Below are positions 1 to 64,000 of a DNA stretch of 64,000 nucleotides, piece after piece. A program made the translations under genes and the position numbers. Source of the stretch: Deltaproteobacteria bacterium (GTDB taxonomy: Bacteria > Myxococcota_A > Polyangia > HGW-17); assembly GCA_016937155.1 (NCBI GenBank), contig JAFGWM010000067.1, positions 1-64,000 on the forward strand. Direction: 5' to 3'. The notes below the pieces were generated by a model. That model made no database searches and was not told the origin of the DNA. It was given only the letters and a program-made list of their open reading frames with translations. Every line of letters begins with the position of its first letter. The stretch's first letter is position 1.

Positions 1-178
1 CGGCGATGCAACGCTCACTGGTACTGACGGCTTCGGCGATGCAACGCTCACTGGTACTGACGGCTTCGGCGATGCAACGCTCACTGGCACTGACGGCTTC
101 GGCGATGCAACGCTCACTGGTACTGACGGCTTCGGTGATGCAGGACTCACTGGTACTGACGGCTTCGGTGATGCAACA
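1..178. repeat. 33-bp in-frame tandem repeat
   Basis: At least five near-identical 33-bp units (period boundaries at 1, 34, 67, 100, 133, 166) encode the Pro/Ser-rich tail of the response regulator. Units differ at only one or two bases. The array continues beyond the left edge, so the copy number cannot be given. Confidence 0.95.
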
Positions 179-714
179 GCACCTGGATTAAAAGCTGGCA
201 TTACCGGAGTTGTCGGTTTTTCAGAATGTCCTCCCGCAAAACCCATTTCCGGGAATTCAATATCAAATTCTTCACCATCTTCTGCACTGTCAGGGGGCTC
301 AGCATCTATAAATATTTCATACTCTTCCGGCTGAGTTGATTTTGTTGCAGAAGATTCAATGACTTTATCGATCATATCCAGAAGTTCTTGAGTAAGAAAT
401 GGCTTTGAAATATTACCATCAGCACCAACTCCACGCACTTTATCAAACGGTTTCTGAATACTTGTCAGAACAATGAAAGGAATCCCCGATGTCGCTGTTT
501 CCTGTTTCATTGCTGCCAGAAGATCATACCCATCTAACCCCGGAAGTTTATGATCTGCAAGAACAACATCAGGCTTTTTATCTTTTGCTAACTTAAGTGC
601 AGTGGAACCATCAGGAGCGCTGATCGTTTCATAACCTGTGTTGGAACCAAAAGCCATTTCGACCGCGGTCCGAATTGTTTTACTGTCATCGGCAACCAGA
701 ACAACTTTACTCAT
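1..714 (-). CDS. Response regulator with receiver domain and Pro/Ser repeat tail (partial, runs off left edge)
   Basis: The first 238 codons are visible; the 3' end lies outside the window. The ATG at 714 has a GAGGAA ribosome site 7 bases upstream. Residues 1-125 form a CheY-like receiver: acidic pair D9-D10, phosphoacceptor D54 (in VLADHKLPG), the switch Thr in VLTS, and the conserved Lys in SKPF. An acidic linker follows, then 11-residue repeats of the type VASPKPSVPVS that continue to the edge. No output domain is visible. A receiver plus proline-rich tail is the layout of the myxobacterial polarity regulator RomR, but that resemblance is architectural only. The phospho-transfer partner is unknown. 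Confidence 0.9.
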   Translation of the reverse strand, partial: MSKVVLVADDSKTIRTAVEMAFGSNTGYETISAPDGSTALKLAKDKKPDVVLADHKLPGLDGYDLLAAMKQETATSGIPFIVLTSIQKPFDKVRGVGADGNISKPFLTQELLDMIDKVIESSATKSTQPEEYEIFIDAEPPDSAEDGEEFDIEFPEMGFAGGHSEKPTTPVMPAFNPGAVASPKPSVPVSPASPKPSVPVSVASPKPSVPVSVASPKPSVPVSVASPKPSVPVSVASP

Positions 715-739
715 CAAATTCCTCACTAAACCCCCGCCA

Positions 740-829
740 TTCAGTAAAATACTGAAATCAGGGACGAGATGAACCCCGGAAAGCAACCTCCGTGGATCAG
801 ATGACCAGAACTGGTGGGAAATCCGGGTT
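740..829 (-). promoter_or_regulatory. Possible structured 5' leader of the response regulator
   Basis: Just upstream of the ATG at 714 are a perfect 7-bp hairpin (740-756), a 12-base palindrome (804-815, ACCAGAACTGGT) and an outer pairing between 772-779 and 823-829. Together these could fold the leader. No known riboswitch consensus (c-di-GMP, cobalamin, TPP, SRP) was recognised. The gap 715-966 holds no credible gene. Confidence 0.25.
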
Positions 830-946
830 AACACGAAATTTGTAACAGAAAGAACAAAGGATCGCAAGAAATGTAAGAATAAACAGTTTTTTTTTGAATA
901 AACAACAGTTTTCAGACAATGAATCTTTTATTTTTTTTTAACAATT

Positions 947-981
947 AAAAAAAAATGAGAGAGGCATCAGTAAACATGCCT
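947..981 (-). terminator. Terminator overlapping the end of the HAD phosphatase gene
   Basis: On the minus strand AGGCAT (981-976) pairs with ATGCCT (967-962) across an 8-base loop, followed by CTCTCA and nine T's (955-947). The stem begins inside the last codons of the HAD gene, so the stop codon lies within the hairpin. Confidence 0.55.
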
Positions 982-1761
982 TAAATGAGCTAATAATCCA
1001 CCAATGTCTCTAAAAACGAGATCCGGGGTGAGATTGAAATTCTGTAATTTTTTCTCATCTGTTTCACCGGAAAGAACAAGTATGGAAATGAGATTATTAG
1101 TAACCCCCATGGTGATATCTGTGTCCAGTTGATCCCCAACCATGGCAACTTTTTCTGAGGGAGTATTACCCAGAAGCTCGAGAGCTGCTTCTACCATTGG
1201 AAAAGAAGGCTTACCAAGTATTACCGGAAGACGCCCTGTCATTTTCTCAAGACCTGCGATAAAAACTCCGGTATCAGGAGTTAATCCCTTCTCGGTGATA
1301 CATGTAATATCTGGTTGTGTAGCATAATATGGCAGACCCTGGTATAGAAAGTGTCCAGCCATTTCCAGTTTATGATAGGTTATCCCGGTATCAAAACCAA
1401 GAATTACACAGTCAGGATCATTCTCAGTCAACTCAAAACCTGAACTGATAAAATCATTTTCAAGAGAAGGCGTTCCCACAAGAAAGATTTTATGGTGATC
1501 AGTATGCTTCTTTATATATCTGATTGAACTGTCACCGCTGGTGAGCACCTGATCTTCCCTTACTGAAATACCTTTTTTCTCCAGTTTATCTCTATATTCA
1601 GCGGCACTTTTTGAAGAATTATTTGTAACAAAGATATGAGGAATATCATGTTCCCTCAAAAATCTTAAAAACTCTACTGTATCAGGCATCAGATGTGGAC
1701 CGACATATAGCGTTCCATCAAGATCCAACATAAAAGCGTGGGGTTTGATTAATTCATTCAT
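967..1761 (-). CDS. HAD-IIA family sugar/nucleotide phosphatase (NagD-like)
   Basis: A 264-residue protein with all HAD motifs: nucleophile motif I DLDGT (D13, D15), motif II VTNNSS, the Lys of GKPS before motif III, and motif IV GDQLDTD. Length and spacing match the NagD/4-nitrophenylphosphatase (HAD-IIA) family, whose members remove phosphate from sugar phosphates or nucleotides in the cytoplasm. The substrate cannot be read from sequence. The gene follows tRNA-Leu(UAA) on the same strand with only 3 bases between the tRNA discriminator base and the ATG at 1761, leaving no room for a Shine-Dalgarno site outside the tRNA. A later start at Met11 would cut too close to motif I. Confidence 0.9.
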   Translation of the reverse strand: MNELIKPHAFMLDLDGTLYVGPHLMPDTVEFLRFLREHDIPHIFVTNNSSKSAAEYRDKLEKKGISVREDQVLTSGDSSIRYIKKHTDHHKIFLVGTPSLENDFISSGFELTENDPDCVILGFDTGITYHKLEMAGHFLYQGLPYYATQPDITCITEKGLTPDTGVFIAGLEKMTGRLPVILGKPSFPMVEAALELLGNTPSEKVAMVGDQLDTDITMGVTNNLISILVLSGETDEKKLQNFNLTPDLVFRDIGGLLAHLRHVY

Positions 1762-1764
1762 CGG

Positions 1765-1848
1765 TGCCCGGAACCGGAGTCGAACCGGTACAGGAAAACT
1801 CCCGGCGGATTTTAAGTCCGCTGCGTCTACCTATTCCGCCATCCGGGC
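1765..1848 (-). tRNA. tRNA-Leu (anticodon UAA)
   Basis: An 84-nt class II tRNA with a seven-base-pair acceptor stem (GCCCGGA/TCCGGGC), leucine-type D arm, anticodon loop CTTAAAA giving UAA, a long variable arm and a TTCGACT T loop. The 3' end is ACCG, so CCA is not fully encoded and must be added post-transcriptionally. Confidence 0.95.
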
Positions 1849-1856
1849 AACCATCG

Positions 1857-1930
1857 TGGCTCTGCTGGGAGTCGAACCCAGAACCTCTCGATTTTGAGTC
1901 GAGCGCCTCTGCCAATTGGGCCACAGAGCC
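1857..1930 (-). tRNA. Class I tRNA with anticodon CAA (Leu by anticodon, identity uncertain)
   Basis: A 74-nt cloverleaf with perfect acceptor pairing (GGCTCTG/CAGAGCC), a 5-bp anticodon stem CTCGA/TCGAG around the loop CTCAAAA (anticodon CAA, codon UUG), and T arm CTGGG/CCCAG. The variable loop is only five bases (AGGTT), although leucine tRNAs normally carry a long variable arm. The D arm has the leucine-type layout with a compensated base-pair change. CCA is not encoded. It lies 8 bases upstream of tRNA-Leu(UAA) on the same transcript. Charging specificity is an open question. Confidence 0.8.
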
Positions 1931-1942
1931 GTGTAACTGTGG

Positions 1943-1972
1943 AGTTTATGCAAAAAGATTTTTTTTTTGCAA
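1943..1972 (-). promoter_or_regulatory. Promoter of the two-tRNA / HAD transcription unit
   Basis: On the minus strand TTGCAA (1972-1967) and TAAACT (1948-1943) are separated by 18 bases including an A-tract. They are placed so that transcription would begin a few bases before the tRNA 5' end at 1930. Both boxes are imperfect matches to the housekeeping consensus. Confidence 0.4.
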
Positions 1973-2161
1973 GATCTTTTTTATCTTTAACAACTTTTCA
2001 TCTCCAGTTAAAACCACTTGTACTTCTCAATCCGGAATCATTAAAAAGAATTTAATGACAGCAAAAAAATAATGTGGGAAGATCAGTCATCAGGTAATTA
2101 TTACAAGTATTACTTAATTACTGACTTGATATCTCTGTTTTATATATCTTTAGGTGGCATT

Positions 2162-4240
2162 ATGACTAGCAACCCTGGACCAAAAAGAAAACCGACTCTC
2201 AGAGTCAGTATAATTTCCACATTTATCTTATTAATACTATTTAGTTTTTCGTCTATCACAGGATTAATTTACTATTATACCAATCAGGGTCTGACCAACA
2301 TGGTTGAAGATCTCACTGAAAAAGTTGCAACAAGGGTGGAAATAGAAACACTCAACCACTTCACCGGAGCAATTAATGAAATCAGTTTCTTTTCGGAACT
2401 ATTCAGTCGTGGTGTATTAAAATCAACTGACTTTCAGACAATTGAAACTCTTTTTCTGAAAAGACTCACTGAACATAATGAAATTGAAATGTTGAATCTG
2501 GGACTTACTGATGGTTCATTCATAATGGTAAAAAAAATGCCATCCGGCAGTTTTGATACCAAACTTATCATCGGAACTGATACGATCTGGCACAGACGAA
2601 AACCGGACAGCAATAAAATTGTCAGTGTGGAAAAATCAAAAAATGATGGATATGATCCACGAAAAAGACCATGGTATAAGGGGGCCGTGAATAGTGTGGA
2701 ATATTACTGGACTGATGTTTACATTTTTTTTGCGGATAAAAAACCCGGAGTGACCGTTGGACGTAAAATTACAGTAAATGGAAATCTGGTGGGGGTTGTC
2801 AGTGCGGATATTGGTCTTGAACAGCTCAGTCGTTTTGTATCAACAATGAAAGTAAGCAAAAAAGGTGAAGTCTTTATCGTTGATGGAAATAATCGAATTG
2901 TTGGAAGTCCTGCAAAAATTACACAAAGAAAAAATTTTAAATTTCTATCAGATCTGGCTTCCCTTGAGGGTTCAGAATACATATCCGTTCAGAAAAAAAT
3001 TTCATCCGGAATTACCCCCGGTAAAACGGTAACTTTCAAATCCGAAGGAAAAGAATTCAGCCTGCTTTCAATCGATTTGAAATATCCTGAAGGAAAAAAC
3101 TGGCGCGTTCTAATTCTGGTTCCCTCAAGTGATTTTCTTTCCAGACTCATTACAATGACTAAAAAGGCTTTGATCCTCATTGTTTTTCTTTTCATTATCG
3201 CTTTGGTTACCGGAATATGGGTCACCCACAGGATGAGTAAACCTCTAAAACTTCTTGTTTCAGAAGTTGAAAAAATCCGGAATTTTGATTTTTCTCAAGG
3301 GAACTCAACCCTTCACACAAGTTTTCAGGAAATTGAAAATGTAATGGTGAGTGTGGAGAATATGAAGGTTGGTCTGCGAGCCCTGGAAAAATATGTTCCC
3401 AAGGATCTTGTAAAAGTTCTTCTGGCACAGAATGTTGATCCTTCACTGGGCGGAGAAATTAAAAATCTTACTATTTTCTTTAGTGACATTGAAGGTTTCA
3501 CTGGATTTTCTGAACAATGTTCACCAGATCAACTTACCGAATTTCTTGCGGATTATCTGGATGTTATGAGTTCCACAATACGCTACCATCAGGGCACAGT
3601 TGATAAATATATAGGTGATGCTGTAATGGCATTTTGGGGGGCTCCTGTTGAAGTGGAAAATCCATCTTATCTGGCGTGTCTGAGTGCTCTTGAGTGTCAG
3701 CAGGGAATAACTGAACTTACTGAGAAATTTCCTGAAAGACCAGTGTTCAGAACAAGAATTGGAATTGACTGTGGAAATGTCCTGGTGGGTAACATTGGAA
3801 GCAATAACCGGTATAACTACACCGTCATAGGTGACCATGTTAATCAGGCTTCCAGACTTGAAGGAATTAATAAAATTTATGGTACATCAATAATCATAAG
3901 TGATGATGTAAAAGAATCTGTAGGAAATCTGCTGATTACCAGAAAACTTGATATGGTAACTGTGAAAGGAAAACAGAAACCCGTAGTTTTGTATGAACTT
4001 CTGGGAAAGGCAGAAGATTTTGAAGACACTGAAATCCTTGAAAAAGTCAAGATCTATGAAGAGGCATTTGAACTGTATCTGAAAAAAGACTTCATATCTG
4101 CAGGCAGATTATTTTCTGAGGGTTCCAGAAAATTTCCGGAGGATACCACTTTTACTCTTTTCCAGACAAGGTGTGATGATTTTTTAAAAAATCCACCGGA
4201 TAACAACTGGAATGGTGTTTATAACATTAAGACAAAATAG
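2162..4240 (+). CDS. Membrane adenylate cyclase with dCache sensor
   Basis: A 692-residue receptor cyclase that should make cAMP from ATP. Order: short cytoplasmic tail, TM helix (about 13-37), a periplasmic dCache-type sensor (the RPWY motif and following strands are typical), a second TM near 345-365, a HAMP-like segment, then a class III cyclase domain. Both metal aspartates are present (D442 in FFSDIEGFT; D486 in KYIGDAV), as are the adenine-specifying Lys482, the Asp of VIGDHVN and the transition-state Asn/Arg of NQASR. The ATG at 2162 is chosen because AGGTGG precedes it; an in-frame ATG at 2072 has no ribosome site. A tandem cNMP-binding protein at 60015 is a possible effector. Confidence 0.9.
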   Translation: MTSNPGPKRKPTLRVSIISTFILLILFSFSSITGLIYYYTNQGLTNMVEDLTEKVATRVEIETLNHFTGAINEISFFSELFSRGVLKSTDFQTIETLFLKRLTEHNEIEMLNLGLTDGSFIMVKKMPSGSFDTKLIIGTDTIWHRRKPDSNKIVSVEKSKNDGYDPRKRPWYKGAVNSVEYYWTDVYIFFADKKPGVTVGRKITVNGNLVGVVSADIGLEQLSRFVSTMKVSKKGEVFIVDGNNRIVGSPAKITQRKNFKFLSDLASLEGSEYISVQKKISSGITPGKTVTFKSEGKEFSLLSIDLKYPEGKNWRVLILVPSSDFLSRLITMTKKALILIVFLFIIALVTGIWVTHRMSKPLKLLVSEVEKIRNFDFSQGNSTLHTSFQEIENVMVSVENMKVGLRALEKYVPKDLVKVLLAQNVDPSLGGEIKNLTIFFSDIEGFTGFSEQCSPDQLTEFLADYLDVMSSTIRYHQGTVDKYIGDAVMAFWGAPVEVENPSYLACLSALECQQGITELTEKFPERPVFRTRIGIDCGNVLVGNIGSNNRYNYTVIGDHVNQASRLEGINKIYGTSIIISDDVKESVGNLLITRKLDMVTVKGKQKPVVLYELLGKAEDFEDTEILEKVKIYEEAFELYLKKDFISAGRLFSEGSRKFPEDTTFTLFQTRCDDFLKNPPDNNWNGVYNIKTK

Positions 4241-4291
4241 TTGTCTTTTATTCCTTATTCAGTTAACCTTGCGCCCGATTGTGAGGTTAGC

Positions 4292-4576
4292 ATGAGTAAC
4301 AATAAATCCATGGAAGTTGTCATCGGCGGTCATACACTGAATATTCGTTATGAGAATGATGAAAATACTGTAATGGAAATTGTTGACCATGTTCGTAATC
4401 ACCTGAAAAGCATGGGGCATGAGTCAGGTGAAATTTCGGCAAAGGCAGCACTCTTATGTGCTCTTAATATAACTGAGGAGTATTTCAATTCCAGAAATGA
4501 GACCACTGAAGTACTTAATCAGTTGGAAATGAGAACCAAAAAGATTCAGGAACATCTTGAATCTCTGGGAAACTGA
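4292..4576 (+). CDS. zapA: Cell division protein ZapA
   Basis: A 94-residue protein matching ZapA: N-terminal beta-rich head (VVIGGHTLNIRY), a middle helix, and a C-terminal coiled coil. ZapA binds and bundles FtsZ filaments at the division site. The start at 4292 is supported by GTGAGG; the frame is open further upstream but lacks a ribosome site there. The gene lies immediately downstream of the cyclase and upstream of a structured RNA and rny, a zapA - RNA - rny order familiar from several deltaproteobacteria. Confidence 0.85.
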   Translation: MSNNKSMEVVIGGHTLNIRYENDENTVMEIVDHVRNHLKSMGHESGEISAKAALLCALNITEEYFNSRNETTEVLNQLEMRTKKIQEHLESLGN

Positions 4577-4611
4577 AGTTCAGTTTTTCAGTTACTGTAT
4601 AAAAATGGTCA

Positions 4612-4640
4612 TTGCTATATTAGCAATGTTAAAATAAATC
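4612..4640 (+). promoter_or_regulatory. Promoter ahead of the structured RNA
   Basis: TTGCTA (4612-4617) and TAAATC (4635-4640) are spaced by 17 bases, predicting a transcript start near 4646, which is where the base-paired RNA begins. The promoter lies in the zapA-rny gap and overlaps a perfect 8-bp inverted repeat (CATTGCTA/TAGCAATG). Confidence 0.4.
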
Positions 4641-4644
4641 TTTA

Positions 4645-4735
4645 ACTTGTTGAATAGATTCGAAGGATTGCCGTGTTAAACACGGCTGGTTTGGAAATAT
4701 AGAAAATTACAGTTCCTTGGATCTATTCACCAAAT
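4645..4735 (+). ncRNA. Rod-shaped structured RNA between zapA and rny (6S RNA candidate)
   Basis: Bases 4647-4667 pair with 4714-4733 in about 20 base pairs with one mismatch and one bulge. Inside is a 7-bp hairpin with a 3-base loop (4670-4686) and about 26 unpaired A-rich bases. A long closing stem, a central open region and a terminal hairpin, located after zapA, is what one expects of 6S RNA (ssrS), the RNA polymerase decoy. It is shorter than the usual 160-200 nt, however, and I did not match a primary-sequence consensus. It could instead be a leader controlling rny. Confidence 0.45.
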
Positions 4736-4767
4736 TGGTTGTTCGGATGCAATCAAGGAGGTGAATT

Positions 4768-6324
4768 GTGGTGTATTATATTATCACTGCCTTAGTCAGT
4801 GTTGGTGCAGGCCTGTTCTTTGGTAAACTCGTTGCCGATTACATAATTCGGGTTAAACAGGGAAGATCACTTGATGAATCTCAGAAAGTGCTGGAAGATG
4901 CCAGGCGTGAATCAGAATCAATTAAACAGCAGGCCTCTCTTGAAAGCAAAGAACTTATTCTCAAGGCCAAGTCATCTGTTGACAAGGATCTCTCTGAGTT
5001 CAATGTAAATATCCGGGAAAAGGAAAAACGAATTGCCAGAAGAGAAGAAAAGTTGGAAATTCTTGAAAAAGAACTGAAAGATAAACAGCGGGATATCTCT
5101 GATCGTCTTAAAACCCTTGAGAAAAAGGAAAACAGTGCTCAACAGAATTTTCAGAAGGCCACAAATGCTCTGAACGATATTAAAGTTGAACTGGAAAAAG
5201 TTGCTGGCATGGATCAGGATGAGGCCAGAAAACTGCTTGAAGAAAAAGTAATTGATGAAGCAAGGATTGCAGCAACGGAAAAAATCAAAGAAATTGAAAT
5301 CAGTACCAGAGATAAAATAGATTCAATCGTTAAAAATATCATTGTTACAGCCATTCAAAGATATGCATCTGATTATGTTTCCGAAAGAACAGTAAGTGTT
5401 GTTCAGTTGCCCAATGATGAGATGAAGGGACGAATAATCGGTAGAGAGGGAAGAAATATCAGGGTATTTGAGGCTGTAACCGGAGTTGATGTCATTATCG
5501 ATGATACACCAGAGGCGGTTATTTTGTCCTGCTTTAACCCACTCAGAAGAGAAGTGGGAAAAATAGCCCTTACAAGATTAATAGCTGACGGCAGAATTCA
5601 TCCCACAAGAATAGAGGAAATCGTAGCAAAAAGTGAAGAGGAACTCTCACAGCTCTGCAAAAAAACCGGTGAACAGGTTGCCTTTGATATGGGACTTCAA
5701 AAAATTCACCCGGAATTGCTGTATCTCATCGGGACACTTAAATACCGCAGTAGTTATGGTCAGAATCTTCTTGCTCACAGTATTGAAGTTGGACATCTTG
5801 CAGGAATGCTTGCAAGTGAGTTAAACATTGCTCCCAAGTATGCGAGAAGAGCAGGATTGCTGCATGATATTGGAAAAGCCATTGATCAGCAGGAAGAAGG
5901 TTCCCACGCCACAGTTGGTGCTCTCATTGTAAAAAAATACGGAGAATCAAACAAAATCGTAAATGCAATTGCCTCACATCATAATGAAGTCGAGCCGAAA
6001 TCCCTTCTTGACCATATAGTACAGATAGCTAACACTCTAAGTGCACAGCGCCCTGGTGCACGAAAAGAGTTCTTCGCTTCTTACATAAAGAGACTTGAAG
6101 ATCTTGAAAACCTGTGTACTTCTTTTCAGGGAGTTAAAAAAGCCTATGCCATTCAGGCTGGTAGGGAAATTCGTGTTCTTCTTGAAAACAATCGTACCGG
6201 TGATGAGGGCGCCATGATTCTCGCCAGAGACATTGCAGGAAAAATAGAGAATCATCTTTCCTATCCGGGACAGATCAAAGTAAGTGTAATTAGAGAAACA
6301 AGGTCCGCAGAATATGCAAAATAA
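4768..6324 (+). CDS. rny: Ribonuclease Y
   Basis: A 518-residue membrane-anchored endoribonuclease that initiates mRNA decay. N-terminal TM helix (about 3-25), a long charged coiled coil (to about 200), a KH domain with intact GxxG loop (GREG in GRIIGREGRNI), and an HD domain with catalytic LLHDIGKA and HHNEVEP. Length equals the family norm. The AAGGAGGTGA ribosome site is a near-perfect match; start is GTG at 4768 or the adjacent GTG at 4771. It overlaps ymdB by 11 bases. A second, divergent RNase Y-like gene is at 49669. Confidence 0.95.
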   Translation: MVYYIITALVSVGAGLFFGKLVADYIIRVKQGRSLDESQKVLEDARRESESIKQQASLESKELILKAKSSVDKDLSEFNVNIREKEKRIARREEKLEILEKELKDKQRDISDRLKTLEKKENSAQQNFQKATNALNDIKVELEKVAGMDQDEARKLLEEKVIDEARIAATEKIKEIEISTRDKIDSIVKNIIVTAIQRYASDYVSERTVSVVQLPNDEMKGRIIGREGRNIRVFEAVTGVDVIIDDTPEAVILSCFNPLRREVGKIALTRLIADGRIHPTRIEEIVAKSEEELSQLCKKTGEQVAFDMGLQKIHPELLYLIGTLKYRSSYGQNLLAHSIEVGHLAGMLASELNIAPKYARRAGLLHDIGKAIDQQEEGSHATVGALIVKKYGESNKIVNAIASHHNEVEPKSLLDHIVQIANTLSAQRPGARKEFFASYIKRLEDLENLCTSFQGVKKAYAIQAGREIRVLLENNRTGDEGAMILARDIAGKIENHLSYPGQIKVSVIRETRSAEYAK

Positions 6325-7153
6325 TTTTCCTGAATCACCTTTTACACACTCAAAGACCATAAAGGTGGTTCTTTTTGGAGATGTTATTGGAAGTTCAGGA
6401 CAAAACGCTGTTTGTAAAACAGTGCAAAAAATCAAAACTTACTGGAATCCTGATCTTATAATTGTAAACGGTGAAAATGCAGATGGGTTTGGTATGCTCC
6501 CCGATAGCGGGAAAAAAATGTTGAAGGCTGGTGTTGATATTATCACCGGCGGCAATCACACTTTCAGACCCAAAGCAGTTCTTGAATGGCTTGATAAAAT
6601 ACCCAATGTTATCAGGCCTCTTAACCTTGTAAGTTCTGATTCACCAGGTAGAGGATATACTTTTTTCAATGTAAGAAACCACAAAATATGTATTATCAAC
6701 CTGTCCGGCCAGGTTTTTATGGATAGTGCTGACAGTCCCTTTCGCGCTATAGACAAAATACTGAATTATTCTGACATAAAAGAATGCAGTCATAGAATTG
6801 TTGATTTTCACGCTGAAGCAACAGGAGAAAAAGTTGCGTTGGGATACTATCTATCATCCAGAGCTTCCCTCGTCGTAGGAACCCACACACATGTTCAAAC
6901 TGCAGATGAAAAAATTTTCCCCGGTGGATGTGGATATATTTCTGACCTTGGTATGTGCGGAGCCATAGACAGTATAATAGGTATGTCTCCGGAATCAATC
7001 ATAAGGAAGTATACAACCGGAATTCCTGGAAGATTCAATCCGGCAGGAGGTATTGCCAGTTGCGAAGGTGTTATAGCTGAACTTTCTGAAGACATACCCG
7101 GAAAATGCTTGAAAATTCAACGAATAAAAGTTTTCATGGAAGACTATGAGTAA
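6314..7153 (+). CDS. ymdB: YmdB-type metallophosphoesterase
   Basis: A 279-residue member of the YmdB family (Bacillus YmdB is a 2',3'-cyclic-nucleotide phosphodiesterase that influences biofilm/motility decisions). Metal-binding motifs are all visible: the FGDVIG aspartate, NGENADG, GNHTF, DFHAEAT and GTHTHVQTADE. The family is usually encoded directly after rny, as here, where the ATG lies inside the end of rny and implies translational coupling. The 3' end overlaps the next lipoprotein gene by 8 bases, so the RNA-decay genes and the DsbA-like lipoproteins appear to be one operon. Confidence 0.93.
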   Translation: MQNNFPESPFTHSKTIKVVLFGDVIGSSGQNAVCKTVQKIKTYWNPDLIIVNGENADGFGMLPDSGKKMLKAGVDIITGGNHTFRPKAVLEWLDKIPNVIRPLNLVSSDSPGRGYTFFNVRNHKICIINLSGQVFMDSADSPFRAIDKILNYSDIKECSHRIVDFHAEATGEKVALGYYLSSRASLVVGTHTHVQTADEKIFPGGCGYISDLGMCGAIDSIIGMSPESIIRKYTTGIPGRFNPAGGIASCEGVIAELSEDIPGKCLKIQRIKVFMEDYE

Positions 7154-8366
7154 ATTCATCTTATTTGTGATTTTTCTTTCATCATGTAACAGCGAGAACC
7201 GCCTGCCAGATTCAGATTTAAAGCAAAAAGTATATAGACCCGATTGTAAAAAAATAACTCCAAAATACATTTCCTGTATGAAAAAACCTGCATTACTACC
7301 TGAACTTCGTAAATTCCAGCTGCCTTTTTCGGTGATGAGGAATTCATTAACTGTTACTCATGGAATATCCCAAACCAGAGGAAGTATAATTGTAGTCACC
7401 GACAGTGAAAATTTCACAAAGGGTAAATTCAATAAAATTGAAAAATATTTCAGTGCGTTAAAAGTAAAAACAGAGTTTCTTATAAGGGATATACATAAAA
7501 AACCGGAAATTTGGAAAAATCATCAAATCGATGACAAATCTGAAAAAAATTCCAAAGATGTCACTGTCCCCGAAAATAATTATCTGGATAAATATATAAA
7601 AATTAAAAGTGATTTTTTGCTTGTCAATAATGTCTTTTCAACGGATTTTTCCATAAAAAGTATAAATAGTATTTTGAAAATAAAAACAGACACTTCAGAG
7701 AAAATCAACAGGACTATAGATTACCTTCCCGAAACTGAAGTAATAAAAAAAATGGAATCTGAATTTTTTCTGATGTGTAAATCCCGCAAGGATTTGAAAA
7801 ACAGAATGAAATATATCACCGACTGTGGCAATAAATTCAGTGAATGCAATCAATTGATTGAATGTATAAATCACAAGATTGCCAGTGATTACCTGTCCAA
7901 CTCTCAAATTCAACTAATGAAAAAAAATAGCGATTATCCTTCTTTTGGTAAATCGGGACCTGAAATAATATATATTTTTAATCCATTAAACAGCTCTTCG
8001 CTGCGATTATTTATAAAATTTTTAAAATTATTTAAAGAATATCCAGTTTTCAAACTGACTGTATTCATTACCAGTGAAAATTCTGATGATATTGAAATTC
8101 TTTCATATTTTTCAGACATAATTTCTAAGAGTTCTATATTGGAAGCTATTCAGTTTTCACAATCTTTCATTAATAACAGGAAGTTTTCTTTGGAAACATC
8201 TAAAAAACAGAAAAATCTGATAACTGAGAATATTTCATTTCTGGAAAAGTCCTTTATCAATCAACTGCCAACAACTATTGTGGATGGTAAACTCATTGAG
8301 GGAATTCAGGATATAAACATATTTAAGCATATAATAATGCTAATAAATTCTGAAAATGGAGTTTAA
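7146..8366 (+). CDS. DsbA-related lipoprotein without redox cysteines
   Basis: A 406-residue predicted lipoprotein (lipobox LSSC, lipid Cys14). It shares three blocks with the next two genes: an N-terminal cysteine pair (C34, C44), a thioredoxin-like segment, and a four-cysteine helical module in mid-protein (about 212-245). Where its paralogues have CPAC, this protein reads FTKG, with no cysteine nearby. After the four-Cys module comes a second thioredoxin-like half ending in LPTTIVDG (cis-Pro loop) but again without CxxC. It therefore looks like a double thioredoxin-fold protein with both active sites erased, perhaps a scaffold or substrate-binding partner. The gene is noticeably more A/T-rich than its neighbours. 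Product recognised only by comparison with its paralogues. Confidence 0.75.
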   Translation: MSKFILFVIFLSSCNSENRLPDSDLKQKVYRPDCKKITPKYISCMKKPALLPELRKFQLPFSVMRNSLTVTHGISQTRGSIIVVTDSENFTKGKFNKIEKYFSALKVKTEFLIRDIHKKPEIWKNHQIDDKSEKNSKDVTVPENNYLDKYIKIKSDFLLVNNVFSTDFSIKSINSILKIKTDTSEKINRTIDYLPETEVIKKMESEFFLMCKSRKDLKNRMKYITDCGNKFSECNQLIECINHKIASDYLSNSQIQLMKKNSDYPSFGKSGPEIIYIFNPLNSSSLRLFIKFLKLFKEYPVFKLTVFITSENSDDIEILSYFSDIISKSSILEAIQFSQSFINNRKFSLETSKKQKNLITENISFLEKSFINQLPTTIVDGKLIEGIQDINIFKHIIMLINSENGV

Positions 8367-8367
8367 T

Positions 8368-9330
8368 ATGAAATTTTTTTTAATGATACTGACTGCTGGA
8401 TTATTTTTTCAGGCATGTGGAGGAAAATCCGATGATGTAATTCAGATGGAAACAGATAAAAAAAATTCCGTTAATGGTATTTCAACAAAGTCATCAAAAT
8501 TGAGTTGTGAAAAACTACTGGAGCGGCATGCTTCCTGCTTCGTTCCTGATTTTGAAAAAATATATAACATTCCAGTGGGGAAAAGCCCTGTAAAAGGGAG
8601 TAATGATGCACTTGTCACCCTTGTTGAATTCACGGATTTTCAATGTCCGGCATGTAAACATTTCTCAACTGTGACTATCCCCGCCATACAAAAAGAATTT
8701 GGTGACAAAATAAGAATAGTCTTCAAACATTTTCCACTTTCTTTTCACCCTATGGGTCTTAAAGCATCAATAGCTGCTATTGAAGTAATGAAAATTGGTG
8801 GAAACAAAGCATTCTGGAAATTCCAGAAACACCTGTTTGCTAATCAGGATAAACTTTCTATTGAATTCATTCTTGAAACCGCAAAATTGGCCGGGGTTGA
8901 TGACGCAAAAATCAGGGAAGCAATCGATAAGGGTAAAAACAAAGATATTATTAAGCAGGATCAGTTACTTGGAAATGATCTTGGGGTGGAGGGTACACCC
9001 TGGGTATATATCAATGGCATTCATATTTCCAGACAGAGTCCCCTTGAAGTTGCCAGAACTGAACTGGAGAAGGCTGAAAAACTTGTGAAAGCCGGTACCC
9101 CCAAATCAAAAATCTACACATTTATTACGGACCATGGAAAATCATTTCATAAAGTTCCAATGGATAAAAAAATCAGAAAACAGCTAATTGAAAGCTTTAA
9201 GAAACCTTTTCTGAAAAAATGTGAAGAAAAGACAGATAGTCCGATTATTAAAATATTCAGGGAATGCTCAACTGAAAAAATTTCATGTGGGGAATTCAGA
9301 TCGTGTTTTGAAAATAAATTCAACAAATAG
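8368..9330 (+). CDS. DsbA-family thioredoxin-fold lipoprotein (CPAC)
   Basis: A 320-residue lipoprotein (lipid Cys17 in FFQAC) with a DsbA/Thioredoxin_4 domain: VEFTDFQCPACK places the redox pair at C93 and C96, and GTPWVYING is the cis-proline loop. Extra cysteines C47/C57 precede the domain, and a four-cysteine tail follows it. Such proteins form or shuffle disulfides in exported proteins. The ATG at 8368 is preferred to the one at 8356 because GGAG sits 6 bases upstream and the upstream gene stops at 8366. Close paralogue of the next gene, with identical spacing of all N-terminal cysteines. Confidence 0.88.
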   Translation: MKFFLMILTAGLFFQACGGKSDDVIQMETDKKNSVNGISTKSSKLSCEKLLERHASCFVPDFEKIYNIPVGKSPVKGSNDALVTLVEFTDFQCPACKHFSTVTIPAIQKEFGDKIRIVFKHFPLSFHPMGLKASIAAIEVMKIGGNKAFWKFQKHLFANQDKLSIEFILETAKLAGVDDAKIREAIDKGKNKDIIKQDQLLGNDLGVEGTPWVYINGIHISRQSPLEVARTELEKAEKLVKAGTPKSKIYTFITDHGKSFHKVPMDKKIRKQLIESFKKPFLKKCEEKTDSPIIKIFRECSTEKISCGEFRSCFENKFNK

Positions 9331-9338
9331 GAGATAAT

Positions 9339-10328
9339 ATGCTCAGGTTATTTATTTTATTGGTTTTTATCAGTTCCTGTACAAATGAGGCTAAAGATAC
9401 CTCACCTAAAAAAGATAATGATTCATCCATTAAAGTCACAATGAACGCAGAAAAAAATGCTGCTAAAAACATGAGCTGTGACACACTTTTTGACAACTAT
9501 GGAAAATGCATCGTTTCTGACAAACGTGCTGTATTCAATATTCCCATCGGGAAATCTCCAGTAAAAGGAAATGCTGATGCTCTGGTAACCATTGTGGAAT
9601 TCAGTGATTTTCAATGTCCTGCATGCAAAGGATGGTCAAATACAGTATTTCCAGCACTTTTTAAAAAGTATCCTGGAAAATTGAGGCATGTATTCAAACA
9701 TTTTCCACTAAATTTTCATGATATGGCTAAAACTGCAGCCCAGATTGGGGTAATTGTTCAGTTGAAAAAAGGTTCTGATGCGTTCTGGAAATACCATGAT
9801 CTTGTTTTCGAATCCAAATCTGATCTGACTCTTGAGATTCTTATTTCTCTGGCCGCTTCTGCCGGAGTAAATTCAAAAGTCATTGCAAAGGAGCTTGAAA
9901 ACAACGATGTAAGAACATTTGTTGAAAACGATCTTAAACTTGGAAATAAACTCAGTGTCGGAGGTACTCCATGGGTATATATCAATGGTGAACTTTTCAG
10001 TGGAAACGCAAGTATAGCAGTAATGATTGAGCGTAAAATAAAAGAAGCTCAGGCTCTGGAGAAATCAGGAATTGCCAAAGAAAAACTATATGAAACTATT
10101 ACCGGTAAAGGCACTCCTGTTTCCATGGTTAAAATTCCATCTGCTGAATATATGAATCTGCTGTCAAAGGTCAGAGCTGGTTTTCTCGCCAAATGTAAAA
10201 AACCTGAGGGAAATTTTGTAAAACTTCTCAATATTATGAAATCATGCGCTGCAACCGAAAAGAAGAAATGTGATGATTTTGTTAAATGTGTGGAATTAGA
10301 AATAAAAAAAATTCAGGAGGGTCAGTAA
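9339..10328 (+). CDS. DsbA-family thioredoxin-fold lipoprotein (CPAC), second copy
   Basis: A 329-residue lipoprotein (lipid Cys14 in FISSC) aligned end to end with its upstream neighbour: C47/C57 pair, VEFSDFQCPACK (C93, C96), cis-Pro loop GTPWVYING, and a C-terminal four-cysteine module. AGGAG precedes the ATG by 5 bases. Probably an outer- or inner-membrane-anchored thiol oxidoreductase. It is the last gene of the rny-ymdB-lipoprotein unit; its stop overlaps the end of the convergent gene at 10322 by 7 bases, so no terminator separates them. Confidence 0.88.
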   Translation: MLRLFILLVFISSCTNEAKDTSPKKDNDSSIKVTMNAEKNAAKNMSCDTLFDNYGKCIVSDKRAVFNIPIGKSPVKGNADALVTIVEFSDFQCPACKGWSNTVFPALFKKYPGKLRHVFKHFPLNFHDMAKTAAQIGVIVQLKKGSDAFWKYHDLVFESKSDLTLEILISLAASAGVNSKVIAKELENNDVRTFVENDLKLGNKLSVGGTPWVYINGELFSGNASIAVMIERKIKEAQALEKSGIAKEKLYETITGKGTPVSMVKIPSAEYMNLLSKVRAGFLAKCKKPEGNFVKLLNIMKSCAATEKKKCDDFVKCVELEIKKIQEGQ

Positions 10329-11002
10329 ATTTCTCCTCTTGATTTTACTCTTTCAGTTGCCTCTGATAACGGCCTCATTAATTCATCCAGAATAGACAGT
10401 TGATCTCTAGTGCTAAACTCATCCTGAATAATTGCCATATATACATCAAGTTTTCTGTGAAAATCCTTTATTATGATTCTCAATTCTTTGAGTGTTTCTC
10501 TTGCATGCTCACTCTGTATTCTTGCGGTGTATTCTGTTTTTTCAAAATCCTCCTGAGCCTTTTTTATTGCAGCTATGGTTGAACCAAGGCCAAGAAGATC
10601 AATTGGCCTTTTCATATCATGGCTTTCTGCATCGTGGATAAGTTTGTGTATCCTAACTGACTCCTCTGTATATGGAGCTTTTATCCAGGAATAACCATCA
10701 CCAAAAAGTACTGATTCAACAAAATCTGCTGCCTGTTTTTTCTCTTTATCATCAAGACGATAACTGAAATGTGCAATACCATGAACCAGACTTATAACCA
10801 GGGCATCGCGTATTCTGTCTGCCATATCAACGCTTAGAGACTCAGGCTGTCTAATTTCCATCAGGCTGTCGCTCAATTCACTTAAATCAGATGCAATTGA
10901 CTTAAGTTGTGAATGCCCGGGAATGACCCTTAAGACTACGCTGTATATATCAGAACCCAGACGTACAATCTCACTAACGGGAAACCTTTTAAAAATTGTC
11001 AT
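10322..11002 (-). CDS. Hypothetical helical protein
   Basis: A 226-residue soluble protein without signal peptide or membrane helices, rich in Glu, Lys, Arg and Leu and probably all-helical. The C-terminal third (from about residue 140) reads as a coiled coil. No family was recognised. The start at 11002 is supported by AGGAG 7 bases upstream. It lies 75 bases downstream of the double-kinase gene on the same strand and could be co-transcribed with it, which makes a role in that signalling pathway possible but unproven. Confidence 0.7.
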   Translation of the reverse strand: MTIFKRFPVSEIVRLGSDIYSVVLRVIPGHSQLKSIASDLSELSDSLMEIRQPESLSVDMADRIRDALVISLVHGIAHFSYRLDDKEKKQAADFVESVLFGDGYSWIKAPYTEESVRIHKLIHDAESHDMKRPIDLLGLGSTIAAIKKAQEDFEKTEYTARIQSEHARETLKELRIIIKDFHRKLDVYMAIIQDEFSTRDQLSILDELMRPLSEATERVKSRGEIY

Positions 11003-11077
11003 TGAAAAACTCCTGTTCAGAAATTTCGGAATATTTCAATTAAACTTTATTGGAAAATAAAAAACTTGAGAATGATT

Positions 11078-13450
11078 TTAATATGGAAGACCCAGATACC
11101 TTGCAGCTCTGTTCTGTATATCTCTTGCTCTTTTACCACCACCATTTTTAGCACTTTTTCTGGCCAGCTCATGAGCAAGTGTATACTCACCCTTTTTCAT
11201 CGCCCGCTGAGCTCTTCTAAGCAGCCCGGTGGCCGGAGATCTTTTCTTCCATGAGGATTTTCTTCTGATAACTTTCTTTTTTTCTTTCACTTCAGGGATA
11301 TTATTTGGTTGAACCACTTTATTCAGGTGTTCTGATTTTCCCTCAACAACATGCATATCATTTTCCGAAGGTCCTTCAACAAGAAGCAGCCTTTGTGGAG
11401 TAAATCCTTCAAACTCTGCCATTTCAGATGAAGAACCTTTTCCAGCCTGAATCATTCCAAAAGTGAATATCAAAGCTCCAAAAAGCGCCAGTCCAAGCGG
11501 CATCCATGAGCCTGTATCAGATGCCCTGTGGGATGATTTCTCAGAAGGATTAATTTTCAACTGTGCTGTTGCCAGCATTGGTTCTGGACTCTCATTCTTC
11601 AAAGATGGAGCATTACCATCAAAGGATAATTCTCTCAAAACAGCCCCTACACTACTCAGAGACGATGGTCTTTTCAATGGGTCCTGAGCCAAACAACCCT
11701 CTATCAGTGCTTTTAGTCTTAAAGGAAGATCAGGCCTTTTCTGTTCAATTGATGGCCGTCTTCCATGAATCTTATCCTGAATAATCGTCTCAGTTCTCAT
11801 GGACTGATATGGCGGTTTGCCAGTGAAAATTTCAAAAAGAACGGCGCCAAAACTATAAATATCTGCTTTGGGAGAGGGTTTTTCACCCAAGAGAAGCTCA
11901 GGAGCAATATATTCCGGTGTGCCCAGAGTAATACCGGGTCTGGTGAGATTTTCATCATCTCCAATTACAGATTTAGAAATACCAAAATCAATTATTTTAA
12001 GTTGTTCCCGTCCAAGATGGTCCTTAACAATATGAATATTCTCCGGTTTAATGTCCCTGTGTACAAGTCCTTCCTCGTGTGCAGCCTGAATACCTAGTGC
12101 CAACTGGGCTCCCAGATTACAACCTCTCCTCAAGTCCAGTGCTCCTGATTCGAGAATTGTACCAAGATTTTGCCCATCAAGAAGTTCCATTACAAGAAAA
12201 GGCTTTGAGCCTGAGATGAAACCATAGTCAAGCACATCAACAACACTTGGATGTTCAATTCTGGAAGCAGCCCTAGCTTCTCTTTTAAATCTGATTTCAG
12301 CTTCAGAAGCATTCATTGTTGTTTTCGGTTCAAGAATCTTAAGGGCAACTTTCCTGCCGAGAGTCTGATGAACTGCTTCAAACACTCTTCCCATACCACC
12401 TTCACCAAGAAGTCTCTGGATGAGATACTTGTCAGCTACCAGATCTCCTGGCTTTACCTCTTTTTCTGTATTCTTCTTCCATCTTCTGTATTCATCGAGG
12501 AGATAACTGCGTTCATTTTTAAAAGTTGATATTTCATCCTGAAAAAGATACTCCATAAAGGCGCTCATGTTTCTTGATTCGGTTCCAGGATAATTTACAC
12601 TCAGCCACGTTCCCATTGCAGTAGTCAGACTTGGAGCATCGGGCCTTTTTTCAGGATCATATTCAAGCATTGAAAGAACTATTTTATCTAGCTCTCCATT
12701 TCCTCTACCGGCAACCTTGCTTGGGGGAACCAATTCCTTGTTAATACCACGCTTTTTCAGTTGAGCAGCCAGATTTGTATCCTTATCATTCTCAAAAAGT
12801 CTTTTCCTCGTAATCATCTCCCAGAAAATAATCCCCAGAGAGAAAATATCACTTTTTGAGGTTAATTCTTTTCCAAGTGCCTGCTCGGGACTTAAGTATG
12901 GTAATTTTCCATAGATAATTCCAGGCTTGGTAAAGCGTCTTCCTTCGCTTTGTCTGGCCAGCCCAAAATCAAGAACCTTCACCTCTCCGGTAAATGAAAC
13001 CATAATATTTGGAGGACTTATATCACGGTGAACAAGATTCAATTCCTGAAAACTATGGGCATGAGATAGGCCCTTGGACGCCTCTTTCATAAGATAAACA
13101 ACAATTTCAAGAGGAAATGGAATTCTCTTTTCAGCACATCTGTTCCATATACTCCTGAGGTTTTCCCCTTCAACCAGTTCCATCGCCATATATGCTTCCT
13201 GCCCCATAACACCAACATCAAACACACTAACCAAATTGGAATGGTTTAACTTTACACTGATTTCAGCTTCTGACTGAAATCTCAATAAAGCATCAGGATT
13301 AGAATTCTGAGGAAGAATTTTTTTAATTGCACAGAATTTTTCCCATCCCGAATCACCAAGTATGGATAACCAGACCTGACCCATGCCACCGCGTGCAATT
13401 GATTTCAGTAAAACGTACCTGCCAAAATTAGAAAATATATTATCTTTCAT
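11078..13450 (-). CDS. Ser/Thr protein kinase with two complete kinase domains
   Basis: A 790-residue protein. Kinase domain 1 (about 10-275) has the glycine loop ARGGMGQVW, the AIKKIL lysine, HRDISPPN and DFG. Kinase domain 2 (about 335-605) has GEGGMGRVF, ALKIL, HRDIKPEN and DFG. Both look catalytically intact. A single TM helix follows near 650-670, then a short C-terminal domain resembling a TPR hairpin, presumably on the other side of the membrane. HRDISPPN is typical of myxobacterial kinases, while HRDIKPEN is the general bacterial form, so the halves may not be a simple duplication. The gene is transcribed away from another kinase at 13660. Confidence 0.92.
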   Translation of the reverse strand: MKDNIFSNFGRYVLLKSIARGGMGQVWLSILGDSGWEKFCAIKKILPQNSNPDALLRFQSEAEISVKLNHSNLVSVFDVGVMGQEAYMAMELVEGENLRSIWNRCAEKRIPFPLEIVVYLMKEASKGLSHAHSFQELNLVHRDISPPNIMVSFTGEVKVLDFGLARQSEGRRFTKPGIIYGKLPYLSPEQALGKELTSKSDIFSLGIIFWEMITRKRLFENDKDTNLAAQLKKRGINKELVPPSKVAGRGNGELDKIVLSMLEYDPEKRPDAPSLTTAMGTWLSVNYPGTESRNMSAFMEYLFQDEISTFKNERSYLLDEYRRWKKNTEKEVKPGDLVADKYLIQRLLGEGGMGRVFEAVHQTLGRKVALKILEPKTTMNASEAEIRFKREARAASRIEHPSVVDVLDYGFISGSKPFLVMELLDGQNLGTILESGALDLRRGCNLGAQLALGIQAAHEEGLVHRDIKPENIHIVKDHLGREQLKIIDFGISKSVIGDDENLTRPGITLGTPEYIAPELLLGEKPSPKADIYSFGAVLFEIFTGKPPYQSMRTETIIQDKIHGRRPSIEQKRPDLPLRLKALIEGCLAQDPLKRPSSLSSVGAVLRELSFDGNAPSLKNESPEPMLATAQLKINPSEKSSHRASDTGSWMPLGLALFGALIFTFGMIQAGKGSSSEMAEFEGFTPQRLLLVEGPSENDMHVVEGKSEHLNKVVQPNNIPEVKEKKKVIRRKSSWKKRSPATGLLRRAQRAMKKGEYTLAHELARKSAKNGGGKRARDIQNRAARYLGLPY

Positions 13451-13612
13451 ACGTATACATTATCCCACATTGTATCCTTTTACAAATTACTGGTGAATAT
13501 TTTTTACAACATATTGTTTTTTGTTATATTTTTACAGCATCAATATATTTTCCCCCAAATCCATAATGATTTTGATGTAAAACTAATTAAGCCCATTATG
13601 GGTTTATTCTCT

Positions 13613-13640
13613 TTGAACATGTGATTTTTTATTGTAGTAT
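13613..13640 (+). promoter_or_regulatory. Possible promoter of the kinase gene at 13660
   Basis: TTGAAC (13613-13618) and TAGTAT (13635-13640) lie 16 bases apart, 19 bases before the start codon. An imperfect inverted repeat (AAGCCC/GGGTTT, about 13588-13604) sits just upstream. The 209-base divergent gap 13451-13659 is AT-rich and holds no gene. Confidence 0.25.
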
Positions 13641-13659
13641 TCGTTGAGATTTTCCGGCA

Positions 13660-14976
13660 ATGATGAACACACAAAAGTATCAGATAATCAAGAAACTCGA
13701 TTCCGGTGGTATGGCTGAAGTTTTTCAGGCCAGTGTTGAAACAATTAAAGGTTTTAAAAAAACCGTTGCGATTAAAAGAATCAGACCGAATCTAATAGAG
13801 GATCAGAAATTCGTCCAGATGTTTATGGATGAAGCCAGACTGAGTCTTTACCTTCAGCATGCTAATATTGCGAGTGTTTTTGATGTAGGAACAAGTGGTG
13901 ATCATTTCTTTATTGTCATGGAATATGTTGAAGGAATGAATCTTAGATCGATTCTTGAGCATATTCCGTCAAAGAAAATTTCTATCCCAATGGCTGTATA
14001 TATCATTAACAACGTATGTGAAGCACTTGACTACGCTCATTCACTGAGAGATTCCGCCAGTGGCAGGCATTTGAATATTGTGCATCGTGATATAAGCCCA
14101 CCAAATATACTTCTTAGTGTTCAGGGGGAAATAAAACTTGTTGATTTTGGACTGGCTAAAGCAGCAAATCAGGAAGAAGAATCTGATCCTGGTATCATAA
14201 AAGGAAAATTCAGTTATCTTTCCCCTGAAGCAGCAATGGGACTTACTGTTGATCATAGAACAGATATCTTTGCAGCAGGTATAATACTCTGGGAGCTAAT
14301 AAGTGGGAAAAGACTTTTCCATGGGGAAACAGACTATGATACAGTTTCTCTTGTAAGAGATGCTAAAGTACCTGAACTGAATGACTCCGACGTCCCTGAA
14401 GAATTATGGAAAATTATACTTAAATCACTGGCTAGAGATCCTGAACTTCGTTATCAGAAAGCCGGAGACATGAGTGAGGATCTCACAAGCTTCCTTTTTA
14501 ATTATGGAAAAGCTGTTCAAAAAAGAGATATATCAAAACTTGTGGCAGAAGCCCAAAAATCAAGAAAACGTAAAGAACCAAGTGCTCTTATATCCAGAGA
14601 TAGTCTGCTCACAAATCTGATTCAGGATGAATTGAATAAACTGATAAGTCTTGGTACGGATCTTGAGCATGGAGAAGATGATATAGGAGCGGCACCAATC
14701 TCTCTTGAAAGTCTTGAAGTCAGTCATAGCATGGAAGCTACAACTCCACCGGTTTTTGAAAATCAGCAGCCAGAGAAAACTTCCTCTGAAACTGAACATG
14801 AAAGTTATGAGGACCAGTTTCCTCCAGTGGACTTAAAAAACCATCATACCACGACATCACGTCCTATCTCCTTTATGAGAAAACATCAGGATACATCCAG
14901 TAAAAACTGGATTGTTCCAGTCATTATTCTCATCTTAGCACTGGCTGCAGCAGTATATTTCCTGATTTTAAGATAA
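13660..14976 (+). CDS. Membrane-anchored Ser/Thr protein kinase
   Basis: A 438-residue kinase. The catalytic domain (about 7-275) has DSGGMAEVF, the AIKRI lysine, HRDISPPN and DFG, so it should be active. A Ser/Glu-rich linker leads to one C-terminal TM helix (about 416-436) with almost nothing beyond it, so there is no extracellular sensor. It resembles the first domain of the adjacent double kinase more than the second and is transcribed divergently from it. The ribosome site is poor; two adjacent ATGs could serve as start. Confidence 0.9.
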   Translation: MMNTQKYQIIKKLDSGGMAEVFQASVETIKGFKKTVAIKRIRPNLIEDQKFVQMFMDEARLSLYLQHANIASVFDVGTSGDHFFIVMEYVEGMNLRSILEHIPSKKISIPMAVYIINNVCEALDYAHSLRDSASGRHLNIVHRDISPPNILLSVQGEIKLVDFGLAKAANQEEESDPGIIKGKFSYLSPEAAMGLTVDHRTDIFAAGIILWELISGKRLFHGETDYDTVSLVRDAKVPELNDSDVPEELWKIILKSLARDPELRYQKAGDMSEDLTSFLFNYGKAVQKRDISKLVAEAQKSRKRKEPSALISRDSLLTNLIQDELNKLISLGTDLEHGEDDIGAAPISLESLEVSHSMEATTPPVFENQQPEKTSSETEHESYEDQFPPVDLKNHHTTTSRPISFMRKHQDTSSKNWIVPVIILILALAAAVYFLILR

Positions 14977-15046
14977 ATCAGCCACACAAATTAATTTTTT
15001 CTGTCTTCAATATTGGTTTTTTAGAAATTAATAATCTGAGGGTTGG

Positions 15047-16714
15047 CTATGAGGGTTTTGCAATAAGATGCATTGTGAAACACCAAGATTTTGAGTATTT
15101 CTTGTCAGCATCTTTTTTAAGCACAGCACTTCTCGAATGTCTTACACAGCCGGAAAATCCACCAGCGCTTAAACCGCTGACACTTGTGATTGAGAAATTT
15201 CCTCCGCTAATACTGGCACAGACTTTAACTGTCTTCGTTCCAGTACCCACAAGACCTTTTTCGCCAGCTTTTCTGAAACATCTGATAATTCTATACTTCA
15301 CACCACCCATATATTTAATCAATGCCAGAGGAGCCCCGGGAGGAGTCAACCCGGAAGCTGTAGCGGTAACAATAGGCTTGGTCATACCAACCATTGCCGG
15401 AATATTTGTCATAATTGTTACCGGTGGGGTTCCTATCATAATAGGGGCAATCATGATGTTGCCTATCATGCCTGTTGGAATCATTATCTTCCCGGTGTCA
15501 ATCTTAATACCAGGATTAATATTGGTATTTATTCCACCCTTGGGAAGCTTACCGGATGGAAGACCACTTCTTCCACCCTTTCCACCGCCGCCGCCGCCAC
15601 TGCCATACTCATTATCAGCTGTGTGCTCGCCTGCTTTAAACTGGGTATGAGTCTGTGTTGTACATGTAGCACCAGTACAGGGACCATCAACAACAGTTTC
15701 CTTTACGCTACTTCCTACACTTGTATTACCAACATTGGTAATATTTGTTGTTACTATTGGTCCTCCCTGTGGCAGGCCTAGATCCTTAGGAATATTAATA
15801 TTGTTACCGATATTTTTTATTGCCTTCAAATCCGCATCAGACATTTTGATATTCAGTTTGTCAATATTCTTTAATCCTTTGTCTGATGCAATCTTGTTTG
15901 CAACATTCTCTTTAGTGGCAGGTCCTGTATCCTTTGAAGTTGATTTTACAGCAACCTTTTTGGTTGCCACATTTCCGGGATCCTTTTTTTCTTCCTTCCC
16001 AGCATTGGCTTTAGCGTTTTTATCAAGCTCTTCCTGAGATTTCTTATCTTTTTTATTTTTCTCATCCACCTGTTCAGTGTGTCTTGCCATAGCTTTGGCT
16101 ATCAACTTTTTGGACGCATCATTACTTGGTTTCCAGTTGGGATCATAATATGAATTCATCAGGAAAATCACAAGAGGTGCGAAAATAATTACAGAACCAA
16201 AGACACTGGCGATAAAAGTGCTTCCAAGATATGTCCTGAGTGCATAAACACCCCACATGATGTGTGGAAGTTGTGGTTTGGGAAGTTCGGGAGGCTGAGG
16301 TACAAAATGAAATAAAATTGTCACCTCTCCAATAACCAGCTTTCCTCTGGAACAGTTTGCGAGATCAAGCTTGTAGTACTCACCGGACTTTTTAATATGT
16401 TCGCCTCTTTCAAGAGCCTGATTCAGAGTGACAACCTTACCATCAATCGCCAGTCTTGCGTCCATACCCTTTACAAAATTAAGAACATAACTATTTTTTA
16501 CTTCTTCAAACACCTTAAAGGATCTGGGCAGATCCTTTGATGGAATCAGAAAAACATTATCAGCACCCCTACCTATAGTTACATGACCACCCTTTTTAAG
16601 TAGCTTTTCTTCAACAATTCGCCCGTTCTGGACAATTCCTATACGCAATACCTTCCTTGCACTTTCAGCAACATTTAGCGCACTCGTGGATTTTCTGGGA
16701 GTCTGAGAAGCCAT
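15047..16714 (-). CDS. FHA-like / TonB-like envelope protein (GltG/AgmX type)
   Basis: A 555-residue protein. An N-terminal FHA-like domain (about 20-135, IGRGADN motif) should be cytoplasmic. A TM helix near 165-187 follows, then a long Lys/Ala-rich and Gly/Ile/Met-rich periplasmic stretch with a seven-residue glycine run, and a C-terminal domain of about 95 residues resembling the AgmX/PglI C-terminal (TonB-like) family, with four cysteines (C-x-C spacing unlike typical members). The same layout occurs in GltG of the Myxococcus gliding/focal-adhesion machinery. Its role here is an inference. GGAGG 5 bases upstream supports the start. The Gly-rich part generates a long open frame on the other strand that is not a gene. 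Confidence 0.8.
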   Translation of the reverse strand: MASQTPRKSTSALNVAESARKVLRIGIVQNGRIVEEKLLKKGGHVTIGRGADNVFLIPSKDLPRSFKVFEEVKNSYVLNFVKGMDARLAIDGKVVTLNQALERGEHIKKSGEYYKLDLANCSRGKLVIGEVTILFHFVPQPPELPKPQLPHIMWGVYALRTYLGSTFIASVFGSVIIFAPLVIFLMNSYYDPNWKPSNDASKKLIAKAMARHTEQVDEKNKKDKKSQEELDKNAKANAGKEEKKDPGNVATKKVAVKSTSKDTGPATKENVANKIASDKGLKNIDKLNIKMSDADLKAIKNIGNNINIPKDLGLPQGGPIVTTNITNVGNTSVGSSVKETVVDGPCTGATCTTQTHTQFKAGEHTADNEYGSGGGGGGKGGRSGLPSGKLPKGGINTNINPGIKIDTGKIMIPTGMIGNIMIAPIMIGTPPVTIMTNIPAMVGMTKPIVTATASGLTPPGAPLALIKYMGGVKYRIIRCFRKAGEKGLVGTGTKTVKVCASISGGNFSITSVSGLSAGGFSGCVRHSRSAVLKKDADKKYSKSWCFTMHLIAKPS

Positions 16715-16769
16715 ATTTTCCTCCAGTTATCAACTGCCTGCAATATTACTTATGTAAATTGGCAAGGGA

Positions 16770-16798
16770 ATACTAGCAGTTGATCAATGCTAAATCAA
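16770..16798 (-). promoter_or_regulatory. Promoter of the FHA/TonB-like gene
   Basis: On the minus strand TTGATT (16798-16793) and TAGTAT (16775-16770) are separated by 17 bases, about 55 bases before the start codon at 16714. The box matches are moderate. Confidence 0.4.
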
Positions 16799-16873
16799 CC
16801 AATAATAAAAAACATATACTATCCTCGGTATTTTACATCAATACTTCAGCATTTTATCTCAGTAAAGTACATT

Positions 16874-17701
16874 TTATCTAAAAAGATATTTCAGTCCAGT
16901 TGGGATGGTTTCACCTAAAAGCCTTTTCCTATCAACTAATGGACGGGGTTTTTTCCAGTTTTTACTGATCATATTGTCCGGTGGCATTTTTATCTTTGTA
17001 TCAGAACCTGATAACTTATGTTGTATTTCAACACTTACATAAACTGGTTTATTATTCGCATCAAAATATTTAACCATAAAACTCAAAGTTCCGGATAAAA
17101 CATTTCCTGATTTATCGTTGATAAAAAAACCTTCTGTTTTTAAAATTTTCCCTCCGAATTTACCATCCGATGTCTTTACCGGTTCATTTTTGGAACCCTG
17201 TGAAATATTCGTCCTGGTTTTTCCATTTTCTGTGTTTTCAGTATGTAATACCACTCCATCAGAAATTTCTCCAAGTAACTGCTTAAAAGCACTAAGAATT
17301 CCCGAACTTTTCTCCACTTCCTCATCCTCAACAGGTTTTCGGCAAATAAATTTTTCATATCTGAGTCTTACACAGATCTTATCCTTCATGTAAATAAACT
17401 CATGTCCATCTTCAGAACTGAGTTCAGTAATTCCATGAAGATGTCCCTGAGCATCACCTGTAAGAGTTGATAACTCTTCCAGAACTGAAGTTTTCTCTCC
17501 TGTTTTAATTTTCCATTTTATTTTAACTACAACGCTAAAGGGTTTTTTGCTTTTCAGTAGTTTTTTCTCATTACTACCTGCTATTCGGGTCTTTTTTTCT
17601 TTTTGAATAGAATCTTTACTACAACCCGAAAAAACAAAAAAAACTGAAAAGAGTAATATATTTATCTGCAATTTAAATATCCACCAGAGAATTGAAGTCA
17701 A
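16874..17701 (-). CDS. Hypothetical lipoprotein
   Basis: A protein of up to 275 residues with a hydrophobic N-terminus ending in the lipobox VFSGC, hence a predicted lipoprotein. The remainder is soluble, beta-rich and charged, with no recognised domain and two internal cysteines that could pair. No ATG is available at the N-terminus: the longest frame starts with TTG at 17701, and a second TTG at 17671 has a better-placed GGTGG and gives a conventional signal peptide. It lies between ftsW and the FHA/TonB-like gene on the same strand. Confidence 0.7.
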   Translation of the reverse strand: MTSILWWIFKLQINILLFSVFFVFSGCSKDSIQKEKKTRIAGSNEKKLLKSKKPFSVVVKIKWKIKTGEKTSVLEELSTLTGDAQGHLHGITELSSEDGHEFIYMKDKICVRLRYEKFICRKPVEDEEVEKSSGILSAFKQLLGEISDGVVLHTENTENGKTRTNISQGSKNEPVKTSDGKFGGKILKTEGFFINDKSGNVLSGTLSFMVKYFDANNKPVYVSVEIQHKLSGSDTKIKMPPDNMISKNWKKPRPLVDRKRLLGETIPTGLKYLFR

Positions 17702-17802
17702 CAGTTTTCGGAATGACTATTAGCAGATGTATTTCAAGTCAACAAGGAATAACTGTGAAAACCATACTTTCATTTCGTATAAAACAATTCAGAAACAAGC
17801 TA

Positions 17803-19068
17803 TCACTGTGGCAAAGTTACTCTGTGAACACCTGATGGTGCAACAACCAGATCTGATTTTTTCTTTCGTTTTTTTGATGCGGATTTTTCAGGTTGAAAAA
17901 TGCCATTATATCTGTCAATGCTCAGTAGCAGTCCCAGTGAAGCAAAACTGAGGAGCAGAGATGACCCTCCGTAACTTACGAATGGCAGAGTAATTCCTTT
18001 AGATGGGATTAGATTCATAACAACACTGAGATTAATAATCGCCTGAAATACAATCATCAATGTAATCCCTGCTGCAACAAACATTCTGAAAGTTTTTCCC
18101 CTCTGTCTCAATGCGATCCTGATACCGGCTATTAAAATAAGAACATACATTGAAATTAAAAATGATATGCCTAAAAATCCAAGTTCCTGACCTATCATAG
18201 CAGCGATATAATCAGTATGAGCTTCCGGAAGAAAGTCCATCTTGTAAGGACCATTGCCAAGTCCCCATCCCATGGTCTCGCCACTGCCAAAAGCATCAAG
18301 GGACCTTATAATCTGATAAGCAGCTCCCTGCTTAAAATACTCAGGATGAAGAAACGGGATAATACGTTTATGCAATCGCCATCCTGCAGCAACGTAGTAC
18401 CAACTGAAAGGAAGGAGAACAACACCTGCAAGAAGAAAATATACCAGACGACTTCCAGCAATATAGAGCAGAGCTGCTGCAACACTCACAAAAAGTATTG
18501 CACTGCCAAGATCTGGCTGAAGCAACAGGAAGAAAACCATAATACCCACAACAAACAATGGCTGAGCAAAGCCCTTCCACAGATCAGTCATTATAGCCAT
18601 TCTCTTTTCAAGAATAACACCCAGATAAATTATCAGAGCCACCTTCGCTATCTCCATAGGCTGCAGTGAAATGGAGCCCATCCTGAACCACCTTCTGGCA
18701 CCATTTACATTTTCACCAAACACTGAAACAGCAACCAGAAGTAAAACAGCTCCAAAAAGTCCCAGTTTCATGCTTTTTCTGTAGAATTCCGGTGGCAGAC
18801 TCATTGCAATCAAAGTAACACTGATACCGACCAGTAGAAAAACACCCTGATGAAAAAAGAATCGTGTAGTTTCCGGAAGACTGCCGGATACAACCCGATT
18901 TGAATGAAAATACTTGGAAAGTATCTGGCCTCCCGTTACAGAAAAAACCATAATCAGACCAATAAGTGAAAGGGAGAGAGCTGCGAATATCAGCATCCAT
19001 CCATCCAGTGAAAACTTCTTTTTAATCACAGTCTGGTTCATTGTGTTGGCTTTATTTTCCTGCAACAA
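17803..19068 (-). CDS. ftsW: FtsW, septal peptidoglycan glycosyltransferase
   Basis: A 421-residue SEDS-family membrane protein with about ten TM helices. Diagnostic motifs: GARRW, QPMEIAK, QPDLGSA, PEAHTDY, and SKGITLPFVSYGGSS near the C-terminus. FtsW polymerises lipid II at the septum with its partner penicillin-binding protein. No other division-wall genes adjoin it, so it is separated from the usual dcw cluster. The start is probably TTG at 19068, since GAGGAG lies 6 bases upstream; the ATG nine codons further in has no comparable site. Confidence 0.92.
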   Translation of the reverse strand: MLQENKANTMNQTVIKKKFSLDGWMLIFAALSLSLIGLIMVFSVTGGQILSKYFHSNRVVSGSLPETTRFFFHQGVFLLVGISVTLIAMSLPPEFYRKSMKLGLFGAVLLLVAVSVFGENVNGARRWFRMGSISLQPMEIAKVALIIYLGVILEKRMAIMTDLWKGFAQPLFVVGIMVFFLLLQPDLGSAILFVSVAAALLYIAGSRLVYFLLAGVVLLPFSWYYVAAGWRLHKRIIPFLHPEYFKQGAAYQIIRSLDAFGSGETMGWGLGNGPYKMDFLPEAHTDYIAAMIGQELGFLGISFLISMYVLILIAGIRIALRQRGKTFRMFVAAGITLMIVFQAIINLSVVMNLIPSKGITLPFVSYGGSSLLLSFASLGLLLSIDRYNGIFQPEKSASKKRKKKSDLVVAPSGVHRVTLPQ

Positions 19069-19184
19069 AAAACACTCCTCCTGTCACAACGCATTTCAAC
19101 ACATAAATCTGAAAAATCAAAAAATGTGTTTTTTATGAAACTTTTTCTTAAAAATGAGGAAAAAATAGAAGGAGGTAAATTATA

Positions 19185-19811
19185 ATGAAAAATTCATCCA
19201 GCACTGAAAAAGATCCTGGTACAGTAGAAATGTTGATTAATATTCTTGGAAACAAACACTCAAAACAAAAAGCAGTAACTGATGCACTTGAAAAAACCGG
19301 AGGCTTTCCAAGATTAGCAAGAATGACACAGCAGCAACTGGTGAAATCCGGATTATTCAATAAACCTGATGCGGAAAAAATTGTAAATTCAATAAAACTC
19401 GGTAGAAAGGCTCTCACAAATCAATACCCCAATAATGCTCAACTGATCTCCAGCAGGCAGGTTTTTGAATATCTTGTTCCGTATATTTCCTGGCCTTTTG
19501 TGGAAGAATTCTGGATTGTTGGTCTTGATGTTAAACAACGAGTTGTCAATCTTGCAATGGTTGCAAGAGGTGGTATTTCTGAAGTAAGTGTTCCTGTATC
19601 CTCTGTTTTCCAGCATCTGATTTCATGGGGAACACCGCGTGGTATCTGTTGTCATACACATCCTAGCGGGGATCCGGAACCAAGTTCTCATGACATAGCA
19701 ATAACAGATCGTTTGATAGAGGCAGCATCATTTCTGGACATTAAAATAATTGATCACATAATACTTGGTCAGGGCACCTATTCAAGCCTTGCGGATATGG
19801 GTTATGTATAA
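19185..19811 (+). CDS. radC: RadC family JAB/MPN+ protein
   Basis: A 208-residue protein with a short helix-hairpin-helix-like N-terminus and a C-terminal JAMM metalloprotease fold. The zinc motif H-x-H-x10-D is complete (H157, H159, D170 in HTHPSGDPEPSSHD). RadC proteins are widespread but of uncertain function; a role in DNA repair is not established. GGAGG precedes the ATG. The gene overlaps the following lipoprotein gene by 8 bases. Confidence 0.88.
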   Translation: MKNSSSTEKDPGTVEMLINILGNKHSKQKAVTDALEKTGGFPRLARMTQQQLVKSGLFNKPDAEKIVNSIKLGRKALTNQYPNNAQLISSRQVFEYLVPYISWPFVEEFWIVGLDVKQRVVNLAMVARGGISEVSVPVSSVFQHLISWGTPRGICCHTHPSGDPEPSSHDIAITDRLIEAASFLDIKIIDHIILGQGTYSSLADMGYV

Positions 19812-20700
19812 AATCATTTTTCTATTTTTAACATTTGCTTTCATTACCGGGTGTAACAAAAAAAATAAAATAAGTTCTGAACCGGTTATAGTAAGTATAA
19901 GTATATCCAGGTTACGCAATCCTGGAGAAACCCCTTTTTCAATATCTGATGAAAAAATCAGTATTTTTATTAAAAAAGCATCTTCTGATTCAGAACTCTA
20001 CCCAATTAAACTCAATGGCCGCAGCAGGAAACCTTTTTCACTTGAATTAACATGGACATTAAGACCTGTTTCAGAAATAAGACCCAGAAAAGTTGAAAAC
20101 CAGATACATGACAGAGCCATTGAAATAAGCACAGAAATTGTTTTAAGACCCCTTTTTTCGGAAAATGCACCGGAAATCCTTAAGGGGACCGGTGAATACT
20201 GGCAGACTTTTTCAAAACTTTCACCTGGAGATCTGAGTGAAAAACTAATTAATGGTTTCAAACAAACCATTAATACTGCCCTTTTAAAAATAAATCTGGA
20301 GAATAAACTACTCTCCTCACCATCCTCTTATCTTAAAAAGAAACTGGAGAGTGAATCGCCTGAAACAAGGATACTCACTATTGAAATCATAGGAAAACGT
20401 AATCTTAAGGACTGTGAGGACAATCTGATTGCCATACTTAAATCCGAAAAATATCTTTCAATCAAACTCAGAGCCAGCGCTGTACTTGGGATGATGAAAT
20501 CCCGTAAAGCTGTGGAATCAGTAAGTGAGCTGGCTCTAATGGTTTCTGAAGAACATGCAATTGCCCTAATGAATGTTCTGGGTAATATAGGCGGGAAAAA
20601 AGCCAAAACTTTTCTATTGTGGATGGAAAACGGACACAGCAGTAAACAGATTCGCTCAGCAGCTTCAAATATCCTGAAAAGACATTTTATTATGGAATAA
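19804..20700 (+). CDS. Lipoprotein with C-terminal HEAT-like repeats
   Basis: A 298-residue protein with signal peptide and lipobox FITGC. The middle part is uncharacterised beta/alpha sequence; the last 110 residues form three or four HEAT-type helical pairs (pattern ...R..A...LG..K....V..L). The ATG at 19804 lies within the radC stop region, suggesting coupling. The gene ends 1 base before the end of the convergent membrane-protein gene, so the two transcripts must overlap. Function unknown. Confidence 0.75.
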   Translation: MYKIIFLFLTFAFITGCNKKNKISSEPVIVSISISRLRNPGETPFSISDEKISIFIKKASSDSELYPIKLNGRSRKPFSLELTWTLRPVSEIRPRKVENQIHDRAIEISTEIVLRPLFSENAPEILKGTGEYWQTFSKLSPGDLSEKLINGFKQTINTALLKINLENKLLSSPSSYLKKKLESESPETRILTIEIIGKRNLKDCEDNLIAILKSEKYLSIKLRASAVLGMMKSRKAVESVSELALMVSEEHAIALMNVLGNIGGKKAKTFLLWMENGHSSKQIRSAASNILKRHFIME

Positions 20701-20701
20701 A

Positions 20702-22066
20702 TTAATTTTTCTTAAGTACTTTTCCGTTTTTTCCTGAAAATACAACTTTCCATCCATGTTGCTGAAGCTTCTTAAGTAGAGGATGATGTGGAAAAACTAC
20801 CATGGAGGGATTATATGAATTAAAAATTTCTACCCAGTCATTTTCCAGATTGTAGATTTTTCTGTATGCAATAAATGTTTCCTCATCATAACAATCATTT
20901 CTTGCATCCACAAAGGGTCTCAGCACACCATTGAAATGATATAGAACGGCTCCCCCCCAACTGTGCGTTGTAAAAATACGACTTCTAGTTGTGGGATCTT
21001 CAACATTAACGTGTTCAAGCAGTGATTTTGGATAAAACCGGTCATCAGAAACCGGAGTGCTGATCACTAGAAATAAAGACATACTTATTGTTGCTGCACC
21101 ATATTTTATGCGTTTTGTTATCACATTTTTGTTTTTAAAATCCATAAGATAAAATATTGATACAATTGCAAAAAGAGGAAGATGTCTTCTCCCACCAAAA
21201 GAGTAAATAAACAGTGCAGAAGTTAAAATTACCATTTTAACCTTTTCACCCCGGTGGTTTCCAAAATAAAAAACCATGGCAAGGAGAAAAATACTGATCA
21301 GCATCTGATAAATATTTGGTGGTCCCCACTCCTCAAGGTGATTTAAAAAACTGTACTGACCAGTGAGATACTCAATAAACTGAAGGAAAACTTTCATCCC
21401 TGACGGATTAATACAGATTGCAATAATACTTATTAATATCAATATCAAATAACGATGTCCAGATACACGCCATGATGAAAAAGGAAAAACAAGGAATGAA
21501 AAAACGAGGAACCCCCCTAGGGCACTTCCATGAAAGTTTCCCCATAGTAAAAAGAATAAAAACATCCCTGAAGTGGTTTTTAGAAATTTTTTTTCAGGAA
21601 AACCTGAGGTTCCAATACGGTGAGCCGCAATCATCGAAAAAAACAGGAAAAAATCTCCCAATATATAGGGTCTTATGGCCCAGTGAGTCATTAAAAGCCA
21701 TAACCCTAAAAGAATACCGGATGTTCTAAAAACATCAGAAGTGCTTAACATTGCCATCAGAATAATAATAAAAAGAAGGATGAAATGAAGTACTGTCACA
21801 CCCTTTATACCTGAGAATTGAAATACTTCTGATAAAACCACATCATAAAGCCAACTGTGATTTATCCAGTTTTTTTCTTTTTGGGTAGTTGGCGAAATAA
21901 CTTTTACGCCTGCTTGCCTTTTTTCCGTAATTTGCTTCCCACTGTATATCCTCCACCACATGTCATCAGTTCCGGGATTCCACAAACTGAACAATATCCC
22001 CGCAGCAATAATAACGGAAACGGAGAGAAGATTTGACCAGTAAACTCTGGTACCGGAGAATGTCAT
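20702..22066 (-). CDS. Polytopic membrane protein, GT-C glycosyltransferase-like
   Basis: A 454-residue protein with about ten TM helices and a C-terminal soluble domain of about 110 residues. The first extracytoplasmic loop carries an acidic-aromatic motif (TDDMWWRI) and an INHSWL segment reminiscent of GT-C enzymes that use lipid-linked sugars, and the C-terminal part (FVDARNDCY) resembles parts of the same class. This is a fold-level guess. Its start overlaps the end of the DUF4105 gene by 4 bases, so the two are probably translated together. Confidence 0.6.
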   Translation of the reverse strand: MTFSGTRVYWSNLLSVSVIIAAGILFSLWNPGTDDMWWRIYSGKQITEKRQAGVKVISPTTQKEKNWINHSWLYDVVLSEVFQFSGIKGVTVLHFILLFIIILMAMLSTSDVFRTSGILLGLWLLMTHWAIRPYILGDFFLFFSMIAAHRIGTSGFPEKKFLKTTSGMFLFFLLWGNFHGSALGGFLVFSFLVFPFSSWRVSGHRYLILILISIIAICINPSGMKVFLQFIEYLTGQYSFLNHLEEWGPPNIYQMLISIFLLAMVFYFGNHRGEKVKMVILTSALFIYSFGGRRHLPLFAIVSIFYLMDFKNKNVITKRIKYGAATISMSLFLVISTPVSDDRFYPKSLLEHVNVEDPTTRSRIFTTHSWGGAVLYHFNGVLRPFVDARNDCYDEETFIAYRKIYNLENDWVEIFNSYNPSMVVFPHHPLLKKLQQHGWKVVFSGKNGKVLKKN

Positions 22067-23286
22067 GATGATGAAATTTCCTGTTGTAATGGTTTATTTT
22101 CCTCTTTTTTTTCAGCAGACTCAACATCACTTTTATCCCTACTGGGTTTTCTGAGAGAAATTTTCCACTGTATAAAAATCAGGATATAAAAAAACAAAAC
22201 AGATTCAGGAAAAGGAAAAGTTTTTTGTATTGTAAAAATCCTTATGAATATCTGAAAAAGCGGAAAAAACATTGCTGCTATAAAAAATTTTCCAATACGA
22301 TCGTATGGTGTTTTAAAAACCATCCATAAAAGAACAATAGACAGCAAAGGGAAAAACCCTATTAAATTCAAATTATAAGAGCATATGCCATGATGAAAAT
22401 GCATAAAAAGCATGATGCCAAACAGGATTAGTACAATTGAAGAAACAAGTATCACGCTAATTTTCAAAAACAGAGGATCATCTCTGTAGAAAAATGGGGC
22501 AAAAATTAAAAATAAAAATAAAATGAGTATGGGATAAAGCCATAGGGGAATTTTTAACTCACCATTATGATCTTTCCCTTTAAAAATGATTTCTGAATTG
22601 ACAACCAGAGGAACACTGGAACCGAAAGGATCAAGTCTGATTCTACTCCTCAGCAGTTCTTCCTCAAGTAAAAGCGGTAAAAATGCTCCATCCCATGAAT
22701 TTCTTGAAGAATCCATAATAGAGCTTAATATCAACTTCAGACCATATTTAACCAGAAATGAGGAGCCAAGTATCCTGTCCAGATTAATACGCCATGATAA
22801 GGCTTTGCTTTTCTCCATCACCTCACGAAGTTCACCCTTTGTGGCCCTTGAAATAACATCCCTTATTCTGGTTGCACAGTTATCTCTGAAGTGATCATAC
22901 AAATAATATCTTTCAGAACTGTTGTATGTCGCTTCCAGAATACTGTATACATTAGCAGCCTGTTCCGGAGTAAGATTGAGTTTATGTCTTCTTATAGTTC
23001 TTTCTTCACCGACGTAACTGTCATAAAAACTATCAAATGACCTAACCGAAAGACTGTAGAATGCCTCTCCATGGATGAAATCCCTAATGAACTTTTTATC
23101 CATGATAAAATTTCCAAAATCATACACTTTTTTATATCCATCCGGCCGTTTCACCATTAGGGCACTGTGGCCAAATTTTGAAAAAATTTCATCTCCCGGA
23201 TCAACGATTAGTACACTGACCTCATATGAAGAGGCTTTGGGTAAAAACGATGAAACTGTAAGAAATATTATCAGAAAAAAATTCAT
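22063..23286 (-). CDS. DUF4105 protein, Lnb-like lipoprotein N-acyltransferase candidate
   Basis: A 407-residue protein: signal peptide (to about residue 20), a soluble DUF4105 domain (about 25-225) with conserved His in FGHSALMV and Cys in DNCATRIRD, then about five TM helices and a charged tail. From memory, a DUF4105 protein (Lnb) has recently been linked to lipoprotein N-acylation in Bacteroides through a thioester Cys/His mechanism; both residue types are present here. The surrounding 40 kb encodes at least eight lipoproteins, which fits but does not prove the role. It overlaps both neighbours by 4 bases. Confidence 0.7.
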   Translation of the reverse strand: MNFFLIIFLTVSSFLPKASSYEVSVLIVDPGDEIFSKFGHSALMVKRPDGYKKVYDFGNFIMDKKFIRDFIHGEAFYSLSVRSFDSFYDSYVGEERTIRRHKLNLTPEQAANVYSILEATYNSSERYYLYDHFRDNCATRIRDVISRATKGELREVMEKSKALSWRINLDRILGSSFLVKYGLKLILSSIMDSSRNSWDGAFLPLLLEEELLRSRIRLDPFGSSVPLVVNSEIIFKGKDHNGELKIPLWLYPILILFLFLIFAPFFYRDDPLFLKISVILVSSIVLILFGIMLFMHFHHGICSYNLNLIGFFPLLSIVLLWMVFKTPYDRIGKFFIAAMFFPLFQIFIRIFTIQKTFPFPESVLFFYILIFIQWKISLRKPSRDKSDVESAEKKEENKPLQQEISSS

Positions 23287-26255
23287 TTTTTTAAATACAC
23301 ATACTGAGTATAAATAGAACTGATCCCTCTCATGGTTCGAGCAACAATCTTTATTTTATTTAATCCTCCAATAATATTAATTTTAGAATCAATCTCAATA
23401 AATGCTTTCCCATGGCCCGAAAAGAACATCAGTTTTCGATATTTTTTACCATTTATACGTTCCACATAAACATCCTGAATATGCTCACTGTGTTTTACCA
23501 CAATATGAAACGGTATTACTTCCTTTCTGGAAAATATAGAAAGTTTTTTTACTGTAATTACAGGAGGTTCTATCTGAAAATAGGGAATCCATCTTGGATT
23601 AATTAACACATTTCTGATATCATCTGAAATTTGACCCTCAGCAGTTGGAACAAAGGCACTTCTTTCAGGATGAAGAATTATTTTTATCCATTTTCCCCGG
23701 GATCCAGATACATTAAAAGTACTTCCTGATTTGGCAATCCCAATTATATTCGAAACAGCATCAGGACCATCGCGAAGAACTGTATCCCCACCAAAAGAAA
23801 TAAGGCCCTGAGTTTTCATTGGGGCAGGACCTGACTTTCTGATGGGAAATGTAATTATGGAAGGAATTGAAATTCCAAATTTTCTGTCTTTTACAATAAG
23901 CTTTAGTCTTCCGGTTCCAAGTGTTCCATTCTGATTAATTTTGAGGAAAAAGTCATGATTTCTTGTTTCCCCTTTCATCAGTCTATTGAAAGAAAATCTT
24001 CCTTTAAGAATTTCAAATTTAAGGGGGGTTTCATTTATTAACTCAAAACTCGTGTTCCCGGCATTTCCGGGCCCTTCATTTTCAATCATAACTCTAATTC
24101 TGATTCGTTCACCTGCCTGAGAAAGCCCATCACCATTTCCACCAACATCATCCATAAAATGATAATGAAGTTTGAAGTATGGCCTGAGTGAAGGAACCAC
24201 TTCTATTCTGTATTCTCTCATTGAAATCTTTTTTGGAGAAATATGAACATCACCTCCATTGAAAAGAACAAATTTCATAGGCCAGAGCATTGGAGGAGTG
24301 TCATCACTTACCTTAAAACTGATTTCCCTGCTGATTTTGTCACCGGGATCTACACGTCCTAGTATTATTTCTCTGACTTCAGAACGTGAATAATTTGTTA
24401 TTTTAACAAAAACTCTATGCGCGGGAACGGTACCAAGATTACTTATTTCCAGTACAAGCTTTAAATTCTCCCCTGCTCTGACAAAATTACCATTTATGAG
24501 ACGAATATTCATTTCAAGTGCATCCGGTATCCTGTCGTTGGTACTTTTTGACCAGTCCGTACCGTTATTGCCAAGTAAAGACATGAGTTTTCCCATCTGA
24601 GCTTTACTTTCTTCAAGCAACCAGTCTCTCAGTTTTTTAGTTTTTTCCTTAACGGGATCATGAAATTTAAGCAGGATTTTTCTAGCTGTATCAACTACAT
24701 CAGAGGGAGCACTGTTAGACCCGCCATCTCCCGGGACTTCAGGTGACTGGTCGAGAATATTCAGCGTGAAAAAAGGTTTTTTGTCTCTAATTCCAGGTAC
24801 AGGATTCTTCTCTTTTGTCTCCATTAATTTTTTCTTGAGAAAAGGACTTACAATAACTGAATCAGGAGAATATTTAACCATATTCACTTCAACATGAGGT
24901 TCTATTCCAAGTTTGTGAATTGAATACTTTCCAATACTCAGATAATGAGCAACAGTCATTTTAAGGGCACTTCCATCAAAATTTTCAGAAACTATCTGAA
25001 TTGAACCTTTACCAAATGACCTTTTTCCAATTACAAGAGTTCTTTTATGATGTTTTAATGCTCCAGCCAGTATTTCAGAAGCACTTGCACTACCATTATT
25101 CAAAAGTGTAACCATGGGCCCGTGGTAAAGTGTATCATCGGGAACTGCGAATTTCGTCTCACTGACAACTGTTTTTCTGGATACTGTAGAATATATGGTA
25201 CCCTTATCAAGAAACAATCCGGCTGCTGATGTTGCCTGTTTAAGGAGACCACCCGGATTATTATAGAGATCCAGAATTAGACCCTTAACCTTTCTTTCGG
25301 AAAAAATTGCAAGTTGTTTTCTCAATTCATCGGTGGTTGTCTGGGTAAACTGTTTTATCCTTATATATCCAATATTTCCTGATAATATTCTTCCTGAAAC
25401 ACTGTTTAAATGAATAACAGCCTTATCAAGATCAAATCTTATCTGGTTTTCCAGACCTTTTCTTTCTATGTATATGACTGCTCTGGCATCCCCATCTCCT
25501 CTCAGAAGTTTAACAGCTTCATTTAAGGTAACATTAACGGTACTTACGTTACCTATTCTGACTATTCTATCCCCCGCCTTGATACCTGCTCTTGCAGCTG
25601 GTGTATCATCTATTGAAGAAATCACTGTTATATAGCCATCCTTCAGGGTAACCACTATTCCAATTCCTGTAAATGATCCTCTGGTACCAGCCTTTATTTC
25701 ACTGTACATTTCAGGGGAAAGAAGTGATGTGTGTGGATCAAGTTTTTTGAACATACCGTTTATTGCAGTATATTCCATCTCCCTCATATCGGTATTTTCA
25801 ATTGAACTTCCTATAATGGTGAATACTTCCCTCAATTTTTCATAAAGTCCAAGAAGTGATTTTATTTTATTAAGGGGAATATTATGGCGTTTATCACCTA
25901 TCTTAAAACTAAAGTTTCCTTCCTTCAGTTGGACAATTATTTCCGGAGTGGATTTTTCCAGAGCATCCATGGCACCCTTAAACATAGAAACCGGGTCAAC
26001 CAGTTCAGGCTGAATGTAATCCTCCCTCACCTTGAGAAGAATTGAACTTACAAGTTTCAGTGGAAGTTCTTTTCTGGATGGACGTGACTGAATGAGCTTT
26101 TGAGCCTGCTGCTTGGGAGAAGGCCTGCCGAAAAGTGTAAGAGAGGCCGCAATGAAAATTCCAATAAATGGAACAAAAAAAACAACATTTCTGCGCCAGG
26201 TAACAAGCTGGTAATGATTCAGTTCAATTTGCTGCAGTTTGCTTTGTGCCTTCAT
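23283..26255 (-). CDS. CtpA-type S41 protease with PDZ domain and long C-terminal extension
   Basis: A 990-residue protein. TM anchor near residues 25-42, S41 N-terminal region, PDZ domain (about 205-290), and catalytic core with nucleophile Ser in NNGSASASE and general-base Lys in SFGKGSI. This tail-specific protease class trims periplasmic proteins. The family core ends near residue 470, so about 500 extra residues follow: CARDB-like beta-sandwich domains (about 565-780) and an SH3b-like segment near 800-850. These could bind peptidoglycan or partners. The start has a weak ribosome site. Stop and DUF4105 start overlap (ATGA). Confidence 0.88.
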   Translation of the reverse strand: MKAQSKLQQIELNHYQLVTWRRNVVFFVPFIGIFIAASLTLFGRPSPKQQAQKLIQSRPSRKELPLKLVSSILLKVREDYIQPELVDPVSMFKGAMDALEKSTPEIIVQLKEGNFSFKIGDKRHNIPLNKIKSLLGLYEKLREVFTIIGSSIENTDMREMEYTAINGMFKKLDPHTSLLSPEMYSEIKAGTRGSFTGIGIVVTLKDGYITVISSIDDTPAARAGIKAGDRIVRIGNVSTVNVTLNEAVKLLRGDGDARAVIYIERKGLENQIRFDLDKAVIHLNSVSGRILSGNIGYIRIKQFTQTTTDELRKQLAIFSERKVKGLILDLYNNPGGLLKQATSAAGLFLDKGTIYSTVSRKTVVSETKFAVPDDTLYHGPMVTLLNNGSASASEILAGALKHHKRTLVIGKRSFGKGSIQIVSENFDGSALKMTVAHYLSIGKYSIHKLGIEPHVEVNMVKYSPDSVIVSPFLKKKLMETKEKNPVPGIRDKKPFFTLNILDQSPEVPGDGGSNSAPSDVVDTARKILLKFHDPVKEKTKKLRDWLLEESKAQMGKLMSLLGNNGTDWSKSTNDRIPDALEMNIRLINGNFVRAGENLKLVLEISNLGTVPAHRVFVKITNYSRSEVREIILGRVDPGDKISREISFKVSDDTPPMLWPMKFVLFNGGDVHISPKKISMREYRIEVVPSLRPYFKLHYHFMDDVGGNGDGLSQAGERIRIRVMIENEGPGNAGNTSFELINETPLKFEILKGRFSFNRLMKGETRNHDFFLKINQNGTLGTGRLKLIVKDRKFGISIPSIITFPIRKSGPAPMKTQGLISFGGDTVLRDGPDAVSNIIGIAKSGSTFNVSGSRGKWIKIILHPERSAFVPTAEGQISDDIRNVLINPRWIPYFQIEPPVITVKKLSIFSRKEVIPFHIVVKHSEHIQDVYVERINGKKYRKLMFFSGHGKAFIEIDSKINIIGGLNKIKIVARTMRGISSIYTQYVYLKK

Positions 26256-26321
26256 ACAGAATATACCGTTCAGTTAAATTGACAGACTCTTGAATTTCAC
26301 CTTTCAAAAATTCAGAAAAAT

Positions 26322-28259
26322 CTAATCTATACTAAGATTTACAAGACTGGAATTCAATTTATTAACTGTTTCCATATCCTGACCTTCCATATAATATCTC
26401 AAAACAGCATCTGTACCACTTGCTCTTAATTCAAACCAGAAATTTTCATACTCAAGATATGTTCCATCACCGGCATAATATATGGCAACCGGATTTCTGA
26501 ATTCTTCAAAACCCGTTTCTCTTACCAGTTTTTCAACTTCATCCGGTGATGATATAAGAGATTTGAAGTAATTCACAATTGAATTCTTACGTTCATTTGC
26601 CTGTGCCTGAGCTTTTATACGGTCTTCTCCCTTGAGACTTTCATCATACAAAGTCACATCCTGTCTCTGATATGCCCTGTACTTTATATCATAGGTATTA
26701 AGCAACTGCACATAGTGTTCCCCCATACTCACAGAACCTTCAAAAAGTTCTGACACAAGGGCAAGAGTCAAAACTCCAATCTGCATACCATCTTTTTCTT
26801 TCAACCCCAGACTGGAACGGTTTAACTTGCTGGAGGACATCAGTTCTCTTACACCTATGGAAGCTCCACCACTTTCCTCCGCCATGATCAGCACTCTGGG
26901 GTTACCGCCAACAAATGTCTCCTTACCGGTAACATCCCTAAAAAGAATTTCCTGATTTTTACTTTTTAATGCACTTTCAAAACCGTCAAGCATACTGCCA
27001 AAATACTTAAAACCCACAGGCACAAAAATTTGTGAAATTTTTCCACCGTTTTGAGCTGCAATTTTCAGAGCTACTTCCCCAATTGATTTTGAAGTCGGGT
27101 AGGTGGTTGCAACCACCCAGTCATATTCCCCAAAATAATCTGAAGAGGAAATTTTTTCCATAAGTAATGCGGTAAGCATAAAATATATCTGATTGGGCTT
27201 AAAATAAACGAGTATTCTGTTTTCATCCAGATAATCCACTTCAAGAGAATTATCAACAGCAGAATCTTCAAAGGTTTTTGGTGCAACCGTAACAATATTG
27301 AATCGATCTCCATCAGGATCCCATATAAAAACAATATCAGCTTTACCGTCTCCAAGTAATTCTCTGGCACCAATATTCTTATAAACCTGCCATTTACCCG
27401 GATCCACACCATGATTTATACCATCTAAGATACCAATTCCATGGTACTGCTGATTTTCTTCCTCATGGAGAAAAACAATGCCATTTTCGTCAACTGGAAA
27501 TCTTAATTCCTCAAAAATCATTCTGGCAGTGGCTCCCATTGAACCACCCTCAGTGCTTATCGCTACTTTGAGACCTGACATAAAACTGTTTCTGATGGTC
27601 TGCAGAACCTCATTTGAAATCAGTTTTTCCAGCATACGGGTATATGGAACTGTTGGATTAAAAATGCTTTTGATCAGTGAATCATTTGAAGGAGCCATTA
27701 AAATTTCCAGTGGCTCATCATCTATGGCTTTTACGATTTTCTTTACTTCTTCTTCAATTTCTGATGCCATTTCAAGAAGCTGCATGCCACTTGAGTCCAT
27801 AGGTTTCCATCCCCCTTTGTAAGACTGAGAATGAGAAGCCGTGAAATTTTCACCACCATCAAGCTCATGCCAGAAAACACCATAGCTTGAAAGCCATATG
27901 GGAGTTGTCGCAGGCCCATCACCTCTAATAAAAACTTCAATTCCCGATGCAGCATAAATTCTTGCAAACATATCAATAAACCGCTGAGTATGGGGCCTCA
28001 CTTCCCCCCCCACATGAAGACTTTTAACACCATGTTTCAGCGCAACATTTCTTCGTGCACAGCAAACCACTGCCATCGTAACGGCATTAAATGGAACATC
28101 AGGACTGAAAAAATCCTCCGGATCCAAAAGATCCCTGTATCCGGCGGTGCCAAGTTTGAAGTTTTCACTCCAGCCTTTTAGAGAATAGTTTTGTTTAACA
28201 GAAAGATTTATTAAAATTTTATCCGATTTTTCAGCATAGGAAGTAAATAATTGGTTCAT
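26322..28259 (-). CDS. Phosphohexomutase (phosphoglucomutase/phosphomannomutase family)
   Basis: A 645-residue alpha-D-phosphohexomutase interconverting sugar 1- and 6-phosphates. The metal loop DPDGDRF and phosphate/sugar loop EESGGASIG are clear. The phosphoserine loop reads TASHSQS (Ser142) instead of the usual TASHNP, and the sugar loop has Ala where His is common. The protein is longer than the usual 450-580 residues. AGGAG 6 bases upstream selects the ATG at 28259 over the one at 28280. It could supply sugar phosphates for wall or glycan synthesis, which suits the envelope genes around it. Confidence 0.88.
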   Translation of the reverse strand: MNQLFTSYAEKSDKILINLSVKQNYSLKGWSENFKLGTAGYRDLLDPEDFFSPDVPFNAVTMAVVCCARRNVALKHGVKSLHVGGEVRPHTQRFIDMFARIYAASGIEVFIRGDGPATTPIWLSSYGVFWHELDGGENFTASHSQSYKGGWKPMDSSGMQLLEMASEIEEEVKKIVKAIDDEPLEILMAPSNDSLIKSIFNPTVPYTRMLEKLISNEVLQTIRNSFMSGLKVAISTEGGSMGATARMIFEELRFPVDENGIVFLHEEENQQYHGIGILDGINHGVDPGKWQVYKNIGARELLGDGKADIVFIWDPDGDRFNIVTVAPKTFEDSAVDNSLEVDYLDENRILVYFKPNQIYFMLTALLMEKISSSDYFGEYDWVVATTYPTSKSIGEVALKIAAQNGGKISQIFVPVGFKYFGSMLDGFESALKSKNQEILFRDVTGKETFVGGNPRVLIMAEESGGASIGVRELMSSSKLNRSSLGLKEKDGMQIGVLTLALVSELFEGSVSMGEHYVQLLNTYDIKYRAYQRQDVTLYDESLKGEDRIKAQAQANERKNSIVNYFKSLISSPDEVEKLVRETGFEEFRNPVAIYYAGDGTYLEYENFWFELRASGTDAVLRYYMEGQDMETVNKLNSSLVNLSID

Positions 28260-28278
28260 CTTTTTCTCCTGAAAATGC

Positions 28279-28307
28279 AATCTAATTTAAACGGCCCCGG
28301 AATGCAA
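28279..28307 (-). promoter_or_regulatory. Promoter of the phosphohexomutase gene
   Basis: On the minus strand TTGCAT (28307-28302) and TAGATT (28284-28279) are spaced by 17 bases, ending about 20 bases before the chosen ATG at 28259. Confidence 0.45.
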
Positions 28308-28354
28308 CGCCATTGATTCCCCCCATTCCTCAATATCACTTTATTTATTTCACA

Positions 28355-29062
28355 TCATCTGCATAAAACTAGCAGTCCGTGAACAAGACTATCTGCAAGT
28401 TTTTCACGGTATGATTTTTTCAGGATTTTTCTTCCCTCCACAGGATGATCAATAAATCCACCTTCAAAAAGGATTGCTCTGGAATTTCTACTGAATAGTA
28501 CATCAAAATTTCCAGGAACTATTCGATCCACATGAAATCCATGGGCGATAATCTTCCATGCCAGTTTTCTACCGAATTCTCTTGATTTAAGGTAAAAACC
28601 ATTCTTTCTTTTTTCCTGAATATATGAGGCCACAATAAGTTGATCGGAAGATTTTTTTCTTTTAAGAAAACTCTCTCCATCCCTGACAAACCCTGTAATA
28701 AGATTAATCTCCGGACCATTATCTTCTGTTGGATGGTAAATTTCTATTCCGGTTCTGTTGTGAAGAGGAGATGCATTGAAATGAACACTAATAAAGCATC
28801 TGGCTCTGTAACTGTCAGCTATTTCACCCCTTTGAAAAAGTGAAAGAAATCTGTCATCATTTCTTGTGAGTACAGCCCTCAATCCTTTCTTTTCAAGTTT
28901 AGATCTCAACTCTTTTGAAAAATCCAGAGTCAGATCTTTTTCCAGAGTTTTTCCATCTACACTCAAGGCACCGAAGTTCGTACCACCATGTCCTGGATCT
29001 ATTATGATATCAGCACTATGAGCCAAATCCAAAAAAAGAGAGAATATCAGTGAATAAAACAT
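28355..29062 (-). CDS. N-acetylmuramoyl-L-alanine amidase (Amidase_3)
   Basis: A 235-residue zinc amidase that cleaves the glycan-peptide bond of peptidoglycan. A signal peptide (to about residue 16) precedes the catalytic domain. Zinc ligands: His of DPGHGG, Glu of TLEKDL, and His of SVHFNAS; the catalytic Glu is in LFEGGFIDHP. It has no separate wall-binding or AMIN domain, so it is close to the minimal catalytic unit. AGGAG precedes the ATG. Its promoter region contains a striking inverted repeat (29072-29103). Confidence 0.92.
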   Translation of the reverse strand: MFYSLIFSLFLDLAHSADIIIDPGHGGTNFGALSVDGKTLEKDLTLDFSKELRSKLEKKGLRAVLTRNDDRFLSLFQRGEIADSYRARCFISVHFNASPLHNRTGIEIYHPTEDNGPEINLITGFVRDGESFLKRKKSSDQLIVASYIQEKRKNGFYLKSREFGRKLAWKIIAHGFHVDRIVPGNFDVLFSRNSRAILFEGGFIDHPVEGRKILKKSYREKLADSLVHGLLVLCR

Positions 29063-29071
29063 TTTTTCTCC

Positions 29072-29112
29072 TACATTGTGGTATTATACCATACAATGTA
29101 GGGCACACAAGT
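29072..29112 (-). promoter_or_regulatory. Promoter with overlapping palindromic operator, upstream of the amidase
   Basis: On the minus strand TTGTGT (29112-29107) and a perfect TATAAT (29090-29085) are 16 bases apart. The -10 box is the centre of a long inverted repeat: CCTACATTGT (29103-29094 region) pairs with ACAATGTAGG, and GGTAT with ATACC, with a 2-base bulge. The repeat ends inside the amidase Shine-Dalgarno site (AGGAG). It may be a repressor operator, or a hairpin hiding the ribosome site if transcription starts further upstream. Confidence 0.5.
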
Positions 29113-29115
29113 TTT

Positions 29116-29421
29116 CTACTTCAGATTTTTAAAAAGATCTTCAAGTTTGGATTTCGCTTCAGCCTGATCTTTCATCACCGGAGCCGTATCACTGTCAATA
29201 TACTGAAAAGAACTGCAGAAATTGGGAGCTTCCCTGTCTCTGATAAAATCTGTATAACTTTCACGACACTGGTTATGAAGAGAGGGATCATAAAAGTGAC
29301 AGTTTTTGCAGCAATGCAAATAGGCATTACAGTGGTCACATGTGTCAAGACGGCCCACCATGATACCGCCCTTGACGGCAAATTCCATTTCATTTCCACA
29401 TTTATAACAGTAATAAGCCAT
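29116..29421 (-). CDS. Small cysteine-rich zinc-ribbon-like protein
   Basis: A 101-residue cytoplasmic protein starting MAYYCYKCG, with AAGGAGAT ahead of the ATG. Nine cysteines are arranged as CxxC (5, 8), CxxC (28, 31), CCxxC (37, 38, 41) and single cysteines at 52 and 69, suggesting one or two zinc ribbons. The C-terminal third is charged and helical. The family is unknown to me. It precedes the amidase by 53 bases on the same strand, though the amidase appears to have its own promoter. Confidence 0.75.
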   Translation of the reverse strand: MAYYCYKCGNEMEFAVKGGIMVGRLDTCDHCNAYLHCCKNCHFYDPSLHNQCRESYTDFIRDREAPNFCSSFQYIDSDTAPVMKDQAEAKSKLEDLFKNLK

Positions 29422-29552
29422 GGTTATCTCCTTCGAAAGCAATAAATCAGCTGATCCTGTAAATAGTTGAAACAAGTAAATTTGTCCAGCTGATAAACTT
29501 ATGAGCGTTCCATAACTTTTTAGTTGAAAATATGAAAGTTCCTCTTTCAGTA

Positions 29553-29582
29553 TTGACAGTTTCATCCGAGAGTATTTTATAA
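29553..29582 (+). promoter_or_regulatory. Promoter of the TlpA-like lipoprotein gene
   Basis: A perfect TTGACA (29553-29558) is followed after 18 bases by TTATAA (29577-29582). The expected transcript start is about 45 bases before the ATG at 29635. Confidence 0.5.
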
Positions 29583-29634
29583 ACTACGGCATCGGAATAA
29601 TTTCGGTACTAAAATTTTGAAATCGGTAGGAGAA

Positions 29635-30168
29635 ATGTCTGTTCTGTTGTTAAAATCAATGAAAATGTTAAAAACAAACATATATCTGGCATGCTTTGTA
29701 GTAATAGCCTCAACCAACTGCACCTCCAATGCAAAAATTATAGTAAACCCATTACCCGGCAAAGTTGAGGGCACTCTAAAATGCAGTATTCCTGTGGAAC
29801 TTGGATTCACCACAGAACAATTTAAAATTATAGGTGTTTTTACTACATGGGATTTAAAAAGCCAGATTATGATGAACCGTTTCAGAAAAACAAGAGCATT
29901 TTTCAAAAAAAAGAGTTCTTCCCTTTCGTTTAATTTCATTTTCATTGATACAGATTCGAGAATGGTTGATAACTGGTATAAATCATTCAAACCTGATTTT
30001 ACAACGCTTTATGACAAGGATTTTCGATTCTGCAGAAAAAAAACGATGTCTGTACCAACCATGATAATAATGAACAAAAAAAGACATGTATGTTACATAT
30101 ACTCAGGAGTGGTCACTTCGGATACTCTGGCAAAGCAAATTGAAGATTCAATAAGCACCTGTCGTTGA
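29635..30168 (+). CDS. Thioredoxin-fold (TlpA-like) lipoprotein lacking CxxC
   Basis: About 177 residues. The N-terminus is a signal peptide with lipobox ASTNC. The body has the order of a TlpA/thioredoxin domain: an active-site strand GVFTTWD followed by a helix, and the cis-proline loop SVPTMIIMN. The usual WCxxC is replaced by WDLKS, so it cannot act as a dithiol oxidoreductase. The ribosome site AGGAG lies close to the ATG at 29635; an ATG at 29659 would give a shorter, equally good signal peptide. The gene ends 1 base before the convergent L,D-transpeptidase. Confidence 0.65.
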   Translation: MSVLLLKSMKMLKTNIYLACFVVIASTNCTSNAKIIVNPLPGKVEGTLKCSIPVELGFTTEQFKIIGVFTTWDLKSQIMMNRFRKTRAFFKKKSSSLSFNFIFIDTDSRMVDNWYKSFKPDFTTLYDKDFRFCRKKTMSVPTMIIMNKKRHVCYIYSGVVTSDTLAKQIEDSISTCR

Positions 30169-30169
30169 A

Positions 30170-31843
30170 TTATTTTTTCCCTACAGAAATTTTTTTCATA
30201 TCAGATTTTTTTTCAGTTTTAATATTTTTCCCTTTGGACGTTGGGCTGTCACCCTTATCGTCATCATCGTTTTCCCTGATCATTTCCAGTGTCTCAGCAG
30301 CAATTTTCTTTTTAAATTCATCGTCAAAAATTTTAAGCTGCTGTTCGGGAATAAAATTTCTGGCATAACCAAACACCATTGGTTTATCCAGATCATTTCT
30401 TCGTACCTGTACAGTAATGCCAGGACTGTTCATCCCCATCCACCGGTATGTCCAGCCTGAACCGGTGTATGGGCTTGACCATTCATAAATAAACCTGGCA
30501 TCCCTAGGGGCCAGATTCACACATCCATGACTCTTCTTTCGACCGAAATCATCATGCCAGTACGCACCATGAAGTGCCTGACCCTTCCAGAAAAACAGGC
30601 TCCAGGGAACATCAGCTGCGAGATACTGATCATCGGCCCCGACCTCATTCTTCATATCTGTTTCCGAGACCTTCCAATACACTCTGAAAACACCATGTTT
30701 TGTGCTGTGTCCTGATTTCCCAGTGGAAATGATAGTGGCATAGATTGGTTTTTTGCCTTCCCAGGCCACCAGTGTCTGCCTCATAAGGTTTATATCTATC
30801 CACTTTTCATCGGGTCTTACTCCAGGGGGAATTGAAGTAGGAAATGCCGCCGCAACATGTCTGGCCATAATCCATCTGCAATCACCGATACGATAGTATT
30901 TTCGACCTTTATGTTTTAAGTCACCAAATATCCTGACTGCCTCATGATATTTTGCAGTTGCTATTTTGGAACCGCCTGGTTTTGAGTAAACAGGAATGGC
31001 AATTCCTTTTCCCGAGGAATCCTTGGCTATTGGAAATGCCAGAGGAAGAGAAATTTTTTCATCCAAAATAACTCCAGCATGTCTCGATGGCCTGTGAGCT
31101 GCAATCCTATCCACAGGTACGTATCTGTTTTTCACTGTTTTCCAGTAGTTTTTTCCGTTTATCCTTGTAAATCTTTTGAAATGGACATAGAAACCGCTTC
31201 CCAACTCCCCCGAAGGTTTATTCGCCTTAACCTTGCTTCGGGAAGCATACCATGGTGCTCCGCCTATTCGGACATATGCATATTTTCCAGGAGTCAGCAT
31301 GTCTATTTTTACCACGGGAAGAACATGAACCTCCGGCAGTTTTTTACTTTTATGAAGATTTTTCGAACAGACAAATGCGTTAATTCCCAACTGGATCCAT
31401 GGACCTTTACATCCCCTGCCCTTAATGACCCCAACAGGAGGAATCGGAATCTGGGGTTCCAGTTGACCAATTTCAACACTTTTTGAATCCGGAGCTGTGT
31501 ATATTTTCAGTGGTTTTGATGCAGCAAGAGATTTGAACCACTTAGCTCTGGTTGGAAGTCTTCTGAAAGCACCATTTATTGCTTTCAGTATTTCTTCATC
31601 ACCCGGAACTTTATAAAGTGGTTTCAGGACATGTTCTGTTTTCTGATCTTTAGCATAACCAGGAATACCTTTCACTGAATAATCAGTGCTGTTCTCAGTC
31701 GCGGTATCCAGACAGTTTCCATCACCTGTATAAACAGATACAATTTTCCTGTCTGAATGCTGATCATAGGAAATTTGTACTTTTTTCCCTTTGCAGCCAG
31801 TGGCAAAAAAAGTAACTGAAAAAATAAATAGCATGCGAAGCAT
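30170..31843 (-). CDS. L,D-transpeptidase (YkuD) lipoprotein
   Basis: A 557-residue lipoprotein (lipobox FATGC). The YkuD catalytic domain is near the C-terminus (about 380-515) with the HGAYWHDDFGRKKSHGCVNL signature holding the catalytic Cys and His. These enzymes make 3-3 peptidoglycan cross-links or attach proteins to the wall. The approximately 300 residues before it contain SH3b-like beta modules. The C-terminus is charged and Lys-rich. GGAGGG 5 bases upstream fixes the ATG at 31843; the frame is open further upstream but without signal peptide or ribosome site. Confidence 0.9.
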   Translation of the reverse strand: MLRMLFIFSVTFFATGCKGKKVQISYDQHSDRKIVSVYTGDGNCLDTATENSTDYSVKGIPGYAKDQKTEHVLKPLYKVPGDEEILKAINGAFRRLPTRAKWFKSLAASKPLKIYTAPDSKSVEIGQLEPQIPIPPVGVIKGRGCKGPWIQLGINAFVCSKNLHKSKKLPEVHVLPVVKIDMLTPGKYAYVRIGGAPWYASRSKVKANKPSGELGSGFYVHFKRFTRINGKNYWKTVKNRYVPVDRIAAHRPSRHAGVILDEKISLPLAFPIAKDSSGKGIAIPVYSKPGGSKIATAKYHEAVRIFGDLKHKGRKYYRIGDCRWIMARHVAAAFPTSIPPGVRPDEKWIDINLMRQTLVAWEGKKPIYATIISTGKSGHSTKHGVFRVYWKVSETDMKNEVGADDQYLAADVPWSLFFWKGQALHGAYWHDDFGRKKSHGCVNLAPRDARFIYEWSSPYTGSGWTYRWMGMNSPGITVQVRRNDLDKPMVFGYARNFIPEQQLKIFDDEFKKKIAAETLEMIRENDDDDKGDSPTSKGKNIKTEKKSDMKKISVGKK

Positions 31844-31943
31844 TAAAACCCTCCAGTGAGTGTTGTATATAATCATCAAAAAGTGGTACCATTGCAAAAA
31901 ATCTGTTGCTTTTATCCGGATTTTTTTCTCTGGAGGTAAAAAT

Positions 31944-33281
31944 ATGGAAAGAAAAGAATGTTATCTTCTCACAAATGAACCTGATTCATTTCCTGTATCT
32001 CTTGGGAAAGTCATAAAATTTGTTCCTTCCATACCTGAACTTAATTTTAGCAATGGAGAGGAACTTTATGTTGACCTTCTTCATTTTTCAAGTGTTTCCA
32101 AAGAGATTCAGGAATGGAATTCAAGAGTTGGTCCTGTTTACCTTATTACCAGAATTCCAATAAATGCATCAAAAAGCTATTTGAGAGGGCTCGACAATTT
32201 TGAAATAATACCCATTGAATCTCTGGAAAAAAGAATAAGAGAAAACATCAATCCGGAAATAAACATGCTGGAGGCAGTATCAGGCAACTTACCGGATATT
32301 CCAGAAAATGGGAGTTTTAATCAGAACACATGGGGAAATATATTAAGTTCTCTCCATTTGAGAAAAGTCAGCGGAACCCTTTATATTAAAACCGAAAAAA
32401 TAAAGAAATCCATTTCGTTTTATCAGGGCATACCTGTTGAAATAAAATCAAACAAGGTAAAGGAACTCCTAGGAAGATTACTCGTTGATGAAGGATTAAT
32501 CACCTCCGAACAGTGCGAAGAATCATTGTCTCTTATGAGAACCGAAAAAATTTTACAGGGTCAGGCATTAGTAGAGTTAAATCTTCTGAATTCTCAAGAG
32601 CTTGAAGAAGCTCTATCCAGACAATGGGCAATTAAGCTTGTGGATATTTTCACCTGGGGAGAAAGTGAATATCAGTTCAGAGAAGAGAAAACCCTTCCAC
32701 CTGAGAGAACTTTTCCATTCACATTCATGGAGTTGATTCAGGCCGGATTGAATATACTTCCAAGGGGCATAGTAAAATCTTCAATGGCCAGATTGGGTGA
32801 ATATTACCTGATTCCAAACCCTGATCCATATCTTCGCTTTCAACCACTGCCATCCAATAGTGATCTTTCCTCCCTCACTGGAATTGATGGTAAAGTTAAA
32901 CTGAAAGATCTCATTAAAAATATTCACGAAGAAAAAACCATGACTCTGCTTTGTGCATTATTACTCAGTGGTTTTTTTATACTCTCAAAAAATCCATCAG
33001 ATATTCCGATACCATTCACAGGATTTCCAGTTCCAGGAGAAATACTTGACAATGGCCAGAATACTATAGCTAATCTTGAGAATGAGTGGCACAGCAGTGA
33101 AATTGAAAATGAAAGAGTTGAATACTGGTTAAGAAAAATTCATTTTGACCGATTCATCTCTGAGGGTGATATTTTGATGGAACAATCTGATTTGTGGTTC
33201 AAAAAACTGATTGAAAAAAGGGTTTTTCCATCCACACACCTCAGAGGCCTCAGGTTCTTCAAACTTGGCTGGAAGGATTAA
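31944..33281 (+). CDS. PATAN (DUF4388) domain protein
   Basis: A 445-residue cytoplasmic protein. The central part (about 130-200) matches the DUF4388/PATAN domain (HLRKVSGTLYI.....SISFYQGIPVEI), common in deltaproteobacterial and cyanobacterial signalling proteins, and is followed by a helical segment of the type found at the N-terminus of type II/IV secretion ATPases (LLGRLLVDEGLITSEQ). GGAGG supports the start. It is followed after 3 bases by a receiver-HD-GYP gene, so it probably works in the same signalling chain. Confidence 0.78.
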   Translation: MERKECYLLTNEPDSFPVSLGKVIKFVPSIPELNFSNGEELYVDLLHFSSVSKEIQEWNSRVGPVYLITRIPINASKSYLRGLDNFEIIPIESLEKRIRENINPEINMLEAVSGNLPDIPENGSFNQNTWGNILSSLHLRKVSGTLYIKTEKIKKSISFYQGIPVEIKSNKVKELLGRLLVDEGLITSEQCEESLSLMRTEKILQGQALVELNLLNSQELEEALSRQWAIKLVDIFTWGESEYQFREEKTLPPERTFPFTFMELIQAGLNILPRGIVKSSMARLGEYYLIPNPDPYLRFQPLPSNSDLSSLTGIDGKVKLKDLIKNIHEEKTMTLLCALLLSGFFILSKNPSDIPIPFTGFPVPGEILDNGQNTIANLENEWHSSEIENERVEYWLRKIHFDRFISEGDILMEQSDLWFKKLIEKRVFPSTHLRGLRFFKLGWKD

Positions 33282-33284
33282 TCT

Positions 33285-34391
33285 ATGAATACCAGTGAGA
33301 TTAAGCAGCAGAAACAGAAAATTCTTATAGTTGATGATGAACTTTTCAATCTCAAGGTTGTTTCTCTAGCACTTACAGATCTGGGAGTTGACATTGTAAA
33401 AGCAGTTTCCGGAAATGAAGCCATAGAAATATTGAAAAAAGACCCCATCGATCTTGTACTGCTGGATCTTATGATGCCAGAAATGAACGGTTTTGAAGTA
33501 CTGGAAACAATAAAACCAACAGGCATACTCGAACACACAAGCGTTATAATCCTGACTGCAATTCAGGAAAGCTCCGAAAAAGTGCACGCTCTTGATCTTG
33601 GAGCAGTTGATTATATTACAAAGCCTTTTGTCAGAGCAGAGCTTCTGGCGAGGGTAAAACTTCATCTCTCGTTAAGGCGATATCAAAACACCCTCAATGA
33701 GTATGCTACAAATCTTGAAAAACTGGTTTCCGATAGAACCGTTGAGTTGATAGAAACTCAGGATATCATTTCTTTTTCTCTTGCCAGACTTGCTGAATCC
33801 CGTGATCCGGAAACTGGAGATCATCTTGAAAGGATGAGTCGTTACAGTTCAATTCTGGCTGCAAAATTAATTGGGAATCCTGATCTGGATGTTTCGATAG
33901 ACAAAGAATTCGCAAGAAATATTCAGAAAGTTGCGGTTTTACATGACATTGGAAAAGTTGGAATTCCCGATCACATTCTTTTAAAACCAGGAAAACTCAC
34001 TAAAGAAGAATTTGATATTATGAAGACCCACACCACGCTTGGTGGAGATACTCTTGCGGATGCCCTTTTAGCATTGCGGAAACCAGTTGATTATCTCGTT
34101 ATTGCCAGAGATATAGCCTATTTTCATCATGAGAAATGGAATGGTCAGGGTTACCCCAAGGGTCTGAGCGGTACTGAGATACCACTGGCCGCAAGACTCG
34201 TTGCACTGGCCGATGTATATGATGCTCTCCGATCTAAACGTGTGTATAAACCGGCATTTTCTCATGAAAAAGCCAAGGATATTATTTTGTCTGAAAGAGG
34301 CAGCCATTTCCAGCCACTTGTAGTTGATGCCTTTCTCGAGAGCGAGAAAGAATTTATTGATATTTCAGAAAGATACAGCCCTGTTGATTGA
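33285..34391 (+). CDS. Response regulator with HD-GYP c-di-GMP phosphodiesterase domain
   Basis: A 368-residue RpfG-like protein. The receiver (about 12-130) has acidic pocket VDDE, phosphoacceptor Asp in LLDLMMP and Lys in TKPF. A short coiled coil links to an HD-GYP domain (about 165-355) with HDIGKVGIPD and HHEKWNGQGYPKGL, all hallmark residues intact, so it is expected to hydrolyse c-di-GMP. It lies between the PATAN gene and a histidine kinase on one strand; the kinase is the obvious phosphodonor. Confidence 0.93.
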   Translation: MNTSEIKQQKQKILIVDDELFNLKVVSLALTDLGVDIVKAVSGNEAIEILKKDPIDLVLLDLMMPEMNGFEVLETIKPTGILEHTSVIILTAIQESSEKVHALDLGAVDYITKPFVRAELLARVKLHLSLRRYQNTLNEYATNLEKLVSDRTVELIETQDIISFSLARLAESRDPETGDHLERMSRYSSILAAKLIGNPDLDVSIDKEFARNIQKVAVLHDIGKVGIPDHILLKPGKLTKEEFDIMKTHTTLGGDTLADALLALRKPVDYLVIARDIAYFHHEKWNGQGYPKGLSGTEIPLAARLVALADVYDALRSKRVYKPAFSHEKAKDIILSERGSHFQPLVVDAFLESEKEFIDISERYSPVD

Positions 34392-34415
34392 CCATGACAG
34401 GTCAACGAGAATATC

Positions 34416-36176
34416 ATGACTGAAAATTTTTTTGTTTCACCAGAAATCAATTCCCTTATGACGGTATGTTCACCCGATGGAGTAATGATACTTAAAAACT
34501 GGAAGGTTTTTTCTTTTTCATCAAGTATCGCAGATATGTACGACTTTGATGAGGATGAATTTTCTGGTTTTGATTTTGGCGATCTTTTTTTCTGGGAATT
34601 AATGGATTTCAGATTAAGCGGATTGAAATCAAGATTCAACCAGAATGGTCGTATTCTTCTGGGAATTGATGCTGTTGGACTGAGAAGAGGTCAGAATACA
34701 TTCCCGGCGGTTATAAACATTTCCGGGTTTGGTGATTCTGAAGATTTCGCAGTGTGTATGATTAAAGACAAGAGTATCGAACTGAGAAATGAAAAAAGAC
34801 TTTTAGAGGAAAAAAGAGCTCTTGATGGATCGCTGCAGATTCAGAACAGAAAAATTGACGATCTTAATGCAAAACTTGAAAACTCCATTGAAAACACAAA
34901 AACTATTGAACGAAGAAGTGAAATTTATTCCAAAATAGTTAGTTATATTAATGCTGTATGGGATTTAGATATTCTATTATCCGGTTATCTGGATCTTCTG
35001 AGTGTTGTAGATATCAGTTACATATCAAGTATATATATTTACAATGAATCAACAGATATTTTTAAATTAAGAGCCTACAACGGTCTTAGAGATCAACCGG
35101 AAGAGTTCATAAAAGGATCAGACGGAATTCTCGGCCAGATAAAGAAGCATAGACGAACCATCCAGACAAAATATCTAGATGATGAGAGCAGTTTTGTTTT
35201 ATGGACACCTCTAGGGCCATGGACTCCTGGCAGTGTACTGTCATTTCCCATTGAATACCGTGGTGATTTTCTTGGAGTTATATCTCTTGCTCTTGGCCAC
35301 ACAGCCCAACTGGAAGAGTTAAAATTTCTGGAAACTCTCATCACTCACCTTGGGATAGGTATCAATAATCTTAACCAGTATACAAGTCTCAAAGAACTGG
35401 CTGAGAAACTTCATCATCAGACAATTGAAATTGAAGGAAAAAATAAACTTCTGGAGCAATCATCCAGAATGAAATCTGTCTTTCTTGCCAACATGTCTCA
35501 TGAATTTAAAACCCCTCTTAACTCAATTATAGGCTTCAGCGAAATTCTCAGAGACGGTGTTATCGGGGCTCTTTCAGAAAAGCAGATTGAAATAACATCT
35601 GACATTTACACCGCCGGAATTCATCTGCTGACTCTGGTAAATGATCTCATTGCCCTCAGTAAAATTGAAGGTGGAAAGCTTGAACTGGAAGTGAGTCTTT
35701 TCCATTTTCAATCAAGTATGAGAGGTGAATTTCAGGTCTGGGAAGAACGTTCTCAGCGTCATAGCCAGACAATGGTTATTAATCAACCCGTCAAACCTTT
35801 GTTTCTCAGAGCTGACGAAATTAAAATTCGACAGATCATTTCAGGACTGTTGTCAAATGCAGTAAAGTTCAGCAGAAAAGGCGGAAAAATAACTATTGAT
35901 ATTTCTGAAGAAAATTACTGCTTTGTTTTTACTGTGCGTGATGAGGGCATAGGAATTGATCAGAAAAATTTTTCTATGATATTTGATCCTTTTCAGCAGG
36001 TGACTAATGGTGAAACACTTCCATCAGGAGGAGCTGGACTTGGGCTTACCCTTACCAAAAAGTTTGTTGAACTTCATAAAGGAAACATAGAGCTGGAATC
36101 TGAACTTGGTAAAGGAAGTCTTTTTAAGGTAACAATTCCTGATATTATTGTTGAATCTGATCCAGGCTCTGTATGA
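34416..36176 (+). CDS. Soluble sensor histidine kinase (PAS-like, GAF, HisKA, HATPase)
   Basis: A 586-residue cytoplasmic kinase without TM helices. A PAS-like N-terminus (about 1-125) is followed by a coiled coil, a GAF-like domain (about 170-325), HisKA with phosphoacceptor His in MSHEFKTPLN, and an HATPase_c domain with N box (LLSNAVKFS), DEGIGID and GAGLGL. It probably phosphorylates the adjacent receiver-HD-GYP protein. The gap to that gene is 24 bases, consistent with one operon. Confidence 0.92.
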   Translation: MTENFFVSPEINSLMTVCSPDGVMILKNWKVFSFSSSIADMYDFDEDEFSGFDFGDLFFWELMDFRLSGLKSRFNQNGRILLGIDAVGLRRGQNTFPAVINISGFGDSEDFAVCMIKDKSIELRNEKRLLEEKRALDGSLQIQNRKIDDLNAKLENSIENTKTIERRSEIYSKIVSYINAVWDLDILLSGYLDLLSVVDISYISSIYIYNESTDIFKLRAYNGLRDQPEEFIKGSDGILGQIKKHRRTIQTKYLDDESSFVLWTPLGPWTPGSVLSFPIEYRGDFLGVISLALGHTAQLEELKFLETLITHLGIGINNLNQYTSLKELAEKLHHQTIEIEGKNKLLEQSSRMKSVFLANMSHEFKTPLNSIIGFSEILRDGVIGALSEKQIEITSDIYTAGIHLLTLVNDLIALSKIEGGKLELEVSLFHFQSSMRGEFQVWEERSQRHSQTMVINQPVKPLFLRADEIKIRQIISGLLSNAVKFSRKGGKITIDISEENYCFVFTVRDEGIGIDQKNFSMIFDPFQQVTNGETLPSGGAGLGLTLTKKFVELHKGNIELESELGKGSLFKVTIPDIIVESDPGSV

Positions 36177-36181
36177 CCTGT

Positions 36182-36215
36182 CAGGTTCTCAATGGACCTG
36201 CTTTACTTTTCCTTA
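36182..36215 (+). terminator. Weak terminator after the histidine kinase
   Basis: CAGGT (36182-36186) and ACCTG (36196-36200) form a short stem followed by a T-rich stretch (CTTTACTTTTCCTT). The stem is only 5 base pairs and the T tract is interrupted. Confidence 0.35.
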
Positions 36216-36319
36216 ATTTTCTAATTTATTTCATAAAGATAACCTTAATAAGTGCTAAAATATAAAATTCTGGCAGATCTCTTTAAAGCAAAATGCTGTT
36301 GATTTCAAACAATTTTCCA

Positions 36320-36348
36320 TTGCGACAAAATAGCAAGTATGATATAAA
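36320..36348 (+). promoter_or_regulatory. Promoter of the giant TPR gene
   Basis: TTGCGA (36320-36325) and TATAAA (36343-36348) are spaced by 17 bases. The predicted leader is about 88 nt and includes a small inverted repeat (AACTC/GAGTT). This is one of the best promoter matches in the window. Confidence 0.6.
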
Positions 36349-36442
36349 TAGCGCTCTTTGAAACTCTTTGATAAATAAGGAGTTCTACAAATCTGGACGT
36401 TAGTGCACAACAGATATTGTTGTTTCCATAATGGAGGTTCCC

Positions 36443-39400
36443 GTGGCAGACTTCAGAGTAGAAGATCTCATTGTAACGCTTGATGAAACCCATGAAGGTG
36501 ATGTTGCTGAATGGCTTGGAAAAGCCGAAGAATTTGAATCGGAAGGCAACCTGCCTAAAGCTCTTGATGCGTACAACCGTGCAGTAAGAGCTGCAGATGA
36601 TTCCCTCGTTATTCCGAGGCTCAAACAGGCTGAAATCTTTTTACAGATGGAAAGATGGAATCAGTATGTTGATGCTCTCAATGATGTTTCAAAACGTCTA
36701 TCTGACGAAATGATCGAAGAAAAAGTGGGACTCCTGAAAATTACTGTTCCTATTCTCAGGGACAAAATGAACATTGCGCCAAAAGTGCTTGATGCCTATA
36801 AGCGTATTCTGGAAATCAAGCCTGATGATGAAGAGTCATTCAACGAACTTGTTGATATGATAACATCAATGAAAAGATGGCCGGATCTTGTCAAGCTTTA
36901 CAATTCAAAACTTGAGACACTCACTGATGAATATGACAAGATTCCTGTTCTCTCAGAAATTGCACGCATCTATAACGATGAAATGCACAACAAAAGAGAA
37001 GGGGTAAAGGCATATGAAGCACTTCTTGAAGTGGATCCCCACAATGAAAGTGCCATTTCCAATCTCAAGGAAATGTATGAGCAGGGAAGAGACTATGATA
37101 ATCTCATAGCACTGTATAAACGAGAAATGGAAACCATATCCGACGGTGATGAACTCCGTGAAAAATCACTGGAACTTGCTCAGATGGCTTCCACCAGAAT
37201 AAGAACTCCGGAAACACTGATGGAACTATGGAACAACGTTATTGAAGTTGATCCTGACAATCTTGAAGCCATGGAAAATCTTGAGAGTCTCTATGACAGG
37301 GCAAAAGATTACGAAAATATGGTTCTGATCAGCGAAAAAATGCTGGAAATTCTTTTTGATGACAAAAAGAAAATTGATGTATGTACAAAACTTGCCCCGA
37401 TTTACCAAGATAAACTTGAAGACAATATAAAAGCTATAAACACATGGAAAATCCTCCTTGAACTTGATTCTCAGAACCGAAGAGCTCAGGATGCACTGAA
37501 AAAACTTCTGGTGGATGTCAAAGCCTGGGATGAACTGGAACTTCTATTCACAGAATGGGATAAACTTGAGGAATACATCAGAATTATAAGCAAGGAATCA
37601 GATCATCAGGATACAGATGAAGGAAAACTTGATCTTCTTTTCCGCGAAGCTCGTATCTGGAGAGAAAATCTGGATAAAAGCGACAGGGCTATGAAGGCCT
37701 ATGAAAAAATACTGAGTGTTGACGATAATAATCTCGAATCAGCTCAGGCTCTCATCGATCTTTATATCGAAAGCAACCAGCATAGAAAACTTCCTCAGGT
37801 TCTGGAAATCAGAATTAATCATACTGAGGATGAATACACAAAAAGAGAGCGGATGGAGGAACTTGCAGGGATCTACGAAGAACATTTGAGAGATAAGGAT
37901 TCCGCATTTACCTGGTATCTGGAGGCCTTCGCTCAGGAACCTCAAAGAGAAGAAAATCGTCTCAAACTTGAAGATCTTGCTTCAGGTGTAAAAGAGGGAT
38001 GGAATAAAGTTGTTAAGGCTTATGAAGAAAGTCTTGAAAGCTTTTCAAACCCTGCTGATTCACTACCTCTCCTGCAGGTAGTGGCGAAAGCTCAGGAAGA
38101 AGAACTCAAGGATTCCGATGCAACACTGCTGACATGCAAAAAAATTCTCGAACTTGATCCTTCAAACAACTCCGCCTTAGATGGATGTGAGCGTATTTAC
38201 AGAGAAAAACAAAAATGGGAAGAGCTTCTGGAAATATACTCCCAAAAAATAGAACTCGCTTTTGAAGAAGAGGAAAAAAAGGATCTTTTCTGGAAAAAAG
38301 CTGAAATTTTTGATTCCCTGCTGGAAAAACCAGATGAAGCTATTGACTGTTATCTTGCTGTTCTGGATTTCATACCCGGTCATATTGAATCTCTTAGCCA
38401 GCTTGATGCCCTGTATCTGAGACTTGAAAATTGGCAGGAACTCAGTGATGTCATAGAGAAAGAACTTGATCTGGCATTTGATGATACCGATGCCCGAGTG
38501 AGTCTGAAATTCAGATGGTCCGTAATTCAGGAGTCCCATCTTGAAAATGTGAACGATGCAGTGGAAGGATATCGTGAAGTACTCGATCTTGAAAATGGTC
38601 ATGAGGGTGCCAGAGCTAATCTTGAAAAACACCTTTCTGATGAAGATATTTTTATAAAAAGATCCAGTGCCGATATACTGGAACCCATTTATGAACTTAT
38701 GGGAGAATTTGAAAATCTAGTCAAAGTTCACGAAATTCAGGCTGAAACAGAAGATGATCCGGAAAAAACCCTTGAACTGCTTTTGACAATCGGAAAAATA
38801 TGGGCAGAAAACATTGGTGAACCGGCAAAAGCTTTTGACGCACTCAGTAGAGCATCTGTATTCAATCCTGAAAGTCAGGAGGCCCGTTCCAGACTTGAAT
38901 CTATTTCTGAAATTGAGGATAAATGGGCGGATACATTGGCTGTTTATAAAAAAATTCTTGAATCAGAGGATTTATCTGATGATGTTAAAAAGGAAATTAG
39001 CATAAGAGCTGCTCAGATAGCTTATGAAAAACTGGATCTTGAAGATGATTCGATATCATTTTATTCCAGTGCCCTTCTTATTCAGCCTGACAACGAAGAA
39101 GTGCTGAATGCTCTTGAGCTTCTTTACGGGCAGAGTGAAAAATGGGAAGAACTTCTTGAAATTAGCCGCAAACAGCTTGAACTTGCCTTTGAAGTTGATA
39201 AAAGGCAGGCTTTGAGATTCAGGTGTGGTGAACTTCTTGATTCCAATCTTGACAGACCAAAAGAAGCAGTAAGTGTTTATGAAGAAATTCTCGGAGAAGA
39301 ACATGAGAACCTCACTGCCCTGCATGCTCTTGATGTCCTTTATCAGAAGCTTGAACAGTGGAGTGAGCTTGCAGACAATCTCACAAGACAACTGGAGCTG

Positions 39401-42400
39401 GCTTTTGAGATTGATACTCAAAGTGAACTTCTCAGAAGACTGGCGGTTCTTCAGCATGAGAAACTTGATGAAACTGTTATTGCAATTGAAACCTGGAAAA
39501 AAGCTCTTGATCTGAATAACGAAGATGAATCAGTTATAAAAAGTCTGGAATCACTTCTCACCGATGAGGATAACTCATTAAGTGTAGCCAAAATTCTTGA
39601 GCCGGTATACAAAGTTCTCGGTAGATGGGAAAATCTTATCCGTACATACGAAATAATGAAAGCGGCCAGTTTTGATCCTTATGAGCAGATTGAGCTACTT
39701 TATCGTATTGCTACAATTTATGAGGACAGTGTAGAAAAACCCGAAAGTGCCTTCGATGCATTTTCACGGGCATTCAGAATTGATCCCACAAAAATTGAGA
39801 CGATTGAGCAACTGGAGAGACTGTCAATGAGCCTTTCCAACTGGGAATCTCTGTTTGAACTCTATGAAGAAAAAATTTCCAGTGGAGATGACATTGAAAT
39901 AGCTCTAAATCTTCAGACCAGAATTGCTCAACTTTTGTCAACTGCAGTTGGGGATATTGATAGAGCAGCAAAGGCCTATGAAAAACTTCTGGAGATTAAA
40001 CCTGATCATATTCCTGCAGTAGATGCACTTGAGCAGCTTTTCCTTGAAAATGGTGATACTCAAAAGATGGTTGAAGCCATTCTCAAAAAAGTTGAACTCG
40101 TGTACGATCCCGATGAGAAAAAGCAACTGGCGTTCCGTGCAGCTGATATTCAACTGAATCAACTCGAGAAAAAAGAAGATGCTATCAGCACCTACAGACT
40201 GATTCTTGAGATTGATGATACCGATTTTGATGCACTCCAAAATCTCGAAGCTATTTTTGTTCAGGACGGAGACTGGGAAAACCTTAAGGACGTTTACGCA
40301 AGAAAGGCTGATCTTGCTCCTTCTATGGATGAAAAGAAAAATATGCTTTATATCCTTGGTCAGGTATATGACGAGGAAATCAAAGATCTGGACAAGGCAA
40401 TTGAAACATATGAGAGAGTTCTGGATGAAGATCCTGTTGATGATGTTGCACTTCAGAGACTTGATAATCTGTATGAGAGAGCCGAGAAATGGCAGGAACT
40501 CATCAACATTCTTGAAATAGAAATTCAGAATGCAATGAGTGACGGTGAAGTTGCCTCCATAAAACTCAGACTTGGTCAGATTCACGAATTAAAACTTTCA
40601 GATGTCTCCACTGCTGTCCCTGTATACGGTGAAGCTCTTTCCCTTGATGACAACAATTCTGAGATAATAGTTAATATAACAAGGGTTATGAATGGTGGTG
40701 AGGCTGATACAGAGATAGAATATTCACCGGAAGATCGTCTTGGTGCCGCAAATCTCCTTGATACTTATTATTCAAGAGTCATGGAACCGGAAAATCTGGT
40801 GAGTGTACTCAATGTTATGGTTGATCAACTGGAGGACAGTTATGAAAAAGTTGTTCAACTTCATCGTCTTGTTGAGATCCATGAACTTCAACTTAATAAT
40901 CATGAAAACGCAAGAAATGACATGGGAAGAGCCATTCTTTTAGACTGGCGCAATGAAACAACTCTTTCTGAAATAGAACGTTTGAGTGGAATTGCCGGTG
41001 ACTGGAACTGGCTGATTGCAAAATATGATGAAGTACTCGGACTTTGTGAAGATGATGAGGATAGGATTTTCTTCCAGATTCTCATTACCAGAGTTTTTGA
41101 AGACGAACTGCAGTTACTTGAAAACGCAACTGCCAGACTGGTCAAAGTTCTGGAAATTGATCCCGAGAATGAAAAAGCACTGCGTGGTCTGGACCGTCTT
41201 TATGACAAACAGTCCATGTATGATGAACTAACTGAAATTCTTCGTAAAGAAATTGAGATTATAAATGATCCAATGGAAATACTTGGGTTCAGAAGCCGAC
41301 TTGCACAGTTGCTTGTTGATCATCTTCAAAAACCACAGGATGCAGTAATTGCATACAAGGAATTACTTGAAGAAGCTCCTGACTTTGCAGGAGCAAGGGA
41401 TGGACTGGAGCAACTCCTTAAAGCCGGTGTTGTTCCTTCAGAAATATATCAGATTCTCGAACCCTTATACAGGGGTGATTCCGATTGGGAAAGACTTGTA
41501 GAAATATCAGAAGTCAATCTCACATTCATTGAAGATGCATTTGAAAGAGTTTCAATGCTGAAAATCATCTGTGATCTTCATGAAAACTATCTTGCTGATC
41601 CTGAAGCCGCTTTCAAGACCTATGCTAGGGCTTTTGCAGAAACAGCAGAAGACATGGAAGTCAATGAAAGACTTGAAGAACTCGCTATGAGTCTTGCAAT
41701 GTGGCCTGATCTTACTGTTGTATATCAACAGGGTGCTGAACGCGAAAGAAACTTTGCCCTGATCAATCCTGATGAGGCTGAAGATCACAACATTCTTTCA
41801 ATAAACATATGGCTTAAATGCGCAAGAGTTTTTGAAGAAGAGATCCATGATCCGGCAGGTGCTGAAAATTCAAACCTTCAGGTTCTGGAGATTGATCCTG
41901 TAAACTTCACATCTCTTGAAAGTCTCGATAGAATTTATATTGAAAACATGATGTATCCAGAATTGAGCGGAATTCTTTCCAGAAGAGCCGAGGCCAGTGA
42001 AGATGATTATGATCGTGTAAATTTCTATTTCAGACTTGCAAAACTGGAAGAAGAACAACTGGGGAACATAGATAAAGCAGTATCAGCTCTTGAACATGTT
42101 GTCTCTGTGGAAAATGATAACATAGAGGGGCTTGAGGGCCTGGAAAGATTGCATTTCCAGAGTGCTAACTGGAAAGATCTCTATCATGTTTATGAGAGAA
42201 TGACTAAAGCAGTCACCAGCGATGATGAAATCAGTGAAGCGCTGAGTCGAATGGCTAAATTATCCAGTGACGGACTTTCAGATCCGGTAAATGCCAAGGG
42301 ATTATGGCTGAAAGTTCTTGATCTTAGAGGTGAAGATCCACGAGCACTGGGAGAACTTGCTGTTTTAGCTGAAAATGATGAGAACTGGGATGCAACTGTC

Positions 42401-45400
42401 GACTTCCTGGACAGAATCACTCAGGCTTCATACGAAACTTCTGAACAGATCAATGCATATCTCAGTCTGGGTCGCGTATGTCTCGAAAAACTTTCTGATC
42501 ACAGAAGAGCAATGGATGCTTACCTCAATGTTCGCAGTATGGACTCTGTCAACATTGAAGCGCTTGAAAGACTTGCCTACATTTACAATGAAAGCCAAGC
42601 ATGGGAAGAACTTGTTGAAGTTCTTGAGGCTCTTGTCAGTGCAGGTAATGAGTCTCTCGGTACTTTAAAATTAAGAAATCGCTTTGCTCAAATAGGACAT
42701 ATCGAAAAAGAGTACCTCGTTAGAATTGACAGGGCTATAGACGCATGGGAGAGAGTTCTGTCCATTCAACCTGGAGATAAAGAAGCTCTTGATGCTCTTG
42801 AAATTTTATATACTCAGGAAGAAAACTGGGGTAGTACCATCCGTATTCTCGAGGAAAAACTCAAGGTTGCTCAGACAATTGATAATCAGAGAGAACTTCT
42901 GTTCCTCATTGCCGACATCTGGGAAAACAGAATGTACGGTAAGAGTGAAGCTGCTGATGCTTACTTCAGAATTCTTGCTCTTGACAAGATTAATACAAGG
43001 GCATTTGAAAATATCGAACGCCTTTACAAGGATCTTGAGCTCTGGGATAGACTGTCTGAGATATATCTCAAACGCTATGAAAATCTTGGCGGAATGGATG
43101 AGGATATCCCCGAAAACAACCAGGGTGAAATTGTTTCACTCCTTCAAAGATTAGCTGAGGTTTATGAGGATAAAAAGCATGATCGTGAGCAGGCTTTTGT
43201 TGCATTAAGCACTGCCTTCGATATTGAACCCACAAACAATATTACTGCTGAAAGACTTGAAAGAATTGCCGGCATTGAAGATAACTGGCAAGAACTTCTT
43301 GATATGTATGAAGAAGCAGTTGAACATGAAGATGACAGAAAGGTAAAATGTGATCTTCTTGTAAAAATGGGTAAGTGGTATGCTGATCAACTGGAGAACC
43401 TTGAAAAAGCATCTGAGGTTCTCAAGCAAGCTCTTAAACTTGATCCCAATTATGGCGGTGTCCATATTGTTCTTGCTGAAGTTCACAAGAAAAATGGCTC
43501 AATTGGAGAGTATATTGATGAACTCAAACGTGCTCTGGAGGTTGAAGAGGATCCAACCATAAGGTTTAAAGCAGCAAGCGAACTTGCTCATGTTCATGAA
43601 AAAGAGTTTGCTGATAATCAGGGAGCTATTCTTTACTACAGAGTCGCCCATGAAAGTTCTCCCACTGATCCGGTTCCCATTCAGGCCCTTGAAAGACTTC
43701 TGGAGTCAACTGAAAAATGGCGTGAACTTATTGATATTATACAGGAGCGCGTAACCGCTTCCACAAACGAAGAAGAAATAATAGATCTCAAAATTCGTAT
43801 TGCGGAACTTTATGATGATAGACGTGAAAGTCCCACAAAAGCTATCGAGACTCTGAATGAAATCCTCGAAATGAGAGAGGATCACCTCCCTGCAATGAGA
43901 TTCCTCGAAAGACTTTATGATAAAATCGGTGATATGGAGGAATATCTGAGTCTTCTTGAAAGACAGATGAACTTTGTTACAAACAGCGATGAACGTGTAA
44001 TGAAATATCATCAGATGGCGGCTGTCTGGGAAGAACATTACGAAAAAGTCGACAAGTCCATAGAGTGCTATGAAGCAATCCTCGAAATTAACGATAAGGA
44101 TGAGCAGGCATATCGAAATCTTGGCAGATACTACAGACAGGAAAAACGCTGGAGTGACTATATTGATATTCTCTATCGTCACGTAAACTCAACATTTGAT
44201 CCATCTGAAAAAGTCAGACTGTACAAGAGTGCAGCTGATGCTCTGGAACGTTATCTTGAAGAACCGGAAAGAGCAATTGATGCATATCTGGCAATTCTTG
44301 ATGAAGAGCCCAGAGATGTGGATGCTTTAACCGCTCTTTCAAGACTTTACGAGCAGCAGGGTAACTGGGAAAGAAGTCTTGACATCAGTCAGCAGCTCGT
44401 TGAACTTGTTGACGATGATCAGGTCAAAAAAGAACTCTATTTTAGACTTGGTAAGATAAGTGAAGAACAGCTTAACGATCATGATGAAGCTGAAAGACTC
44501 TATGCTGAAGCCCTTGCAATTGATCCATCTTTTGTTGGTGCTCTCAGAGAACTAAGTAGAATTTATGAGGATCGCGGAGACTGGATTAAAGCAAGCAGAA
44601 TGCTTGATACTGCAAAAGAGCATACTGCAAACATTGTTGATAAGGCTCAATATCTGTATCAAAGTGGTGTAATTTATTACGATCACCTTGAGGATCCACA
44701 AAAAGCTGAAGAACTTTTCTCTGAATGTCTGGAAATTGATCCGGAACATGTTGATGCCGCACTCAAGTATGTGGATATACTCTGGAAAAATGAAAAATAT
44801 TCCGAAATGTATTCTCACCTACAGATGCTTGTCAGAAAACTTAAGGCTCAGAACGCAGACAGAGATGTGATGGTTCAGATTTATTTCAGATATGGTACTT
44901 CCTGCCATAAAATGAATGAACTTGAAAAGGCACTTAAGGCATTCAATGAAGCTTTCATTCTTGAAAAAAGCTCACTGCCTATTCTTAAGGGTCTTGCAAG
45001 TGTTCACTATGCCCTTGAACAATGGGAAGAGGCTTTCTCTAAATTCAAACAGATTCTCGTACACCTTCAGGGGAGTGATGACACAGATCTTCAGACCGAG
45101 ATTTACTATAATCTTGGAAACATCAGATTTAAACAGAATGACCTTAGGAGAGCCCAGAATCTGTATGACAAAGCCCTTGAAATGAATCATCTTCACAGAC
45201 CCACCCTTGAAGCGATGGTTGAACTTTATGAAAAAGAACGCAATTTCAAGGCGGCAGCTGAAGTTAAACAGCAGATTATTGATGCAATGGAATACAGTGA
45301 AAAAGTTTCTGCGCTTCTTGATCTCGGAACCTACTTCAGAGAAAAAGTAAAAGATGACAAACTGGCAATAGAGGTTCTCTCGAAGGCCCTGGAAATTGAT

Positions 45401-46945
45401 CCGGATAATACCACCATCATCCATGAACTTATTGAACTTTATCAGACCACTGAACAGTGGAAAAAAGTATCACGTCTGATGATAAAACTTGCCGAGATGG
45501 AACAGGATCCTATGATTCGTTCAAAAATCTGGTACGGAGTTGCAGGTATTTATCGTTCCTACATAAACAGCCTTGATGATGCAATTGATTACTACAACAA
45601 GGTTCTGGATGATGATTATACAAATCTGAAGGCATTTTCCTACATTGATAAACTTCTGACTCAGAAGAAAGACTGGAAACTTCAGGAAAGATCATATCGC
45701 AAAATGATCAAACGCATAATGGAGAACAATCCCTCAAATACAGGTTTGCTTGTAAGTCTATGGCATGCTCTTGGCGAAATCTATCGTTCGAGACTTCGTG
45801 ATATGACCAGTGCCATGGCAGCATTTGAAACTGCAATTGGTTATGATCCAAGTGATATGAGCAGATTTGAAATTCTAGCTGAACTTTATACTTTATCAGG
45901 AAATGACACTTGGCCTAAAGCCATTGAAATGTATCAGGAAATACTCAACAGAAATGCTTATCATACTGAAGCACTTAAAAATCTCTATAAACTGTACCTT
46001 GATACAAGAGCATACGATAAAGCATGGTGCATTTCATCAATTCTGAATTCACTTCGGCTTGGTGAGCAGCAGGAACTTGAGTTCTTTCATCAGTACAAAC
46101 CTGGTGGATTTGTCAAACTTCAGGATAGATACACTGAGGATCTCTGGAATCGTCTGATTATATCCCCTTCAGAGGATGTTTATCTCAGACACATCGCTGC
46201 TTCTATAAGCGGACCAATATCACTTGCACGTGGCTTGACATTCAAGGCACTGGGAATTAACCGCCGTAACAGACAGGAACCTACTGGTGAAGGTCCAATG
46301 TTTACGAAAATATTCTTCTATCTTGCTGAAAAGATGGGGGTTGAAGTTCCTGAAATCTATCTCCTCACAGATAGGAGAGGTACATTCAATCATTATATCG
46401 GTGTTGAAAAAGGACAGCGAATTCCGATAATGACAGTTGGTCTTGATATGCTTCAGGGGCACATGGAAAAAGATCTCGGTTTCCATATTGCAAAAGAACT
46501 TACTTATATGAGACCTGAGCATTATTTACTGAAAAATGTACAGTCTGTGGGTGAATTCACAGCTTTCATTCTTGGTGCAATAAGACTTGTAAATCCGACT
46601 GTTCAACTTCCGGGTGATGCCAATGTTATCAACCAGACTGCTGCACAGTTAAATGGACTGCTTCCTCAGGCCAACAAGGAAGCTCTTGCAGGCATAGTAT
46701 CCAGAATGGTTGCAGCAAATCACCTGCCCAACATCAATGAATACATCAAAGCTGTAGAGCTTTCTTCCCATAGGGCTGCGATGACCGCTGTTCAGGATCT
46801 TGATACTGCACTTACAATAATTCAGTCCGAGCCCATGGTTTCGGGTGGTGGTTCCAATCAGGATAAAAAAGAAGCCATAATAAGATTCACCACCAGTGAA
46901 CAGTTCTTCGAACTCAGAAAATATCTTGGTGTTGCAATAGGTTAA
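36443..46945 (+). CDS. Giant TPR-type repeat protein (about 3500 residues)
   Basis: A 10.5-kb uninterrupted frame. The start is probably GTG at 36443, because GGAGG (36433-36437) sits 5 bases upstream; the ATG at 36431 overlaps that site. Residues 20 to about 3190 are acidic helical repeats of TPR type with the signature ...Y..(I/V)LE(I/L)DP.N..AL..L..LY...W..L. The W-to-W period is 72 residues, i.e. two TPR hairpins, so roughly 40 modules by length. The last 300 residues form a distinct domain (see findings) whose core resembles M48-type metallopeptidases but reads AKELTYMRPEH where HExxH would be. No signal peptide or TM helix, so it should be cytoplasmic. Myxococcus AgmK/GltI is a TPR protein of similar size; homology is not shown. 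Confidence 0.92.
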   Translation: MADFRVEDLIVTLDETHEGDVAEWLGKAEEFESEGNLPKALDAYNRAVRAADDSLVIPRLKQAEIFLQMERWNQYVDALNDVSKRLSDEMIEEKVGLLKITVPILRDKMNIAPKVLDAYKRILEIKPDDEESFNELVDMITSMKRWPDLVKLYNSKLETLTDEYDKIPVLSEIARIYNDEMHNKREGVKAYEALLEVDPHNESAISNLKEMYEQGRDYDNLIALYKREMETISDGDELREKSLELAQMASTRIRTPETLMELWNNVIEVDPDNLEAMENLESLYDRAKDYENMVLISEKMLEILFDDKKKIDVCTKLAPIYQDKLEDNIKAINTWKILLELDSQNRRAQDALKKLLVDVKAWDELELLFTEWDKLEEYIRIISKESDHQDTDEGKLDLLFREARIWRENLDKSDRAMKAYEKILSVDDNNLESAQALIDLYIESNQHRKLPQVLEIRINHTEDEYTKRERMEELAGIYEEHLRDKDSAFTWYLEAFAQEPQREENRLKLEDLASGVKEGWNKVVKAYEESLESFSNPADSLPLLQVVAKAQEEELKDSDATLLTCKKILELDPSNNSALDGCERIYREKQKWEELLEIYSQKIELAFEEEEKKDLFWKKAEIFDSLLEKPDEAIDCYLAVLDFIPGHIESLSQLDALYLRLENWQELSDVIEKELDLAFDDTDARVSLKFRWSVIQESHLENVNDAVEGYREVLDLENGHEGARANLEKHLSDEDIFIKRSSADILEPIYELMGEFENLVKVHEIQAETEDDPEKTLELLLTIGKIWAENIGEPAKAFDALSRASVFNPESQEARSRLESISEIEDKWADTLAVYKKILESEDLSDDVKKEISIRAAQIAYEKLDLEDDSISFYSSALLIQPDNEEVLNALELLYGQSEKWEELLEISRKQLELAFEVDKRQALRFRCGELLDSNLDRPKEAVSVYEEILGEEHENLTALHALDVLYQKLEQWSELADNLTRQLELAFEIDTQSELLRRLAVLQHEKLDETVIAIETWKKALDLNNEDESVIKSLESLLTDEDNSLSVAKILEPVYKVLGRWENLIRTYEIMKAASFDPYEQIELLYRIATIYEDSVEKPESAFDAFSRAFRIDPTKIETIEQLERLSMSLSNWESLFELYEEKISSGDDIEIALNLQTRIAQLLSTAVGDIDRAAKAYEKLLEIKPDHIPAVDALEQLFLENGDTQKMVEAILKKVELVYDPDEKKQLAFRAADIQLNQLEKKEDAISTYRLILEIDDTDFDALQNLEAIFVQDGDWENLKDVYARKADLAPSMDEKKNMLYILGQVYDEEIKDLDKAIETYERVLDEDPVDDVALQRLDNLYERAEKWQELINILEIEIQNAMSDGEVASIKLRLGQIHELKLSDVSTAVPVYGEALSLDDNNSEIIVNITRVMNGGEADTEIEYSPEDRLGAANLLDTYYSRVMEPENLVSVLNVMVDQLEDSYEKVVQLHRLVEIHELQLNNHENARNDMGRAILLDWRNETTLSEIERLSGIAGDWNWLIAKYDEVLGLCEDDEDRIFFQILITRVFEDELQLLENATARLVKVLEIDPENEKALRGLDRLYDKQSMYDELTEILRKEIEIINDPMEILGFRSRLAQLLVDHLQKPQDAVIAYKELLEEAPDFAGARDGLEQLLKAGVVPSEIYQILEPLYRGDSDWERLVEISEVNLTFIEDAFERVSMLKIICDLHENYLADPEAAFKTYARAFAETAEDMEVNERLEELAMSLAMWPDLTVVYQQGAERERNFALINPDEAEDHNILSINIWLKCARVFEEEIHDPAGAENSNLQVLEIDPVNFTSLESLDRIYIENMMYPELSGILSRRAEASEDDYDRVNFYFRLAKLEEEQLGNIDKAVSALEHVVSVENDNIEGLEGLERLHFQSANWKDLYHVYERMTKAVTSDDEISEALSRMAKLSSDGLSDPVNAKGLWLKVLDLRGEDPRALGELAVLAENDENWDATVDFLDRITQASYETSEQINAYLSLGRVCLEKLSDHRRAMDAYLNVRSMDSVNIEALERLAYIYNESQAWEELVEVLEALVSAGNESLGTLKLRNRFAQIGHIEKEYLVRIDRAIDAWERVLSIQPGDKEALDALEILYTQEENWGSTIRILEEKLKVAQTIDNQRELLFLIADIWENRMYGKSEAADAYFRILALDKINTRAFENIERLYKDLELWDRLSEIYLKRYENLGGMDEDIPENNQGEIVSLLQRLAEVYEDKKHDREQAFVALSTAFDIEPTNNITAERLERIAGIEDNWQELLDMYEEAVEHEDDRKVKCDLLVKMGKWYADQLENLEKASEVLKQALKLDPNYGGVHIVLAEVHKKNGSIGEYIDELKRALEVEEDPTIRFKAASELAHVHEKEFADNQGAILYYRVAHESSPTDPVPIQALERLLESTEKWRELIDIIQERVTASTNEEEIIDLKIRIAELYDDRRESPTKAIETLNEILEMREDHLPAMRFLERLYDKIGDMEEYLSLLERQMNFVTNSDERVMKYHQMAAVWEEHYEKVDKSIECYEAILEINDKDEQAYRNLGRYYRQEKRWSDYIDILYRHVNSTFDPSEKVRLYKSAADALERYLEEPERAIDAYLAILDEEPRDVDALTALSRLYEQQGNWERSLDISQQLVELVDDDQVKKELYFRLGKISEEQLNDHDEAERLYAEALAIDPSFVGALRELSRIYEDRGDWIKASRMLDTAKEHTANIVDKAQYLYQSGVIYYDHLEDPQKAEELFSECLEIDPEHVDAALKYVDILWKNEKYSEMYSHLQMLVRKLKAQNADRDVMVQIYFRYGTSCHKMNELEKALKAFNEAFILEKSSLPILKGLASVHYALEQWEEAFSKFKQILVHLQGSDDTDLQTEIYYNLGNIRFKQNDLRRAQNLYDKALEMNHLHRPTLEAMVELYEKERNFKAAAEVKQQIIDAMEYSEKVSALLDLGTYFREKVKDDKLAIEVLSKALEIDPDNTTIIHELIELYQTTEQWKKVSRLMIKLAEMEQDPMIRSKIWYGVAGIYRSYINSLDDAIDYYNKVLDDDYTNLKAFSYIDKLLTQKKDWKLQERSYRKMIKRIMENNPSNTGLLVSLWHALGEIYRSRLRDMTSAMAAFETAIGYDPSDMSRFEILAELYTLSGNDTWPKAIEMYQEILNRNAYHTEALKNLYKLYLDTRAYDKAWCISSILNSLRLGEQQELEFFHQYKPGGFVKLQDRYTEDLWNRLIISPSEDVYLRHIAASISGPISLARGLTFKALGINRRNRQEPTGEGPMFTKIFFYLAEKMGVEVPEIYLLTDRRGTFNHYIGVEKGQRIPIMTVGLDMLQGHMEKDLGFHIAKELTYMRPEHYLLKNVQSVGEFTAFILGAIRLVNPTVQLPGDANVINQTAAQLNGLLPQANKEALAGIVSRMVAANHLPNINEYIKAVELSSHRAAMTAVQDLDTALTIIQSEPMVSGGGSNQDKKEAIIRFTTSEQFFELRKYLGVAIG
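36500..46020 (+). repeat. Degenerate tandem array of 72-residue (216-bp) TPR modules
   Basis: Within the giant gene, modules recur with a 72-residue W-to-W spacing (checked by counting at about 39140-39360 and 44360-44580). Sequence identity between modules is low at DNA level, so the array is old rather than recently expanded. Confidence 0.75.
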
Positions 46946-46954
46946 GGGTGTATC

Positions 46955-47143
46955 ATGGTAAGATTTCTTATAATTATTGGGATTTTTGCAATTGCCGGAT
47001 GTACTGATTCCGGAAAAAAAACCAATTCTGGAAAGATAAAGAATGATGGAAGGACGAAATCAACGATAACAAAAAAGAAAACGGTTAATTCTTCTCAGGG
47101 TGATTTATGTAAAAATGACGACTGCCCGGGTTTTATCCGCTGA
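46955..47143 (+). CDS. Small lipoprotein
   Basis: A 62-residue predicted lipoprotein: signal MVRFLIIIGIFAIAGC followed by a short Lys/Thr/Ser-rich tail with two further cysteines (CKNDDC). It starts 9 bases after the giant gene and is probably co-transcribed with it. The short, low-complexity mature part suggests a tether or minor envelope component; no function can be assigned. Confidence 0.6.
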   Translation: MVRFLIIIGIFAIAGCTDSGKKTNSGKIKNDGRTKSTITKKKTVNSSQGDLCKNDDCPGFIR

Positions 47144-47253
47144 TTTCCTATCCTTTCCTGATTTGATTCACTTTCGATTGTTATCCACTTCACAGTTATG
47201 CTATTCATATTCAGGCCGGAAATTTTACCGGTTAAAAAATAATGGAGGAGCAC

Positions 47254-48828
47254 ATGTCTGGACTAAACCTGAGCAAGGATAAGATTACTGAACTCAGAAT
47301 ACTCGCCGATGATATTACTTCACAGATAAGTCCCCTTATCAAATCTCACACTACGGTAACGGTGGAAAGATCTGTTTTACGTCTTATGGGGCTGGATGGG
47401 GTTGACAATGATGATGTTCCCCTTCCCAACGTACTGGTCAATCACCTTTCTGGCGAACTGAAAAATGGTGTGGCACTGAAAACCGCCTCAGCTATGCTTC
47501 ATTATCGGCTGTCAATTAATGAACTGGCAGAAAAAATCAGTAATAAAGAGATTGATATCACAGGAGATCTAAAAACATCCACTTCAGAAGCATTGGATTT
47601 TCTCAATGAAATCGTTGAGCAGCAACTGGAAACCATACTCCAAGTGCGTTCTGATAGAGAAAGCATGATTAGCTCCCTTGGAGAGGGCTCTATGCCCTGG
47701 CAGTACGTCATTGTAGCAACAGGTAATATTCATGAAGATGTAATTCAGGCAAGGGCCGCAGCTCTAAAAGGAGCAGACATAATTGCGGTAATCCGAACAA
47801 CAGGACAATCCCTGCTGGATTACATTCCTTATGGTATAACCACGGAAGGTTTTGGTGGTACATATGCCACTCAGGCTAATTTCAAACTTATGAGAAGTGC
47901 TCTTGATGAGGTTTCAAAAGAGTGTGGAAGATATATTCGTCTGGTGAACTACGCTAGCGGGTTGTGTATGCCTGAAATCGTCGTAATGGGTGCATTTGAA
48001 CGTCTTGATATGATGCTTAATGATTCTATGTATGGAATCCTTTTCCGAGACATCAATCCTGTCAGAACTTTCATCGACCAGTATTTTTCCAGAATGATCA
48101 ATGCAGTCAGCGGAATGATTATTAATACCGGAGAGGATAATTATCTTACCACCGCTGATGCAATTGAAGGAGCCCATACTGTTTTAGCAAGTGATCTTAT
48201 TAATGAGAGTTTCGCTAAGGCTGCAGGACTTAAACCGTGGCAAATGGGTCTGGGACATGCTTTTGAAATAAATCCTGATATACAGGACGGATTTCTGATG
48301 GAACTTTCTCAGGCACTCATGCTGAGAGAAATTTTCCCACTCAGCCCTCTCAAATATATGCCACCCACCAAATTTATGTCCGGAGATATTTTCAAAGGTT
48401 ATATAATGAACGCACTTTTTAATCTGGTTGGAGTATGGTCAAATCAGGGAATTCAACTACTTGGGATGCTCACTGAAGCCATGCATACCCCATTTTTACA
48501 TGACCGGTACCTTGCCCTAGAAAACAGCAAATACGTAATGAACAATGCCAGACATATTGGTGAAAGTTTTACTGTTAATCCTGATGGCCCTGTAGCCCTA
48601 AGAGCCCGTAATGTTATTGATGAAACCCTTGAATTCCTTAGAACAGTAAAGGATGAAGGACTTCTTGAATCTATAACTGATGGCAAATTTGCTGATATTT
48701 CCCGAACTGTGGAAGGAGGAAAAGGTCTGAGTGGAGTTATTAAAAAATCTGATCACTATCTGAATCCTTTTGCAAAAGTAATGGCTGATAACTTGAAAAT
48801 CAGTGAGGAGGCATCCAAATGGATATAG
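47254..48828 (+). CDS. kamD: Lysine 5,6-aminomutase alpha subunit
   Basis: A 524-residue protein strongly resembling the alpha subunit (KamD) of lysine 5,6-aminomutase, a coenzyme B12- and PLP-dependent enzyme that moves the terminal amino group of lysine/beta-lysine in lysine fermentation. The TIM-barrel core is recognisable (ATGNIHEDVIQA, RTTGQSLLDY, EGFGGTYAT, NYASGLCMPE). GGAGGAG 4 bases upstream selects the ATG at 47254. The stop overlaps kamE by 10 bases. No lysine 2,3-aminomutase, reactivase or downstream kal/kce/kdd gene is within the window. Confidence 0.92.
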   Translation: MSGLNLSKDKITELRILADDITSQISPLIKSHTTVTVERSVLRLMGLDGVDNDDVPLPNVLVNHLSGELKNGVALKTASAMLHYRLSINELAEKISNKEIDITGDLKTSTSEALDFLNEIVEQQLETILQVRSDRESMISSLGEGSMPWQYVIVATGNIHEDVIQARAAALKGADIIAVIRTTGQSLLDYIPYGITTEGFGGTYATQANFKLMRSALDEVSKECGRYIRLVNYASGLCMPEIVVMGAFERLDMMLNDSMYGILFRDINPVRTFIDQYFSRMINAVSGMIINTGEDNYLTTADAIEGAHTVLASDLINESFAKAAGLKPWQMGLGHAFEINPDIQDGFLMELSQALMLREIFPLSPLKYMPPTKFMSGDIFKGYIMNALFNLVGVWSNQGIQLLGMLTEAMHTPFLHDRYLALENSKYVMNNARHIGESFTVNPDGPVALRARNVIDETLEFLRTVKDEGLLESITDGKFADISRTVEGGKGLSGVIKKSDHYLNPFAKVMADNLKISEEASKWI

Positions 48829-49568
48829 ATAATAAATCTATAAAACCCTACGGTGATACACTTAATGACGGATCGATGCAGTTAAGCTTTACGCTTCCCC
48901 TGCCCAAGGGTGCTCACTCCACAGAGGTTGCAAGAAGATTTGTTGCCCAGATGGGTATGAATGAGGTTGAGGTGGTATTAAGCAATGATATTGGAGAAGG
49001 TTTCACCTTCTTTGTAGTTTACGCTAAAACATCACAGACAATTGACTCAACACAGGTTCATGTGCAGGAAATAGTTTCTAAAAAATGGTCGCGAGAAGTC
49101 TGCAATGAGAAAATCGACGAATATTTTCACAGAAAAGTAACCGTGGTTGGAGCCTGTATTGGTGAAGATGCTCATACTGTAGGCATTGACGCAATAATGA
49201 ATATGAAAGGCTATAACGGTCACTATGGACTTGAAAGATACAAAGGATTTAAAGCGATAAATCTGGGAGCGCAGGTAACACCTGAGATACTTCTTAAAAA
49301 AGCCGTTGAACTAAATGCAGATGCCATACTGGTTTCACAAATTGTTACTCAAAGAGATATTCATATTCAGAACCTTACTGAATTTGTCGAATTAGCTGAT
49401 ACATCAGGAATCAGAAAAAACACAATTTTAATTGCCGGTGGTCCTAGAATTGATAATGGTCTGGCGCTAGAATTGGGTTATGATGCTGGTTTTGGCAGAG
49501 GAAGTTTTGCAGATGATGTAGCATCATATATAATTCAGGAACTTCACAGAAGACTTACAGGAGCCTGA
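48819..49568 (+). CDS. kamE: Lysine 5,6-aminomutase beta subunit (B12-binding)
   Basis: A 249-residue beta subunit with N-terminal dimerisation part and Rossmann-like cobalamin domain. The B12 motif DAHTVG supplies the axial ligand His119, and Lys130, eleven residues later (in MNMKGYNGHYG), corresponds to the lysine that holds PLP in an internal aldimine in the clostridial enzyme. The GG-P motif near residue 207 is also present. Together with kamD it should form the alpha2beta2 enzyme. Translation is coupled by the 10-base overlap. Confidence 0.93.
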   Translation: MDIDNKSIKPYGDTLNDGSMQLSFTLPLPKGAHSTEVARRFVAQMGMNEVEVVLSNDIGEGFTFFVVYAKTSQTIDSTQVHVQEIVSKKWSREVCNEKIDEYFHRKVTVVGACIGEDAHTVGIDAIMNMKGYNGHYGLERYKGFKAINLGAQVTPEILLKKAVELNADAILVSQIVTQRDIHIQNLTEFVELADTSGIRKNTILIAGGPRIDNGLALELGYDAGFGRGSFADDVASYIIQELHRRLTGA

Positions 49569-49598
49569 TTTTCAAATTTCGCATATAACACATAGAGT

Positions 49599-49627
49599 TT
49601 GACATCAGTGACATACTGAAGTATTTT
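49599..49627 (+). promoter_or_regulatory. Promoter of the second RNase Y-like gene
   Basis: A perfect TTGACA (49599-49604) and TATTTT (49622-49627) are spaced by 17 bases in the 100-base gap after kamE, so the RNase Y-like gene can be transcribed independently of kamDE. Confidence 0.55.
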
Positions 49628-49668
49628 GCCTCTCGAACCTGAATATTCGCAATACATTGTGAATTCCG

Positions 49669-51246
49669 GTGGGACCGGTGTACGCTATGCTTATTTACAT
49701 TACTGTGGCAATAATACTTACTGCTCTATCCTTGAGTATTACTGCTTTTTTTAAGATAAACCTTCTAAATAAATCAGTTTCCTCAGCACTTGAAAAGTCA
49801 AATGAAATTGTATCTGCATCTAAAACAGAAGCGAACATATTGATCTCTAAAGCTAAAGAAGAGGCAGCCGAAATCATCCTTAACTCAAAAAAGAATATTG
49901 AAGTGGAAAAAACCTCTGTTGAGGAAGAACTGCATCAAATGGAATTAAGGCTTGAAAAAGAATCACAGCGGTTGTCACTTTTTGAGAATGAGTTGAGACT
50001 TTCCCAAAAGTCAATTGATTCAAGATACACAGAACTTAAAAAGGTGTTTTCATCTATTCAGGATCTGAAACACAAGAGGCGTTCTGAAATCCAGCGAATC
50101 CCTTCTGTTCTGGAAGAAACAGCTCATGTGAAGGCATCTGAAGTTTCACAACAGCTCTCCAAACAGATGATAGAAAAATCTGTAAGTGAATCACAGGCCC
50201 AACTCAGACAGTGGGATGAAATTCCTGAATCCGAGTTTACTCCCATGGCAAAAAGAATTCTTGGAATAGCTATAGGAAGACTGGGAACCGTAAAAACTCA
50301 GGAAAGACCTTCCTCAATTATTGCACTTTCAAAGGCACATTATGATCGAATTCTTGCCATAACAGAAAAAGATCATGGGACTCTCAATGAACTGTTCGGA
50401 ATGAATCTGAATATAATTGAAAATGGCGATTCCCTGATACTGAAATTTGATACTCTGGATGCAGTCAAGAAGGAGATTGCCAGACGCGTTCTGGAAAAGC
50501 TACCGGACTCTGTTAAAACCATTCAGGATCTTCAGGGTCTATGGGATAAAAAATCATCTGAAATGGATAATGAACTCACCGGTTTTGGACGAAAAGCTTT
50601 TAAGCTTGCGGGATTAAAACCCAAGGGAGATAAAGAAATAATCCGACTTCTTGGAAGGCTTTTTTATCGTACAAGTTATACCCAGAATCAGTGGCTTCAC
50701 AGTGTTGAAGCTGCCCAACTGGCAGGCCTTATGGCGTGGGAACTTCATATGGATGTGGAAACAGCTAAAAGAGCAACTCTGCTGCATGATATCGGAAAGG
50801 CTCTTACCCATGAAATTGAAGGATCACATGCTGAAATTGGAGGTGATTTTGGTACACGGTTTGGTGAGAGTCCTCAGGTGGTTGAAGCAATTTCATCGCA
50901 TCATGGAGAAACAGAATCAATATCACTATTCACCAGACTTGTTATGGCTGCTGATGCAATGAGTGGTGCCCGTCCTGGTGCCCGAAGAGAACTTGTTGAG
51001 AGCTATATGGATCGCATTAGAGATCTGGAATCTGTTGCAAGGACTTTTGATGGTGTAAAGGAAGTATTTGCTGTTCAGGCGGGTAGAGAATTGAGGATAA
51101 TGGTCGACAACAAAGATGTGGATGAAAATCACACTTCTGAACTCGCCAGTGGTATTGCAAAAAAAATCAGTGATGAGGTCACTTTCCCCGGACAGATAAA
51201 AGTTATGGTAATCAGAAGATATAAAGTTGTGGAGTATGCCAGATGA
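49669..51246 (+). CDS. RNase Y-like protein with degenerate KH domain
   Basis: Up to 525 residues with the complete RNase Y layout: N-terminal TM helix, long coiled coil (to about 195), KH position, and HD domain. The HD motifs are intact (QWLHSVEA, LLHDIGKA, SSHHGETE) and the C-terminal end (FPGQIKVMVIRRYKVVEYAR) matches rny closely. The KH segment (about 210-285), however, lacks the GxxG RNA-binding loop: GREG of the true RNase Y is replaced by unrelated sequence (TEKDHGTLNELFG). It may bind other ligands or act as a regulatory partner of RNase Y. The start is uncertain (GTG 49669, GTG 49678 or ATG 49687). Confidence 0.85.
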   Translation: MGPVYAMLIYITVAIILTALSLSITAFFKINLLNKSVSSALEKSNEIVSASKTEANILISKAKEEAAEIILNSKKNIEVEKTSVEEELHQMELRLEKESQRLSLFENELRLSQKSIDSRYTELKKVFSSIQDLKHKRRSEIQRIPSVLEETAHVKASEVSQQLSKQMIEKSVSESQAQLRQWDEIPESEFTPMAKRILGIAIGRLGTVKTQERPSSIIALSKAHYDRILAITEKDHGTLNELFGMNLNIIENGDSLILKFDTLDAVKKEIARRVLEKLPDSVKTIQDLQGLWDKKSSEMDNELTGFGRKAFKLAGLKPKGDKEIIRLLGRLFYRTSYTQNQWLHSVEAAQLAGLMAWELHMDVETAKRATLLHDIGKALTHEIEGSHAEIGGDFGTRFGESPQVVEAISSHHGETESISLFTRLVMAADAMSGARPGARRELVESYMDRIRDLESVARTFDGVKEVFAVQAGRELRIMVDNKDVDENHTSELASGIAKKISDEVTFPGQIKVMVIRRYKVVEYAR

Positions 51247-51770
51247 AAATTTCGGGAAATATTCGAAATGAACCGCAGTTTAAATCCGGATGGTATTTGT
51301 CAATGTTCACTTTGTTCTGGCTTCTCACTGCGGCAATCAGATTTCTCAGTTATATTTCCGGGTACAGAAGCAGAGGCAGTTTTGAGAAAGTTGATGATGT
51401 CTGGCACTTTACAAGAAAAACAACACTATTTGGCATTATAATAGAAGATTTAAAATGGATTGTTAGTGATTCCCAGATAACAAATGTTTCTGAAGGAAAG
51501 CTTGGTGACAGTTCGTTTGTTATTCAGGGAATAATATTGATGCTGTACTTATCCTTCATTGGAATCCTCAGGATTTTTTCGGGGATAACATTGAGTAACT
51601 CAACTGCAATTCTTACCGGTGCAGCGCTTGTTATTTCTGGTATTTTTTTTGATATTGCACTTGTTGCAGCCCACACAATATACGTTAAAAGATATGGTTA
51701 TGTTAAGATTTTCCGTTTTTCCGATGGTACAAGTCTGATCATTAATCCTGATACCAAATCCGATGACTGA
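51243..51770 (+). CDS. Membrane protein of unknown function coupled to the RNase Y-like gene
   Basis: A 175-residue protein with three predicted TM helices (about 20-40, 95-115, 120-145) and a conserved-looking extramembrane segment between the first two. The ATG overlaps the stop of the RNase Y-like gene (ATGA), implying coupled translation and perhaps a membrane complex. The C-terminal 30 residues are polar. No family recognised. Confidence 0.7.
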   Translation: MKISGNIRNEPQFKSGWYLSMFTLFWLLTAAIRFLSYISGYRSRGSFEKVDDVWHFTRKTTLFGIIIEDLKWIVSDSQITNVSEGKLGDSSFVIQGIILMLYLSFIGILRIFSGITLSNSTAILTGAALVISGIFFDIALVAAHTIYVKRYGYVKIFRFSDGTSLIINPDTKSDD

Positions 51771-51877
51771 ACTGTTTTTCAGGGAAATTAAACTCCATAA
51801 CTGTATTTTCTAAAATCCAGTCAAATCTGATTCCTGTCTGCACATATTTCGTATCCACTGTTATGCGGTTATTTTTT

Positions 51878-52303
51878 TTAGTGAGAATACGGTTCATTGT
51901 TTAATATGGAAAGTGCCCGATAAAGTTGCTCAAGCAGAAACAATCTGGCCATCTGATGAGGCATTGTAAGTGGAGAAAGTGATATACTTCGAATTGCTCT
52001 TTCTCTCATTTCCTTAATATGCCCATATGCTCCACCAATTGCAAAGACTGTATCCCTGGAGGAGTTACACAAAATTTTATTTATAGTATTTGAAAAATCC
52101 TTGCTGTTCTCAGGAAGTTGACCAGTTTCATCTAGAAGAATAAGATCCTGACTATCCCTTATGCTTTTGTACATTGATATATCGTCTGGGAACATTCTCG
52201 CCTGTACAGGTACATTTCTGGAGATTCTTGAAAGATATAATTCACACTGGGAAGAATACTTATCTCTTTTTTTATTTCCCACTGCGTAAACAAACCACTT
52301 CAT
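51878..52303 (-). CDS. rlmH: 23S rRNA pseudouridine-1915 N3-methyltransferase RlmH
   Basis: A 141-residue SPOUT methyltransferase that methylates pseudouridine 1915 in helix 69 of 23S rRNA. The SAM-binding knot is clear: FAIGGAYG, then SLSPLTMPHQMARLFLLEQLYRA split over the C-terminal knot. Length is typical (about 150). The ATG at 52303 is used; a TTG one codon upstream is less likely. The gene follows rsfS after 9 bases, the usual rsfS-rlmH pairing. Confidence 0.94.
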   Translation of the reverse strand: MKWFVYAVGNKKRDKYSSQCELYLSRISRNVPVQARMFPDDISMYKSIRDSQDLILLDETGQLPENSKDFSNTINKILCNSSRDTVFAIGGAYGHIKEMRERAIRSISLSPLTMPHQMARLFLLEQLYRALSILNNEPYSH

Positions 52304-52312
52304 CAAATACTG

Positions 52313-52663
52313 TTATTCAGAAATTTCATCGCCAAAAGACGGGTTATCTCTCCATATGCTGTCAAGCTGGTAATACAGCCTGCTTTCCGAAAGCATAATG
52401 TGAACCACAAGATTACCAAAATCTGTGAGAATCCAGTCTCCGTTATTCCGGCCTTCACTTCCAATAGGCTTGATTTTCATATCCACCAGAGCCCGTTGAA
52501 TCTCATCAGATATTGAAACAGCCTGTCTGGTTGAATTTCCATGTGCAATCATGACATAATCAGTGTAACCGCTGGTTTCTGACACATCATAAATAATACA
52601 CTCTTGAGCTTTGCGGGATTTTGCAGCTTCATACGCTGCGAGAACATATTCAGGTAATTCCAT
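52313..52663 (-). CDS. rsfS: Ribosomal silencing factor RsfS
   Basis: A 116-residue protein that binds uL14 on free 50S subunits and blocks subunit joining during starvation. Core motifs: IIYDVSETSGYTDYVMIAHGNSTRQ and GDWILTDFGNLVVHIM, each recognisable as the RsfS signature. The start at 52663 (MELPEYVL) fits the family length and has AAAGAGAT upstream; an ATG at 52699 is possible, while the frame further upstream is merely tRNA-Asp sequence. Lies downstream of two tRNA genes on the same strand. Confidence 0.92.
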   Translation of the reverse strand: MELPEYVLAAYEAAKSRKAQECIIYDVSETSGYTDYVMIAHGNSTRQAVSISDEIQRALVDMKIKPIGSEGRNNGDWILTDFGNLVVHIMLSESRLYYQLDSIWRDNPSFGDEISE

Positions 52664-52712
52664 AACAATCTCTTTCACAGTGTCCCCGTTTAAGTCCATG
52701 TCTGGAATTTTG

Positions 52713-52786
<74 letters not shown>

Positions 52787-52816
52787 AAGTGGTAAAAAAA
52801 TTCAGCCTTTCGGCAG

Positions 52817-52889
52817 TGGGCGGAACAGGGCTCGAACCTGTGACCTATTGGGTGTAAACCAATTGCTCTTCCAACTGAGCTACCCGCCC
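52817..52889 (-). tRNA. tRNA-Val (anticodon UAC)
   Basis: A 73-nt tRNA with acceptor GGGCGGG/TCCGCCC (last pair G-T), D arm GTAGCTCAGTTGG, anticodon loop TTTACAC (UAC), T arm ACAGG/CCTGT and discriminator A. CCA is not encoded. Confidence 0.96.
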
Positions 52890-52970
52890 TAAGGTGGTGC
52901 CAGTTACAGAACCGAGCATAGAACCGCAACCAGTTCATATCAGCTGGGCACCTGCCAGCAACGAGAAAAC

Positions 52971-52999
52971 TAATTACGCTACTTTTGTATTTGTGTCAA
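52971..52999 (-). promoter_or_regulatory. Promoter of the tRNA-Val/tRNA-Asp/rsfS/rlmH unit
   Basis: On the minus strand a perfect TTGACA (52999-52994), 17-base spacer and TAATTA (52976-52971). The leader before tRNA-Val is about 75 bases. The rest of 52890-53183 (294 bases) is AT-rich with no credible gene on either strand. Confidence 0.65.
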
Positions 53000-53183
53000 G
53001 ATATTTTTTTTAATTTTAAACTTTTTTTTCTATTTCGTTTATTTTTGAATGTCTCTTTTTCCTTCACTTGTAAAATTTATAAACAAACTGTTTTTCTTTC
53101 AGTTTTTTCAAAATCTGATATATCAAAAGTTTCATACTGTATTTTTCTTATTTGGATGTTACTCTGCTTCAATCGGTTATATT

Positions 53184-54209
53184 ATGGATTCTGAAATTCT
53201 TATACGATTACTTATTCTTGCTGGTCTTCTTCTGTTGAGTGCATTTTTCTCCGGAAGTGAAGTGGCTTTTTTCAGTCTGAATCATTTAGCCAGAAAAAAA
53301 GCAAGTACAAGTAATGAAAGAAGTGATATTCATCTTGTCTGGATGCTGAAACGACCCAGAAGACTCATAATTACTCTTCTTGTGGGCAATGAACTTGTCA
53401 ACATCAGTTCTTCAACAGTGAGCGCTACCATTGCATCCATGCTTTTTTCTCATATGGGAGAACTTGAAAGAACTCTCATTTCAATATCCATTGTTGTGCC
53501 ATTACTTCTAATTATCGGGGAAATTACACCCAAAACAATCGCTATTTTTACATCTCAGAGATGGGCAAGAAAAGTTGCTACACCAATTTATATTTTTTCA
53601 TGGATAATAACCCCTTTGAGATTTTTATTCAGAAAACTAAGTGATCTTATAGTTAATCTCTTTGGTGGCCATGCATCCTCCCATGAAAACCCTCTTTCTG
53701 AGGAAGACTTTCTTCAGTTGGTGGAAAAAGGGAAGGATCAGGGGAAAATCCTTGATCAGGAAGGGGATATGATTGCCAGAGTTTTCAAATTCGGGGATGG
53801 TCTGGTAAAGAACGTCATGACACCAGCTTCCAGAGTTTACGCAGTTGATCTCACTACCCCCATGTCTGAAATCCCTGCAAAATTCAGAAGCGGCATGTTT
53901 TCCAGAATACCTGTGATGAGAGGCAGTGAAGTTATCGGAATACTCCATGCAAAGGATGTTCTGAAGGAAACTCACAGCAAAACATTAGCTGAACTTCTAA
54001 AACCACCGTTTTATGTTTCCCAGAACACAAAATGCCTAAGACTTGTCAACGAATTTCAGAAACGACGAATCCATATGGCTATAGTCTTGAATCAGCATGG
54101 AAAGATGTCCGGAATTGTCACAATGGAAGATCTTCTTGAAGAACTTGTAGGAGAAATTCATGATGAAAAAGAGGTCTTCCCGATTAGAACAACAGGTGAA
54201 ATTAAATGA
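53184..54209 (+). CDS. CNNM/CorB-family membrane protein (DUF21 + CBS pair)
   Basis: A 341-residue protein: DUF21 membrane domain (three to four TM helices, SAFFSGSEVAFFS at the start, IGEITPKTIA) and two CBS motifs (about 200-320, ending in GIVTMEDLLEELVGEI). CNNM/CorB proteins transport or sense Mg2+ and related divalent cations. There is no C-terminal CorC_HlyC domain, unlike the next gene. The start at 53184 matches the family; an open stretch upstream encodes a non-conserved hydrophobic tail. Overlaps the next gene by 4 bases, so the two may act as a heteromer. Confidence 0.88.
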   Translation: MDSEILIRLLILAGLLLLSAFFSGSEVAFFSLNHLARKKASTSNERSDIHLVWMLKRPRRLIITLLVGNELVNISSSTVSATIASMLFSHMGELERTLISISIVVPLLLIIGEITPKTIAIFTSQRWARKVATPIYIFSWIITPLRFLFRKLSDLIVNLFGGHASSHENPLSEEDFLQLVEKGKDQGKILDQEGDMIARVFKFGDGLVKNVMTPASRVYAVDLTTPMSEIPAKFRSGMFSRIPVMRGSEVIGILHAKDVLKETHSKTLAELLKPPFYVSQNTKCLRLVNEFQKRRIHMAIVLNQHGKMSGIVTMEDLLEELVGEIHDEKEVFPIRTTGEIK

Positions 54210-55486
54210 CACTTCTAACTGTTGTATCAATCTGCATATTGGGGCTTATTATAGAGGGATTCTTTTCAGGAAGTGAAATTGCTCTTGTTTCTTCGGATCA
54301 ACTTGCCCTTGAAAAAGCTGCAAAATCTGGTCATAAAGGAGCAAAACTGGCTCTGAAGCTGCTTGATAATTCAGGAGTTATGCTTGCCGTAACCCTAATA
54401 GGCACAAACCTTGCCGTCGTTACAAATACCATTGTAATGACACTTTTTTTTCTTGAAAAATTTGGCCCTAGAGGTGAAATTTACAGTGTACTGATTATGT
54501 CACCTCTGGTTTTACTTTTTGGTGAGATCGTACCTAAAGCTGTATTTCAACAGCACGCCAATTCAATAGCCATCCATGTAAGTTATGTAATCTACTATTC
54601 AAAATATCTGTTTTATCCTCTGGTTTTACTGATGAGACTTTTCAGTGCCAGTGCCACTTCATTACTTGGTATTCAGCAGAATAAAGTGCAGGCTCTCTCA
54701 AGAGAAGATCTAAAATTTCTAATACAGGAAGAAAACGAACTTTTTGATAAGGATGTTCCAAGAATCAACATTAATTCCATCTCCATCAAAGAGGGGGAGC
54801 GGGAAATTATCGGCAACATACTCACCCTCAGAGATACCACCGTTGAAGAGGTGATGATTCCGCTCAGTGAGGTGGTAAGTGCTCCCCAGTCCAGCACTTT
54901 ATCTGATCTGGCAGATCTGGTGACAAAATATGGTTATACAAGAATTCCAATCTATAAGGACAGAGTTGATGTCGTTGTAGGTATTGTGCATGGATTTGAT
55001 GTCCTTGCAACCGCCAATCCCGATAATAAAGCCTCATCAATAATGCAGCCTCCTATTTTCGTACCGGAAACTCAGCATGCATATAAACTTCTCATTGATT
55101 TGCAGCAGGCACGAAAGGGAATGGCCATAGTGGTCAACGAATACGGTGGTGCAGAGGGAATTGTTACTATTGAAGATGTTCTGGAAGAGATTGTTGGAGA
55201 AATTGAAGATGAATTTGATAAACCCGAAGATATTATAGTAAATATTGATGAAATGACTTGGGTTTTGAGTGGTAGAATAAGCATATCTCATCTAAATGAA
55301 GAGCTGGAGTTGGAACTGAAAGAGGATGAGCCATATGAAACAGTGGCCGGACTAATACTACATCATACAAGAAGATTACCTTCCATATCTGAAGAAATCT
55401 ATTTTGAGAATTTTAAATTTACTATTCTTGAAATGACCGATCGGGCAATAATTAAAATCAAACTGGAAAAAATAGACATATCCTGA
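54206..55486 (+). CDS. CNNM/CorB-family membrane protein with CorC_HlyC domain
   Basis: A 426-residue paralogue of the preceding gene: DUF21 domain (GFFSGSEIALVS; LFGEIVPKAVF), acidic helical bundle, CBS pair (about 205-330; GIVTIEDVLEEIVGEIEDEFD), and the C-terminal CorC_HlyC domain (about 345-425). Likely a Mg2+ transporter or regulator. ATG overlaps the upstream stop. The downstream gene is convergent, 13 bases away, without an obvious terminator. Confidence 0.9.
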   Translation: MTLLTVVSICILGLIIEGFFSGSEIALVSSDQLALEKAAKSGHKGAKLALKLLDNSGVMLAVTLIGTNLAVVTNTIVMTLFFLEKFGPRGEIYSVLIMSPLVLLFGEIVPKAVFQQHANSIAIHVSYVIYYSKYLFYPLVLLMRLFSASATSLLGIQQNKVQALSREDLKFLIQEENELFDKDVPRININSISIKEGEREIIGNILTLRDTTVEEVMIPLSEVVSAPQSSTLSDLADLVTKYGYTRIPIYKDRVDVVVGIVHGFDVLATANPDNKASSIMQPPIFVPETQHAYKLLIDLQQARKGMAIVVNEYGGAEGIVTIEDVLEEIVGEIEDEFDKPEDIIVNIDEMTWVLSGRISISHLNEELELELKEDEPYETVAGLILHHTRRLPSISEEIYFENFKFTILEMTDRAIIKIKLEKIDIS

Positions 55487-55499
55487 CATAAATTCACTA

Positions 55500-56414
55500 T
55501 CAGACACGTTTCTGATTCATGGTTTCATCACAGATTGCATACATACCACAATTTGAACCAATTGCGTTTTCTTCCAGTTCCCCAATACTTAAAATAACTT
55601 CATATCCCACATCTTTGAAGCTATTAACAATTTTTGCATTATTCTCATGTTCCTCCGGAATTACTGCACTCTGGAGATTGTTGTATTTCATATTTCTGGT
55701 AGGATTTACAGGAGTTAATTTTACGATAAACCTTTCGGGATCAAAATATTCTCTTAAAACTTTTGCATCCATGGGATAATTTTTTACCCCTGCAAAATTT
55801 AGTGTGACTTTTCGATCGCCAACACGATAAATTTTCTCTCCCCACAACGCCATTTCACCAAAACTCATAGTCTTTGTAGGAATCAGAATTTTTCTCTTTT
55901 CAATATCAGTTGTATGAAGTGAAAACTGCATCTGAAAAAAACCAGGACTGTACTTTCTATGAACCACGTCAATAAGCTCTTCCATAAAACCACTGGATGA
56001 GGCCGGAGCTATTGTACTTATGCTGGGCATAAGACCAGGTGCGTCATACAACTCTGGTAGTTCATTTAAAACACTGATGACATCCATGTTAAATGCAGGA
56101 TCACCCATTCTCGCAAATTGAATTTTGAATTTTCTACAGGGAATCTTTCCATCGGGATATCTTCTCCTTACCATCATATCAATCTGCTGTATCATTTCCT
56201 CTCTGCTGATTTTCCCTGTATAATATCCACCAGCATCACACATAATACACTTTACAGGACATCCCCTGAGAGTGGAAATAATCAAAACCCACTTATCTTC
56301 TCTTTTAAAAGGTGGTTGAATTGATTCTACACATTCAACAGAACTTCCATCAGAAAATCTAACAACATAAACCCGTGCTATTTCATCGTTTCCCTGCTCG
56401 GTAATTACCTGCAT
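55500..56414 (-). CDS. RlmN-like radical SAM protein of unknown specificity
   Basis: A 304-residue radical SAM enzyme with the cluster motif C52-x3-C56-x2-C59 (GCPVKCIMC). Size, barrel features and the C-terminal NCGMY (Cys289) recall RlmN/Cfr, where a Cys in an (A/N)CGQL motif carries the methyl group. It lacks the long N-terminal accessory domain of RlmN and has a divergent barrel, so rRNA m2A methylation is not assumed. It overlaps the flavoprotein gene by 10 bases. GGAGAT lies 10 bases before the ATG at 56414; an upstream start would add 11 residues. Confidence 0.8.
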   Translation of the reverse strand: MQVITEQGNDEIARVYVVRFSDGSSVECVESIQPPFKREDKWVLIISTLRGCPVKCIMCDAGGYYTGKISREEMIQQIDMMVRRRYPDGKIPCRKFKIQFARMGDPAFNMDVISVLNELPELYDAPGLMPSISTIAPASSSGFMEELIDVVHRKYSPGFFQMQFSLHTTDIEKRKILIPTKTMSFGEMALWGEKIYRVGDRKVTLNFAGVKNYPMDAKVLREYFDPERFIVKLTPVNPTRNMKYNNLQSAVIPEEHENNAKIVNSFKDVGYEVILSIGELEENAIGSNCGMYAICDETMNQKRV

Positions 56415-57268
56415 TTTATTATATCTCCAAATATTTTTATGGCACACTCAAGACCATCTCCAGCAGCTATCCCAAGTTGACCAAGGGAACCCAGTCTGGC
56501 ATCACCGGCAACGTACAGTCCTTGTCTTTCAGTTACAACTCCAGTTGAAGGAATAATATCAAACATGGCAAGCCTTGAAACTCTGCCTGTGGCATTAATC
56601 AGAAAATCAAATTCTTTCTGAAAATTATCACATCCTGAATACCCACTCACTATGTATTTTTTATTTTCAGAAACAAAAATTTTGGATGGAATAAAATTCT
56701 CCACAAACCTTATATTCTTTCTGGATTTCACATTATTATATAGATCCCCGGAACATTTGGGATTACTTCCCCGTAAAAATATTTCAACCTCACAATTTCT
56801 GTCTGCTAAAAAAAGTGCATGATCGCACCCAGCTTCCCCGCCTCCGATTACTCCAATTTTTTTTCCGGATTTATCCTTAAGAGTTGTAACACCATTGAGA
56901 ATATCTTCTCCAGGCCAAAGTGAAGGTAATTTCCTGTTTTCGGTACCAGGTGCCAATACTGCATACTCTGTTGAAAAGTTACCATCATCAGTTACCAGAT
57001 TTATTCTCTCATCCGCAAAAAACACATCAGTAACTTTCCTCTTCAGAACTTCAATACCATATTTAATGGATTTTTCCCTCATCCTGTCCTGAAGCTCAAA
57101 TCCTGTTCCTTCAAACCCGATATAATTTTCAATTCTCCATGCATTTGGGATAAGCCCACCCGGCTCTCCTTTTTTATCCAGAAGAATAAATTCGATTCCC
57201 AGCCTTCTCAGTTGCAGCGCTGCACTGAAACCAGCCATTCCAGCACCTACAATTACTACCTTTGACAA
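56405..57268 (-). CDS. FAD/NAD(P)-dependent oxidoreductase (thioredoxin-reductase fold, no CxxC)
   Basis: About 287 residues from a TTG at 57268 (MSKVVIVGAGMAG), which is favoured because Rossmann motif 1 (GAGMAG) then lies at the very N-terminus as usual; the frame extends 12 codons upstream into the preceding gene. A second dinucleotide motif (GVIGGGEAG) near residue 140 and the FAD motif GLYVAGDAR near the C-terminus are intact. The redox CATC of thioredoxin reductases is absent, so it is likelier a ferredoxin/flavodoxin reductase or electron donor, perhaps for the adjacent radical SAM enzymes. Confidence 0.85.
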   Translation of the reverse strand: MSKVVIVGAGMAGFSAALQLRRLGIEFILLDKKGEPGGLIPNAWRIENYIGFEGTGFELQDRMREKSIKYGIEVLKRKVTDVFFADERINLVTDDGNFSTEYAVLAPGTENRKLPSLWPGEDILNGVTTLKDKSGKKIGVIGGGEAGCDHALFLADRNCEVEIFLRGSNPKCSGDLYNNVKSRKNIRFVENFIPSKIFVSENKKYIVSGYSGCDNFQKEFDFLINATGRVSRLAMFDIIPSTGVVTERQGLYVAGDARLGSLGQLGIAAGDGLECAIKIFGDIIKCR

Positions 57269-57915
57269 GATGTTATATCCCTGATTGTTAAAGGAACAAC
57301 GCAACTGTCAACCATACCAAGTAAACTGGATTTGTGCAGTTCACTATTAAAGGTGGCTGTTCCATCAACTGGAAGAAAAACTTCAAATCCTCTTACAAAT
57401 GCACTCCTCGCAGTTGTTTCACAGCAAAGATGAGTCAGCACTCCGCTTATAATCAGCCGATTTACACCAGCTTTCCTTAATGAATCCTCAAGAAAAGTCC
57501 CATAAAAAGCATCATATGTATTTTTTGTAATCACTTTTTCATTAGACATCGTATCAATAATCAATTCACTTCCAAAACTTCCTTCCATAAGGAGAGTTCT
57601 ATAGAATTTGCTCATCATTCCACCTGAATCACTTGGTAGATGAGCATGTTTTGTAAAAAAAACAGGGACACTGAATTTTCTTCCCCAGTTGATTAATTTT
57701 GTAACATTTACCAAAAGTTGAGATGAACTTTTCAAAAAGGCTTTTCCTTCAGGATGAAGAAACTCTTTCTGTAAATCAATAATCAAAATTGCCAGATTAT
57801 TGATGGTGAACGGAATTCTTTTTCGAATTCTTGCATTTAATTCCAGATAGTTGAGCATACCAGCCGTGAATTCATCATGATTTTCTTCGGTGAAATACTC
57901 GCTATTTCTGGACAT
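57256..57915 (-). CDS. Isochorismatase-like cysteine hydrolase
   Basis: A 219-residue member of the isochorismatase/nicotinamidase superfamily with the catalytic triad visible: Asp47 (IIDLQKEF), Lys in VITKNTYDAF, and Cys in THLCCETTAR, plus the preceding cis-peptide region (SGVLTHLC). An N-terminal extension of about 35 residues is unusual. The substrate (nicotinamide, carbamoyl compounds, etc.) is unknown. AGGGGAT 6 bases upstream selects the ATG at 57915. It overlaps mtaB by 14 bases and the flavoprotein gene by about 13, i.e. a tightly coupled unit. Confidence 0.87.
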   Translation of the reverse strand: MSRNSEYFTEENHDEFTAGMLNYLELNARIRKRIPFTINNLAILIIDLQKEFLHPEGKAFLKSSSQLLVNVTKLINWGRKFSVPVFFTKHAHLPSDSGGMMSKFYRTLLMEGSFGSELIIDTMSNEKVITKNTYDAFYGTFLEDSLRKAGVNRLIISGVLTHLCCETTARSAFVRGFEVFLPVDGTATFNSELHKSSLLGMVDSCVVPLTIRDITSCQR

Positions 57916-59155
57916 GATATCCCCTGAGTACATACCCATCCACCTGAGTAATTTTCACTGGATATATTTTTCCGGAAACAGGGTTACTATCTGATTTAAA
58001 TGAAACATTATTAAAAAATTCAGATGTTCCAGTATAAAATCCCCCCGGAAGTGACCTCTCACAAACCACTAAAAGTGTCTGGTTTAACAAAGCAACCAGA
58101 TGCTCCTCCTTCAATTTTCCCGCTATGTTGCGCATTTCCAGAGCACGTTTTTTTGCTGTGTTTGCATTGTAGCCTTCCATTTCACTTGCGACAGTTCCCT
58201 GTCTCGGAGAGTATGGAAATACATGAAGATATGACGGATTAATTTTCTTCAGAGCAATCATGGACTTTTGATGTATCAGTTCAGTTTCCCCAGGAAAACC
58301 GGTAATAAGATCTCCACCAAACCATATATTTTTCCTGTTTAGTTTTTCAGCTAGAATTTCATACTGACGAACATTATTTGGACGTCCCATCTGTATCAGT
58401 ATTTCATCACTCAGTGATTGAAACGGAGTATGCAGATGTGCAGCGATTCTTTTATCTTCCATAAGCATTATGAGTTCATCGCTAACATATTCAGGTTCTA
58501 TACTACCAATACGGATTCTGAATCCATCAGGGATATCTCTGACAAGTTTTTTTAATAATTCAGTAAAATTCAATCCGCTTTTATTTTCAAGTCCCCAACT
58601 GCCAATATTTATTCCGGTGAGTACAACTTCCTGATGTCCAAGCCTGAAAAATTCAAGCATTTCACTTTTTATATCCTCATATGAAAAACTTTTAGAGGGT
58701 CCTCTGGCTATGTGAATAACACAGTATGCACACTTTTTATCACAACCGGTCTGAACAAGAAGAGGCGGTCTGGCAACACTATCCACGTTGCCTTTACCTC
58801 TGGGTTCTCCATTAACACCAAGTAAATCCATTATTAAATTTGGGATAGTATCCTTTTTATGACCACTTACAGTCAATATCCCCTCATAATCCAGAGAATT
58901 TTCCTGTTCAATTTCCACGTAACACCCAGTTAGAATAACTGTTTTAGAAACTGAATTTTTTGCCCTGCTTATATATTTTCGTGTTTCTCTTTCAGCCTGG
59001 GACGTTACAACACAACTGTTTATCACTGCTATTTCTGCATCATCCCCAAATGGAACAATACAAATCGACTCCGGGAGGTTTTCCATAATCCTCCGGGTTT
59101 CATACTGATTTACTCTGCATCCTAGTGTATAAAAAGAAACTCTGGGTCTATTCAT
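57902..59155 (-). CDS. mtaB: MtaB-like tRNA methylthiotransferase
   Basis: A 417-residue radical SAM methylthiotransferase: N-terminal UPF0004 domain with three cluster cysteines (LGCRVNQYE; NSCVVTSQAERETRK; TGCY), radical SAM CX3CX2C (GCDKKCAYC), and a TRAM-like C-terminus. NSCVVT plus length place it with MtaB (t6A37 to ms2t6A37 of tRNA) rather than MiaB or RimO. The quartet LHTPFQS is slightly unusual (LHLPLQS in most). Its ATG shares a base with the stop of the upstream barrel gene, and it overlaps the hydrolase gene. Confidence 0.88.
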   Translation of the reverse strand: MNRPRVSFYTLGCRVNQYETRRIMENLPESICIVPFGDDAEIAVINSCVVTSQAERETRKYISRAKNSVSKTVILTGCYVEIEQENSLDYEGILTVSGHKKDTIPNLIMDLLGVNGEPRGKGNVDSVARPPLLVQTGCDKKCAYCVIHIARGPSKSFSYEDIKSEMLEFFRLGHQEVVLTGINIGSWGLENKSGLNFTELLKKLVRDIPDGFRIRIGSIEPEYVSDELIMLMEDKRIAAHLHTPFQSLSDEILIQMGRPNNVRQYEILAEKLNRKNIWFGGDLITGFPGETELIHQKSMIALKKINPSYLHVFPYSPRQGTVASEMEGYNANTAKKRALEMRNIAGKLKEEHLVALLNQTLLVVCERSLPGGFYTGTSEFFNNVSFKSDSNPVSGKIYPVKITQVDGYVLRGYHVQK

Positions 59156-59988
59156 CAGAAGGAGTATTCCACACCCATTAAAAAATCAAGGGTAACAAAA
59201 GCTCCGGCTCCATAGTCATTTCTGAAAGATGGACCAACTTTCATTCCAAGTTCTGCACTTACAGCAAATTCACTGGAAAAACTATACTTTCCACCAAACG
59301 CTGTCTTGACAACAAGTGCTGCTCCGTCATTAGGCCCATTTGCAACAATCATGGAAACCCCTGTCAAAGCTCTGAAATATGGGTTAAGAGGAATTCTCCA
59401 GTTCGGCCAGTTTAAAAATCTATACATAATACCAACTAAAATATCGGTACCAAAACCACTTAGACCGCTACAGTCCATTGGACTGGAATCATCAGAAGGA
59501 TTTGAGCAATCACCGCCGAAGTTAAAACCCAGATTAAAATCTGCCCACAGATATCTTCCAAGCATATAATTATATGAGAAACTAAGTCCAAAACCACCTG
59601 TACCACTTTCTGTAAATGAACTAACCAGCCCTACAGCAGCAGTTATTGCATTGGGACCACTGGGACTTGTGCGCAATTCCGGTGGAAGACTGTATCCGGG
59701 AAGTACCTTGTTAACGATAACTTTCCTTTTAGGAATAGGAGGAAATGAATCATCCCTGCTTTTTTTATCTGTGGTTTTTTCTCCTGTATTATTTTCAGAC
59801 TTTTTATCTGTGGTTTTTTCTCCTGTATTATTTTCAGACTTTTTATCTGGAGTTTTTTTTGAAGAATCCTGAGAAACTATTTTTTTCAGTTTCGGCAGTT
59901 TATCGGGAGGCTCAATGCCATTTTTCTCCTGACCAAAAGAATAACCCGAGAAGAGTAAAATGGTTAAAAAACAATATATTCTAAGCAT
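59155..59988 (-). CDS. Predicted outer-membrane beta-barrel protein with charged repeat linker
   Basis: A 277-residue protein: signal peptide (to about 19), a Lys/Asp/Asn-rich linker with two perfect 13-residue repeats (about 50-78), and a C-terminal domain of alternating aromatic beta-strands ending in EYSF, typical of an outer-membrane barrel sorted by the BAM complex. The linker would be periplasmic. It precedes mtaB in the operon and follows the cNMP-binding gene by 26 bases. Function unknown. Confidence 0.75.
   Translation of the reverse strand: MLRIYCFLTILLFSGYSFGQEKNGIEPPDKLPKLKKIVSQDSSKKTPDKKSENNTGEKTTDKKSENNTGEKTTDKKSRDDSFPPIPKRKVIVNKVLPGYSLPPELRTSPSGPNAITAAVGLVSSFTESGTGGFGLSFSYNYMLGRYLWADFNLGFNFGGDCSNPSDDSSPMDCSGLSGFGTDILVGIMYRFLNWPNWRIPLNPYFRALTGVSMIVANGPNDGAALVVKTAFGGKYSFSSEFAVSAELGMKVGPSFRNDYGAGAFVTLDFLMGVEYSF
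59762..59839. repeat. 39-bp perfect tandem repeat (two copies)
   Basis: Two identical 39-bp units (59762-59800, 59801-59839) plus a partial third encode the 13-residue linker repeats of the barrel protein. Perfect identity suggests recent duplication. Confidence 0.9.
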
Positions 59989-60014
59989 ATAAAAACCTTT
60001 TTCTTCTACCTGAA

Positions 60015-61307
60015 TTAAACAAGGAGATCATCCGCAGGAACACTATCGGATTGTAAAACCTGTTCATTAATCCGGGTTCGTTCGATAGCCACCTGATAAA
60101 CATGACTTAAAAGTTCAGGGTATGTGATGGCCAAATTCTGAAAATCATTCCTGTCCAGATGTAATAATACAGCCTCTGAACCTGTGGTTTTAACTGTTGC
60201 TTTTGCGTTTCCTTCTCTGATCAGACTGATTTCACCAAATACATCTCCAGCCCTGAGGGTTGAAAGCAGAACTTCAGTATCTCCATTACCGGAAGTAACA
60301 ACTACTTCTCCATTTGCCACAAGAAAAAGTCCCGGAGAAGGATTTCCCTCTGTAATTATCTCTGTATTACCATCAATGACAACCGGATTGAAACTGGCCA
60401 TAAGATCAACCTTAGCCTGAGAAGGCAGAGTTCTGAAAAGAACACTGGTAGCCATTAAATTTTTAAGTAATCTGAATCTGGTATATCTCGCCAGTTCGTG
60501 AGCAAGCTCAGGATCAGTTGTCAGAACTTTATTCAAAAGTGGCCATTCTATTTCAAAAACGTATGAATCCTCGGTGCATCTTGTGGTGGCATTTCTGGGA
60601 GCACTGGTGACAAGTGCCATTTCTCCAAAAAAAGAACCCGGTCTCAAAAACCCCAGTTTGACTTCAGAGTTCTCATCCTCTCTCAGAACTTCAATAACAC
60701 CCCTGATAAGAATAAAAAATGAGTTATCCACTGCACCCTGTTTAATTACATTCTCTCCTTCCGGAAAAAATCTCAATTTTCCCTCTCTGAGAATCAGTTC
60801 CAGTGATTTTGCAGTCATAGCCTGAAAAAGTGGATACTTTCTTCCAGGAAGTGGAGGCGGGATAAAAATTGACTGAATAGATTTATCCCAGATATCAACA
60901 GCCTTTTCCACCAGTTCCTTTTCCGAAGAAAAAACAAGTTCAGAAAACTCATCAATATTCTGTCCTCCAGGGATAGGTGGTGATTTTGATGATGATGAAG
61001 TACTGCTTCCGAAAGTTTTAAGGAAAATATCCAGAATTGAGTCATCATGTTCTCCCGGAATAATTCCAATAAAAGCCAGAGTTTCAAATGCATCAGTAAA
61101 ATTTGCAGTCTGGCAGAAATACTTCAGAAGCTTTGTTGCATTTTCCATGGAGACACTTTTGGCATCCAAAAGTGCCAAAGCTCCAAGAAGATCCAGATGT
61201 GCCTGAGGAATTTTTGGAAATTTCTCCAGAGTGGCTGCAGCAAAACTCAATGCTTTTGAAATATTTTTATGAGAAATATGATGAACTATGGAATTTTTAT
61301 TTGTCAT
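60015..61307 (-). CDS. Protein with two cyclic-nucleotide-binding domains
   Basis: A 430-residue cytoplasmic protein. The N-terminal part (to about 150) is helical, possibly TPR-like. Two CRP-type cNMP-binding domains follow. The first has a full phosphate-binding cassette (FFGEMALVTSAPRNAT, with the phosphate-binding Arg); in the second the Arg is replaced (VFGEISLIREGNAKAT). There is no DNA-binding or kinase domain, so it may be a cAMP-controlled scaffold. The adenylate cyclase at 2162 could be the source of ligand. Located between a TPR gene and a barrel gene, 19 and 26 bases away. Confidence 0.87.
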   Translation of the reverse strand: MTNKNSIVHHISHKNISKALSFAAATLEKFPKIPQAHLDLLGALALLDAKSVSMENATKLLKYFCQTANFTDAFETLAFIGIIPGEHDDSILDIFLKTFGSSTSSSSKSPPIPGGQNIDEFSELVFSSEKELVEKAVDIWDKSIQSIFIPPPLPGRKYPLFQAMTAKSLELILREGKLRFFPEGENVIKQGAVDNSFFILIRGVIEVLREDENSEVKLGFLRPGSFFGEMALVTSAPRNATTRCTEDSYVFEIEWPLLNKVLTTDPELAHELARYTRFRLLKNLMATSVLFRTLPSQAKVDLMASFNPVVIDGNTEIITEGNPSPGLFLVANGEVVVTSGNGDTEVLLSTLRAGDVFGEISLIREGNAKATVKTTGSEAVLLHLDRNDFQNLAITYPELLSHVYQVAIERTRINEQVLQSDSVPADDLLV

Positions 61308-61326
61308 GAAGTTTTCCCGAAAGATC

Positions 61327-62646
61327 CTAGAATCTGATAAGTGTAAGTCCTGCAGGCTTAGCTTTTGCGAAACCAGGATTCATAGCTGAACTATCTGTTT
61401 GCAGATCGTTTAAAACAACGCCTACAACCACTACTGCAACTGCAACACCCACATAGAAATACCACTTTGTAAAAAGTGAACCATCAGATGAAAATGGATC
61501 GCTTGGATTTCCCGGACCAGTTGGTCCAGGACCTGTTCCCGGATCTGAATTATTAGGAGTTGTGGTTCCACCAACAACGCCATCTGGTTTATTAGGATCA
61601 TTATTACCGGAATCAGGAGTATTCTGGTTTGTATTATAATCCTTGAGACTTTTAATACGATCTTTTACATCTGAAGGGGCAGGATTATCGCTAGGACCTC
61701 TGTTTTTCAGATAAATATTGTAATGTTTAATGGCTTCTGTATATTTCTGCTGATAATCGTAAGTTACAGCAATATACCAGTCAACTCTCGGTTCATATCT
61801 GTTCATTTTCATACTCAGAGCTTTAAACTTTGTGAAATAATTTCTTGCGCTGGTATAATTTCCCCTCCCGAAATATCTGTTGGCCAACTTTCTGTATCTC
61901 TCAAGATTTACAAAATCATTTCTGCTGGTGGTATTCATTCGTGTAATATCATTTTTAAGTCGTTCTTTTTCCTGAATTGATTTAATGATTTTCACTCTAG
62001 CTGATATTTCAGATTTGGAAGGCCAGTCGGGTTCAACCGTGGCTGTTTTGATATAGTTATCATAATATCTAATAGCCAATGGATATTTTTTGAGTCCTTC
62101 ATAACACTTTCCAATTTTCAGAGTAATGATCGTTTTATAGGTTTTGGTTCGTCTCATAAGACGTGAAATCTCACGGAAATACTCAAGAGCTGTTCTGTAA
62201 TCACCCGATGCGAGTAACTCATCGCCTTTACGGCTTTTTTCCATTATCTGCTTCAGAAGTTGAGTTTTAAGACTTTCATTGGGGTTGACAGTTTTCTTCA
62301 TCTTAACCTTAAGATCAGCAATTTTTTTCTCAACATCAGCTTTATGTGGTCCTTTTGCTGGAAATTTCTCTGCCCCTATATATATTTCATAGTGAGCCAC
62401 TGCTTTTTCAAGGTTCCCCTCACCCTCGTAACACTGAGCAATTCGAAAGTCTATCATATGCTGATAAGTACCATCTTCCTTGGCAAATTCCTTCACCTGA
62501 ATAAACAGTGAACGAGCTTCAGTAAACTTATTCTGAGTAAATTTAGTTTTGGCGTTCTGATATATCTTCATATAGAACGGTGCTGCAGATACCATGGATG
62601 GAACAATACTCAGGATTAACCCGAAGATAATAACTTTAGCCTTCAT
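61327..62646 (-). CDS. Exported TPR protein with C-terminal TM anchor
   Basis: A 439-residue protein: signal peptide (cleaved near residue 21), two blocks of TPR repeats (about 25-115 and 125-325), a Pro/Gly/Asn-rich linker (about 335-390), a TM helix (about 395-415) and a short tail. The TPR part should be periplasmic. GAGGT precedes the ATG. It follows the kinase gene after 37 bases and precedes the cNMP-binding gene after 19 bases, so the three probably form one operon. Confidence 0.82.
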   Translation of the reverse strand: MKAKVIIFGLILSIVPSMVSAAPFYMKIYQNAKTKFTQNKFTEARSLFIQVKEFAKEDGTYQHMIDFRIAQCYEGEGNLEKAVAHYEIYIGAEKFPAKGPHKADVEKKIADLKVKMKKTVNPNESLKTQLLKQIMEKSRKGDELLASGDYRTALEYFREISRLMRRTKTYKTIITLKIGKCYEGLKKYPLAIRYYDNYIKTATVEPDWPSKSEISARVKIIKSIQEKERLKNDITRMNTTSRNDFVNLERYRKLANRYFGRGNYTSARNYFTKFKALSMKMNRYEPRVDWYIAVTYDYQQKYTEAIKHYNIYLKNRGPSDNPAPSDVKDRIKSLKDYNTNQNTPDSGNNDPNKPDGVVGGTTTPNNSDPGTGPGPTGPGNPSDPFSSDGSLFTKWYFYVGVAVAVVVVGVVLNDLQTDSSAMNPGFAKAKPAGLTLIRF

Positions 62647-62683
62647 ATCAACCTCTTTTCAGAACTAAACTTTAAATATTCAA

Positions 62684-64000
62684 CTAATCGAACACCACAT
62701 CATTTTTCATGGTCATTACAACATTCATTGGAATCATCGGCCTTTTTACCATAACAGGAGGTTTAACTTCCCTCATAGCCGGTCGCATATGACCACCTCT
62801 GGACCTCATCCTGATTTTAACTCTGGATCTTCCACTGCCCTTTATTACTTTTTTAATTTTTTTATAACCACTTCTGGTTACCTCTACTTCTATAGCACCA
62901 TCATTTTCCATTACAAGGGTGTATGGTGTAGGAAACGTCTTTTCCCCGATCTTTATGACTGGAGGGGGATCCTGATCGTCAATATTTGTAAGAATAACGA
63001 TCTTCACGGGATTCTTGAATTTGGGTTCAGTACCATTTTTTTTATCTGGCTTCATATCATCGTTTGCAATATCCGTTTTCATATCCGGATTCATTGCATC
63101 AGGAACAACATCTTCCTTCATATCAGATTTCGGATCCTTTGGAGAATCAGGACCCATGTTATCTGTTTCTTTAGTATCGGCATCTTTTTTATCATCAGAT
63201 GTTTTTCCTGTATCAGTATTCTTGGCCACCTGATCAGTCTTTTTTTCTTCTCCTCCATCGGATCTCATTACAAACCACCAGTATCCCCCACCTGCTGCCG
63301 CTGCGGCGAAAAAGAGAAAAATAAAAGCAAACAGAAGTCCCTTACCTTTGCTGGACTGCATTGTTGTTGACTGTCCTGCAAAAGGAGACTGAGTCTGTGA
63401 AAAATTACCGGTATTCTGTTCAATCACCCCAACGGGATGAGGCGGCTGGTAGGCACCGGAGGGAGGTTGTGTTCCAGGAGGATAAGACGTGGCACTTTGT
63501 GGAAAACCGGTGGGTGACTGTGTTCCAGGAGGAAAAGAAGTCGCACTTTGTGGAAAACCGGTGGGTGACTGTGTTCCAGGAGGAAAAGTCCCACCTCCGT
63601 ATGTGGGATTAGGCTGAGGTGGAACTCCCATCGGTGGCTGATTGTATATATCCGCCGTCACAAGAGGCTCACCAACACCAAGTTCCATTCCCACAGCATT
63701 TAAATCCGCAAGGAATTCACCCATAGTCTGAAATCTCTCATCAGGATCTTTTGCCATTGCTTTCAGAATTGTCTGTTCAATTCTGGGATGAATATTTGAG
63801 TTAAGAGTAGTGGGTGGAGGTGGAGGTGTTGTAATATGCTGGGTTAAAATACCCATAAAGGATTCAGCCTTAAATGGAACACTTCCCGTAAAAATTTCAA
63901 ACATAATGACACCAACACTGTATATGTCAGCACGGTGATCAAGTTTGTTCCCCATAGCCTGCTCCGGGGCCATATAATGGGGCGTTCCAAAAATTGTCCC
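62684..64000 (-). CDS. Membrane Ser/Thr protein kinase with PEGA-like C-terminal domain (partial, cut by right edge)
   Basis: The C-terminal 438 residues are visible; the kinase N-lobe and catalytic loop lie beyond the edge. The frame enters with GTIFGTPHYMAPEQ, the activation-segment end of a bacterial Hanks-type kinase. A Pro/Gly/Ser-rich linker with 17-residue repeats follows, then a TM helix (preceded by KGKG), an acidic Lys/Asp-rich stretch, a PEGA-like beta domain (TFPTPYTL....GAIEVEVTRSGYKK) and a basic Met/Pro-rich tail. First visible gene of the long minus-strand operon. Confidence 0.9.
   Translation of the reverse strand, partial: GTIFGTPHYMAPEQAMGNKLDHRADIYSVGVIMFEIFTGSVPFKAESFMGILTQHITTPPPPPTTLNSNIHPRIEQTILKAMAKDPDERFQTMGEFLADLNAVGMELGVGEPLVTADIYNQPPMGVPPQPNPTYGGGTFPPGTQSPTGFPQSATSFPPGTQSPTGFPQSATSYPPGTQPPSGAYQPPHPVGVIEQNTGNFSQTQSPFAGQSTTMQSSKGKGLLFAFIFLFFAAAAAGGGYWWFVMRSDGGEEKKTDQVAKNTDTGKTSDDKKDADTKETDNMGPDSPKDPKSDMKEDVVPDAMNPDMKTDIANDDMKPDKKNGTEPKFKNPVKIVILTNIDDQDPPPVIKIGEKTFPTPYTLVMENDGAIEVEVTRSGYKKIKKVIKGSGRSRVKIRMRSRGGHMRPAMREVKPPVMVKRPMIPMNVVMTMKNDVVFD
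63470..63588. repeat. 51-bp in-frame tandem repeat in the kinase linker
   Basis: Two nearly identical 51-bp units (63492-63542 and 63543-63588+) and a partial copy at 63470-63491 encode the 17-residue motif FPPGTQSPTGFPQSATS. Length variation would alter the distance between kinase domain and membrane. Confidence 0.88.

Follow-up and report, generated by a model that had tools for sequence, protein, structure and literature searches.

The question raised by this locus is what a second RNase Y, without the RNA-binding loop of its KH domain, does beside the canonical enzyme. Both genes lie in the window, by which we mean the whole stretch of DNA that was analysed, 64,000 nucleotides of contig JAFGWM010000067.1 of a deltaproteobacterial assembly (GCA_016937155.1), the genome belonging to the Myxococcota. 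The canonical rny is referred to as N and its paralogue as P; the coordinates of both, and of the other features discussed, are collected in Table 1. As the first-pass annotation had proposed, P is an RNase Y paralogue, matching TIGR03319 (RNase_Y) over its full length at 380 bits, a score that does not reach the equivalog cut-off of 454 bits. Its layout is a membrane helix, a coiled coil, a KH fold without GxxG, an intact HD domain and a C-terminal region. Pfam matched RNase_Y_N (PF12072; 41 bits against a cut-off of 32) and HD in P, and gave no match to a KH domain; the RNase_Y_N match and a helix at residues 4-152 of the AlphaFold model bear out the earlier claim that P retains the membrane anchor and coiled coil of RNase Y, and the C-terminal end is kept as well. 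The HD metal ligand set of H, HD, H, HH and D was found complete by alignment (H344, H373, D374, H387, H411, H412 and D429), and no mutated ligand came to light.

Table 1. Features of the window (the contig's first 64,000 nucleotides), in base-pair order.
Feature	Position	Strand	Basis
N copy, canonical rny, 518 aa; GREG intact, terminal HD Asp replaced by Asn	4768..6324	+	profile, alignment
KH GREG loop (G225-G228) of N	5440..5451	+	alignment
Codon AAC, N422; Asn replaces the terminal HD Asp of N	6031..6033	+	alignment
Presumed YmdB-like gene downstream of canonical rny	6314..7153	+	ORF
First lipoprotein-like ORF with thioredoxin-type CxxC (CPAC)	8356..9330		by eye
Second lipoprotein-like ORF with thioredoxin-type CxxC (CPAC)	9339..10328		by eye
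3504-residue TPR protein	36431..46945
KamD and KamE (lysine 5,6-aminomutase alpha and beta subunits)	47242..49568
TTGACA-17-TATTTT upstream of P	49599..49627
P copy, RNase Y paralogue, 525 aa, GTG start	49669..51246	+	ORF, profile and alignment reading
Site where P lacks the GxxG loop; A230-I231-T232-E233 (AITE) vs GREG in RNase Y	50356..50367	+	alignment; coordinates from reading frame
Linker between KH and HD of P	about 50477..50690
Codon GAT, D429; terminal HD metal ligand, kept in P	50953..50955	+	alignment
Small membrane protein, 175 aa, ATG overlapping stop of P (ATGA)	51243..51770	+	ORF
First CorC/HlyC-like CBS-domain membrane protein	53049..54209		named by eye
Second CorC/HlyC-like CBS-domain membrane protein	54206..55486		named by eye

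The absence of GxxG from the KH position of P was likewise upheld, AITE standing where RNase Y has GREG. In the AlphaFold model (pLDDT 84.6), residues 217-276 form a beta-alpha-alpha-beta-beta-alpha arrangement, i.e., a type I KH fold, and with VIA-align this part superposes on the archaeal exosome RNA-binding protein 2z0s (Z 9.3). Because the model has this fold and this match while GREG is replaced, the KH domain of P is predicted to have retained its fold and lost its loop; structure prediction, which had been suggested as a check, returned the fold without its GxxG loop. By the same method, the HD domain of the model superposes on 2pq7 (Z 12.7) and its C-terminal part on the C-terminal domain of MamB (Z 9.7); 2z0s and 2pq7 have also been named as the closest structural matches of a B. 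subtilis RNase Y model (PMC9775385). A search of solved structures with the canonical RNase Y profile found no RNase Y chain among them, and a search for solved relatives through the HD and C-terminal part gave mainly matches to TAL-effector repeats, which were judged spurious.

The first-pass annotation treated the other copy as a normal RNase Y, and this did not survive alignment, since N has lost its terminal HD ligand. N scores 643.7 bits against TIGR03319, above the curated cut-off (454), and has both a PF00013 match and the GREG loop. Its sequence, however, reads VQIA-N-TLSAQRPGAR where the usual RNase Y has AADALSxARPGAR, so the HD metal ligand set is incomplete, with Asn (N422) for the terminal Asp. 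This Asn, in the canonical rny of the very same window, had gone unnoticed. On the tests of RNase Y membership P falls short in two and N in one, and together the pair holds every feature. The gene downstream of N is presumed to be YmdB-like, from the usual context of rny. In HD enzymes the terminal Asp binds metal within the H...HD...D motif, and substitutions of HD ligands inactivate YfbR (PMC8177086). In the Asn-type RNase Y of three genomes of family f41 (L128, L130 and L131; G111, G092 and G224), the second His of HH is also replaced, by Arg or Glu.

The search with TIGR03319 covered 39 relatives, 286 genomes from across the phylum, a further family and a hold-out of 23 genomes; the sequences of the copies were then retrieved and inspected at every key position. 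Within the Myxococcota, 44 genomes have an Asn-type rny together with P, and in three of these (G012, G038 and G087) P is truncated by the end of a contig to an N-terminal fragment; a further 67 have an Asp-type rny without P. No Myxococcota genome searched combined an Asp-type rny with P, and none had an Asn-type rny without it. The hold-out, none of whose genomes had been used before, fits this reciprocal pattern with no exception. The canonical copy of every two-copy genome has Asn and GREG, and every P copy read has the terminal Asp and all other HD ligands and lacks GREG, with GxxG-like letters remaining in two of them (FGPGG in G014 and GEEG in G290). Single-copy genomes retain both Asp and GREG, 12 of them having been read only by DNA pattern inside the RNase Y match. 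The changes in N and P are thus reciprocal across the Myxococcota; as most of the 44 genomes go back to a single event, they are not independent. Eight draft genomes have P only (G013, G023, G214, G254, G317, G339, G385 and G388; G385 also has a small C-terminal piece, possibly of the canonical copy). Among 44 control genomes, most of them from other phyla, there is one RNase Y each, and about 80 RNase Y sequences, almost all from outside the Myxococcota, have both the Asp and GxxG, in a sample biased by the presence of Asp in the scan pattern. Three candidate exceptions were discarded. G038 was dropped as an Asn-type genome without P when its P fragment was found; the Asn-pattern match in G032 has no RNase Y profile match and its translated hit shows none; and that in G085 is absent among the RNase Y profile matches.

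One group of genomes appears to repeat the pattern independently. In a tree of 119 rows from which the trait columns had been masked, 34 Asn copies form one clade, and the three Asn copies of genus g107 (family f39) fall among Asp-type relatives. A single origin of Asn is rejected (AU p 2e-5), and a single origin of P is not (AU p 0.18). The g107 genes are in tandem, the GTG of the second lying two bases after the TAG of the first; the first encodes GREG and AAN and the second SRLVDAENLN and AGD. Between HDIGK and GGHA the two share an insertion of six residues that was absent from the single-copy f39 relatives and from all other copies examined. Because of the shared insertion and the tandem placement, a second origin of P is indicated as well, and we interpret the f39 pair as having duplicated locally and undergone the same split independently. 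On this evidence Asn arose twice, each time with a second copy that lacks the KH loop and keeps an intact HD domain. The chance that two unrelated neutral changes were simply co-inherited from one ancestor, which the shared descent of most of the 44 genomes might suggest, is very small given the repeat in f39, the fixation of Asn across deep divergence and the strong conservation of the HD domain of P.

The two changes are also specific. In 33 genomes both copies were complete enough to be compared column by column, and between the KH-HD linker and the C terminus the Asn column stands alone in being conserved to 95% or more in Asp-type RNase Y and in P but to less than 60% in N, where it is Asn in 33/33 copies. 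P keeps only 1 of 18 invariant KH columns and 19 of 22 HD columns. Mean pairwise identities for KH, HD and C-terminal region, respectively, are 74, 64 and 54% among N copies, 28, 63 and 48% among P copies, and 74, 66 and 65% among Asp-type Myxococcota RNase Y. The HD domain of N is not simply decaying because, Asn aside, it is conserved nearly as well as that of the Asp-type proteins (64% vs 66%). The C-terminal region, to which a model of the B. subtilis enzyme gives the role of dimerisation (PMC9775385), is looser in both N and P than in the Asp-type proteins. Between N and P, coiled-coil distances show covariation in excess of that of the other domains (partial r 0.35, permutation p 0.0005), which may be taken as weak support for a heteromer; no covariation above background was detected between the C-terminal regions (partial r 0.05).

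The neighbourhood of P was tried as a clue to its function and abandoned, the neighbours not being conserved between families. P had been credited with its own strong promoter, but the region containing the promoter-like sequence holds five such sites where 6.6 are expected by chance. The coupling to a small membrane protein is real in that the two genes overlap, but it does not extend beyond the window's family, the only one in which this gene adjoins P; the protein has no Pfam or NCBIfam match and is possibly an accessory outside the core pair. Directly upstream of P, again in the window's family only, are KamD and KamE, and these separate P from the gene for the large TPR protein, which is two genes upstream; in family f7 (L041 and L048), a relative of that TPR protein lies 4 bp upstream of P. 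Two other gene pairs were noticed by eye in the window, namely the adjacent and similar lipoprotein-like ORFs, an apparent tandem duplication, and the overlapping tandem CBS-domain membrane proteins. In addition to N and P, the genome encodes two members of the RNase E/G family (G000:C5:53506-54822 and G000:C2:16523-17785).

Mixed oligomers of P with RNase Y, an idea already raised in the first-pass annotation, remain the leading idea, and we give a probability of about 60% to the reading that N and P, each degenerate where the other is intact, complement one another as subunits of a single membrane-bound, hetero-oligomeric RNase Y. N would grip RNA by its intact KH domain and would be unable, or barely able, to cut, its fourth HD metal ligand being Asn. 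P, whose KH domain has probably lost RNA binding together with its loop, would supply catalysis from its complete HD site. The two would assemble via their shared coiled coils and C-terminal regions, and the KH of one subunit would feed the HD of the other. Indirect pointers to such an association are these shared regions, the co-occurrence of the two copies and the tandem pair of f39. That the split is obligate, with opposite halves lost and activity only as a heteromer, and that it evolved at least twice in the Myxococcota, we consider slightly better than an even bet. B. subtilis RNase Y mutated in its HD domain has almost no activity and acts as a dominant negative (PMC10303841), and mixed oligomers of that enzyme therefore appear to form; by the same token, because the inactive B. 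subtilis subunit is dominant negative, a 1:1 mix need not be active. That the HD of N is conserved almost normally, that two P copies retain GxxG-like letters and that the linker of P is basic all count against the split-enzyme reading. So do the absence of linkage between the N and P genes in the main lineage, the varying neighbours of P, and the eight draft genomes with P alone, there being none of the reverse kind.

Some of these points would suit a subdivision of function without assembly, in which N is a non-cutting RNA-binder or scaffold, P is a KH-independent nuclease or a phosphodiesterase of short RNA or nucleotides, and bulk mRNA decay falls to RNase E/G. RNase E/G was found in 41/41 genomes tested, so the RNase Y pair is not the sole decay endonuclease, and that role for it was ruled out. 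The separate gene locations and the P-only drafts fit as well, as does the linker between KH and HD of P, which is strongly basic (mean net charge +4.2 vs about -0.4 in other RNase Y) and might be a new RNA-contact surface able to bind RNA by itself. Nevertheless, this explanation does not predict that Asn should occur solely alongside P, twice, nor the tightly coupled tandem pair of the second origin, and P has retained the membrane helix, coiled coil and C-terminal region of RNase Y. We regard it as unlikely, if the best of the alternatives.

It is less likely again that N has remained an active RNase that uses its metals differently, while P regulates or stabilises it or serves as its decoy, a relation such as RNase J2 may have to RNase J1. 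N does keep all other HD ligands in most genomes within an otherwise near-normally conserved domain, and its Asn is fixed rather than drifting. Against this stand the Asp found in every one of the roughly 80 RNase Y sequences of other phyla, from a scan biased towards Asp; the inactivation of other HD enzymes by ligand changes (PMC8177086); the additional loss of the second His of HH in the f41 copies; and the retention of most HD columns by P, which is expected of a catalyst. P might also act on a new nucleotide substrate, as had been suggested; that would leave the loss of the canonical Asp wherever P is present unaccounted for.

If the hetero-oligomeric reading is true, these lineages would hold a natural separation-of-function experiment on RNase Y. 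KH and HD could then act in trans between subunits, which would bear on the organisation of RNase Y oligomers, and the change from homomer to heteromer by complementary loss would be convergent. The canonical rny of these lineages is annotated as an active RNase Y despite its altered HD site.

In the open-licence literature, no description of an RNase Y paralogue or heteromer was found. Divergent KH domains keep the KH fold without GxxG, as is predicted for P; in P, unlike in those, the loss is paired with the reciprocal alteration of N. RNase Y (Rny, YmdA, CvfA; TIGR03319) of B. subtilis and S. aureus has the same layout of membrane helix, coiled coil, KH, HD and C-terminal region as N and P, and dimers and tetramers have been reported for the B. 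subtilis enzyme (PMC10303841, PMC9775385). There, KH and HD function are on one protein, whereas here each copy is without one hallmark. Bd1817, a degenerate HD-GYP protein of Bdellovibrio, has Asn for the last HD Asp, as N does, and is inactive on c-di-GMP (PMC8177086), but it is a single protein with a degenerate GYP motif and no complementary partner described. RNase J1 and J2 of the Firmicutes are likewise paralogous RNases, one with a degenerate site and low activity, and interact (PMC7864078), as is predicted for N and P. Their fold is unrelated, however, and J1 is complete alone, whereas neither N nor P has both hallmarks.
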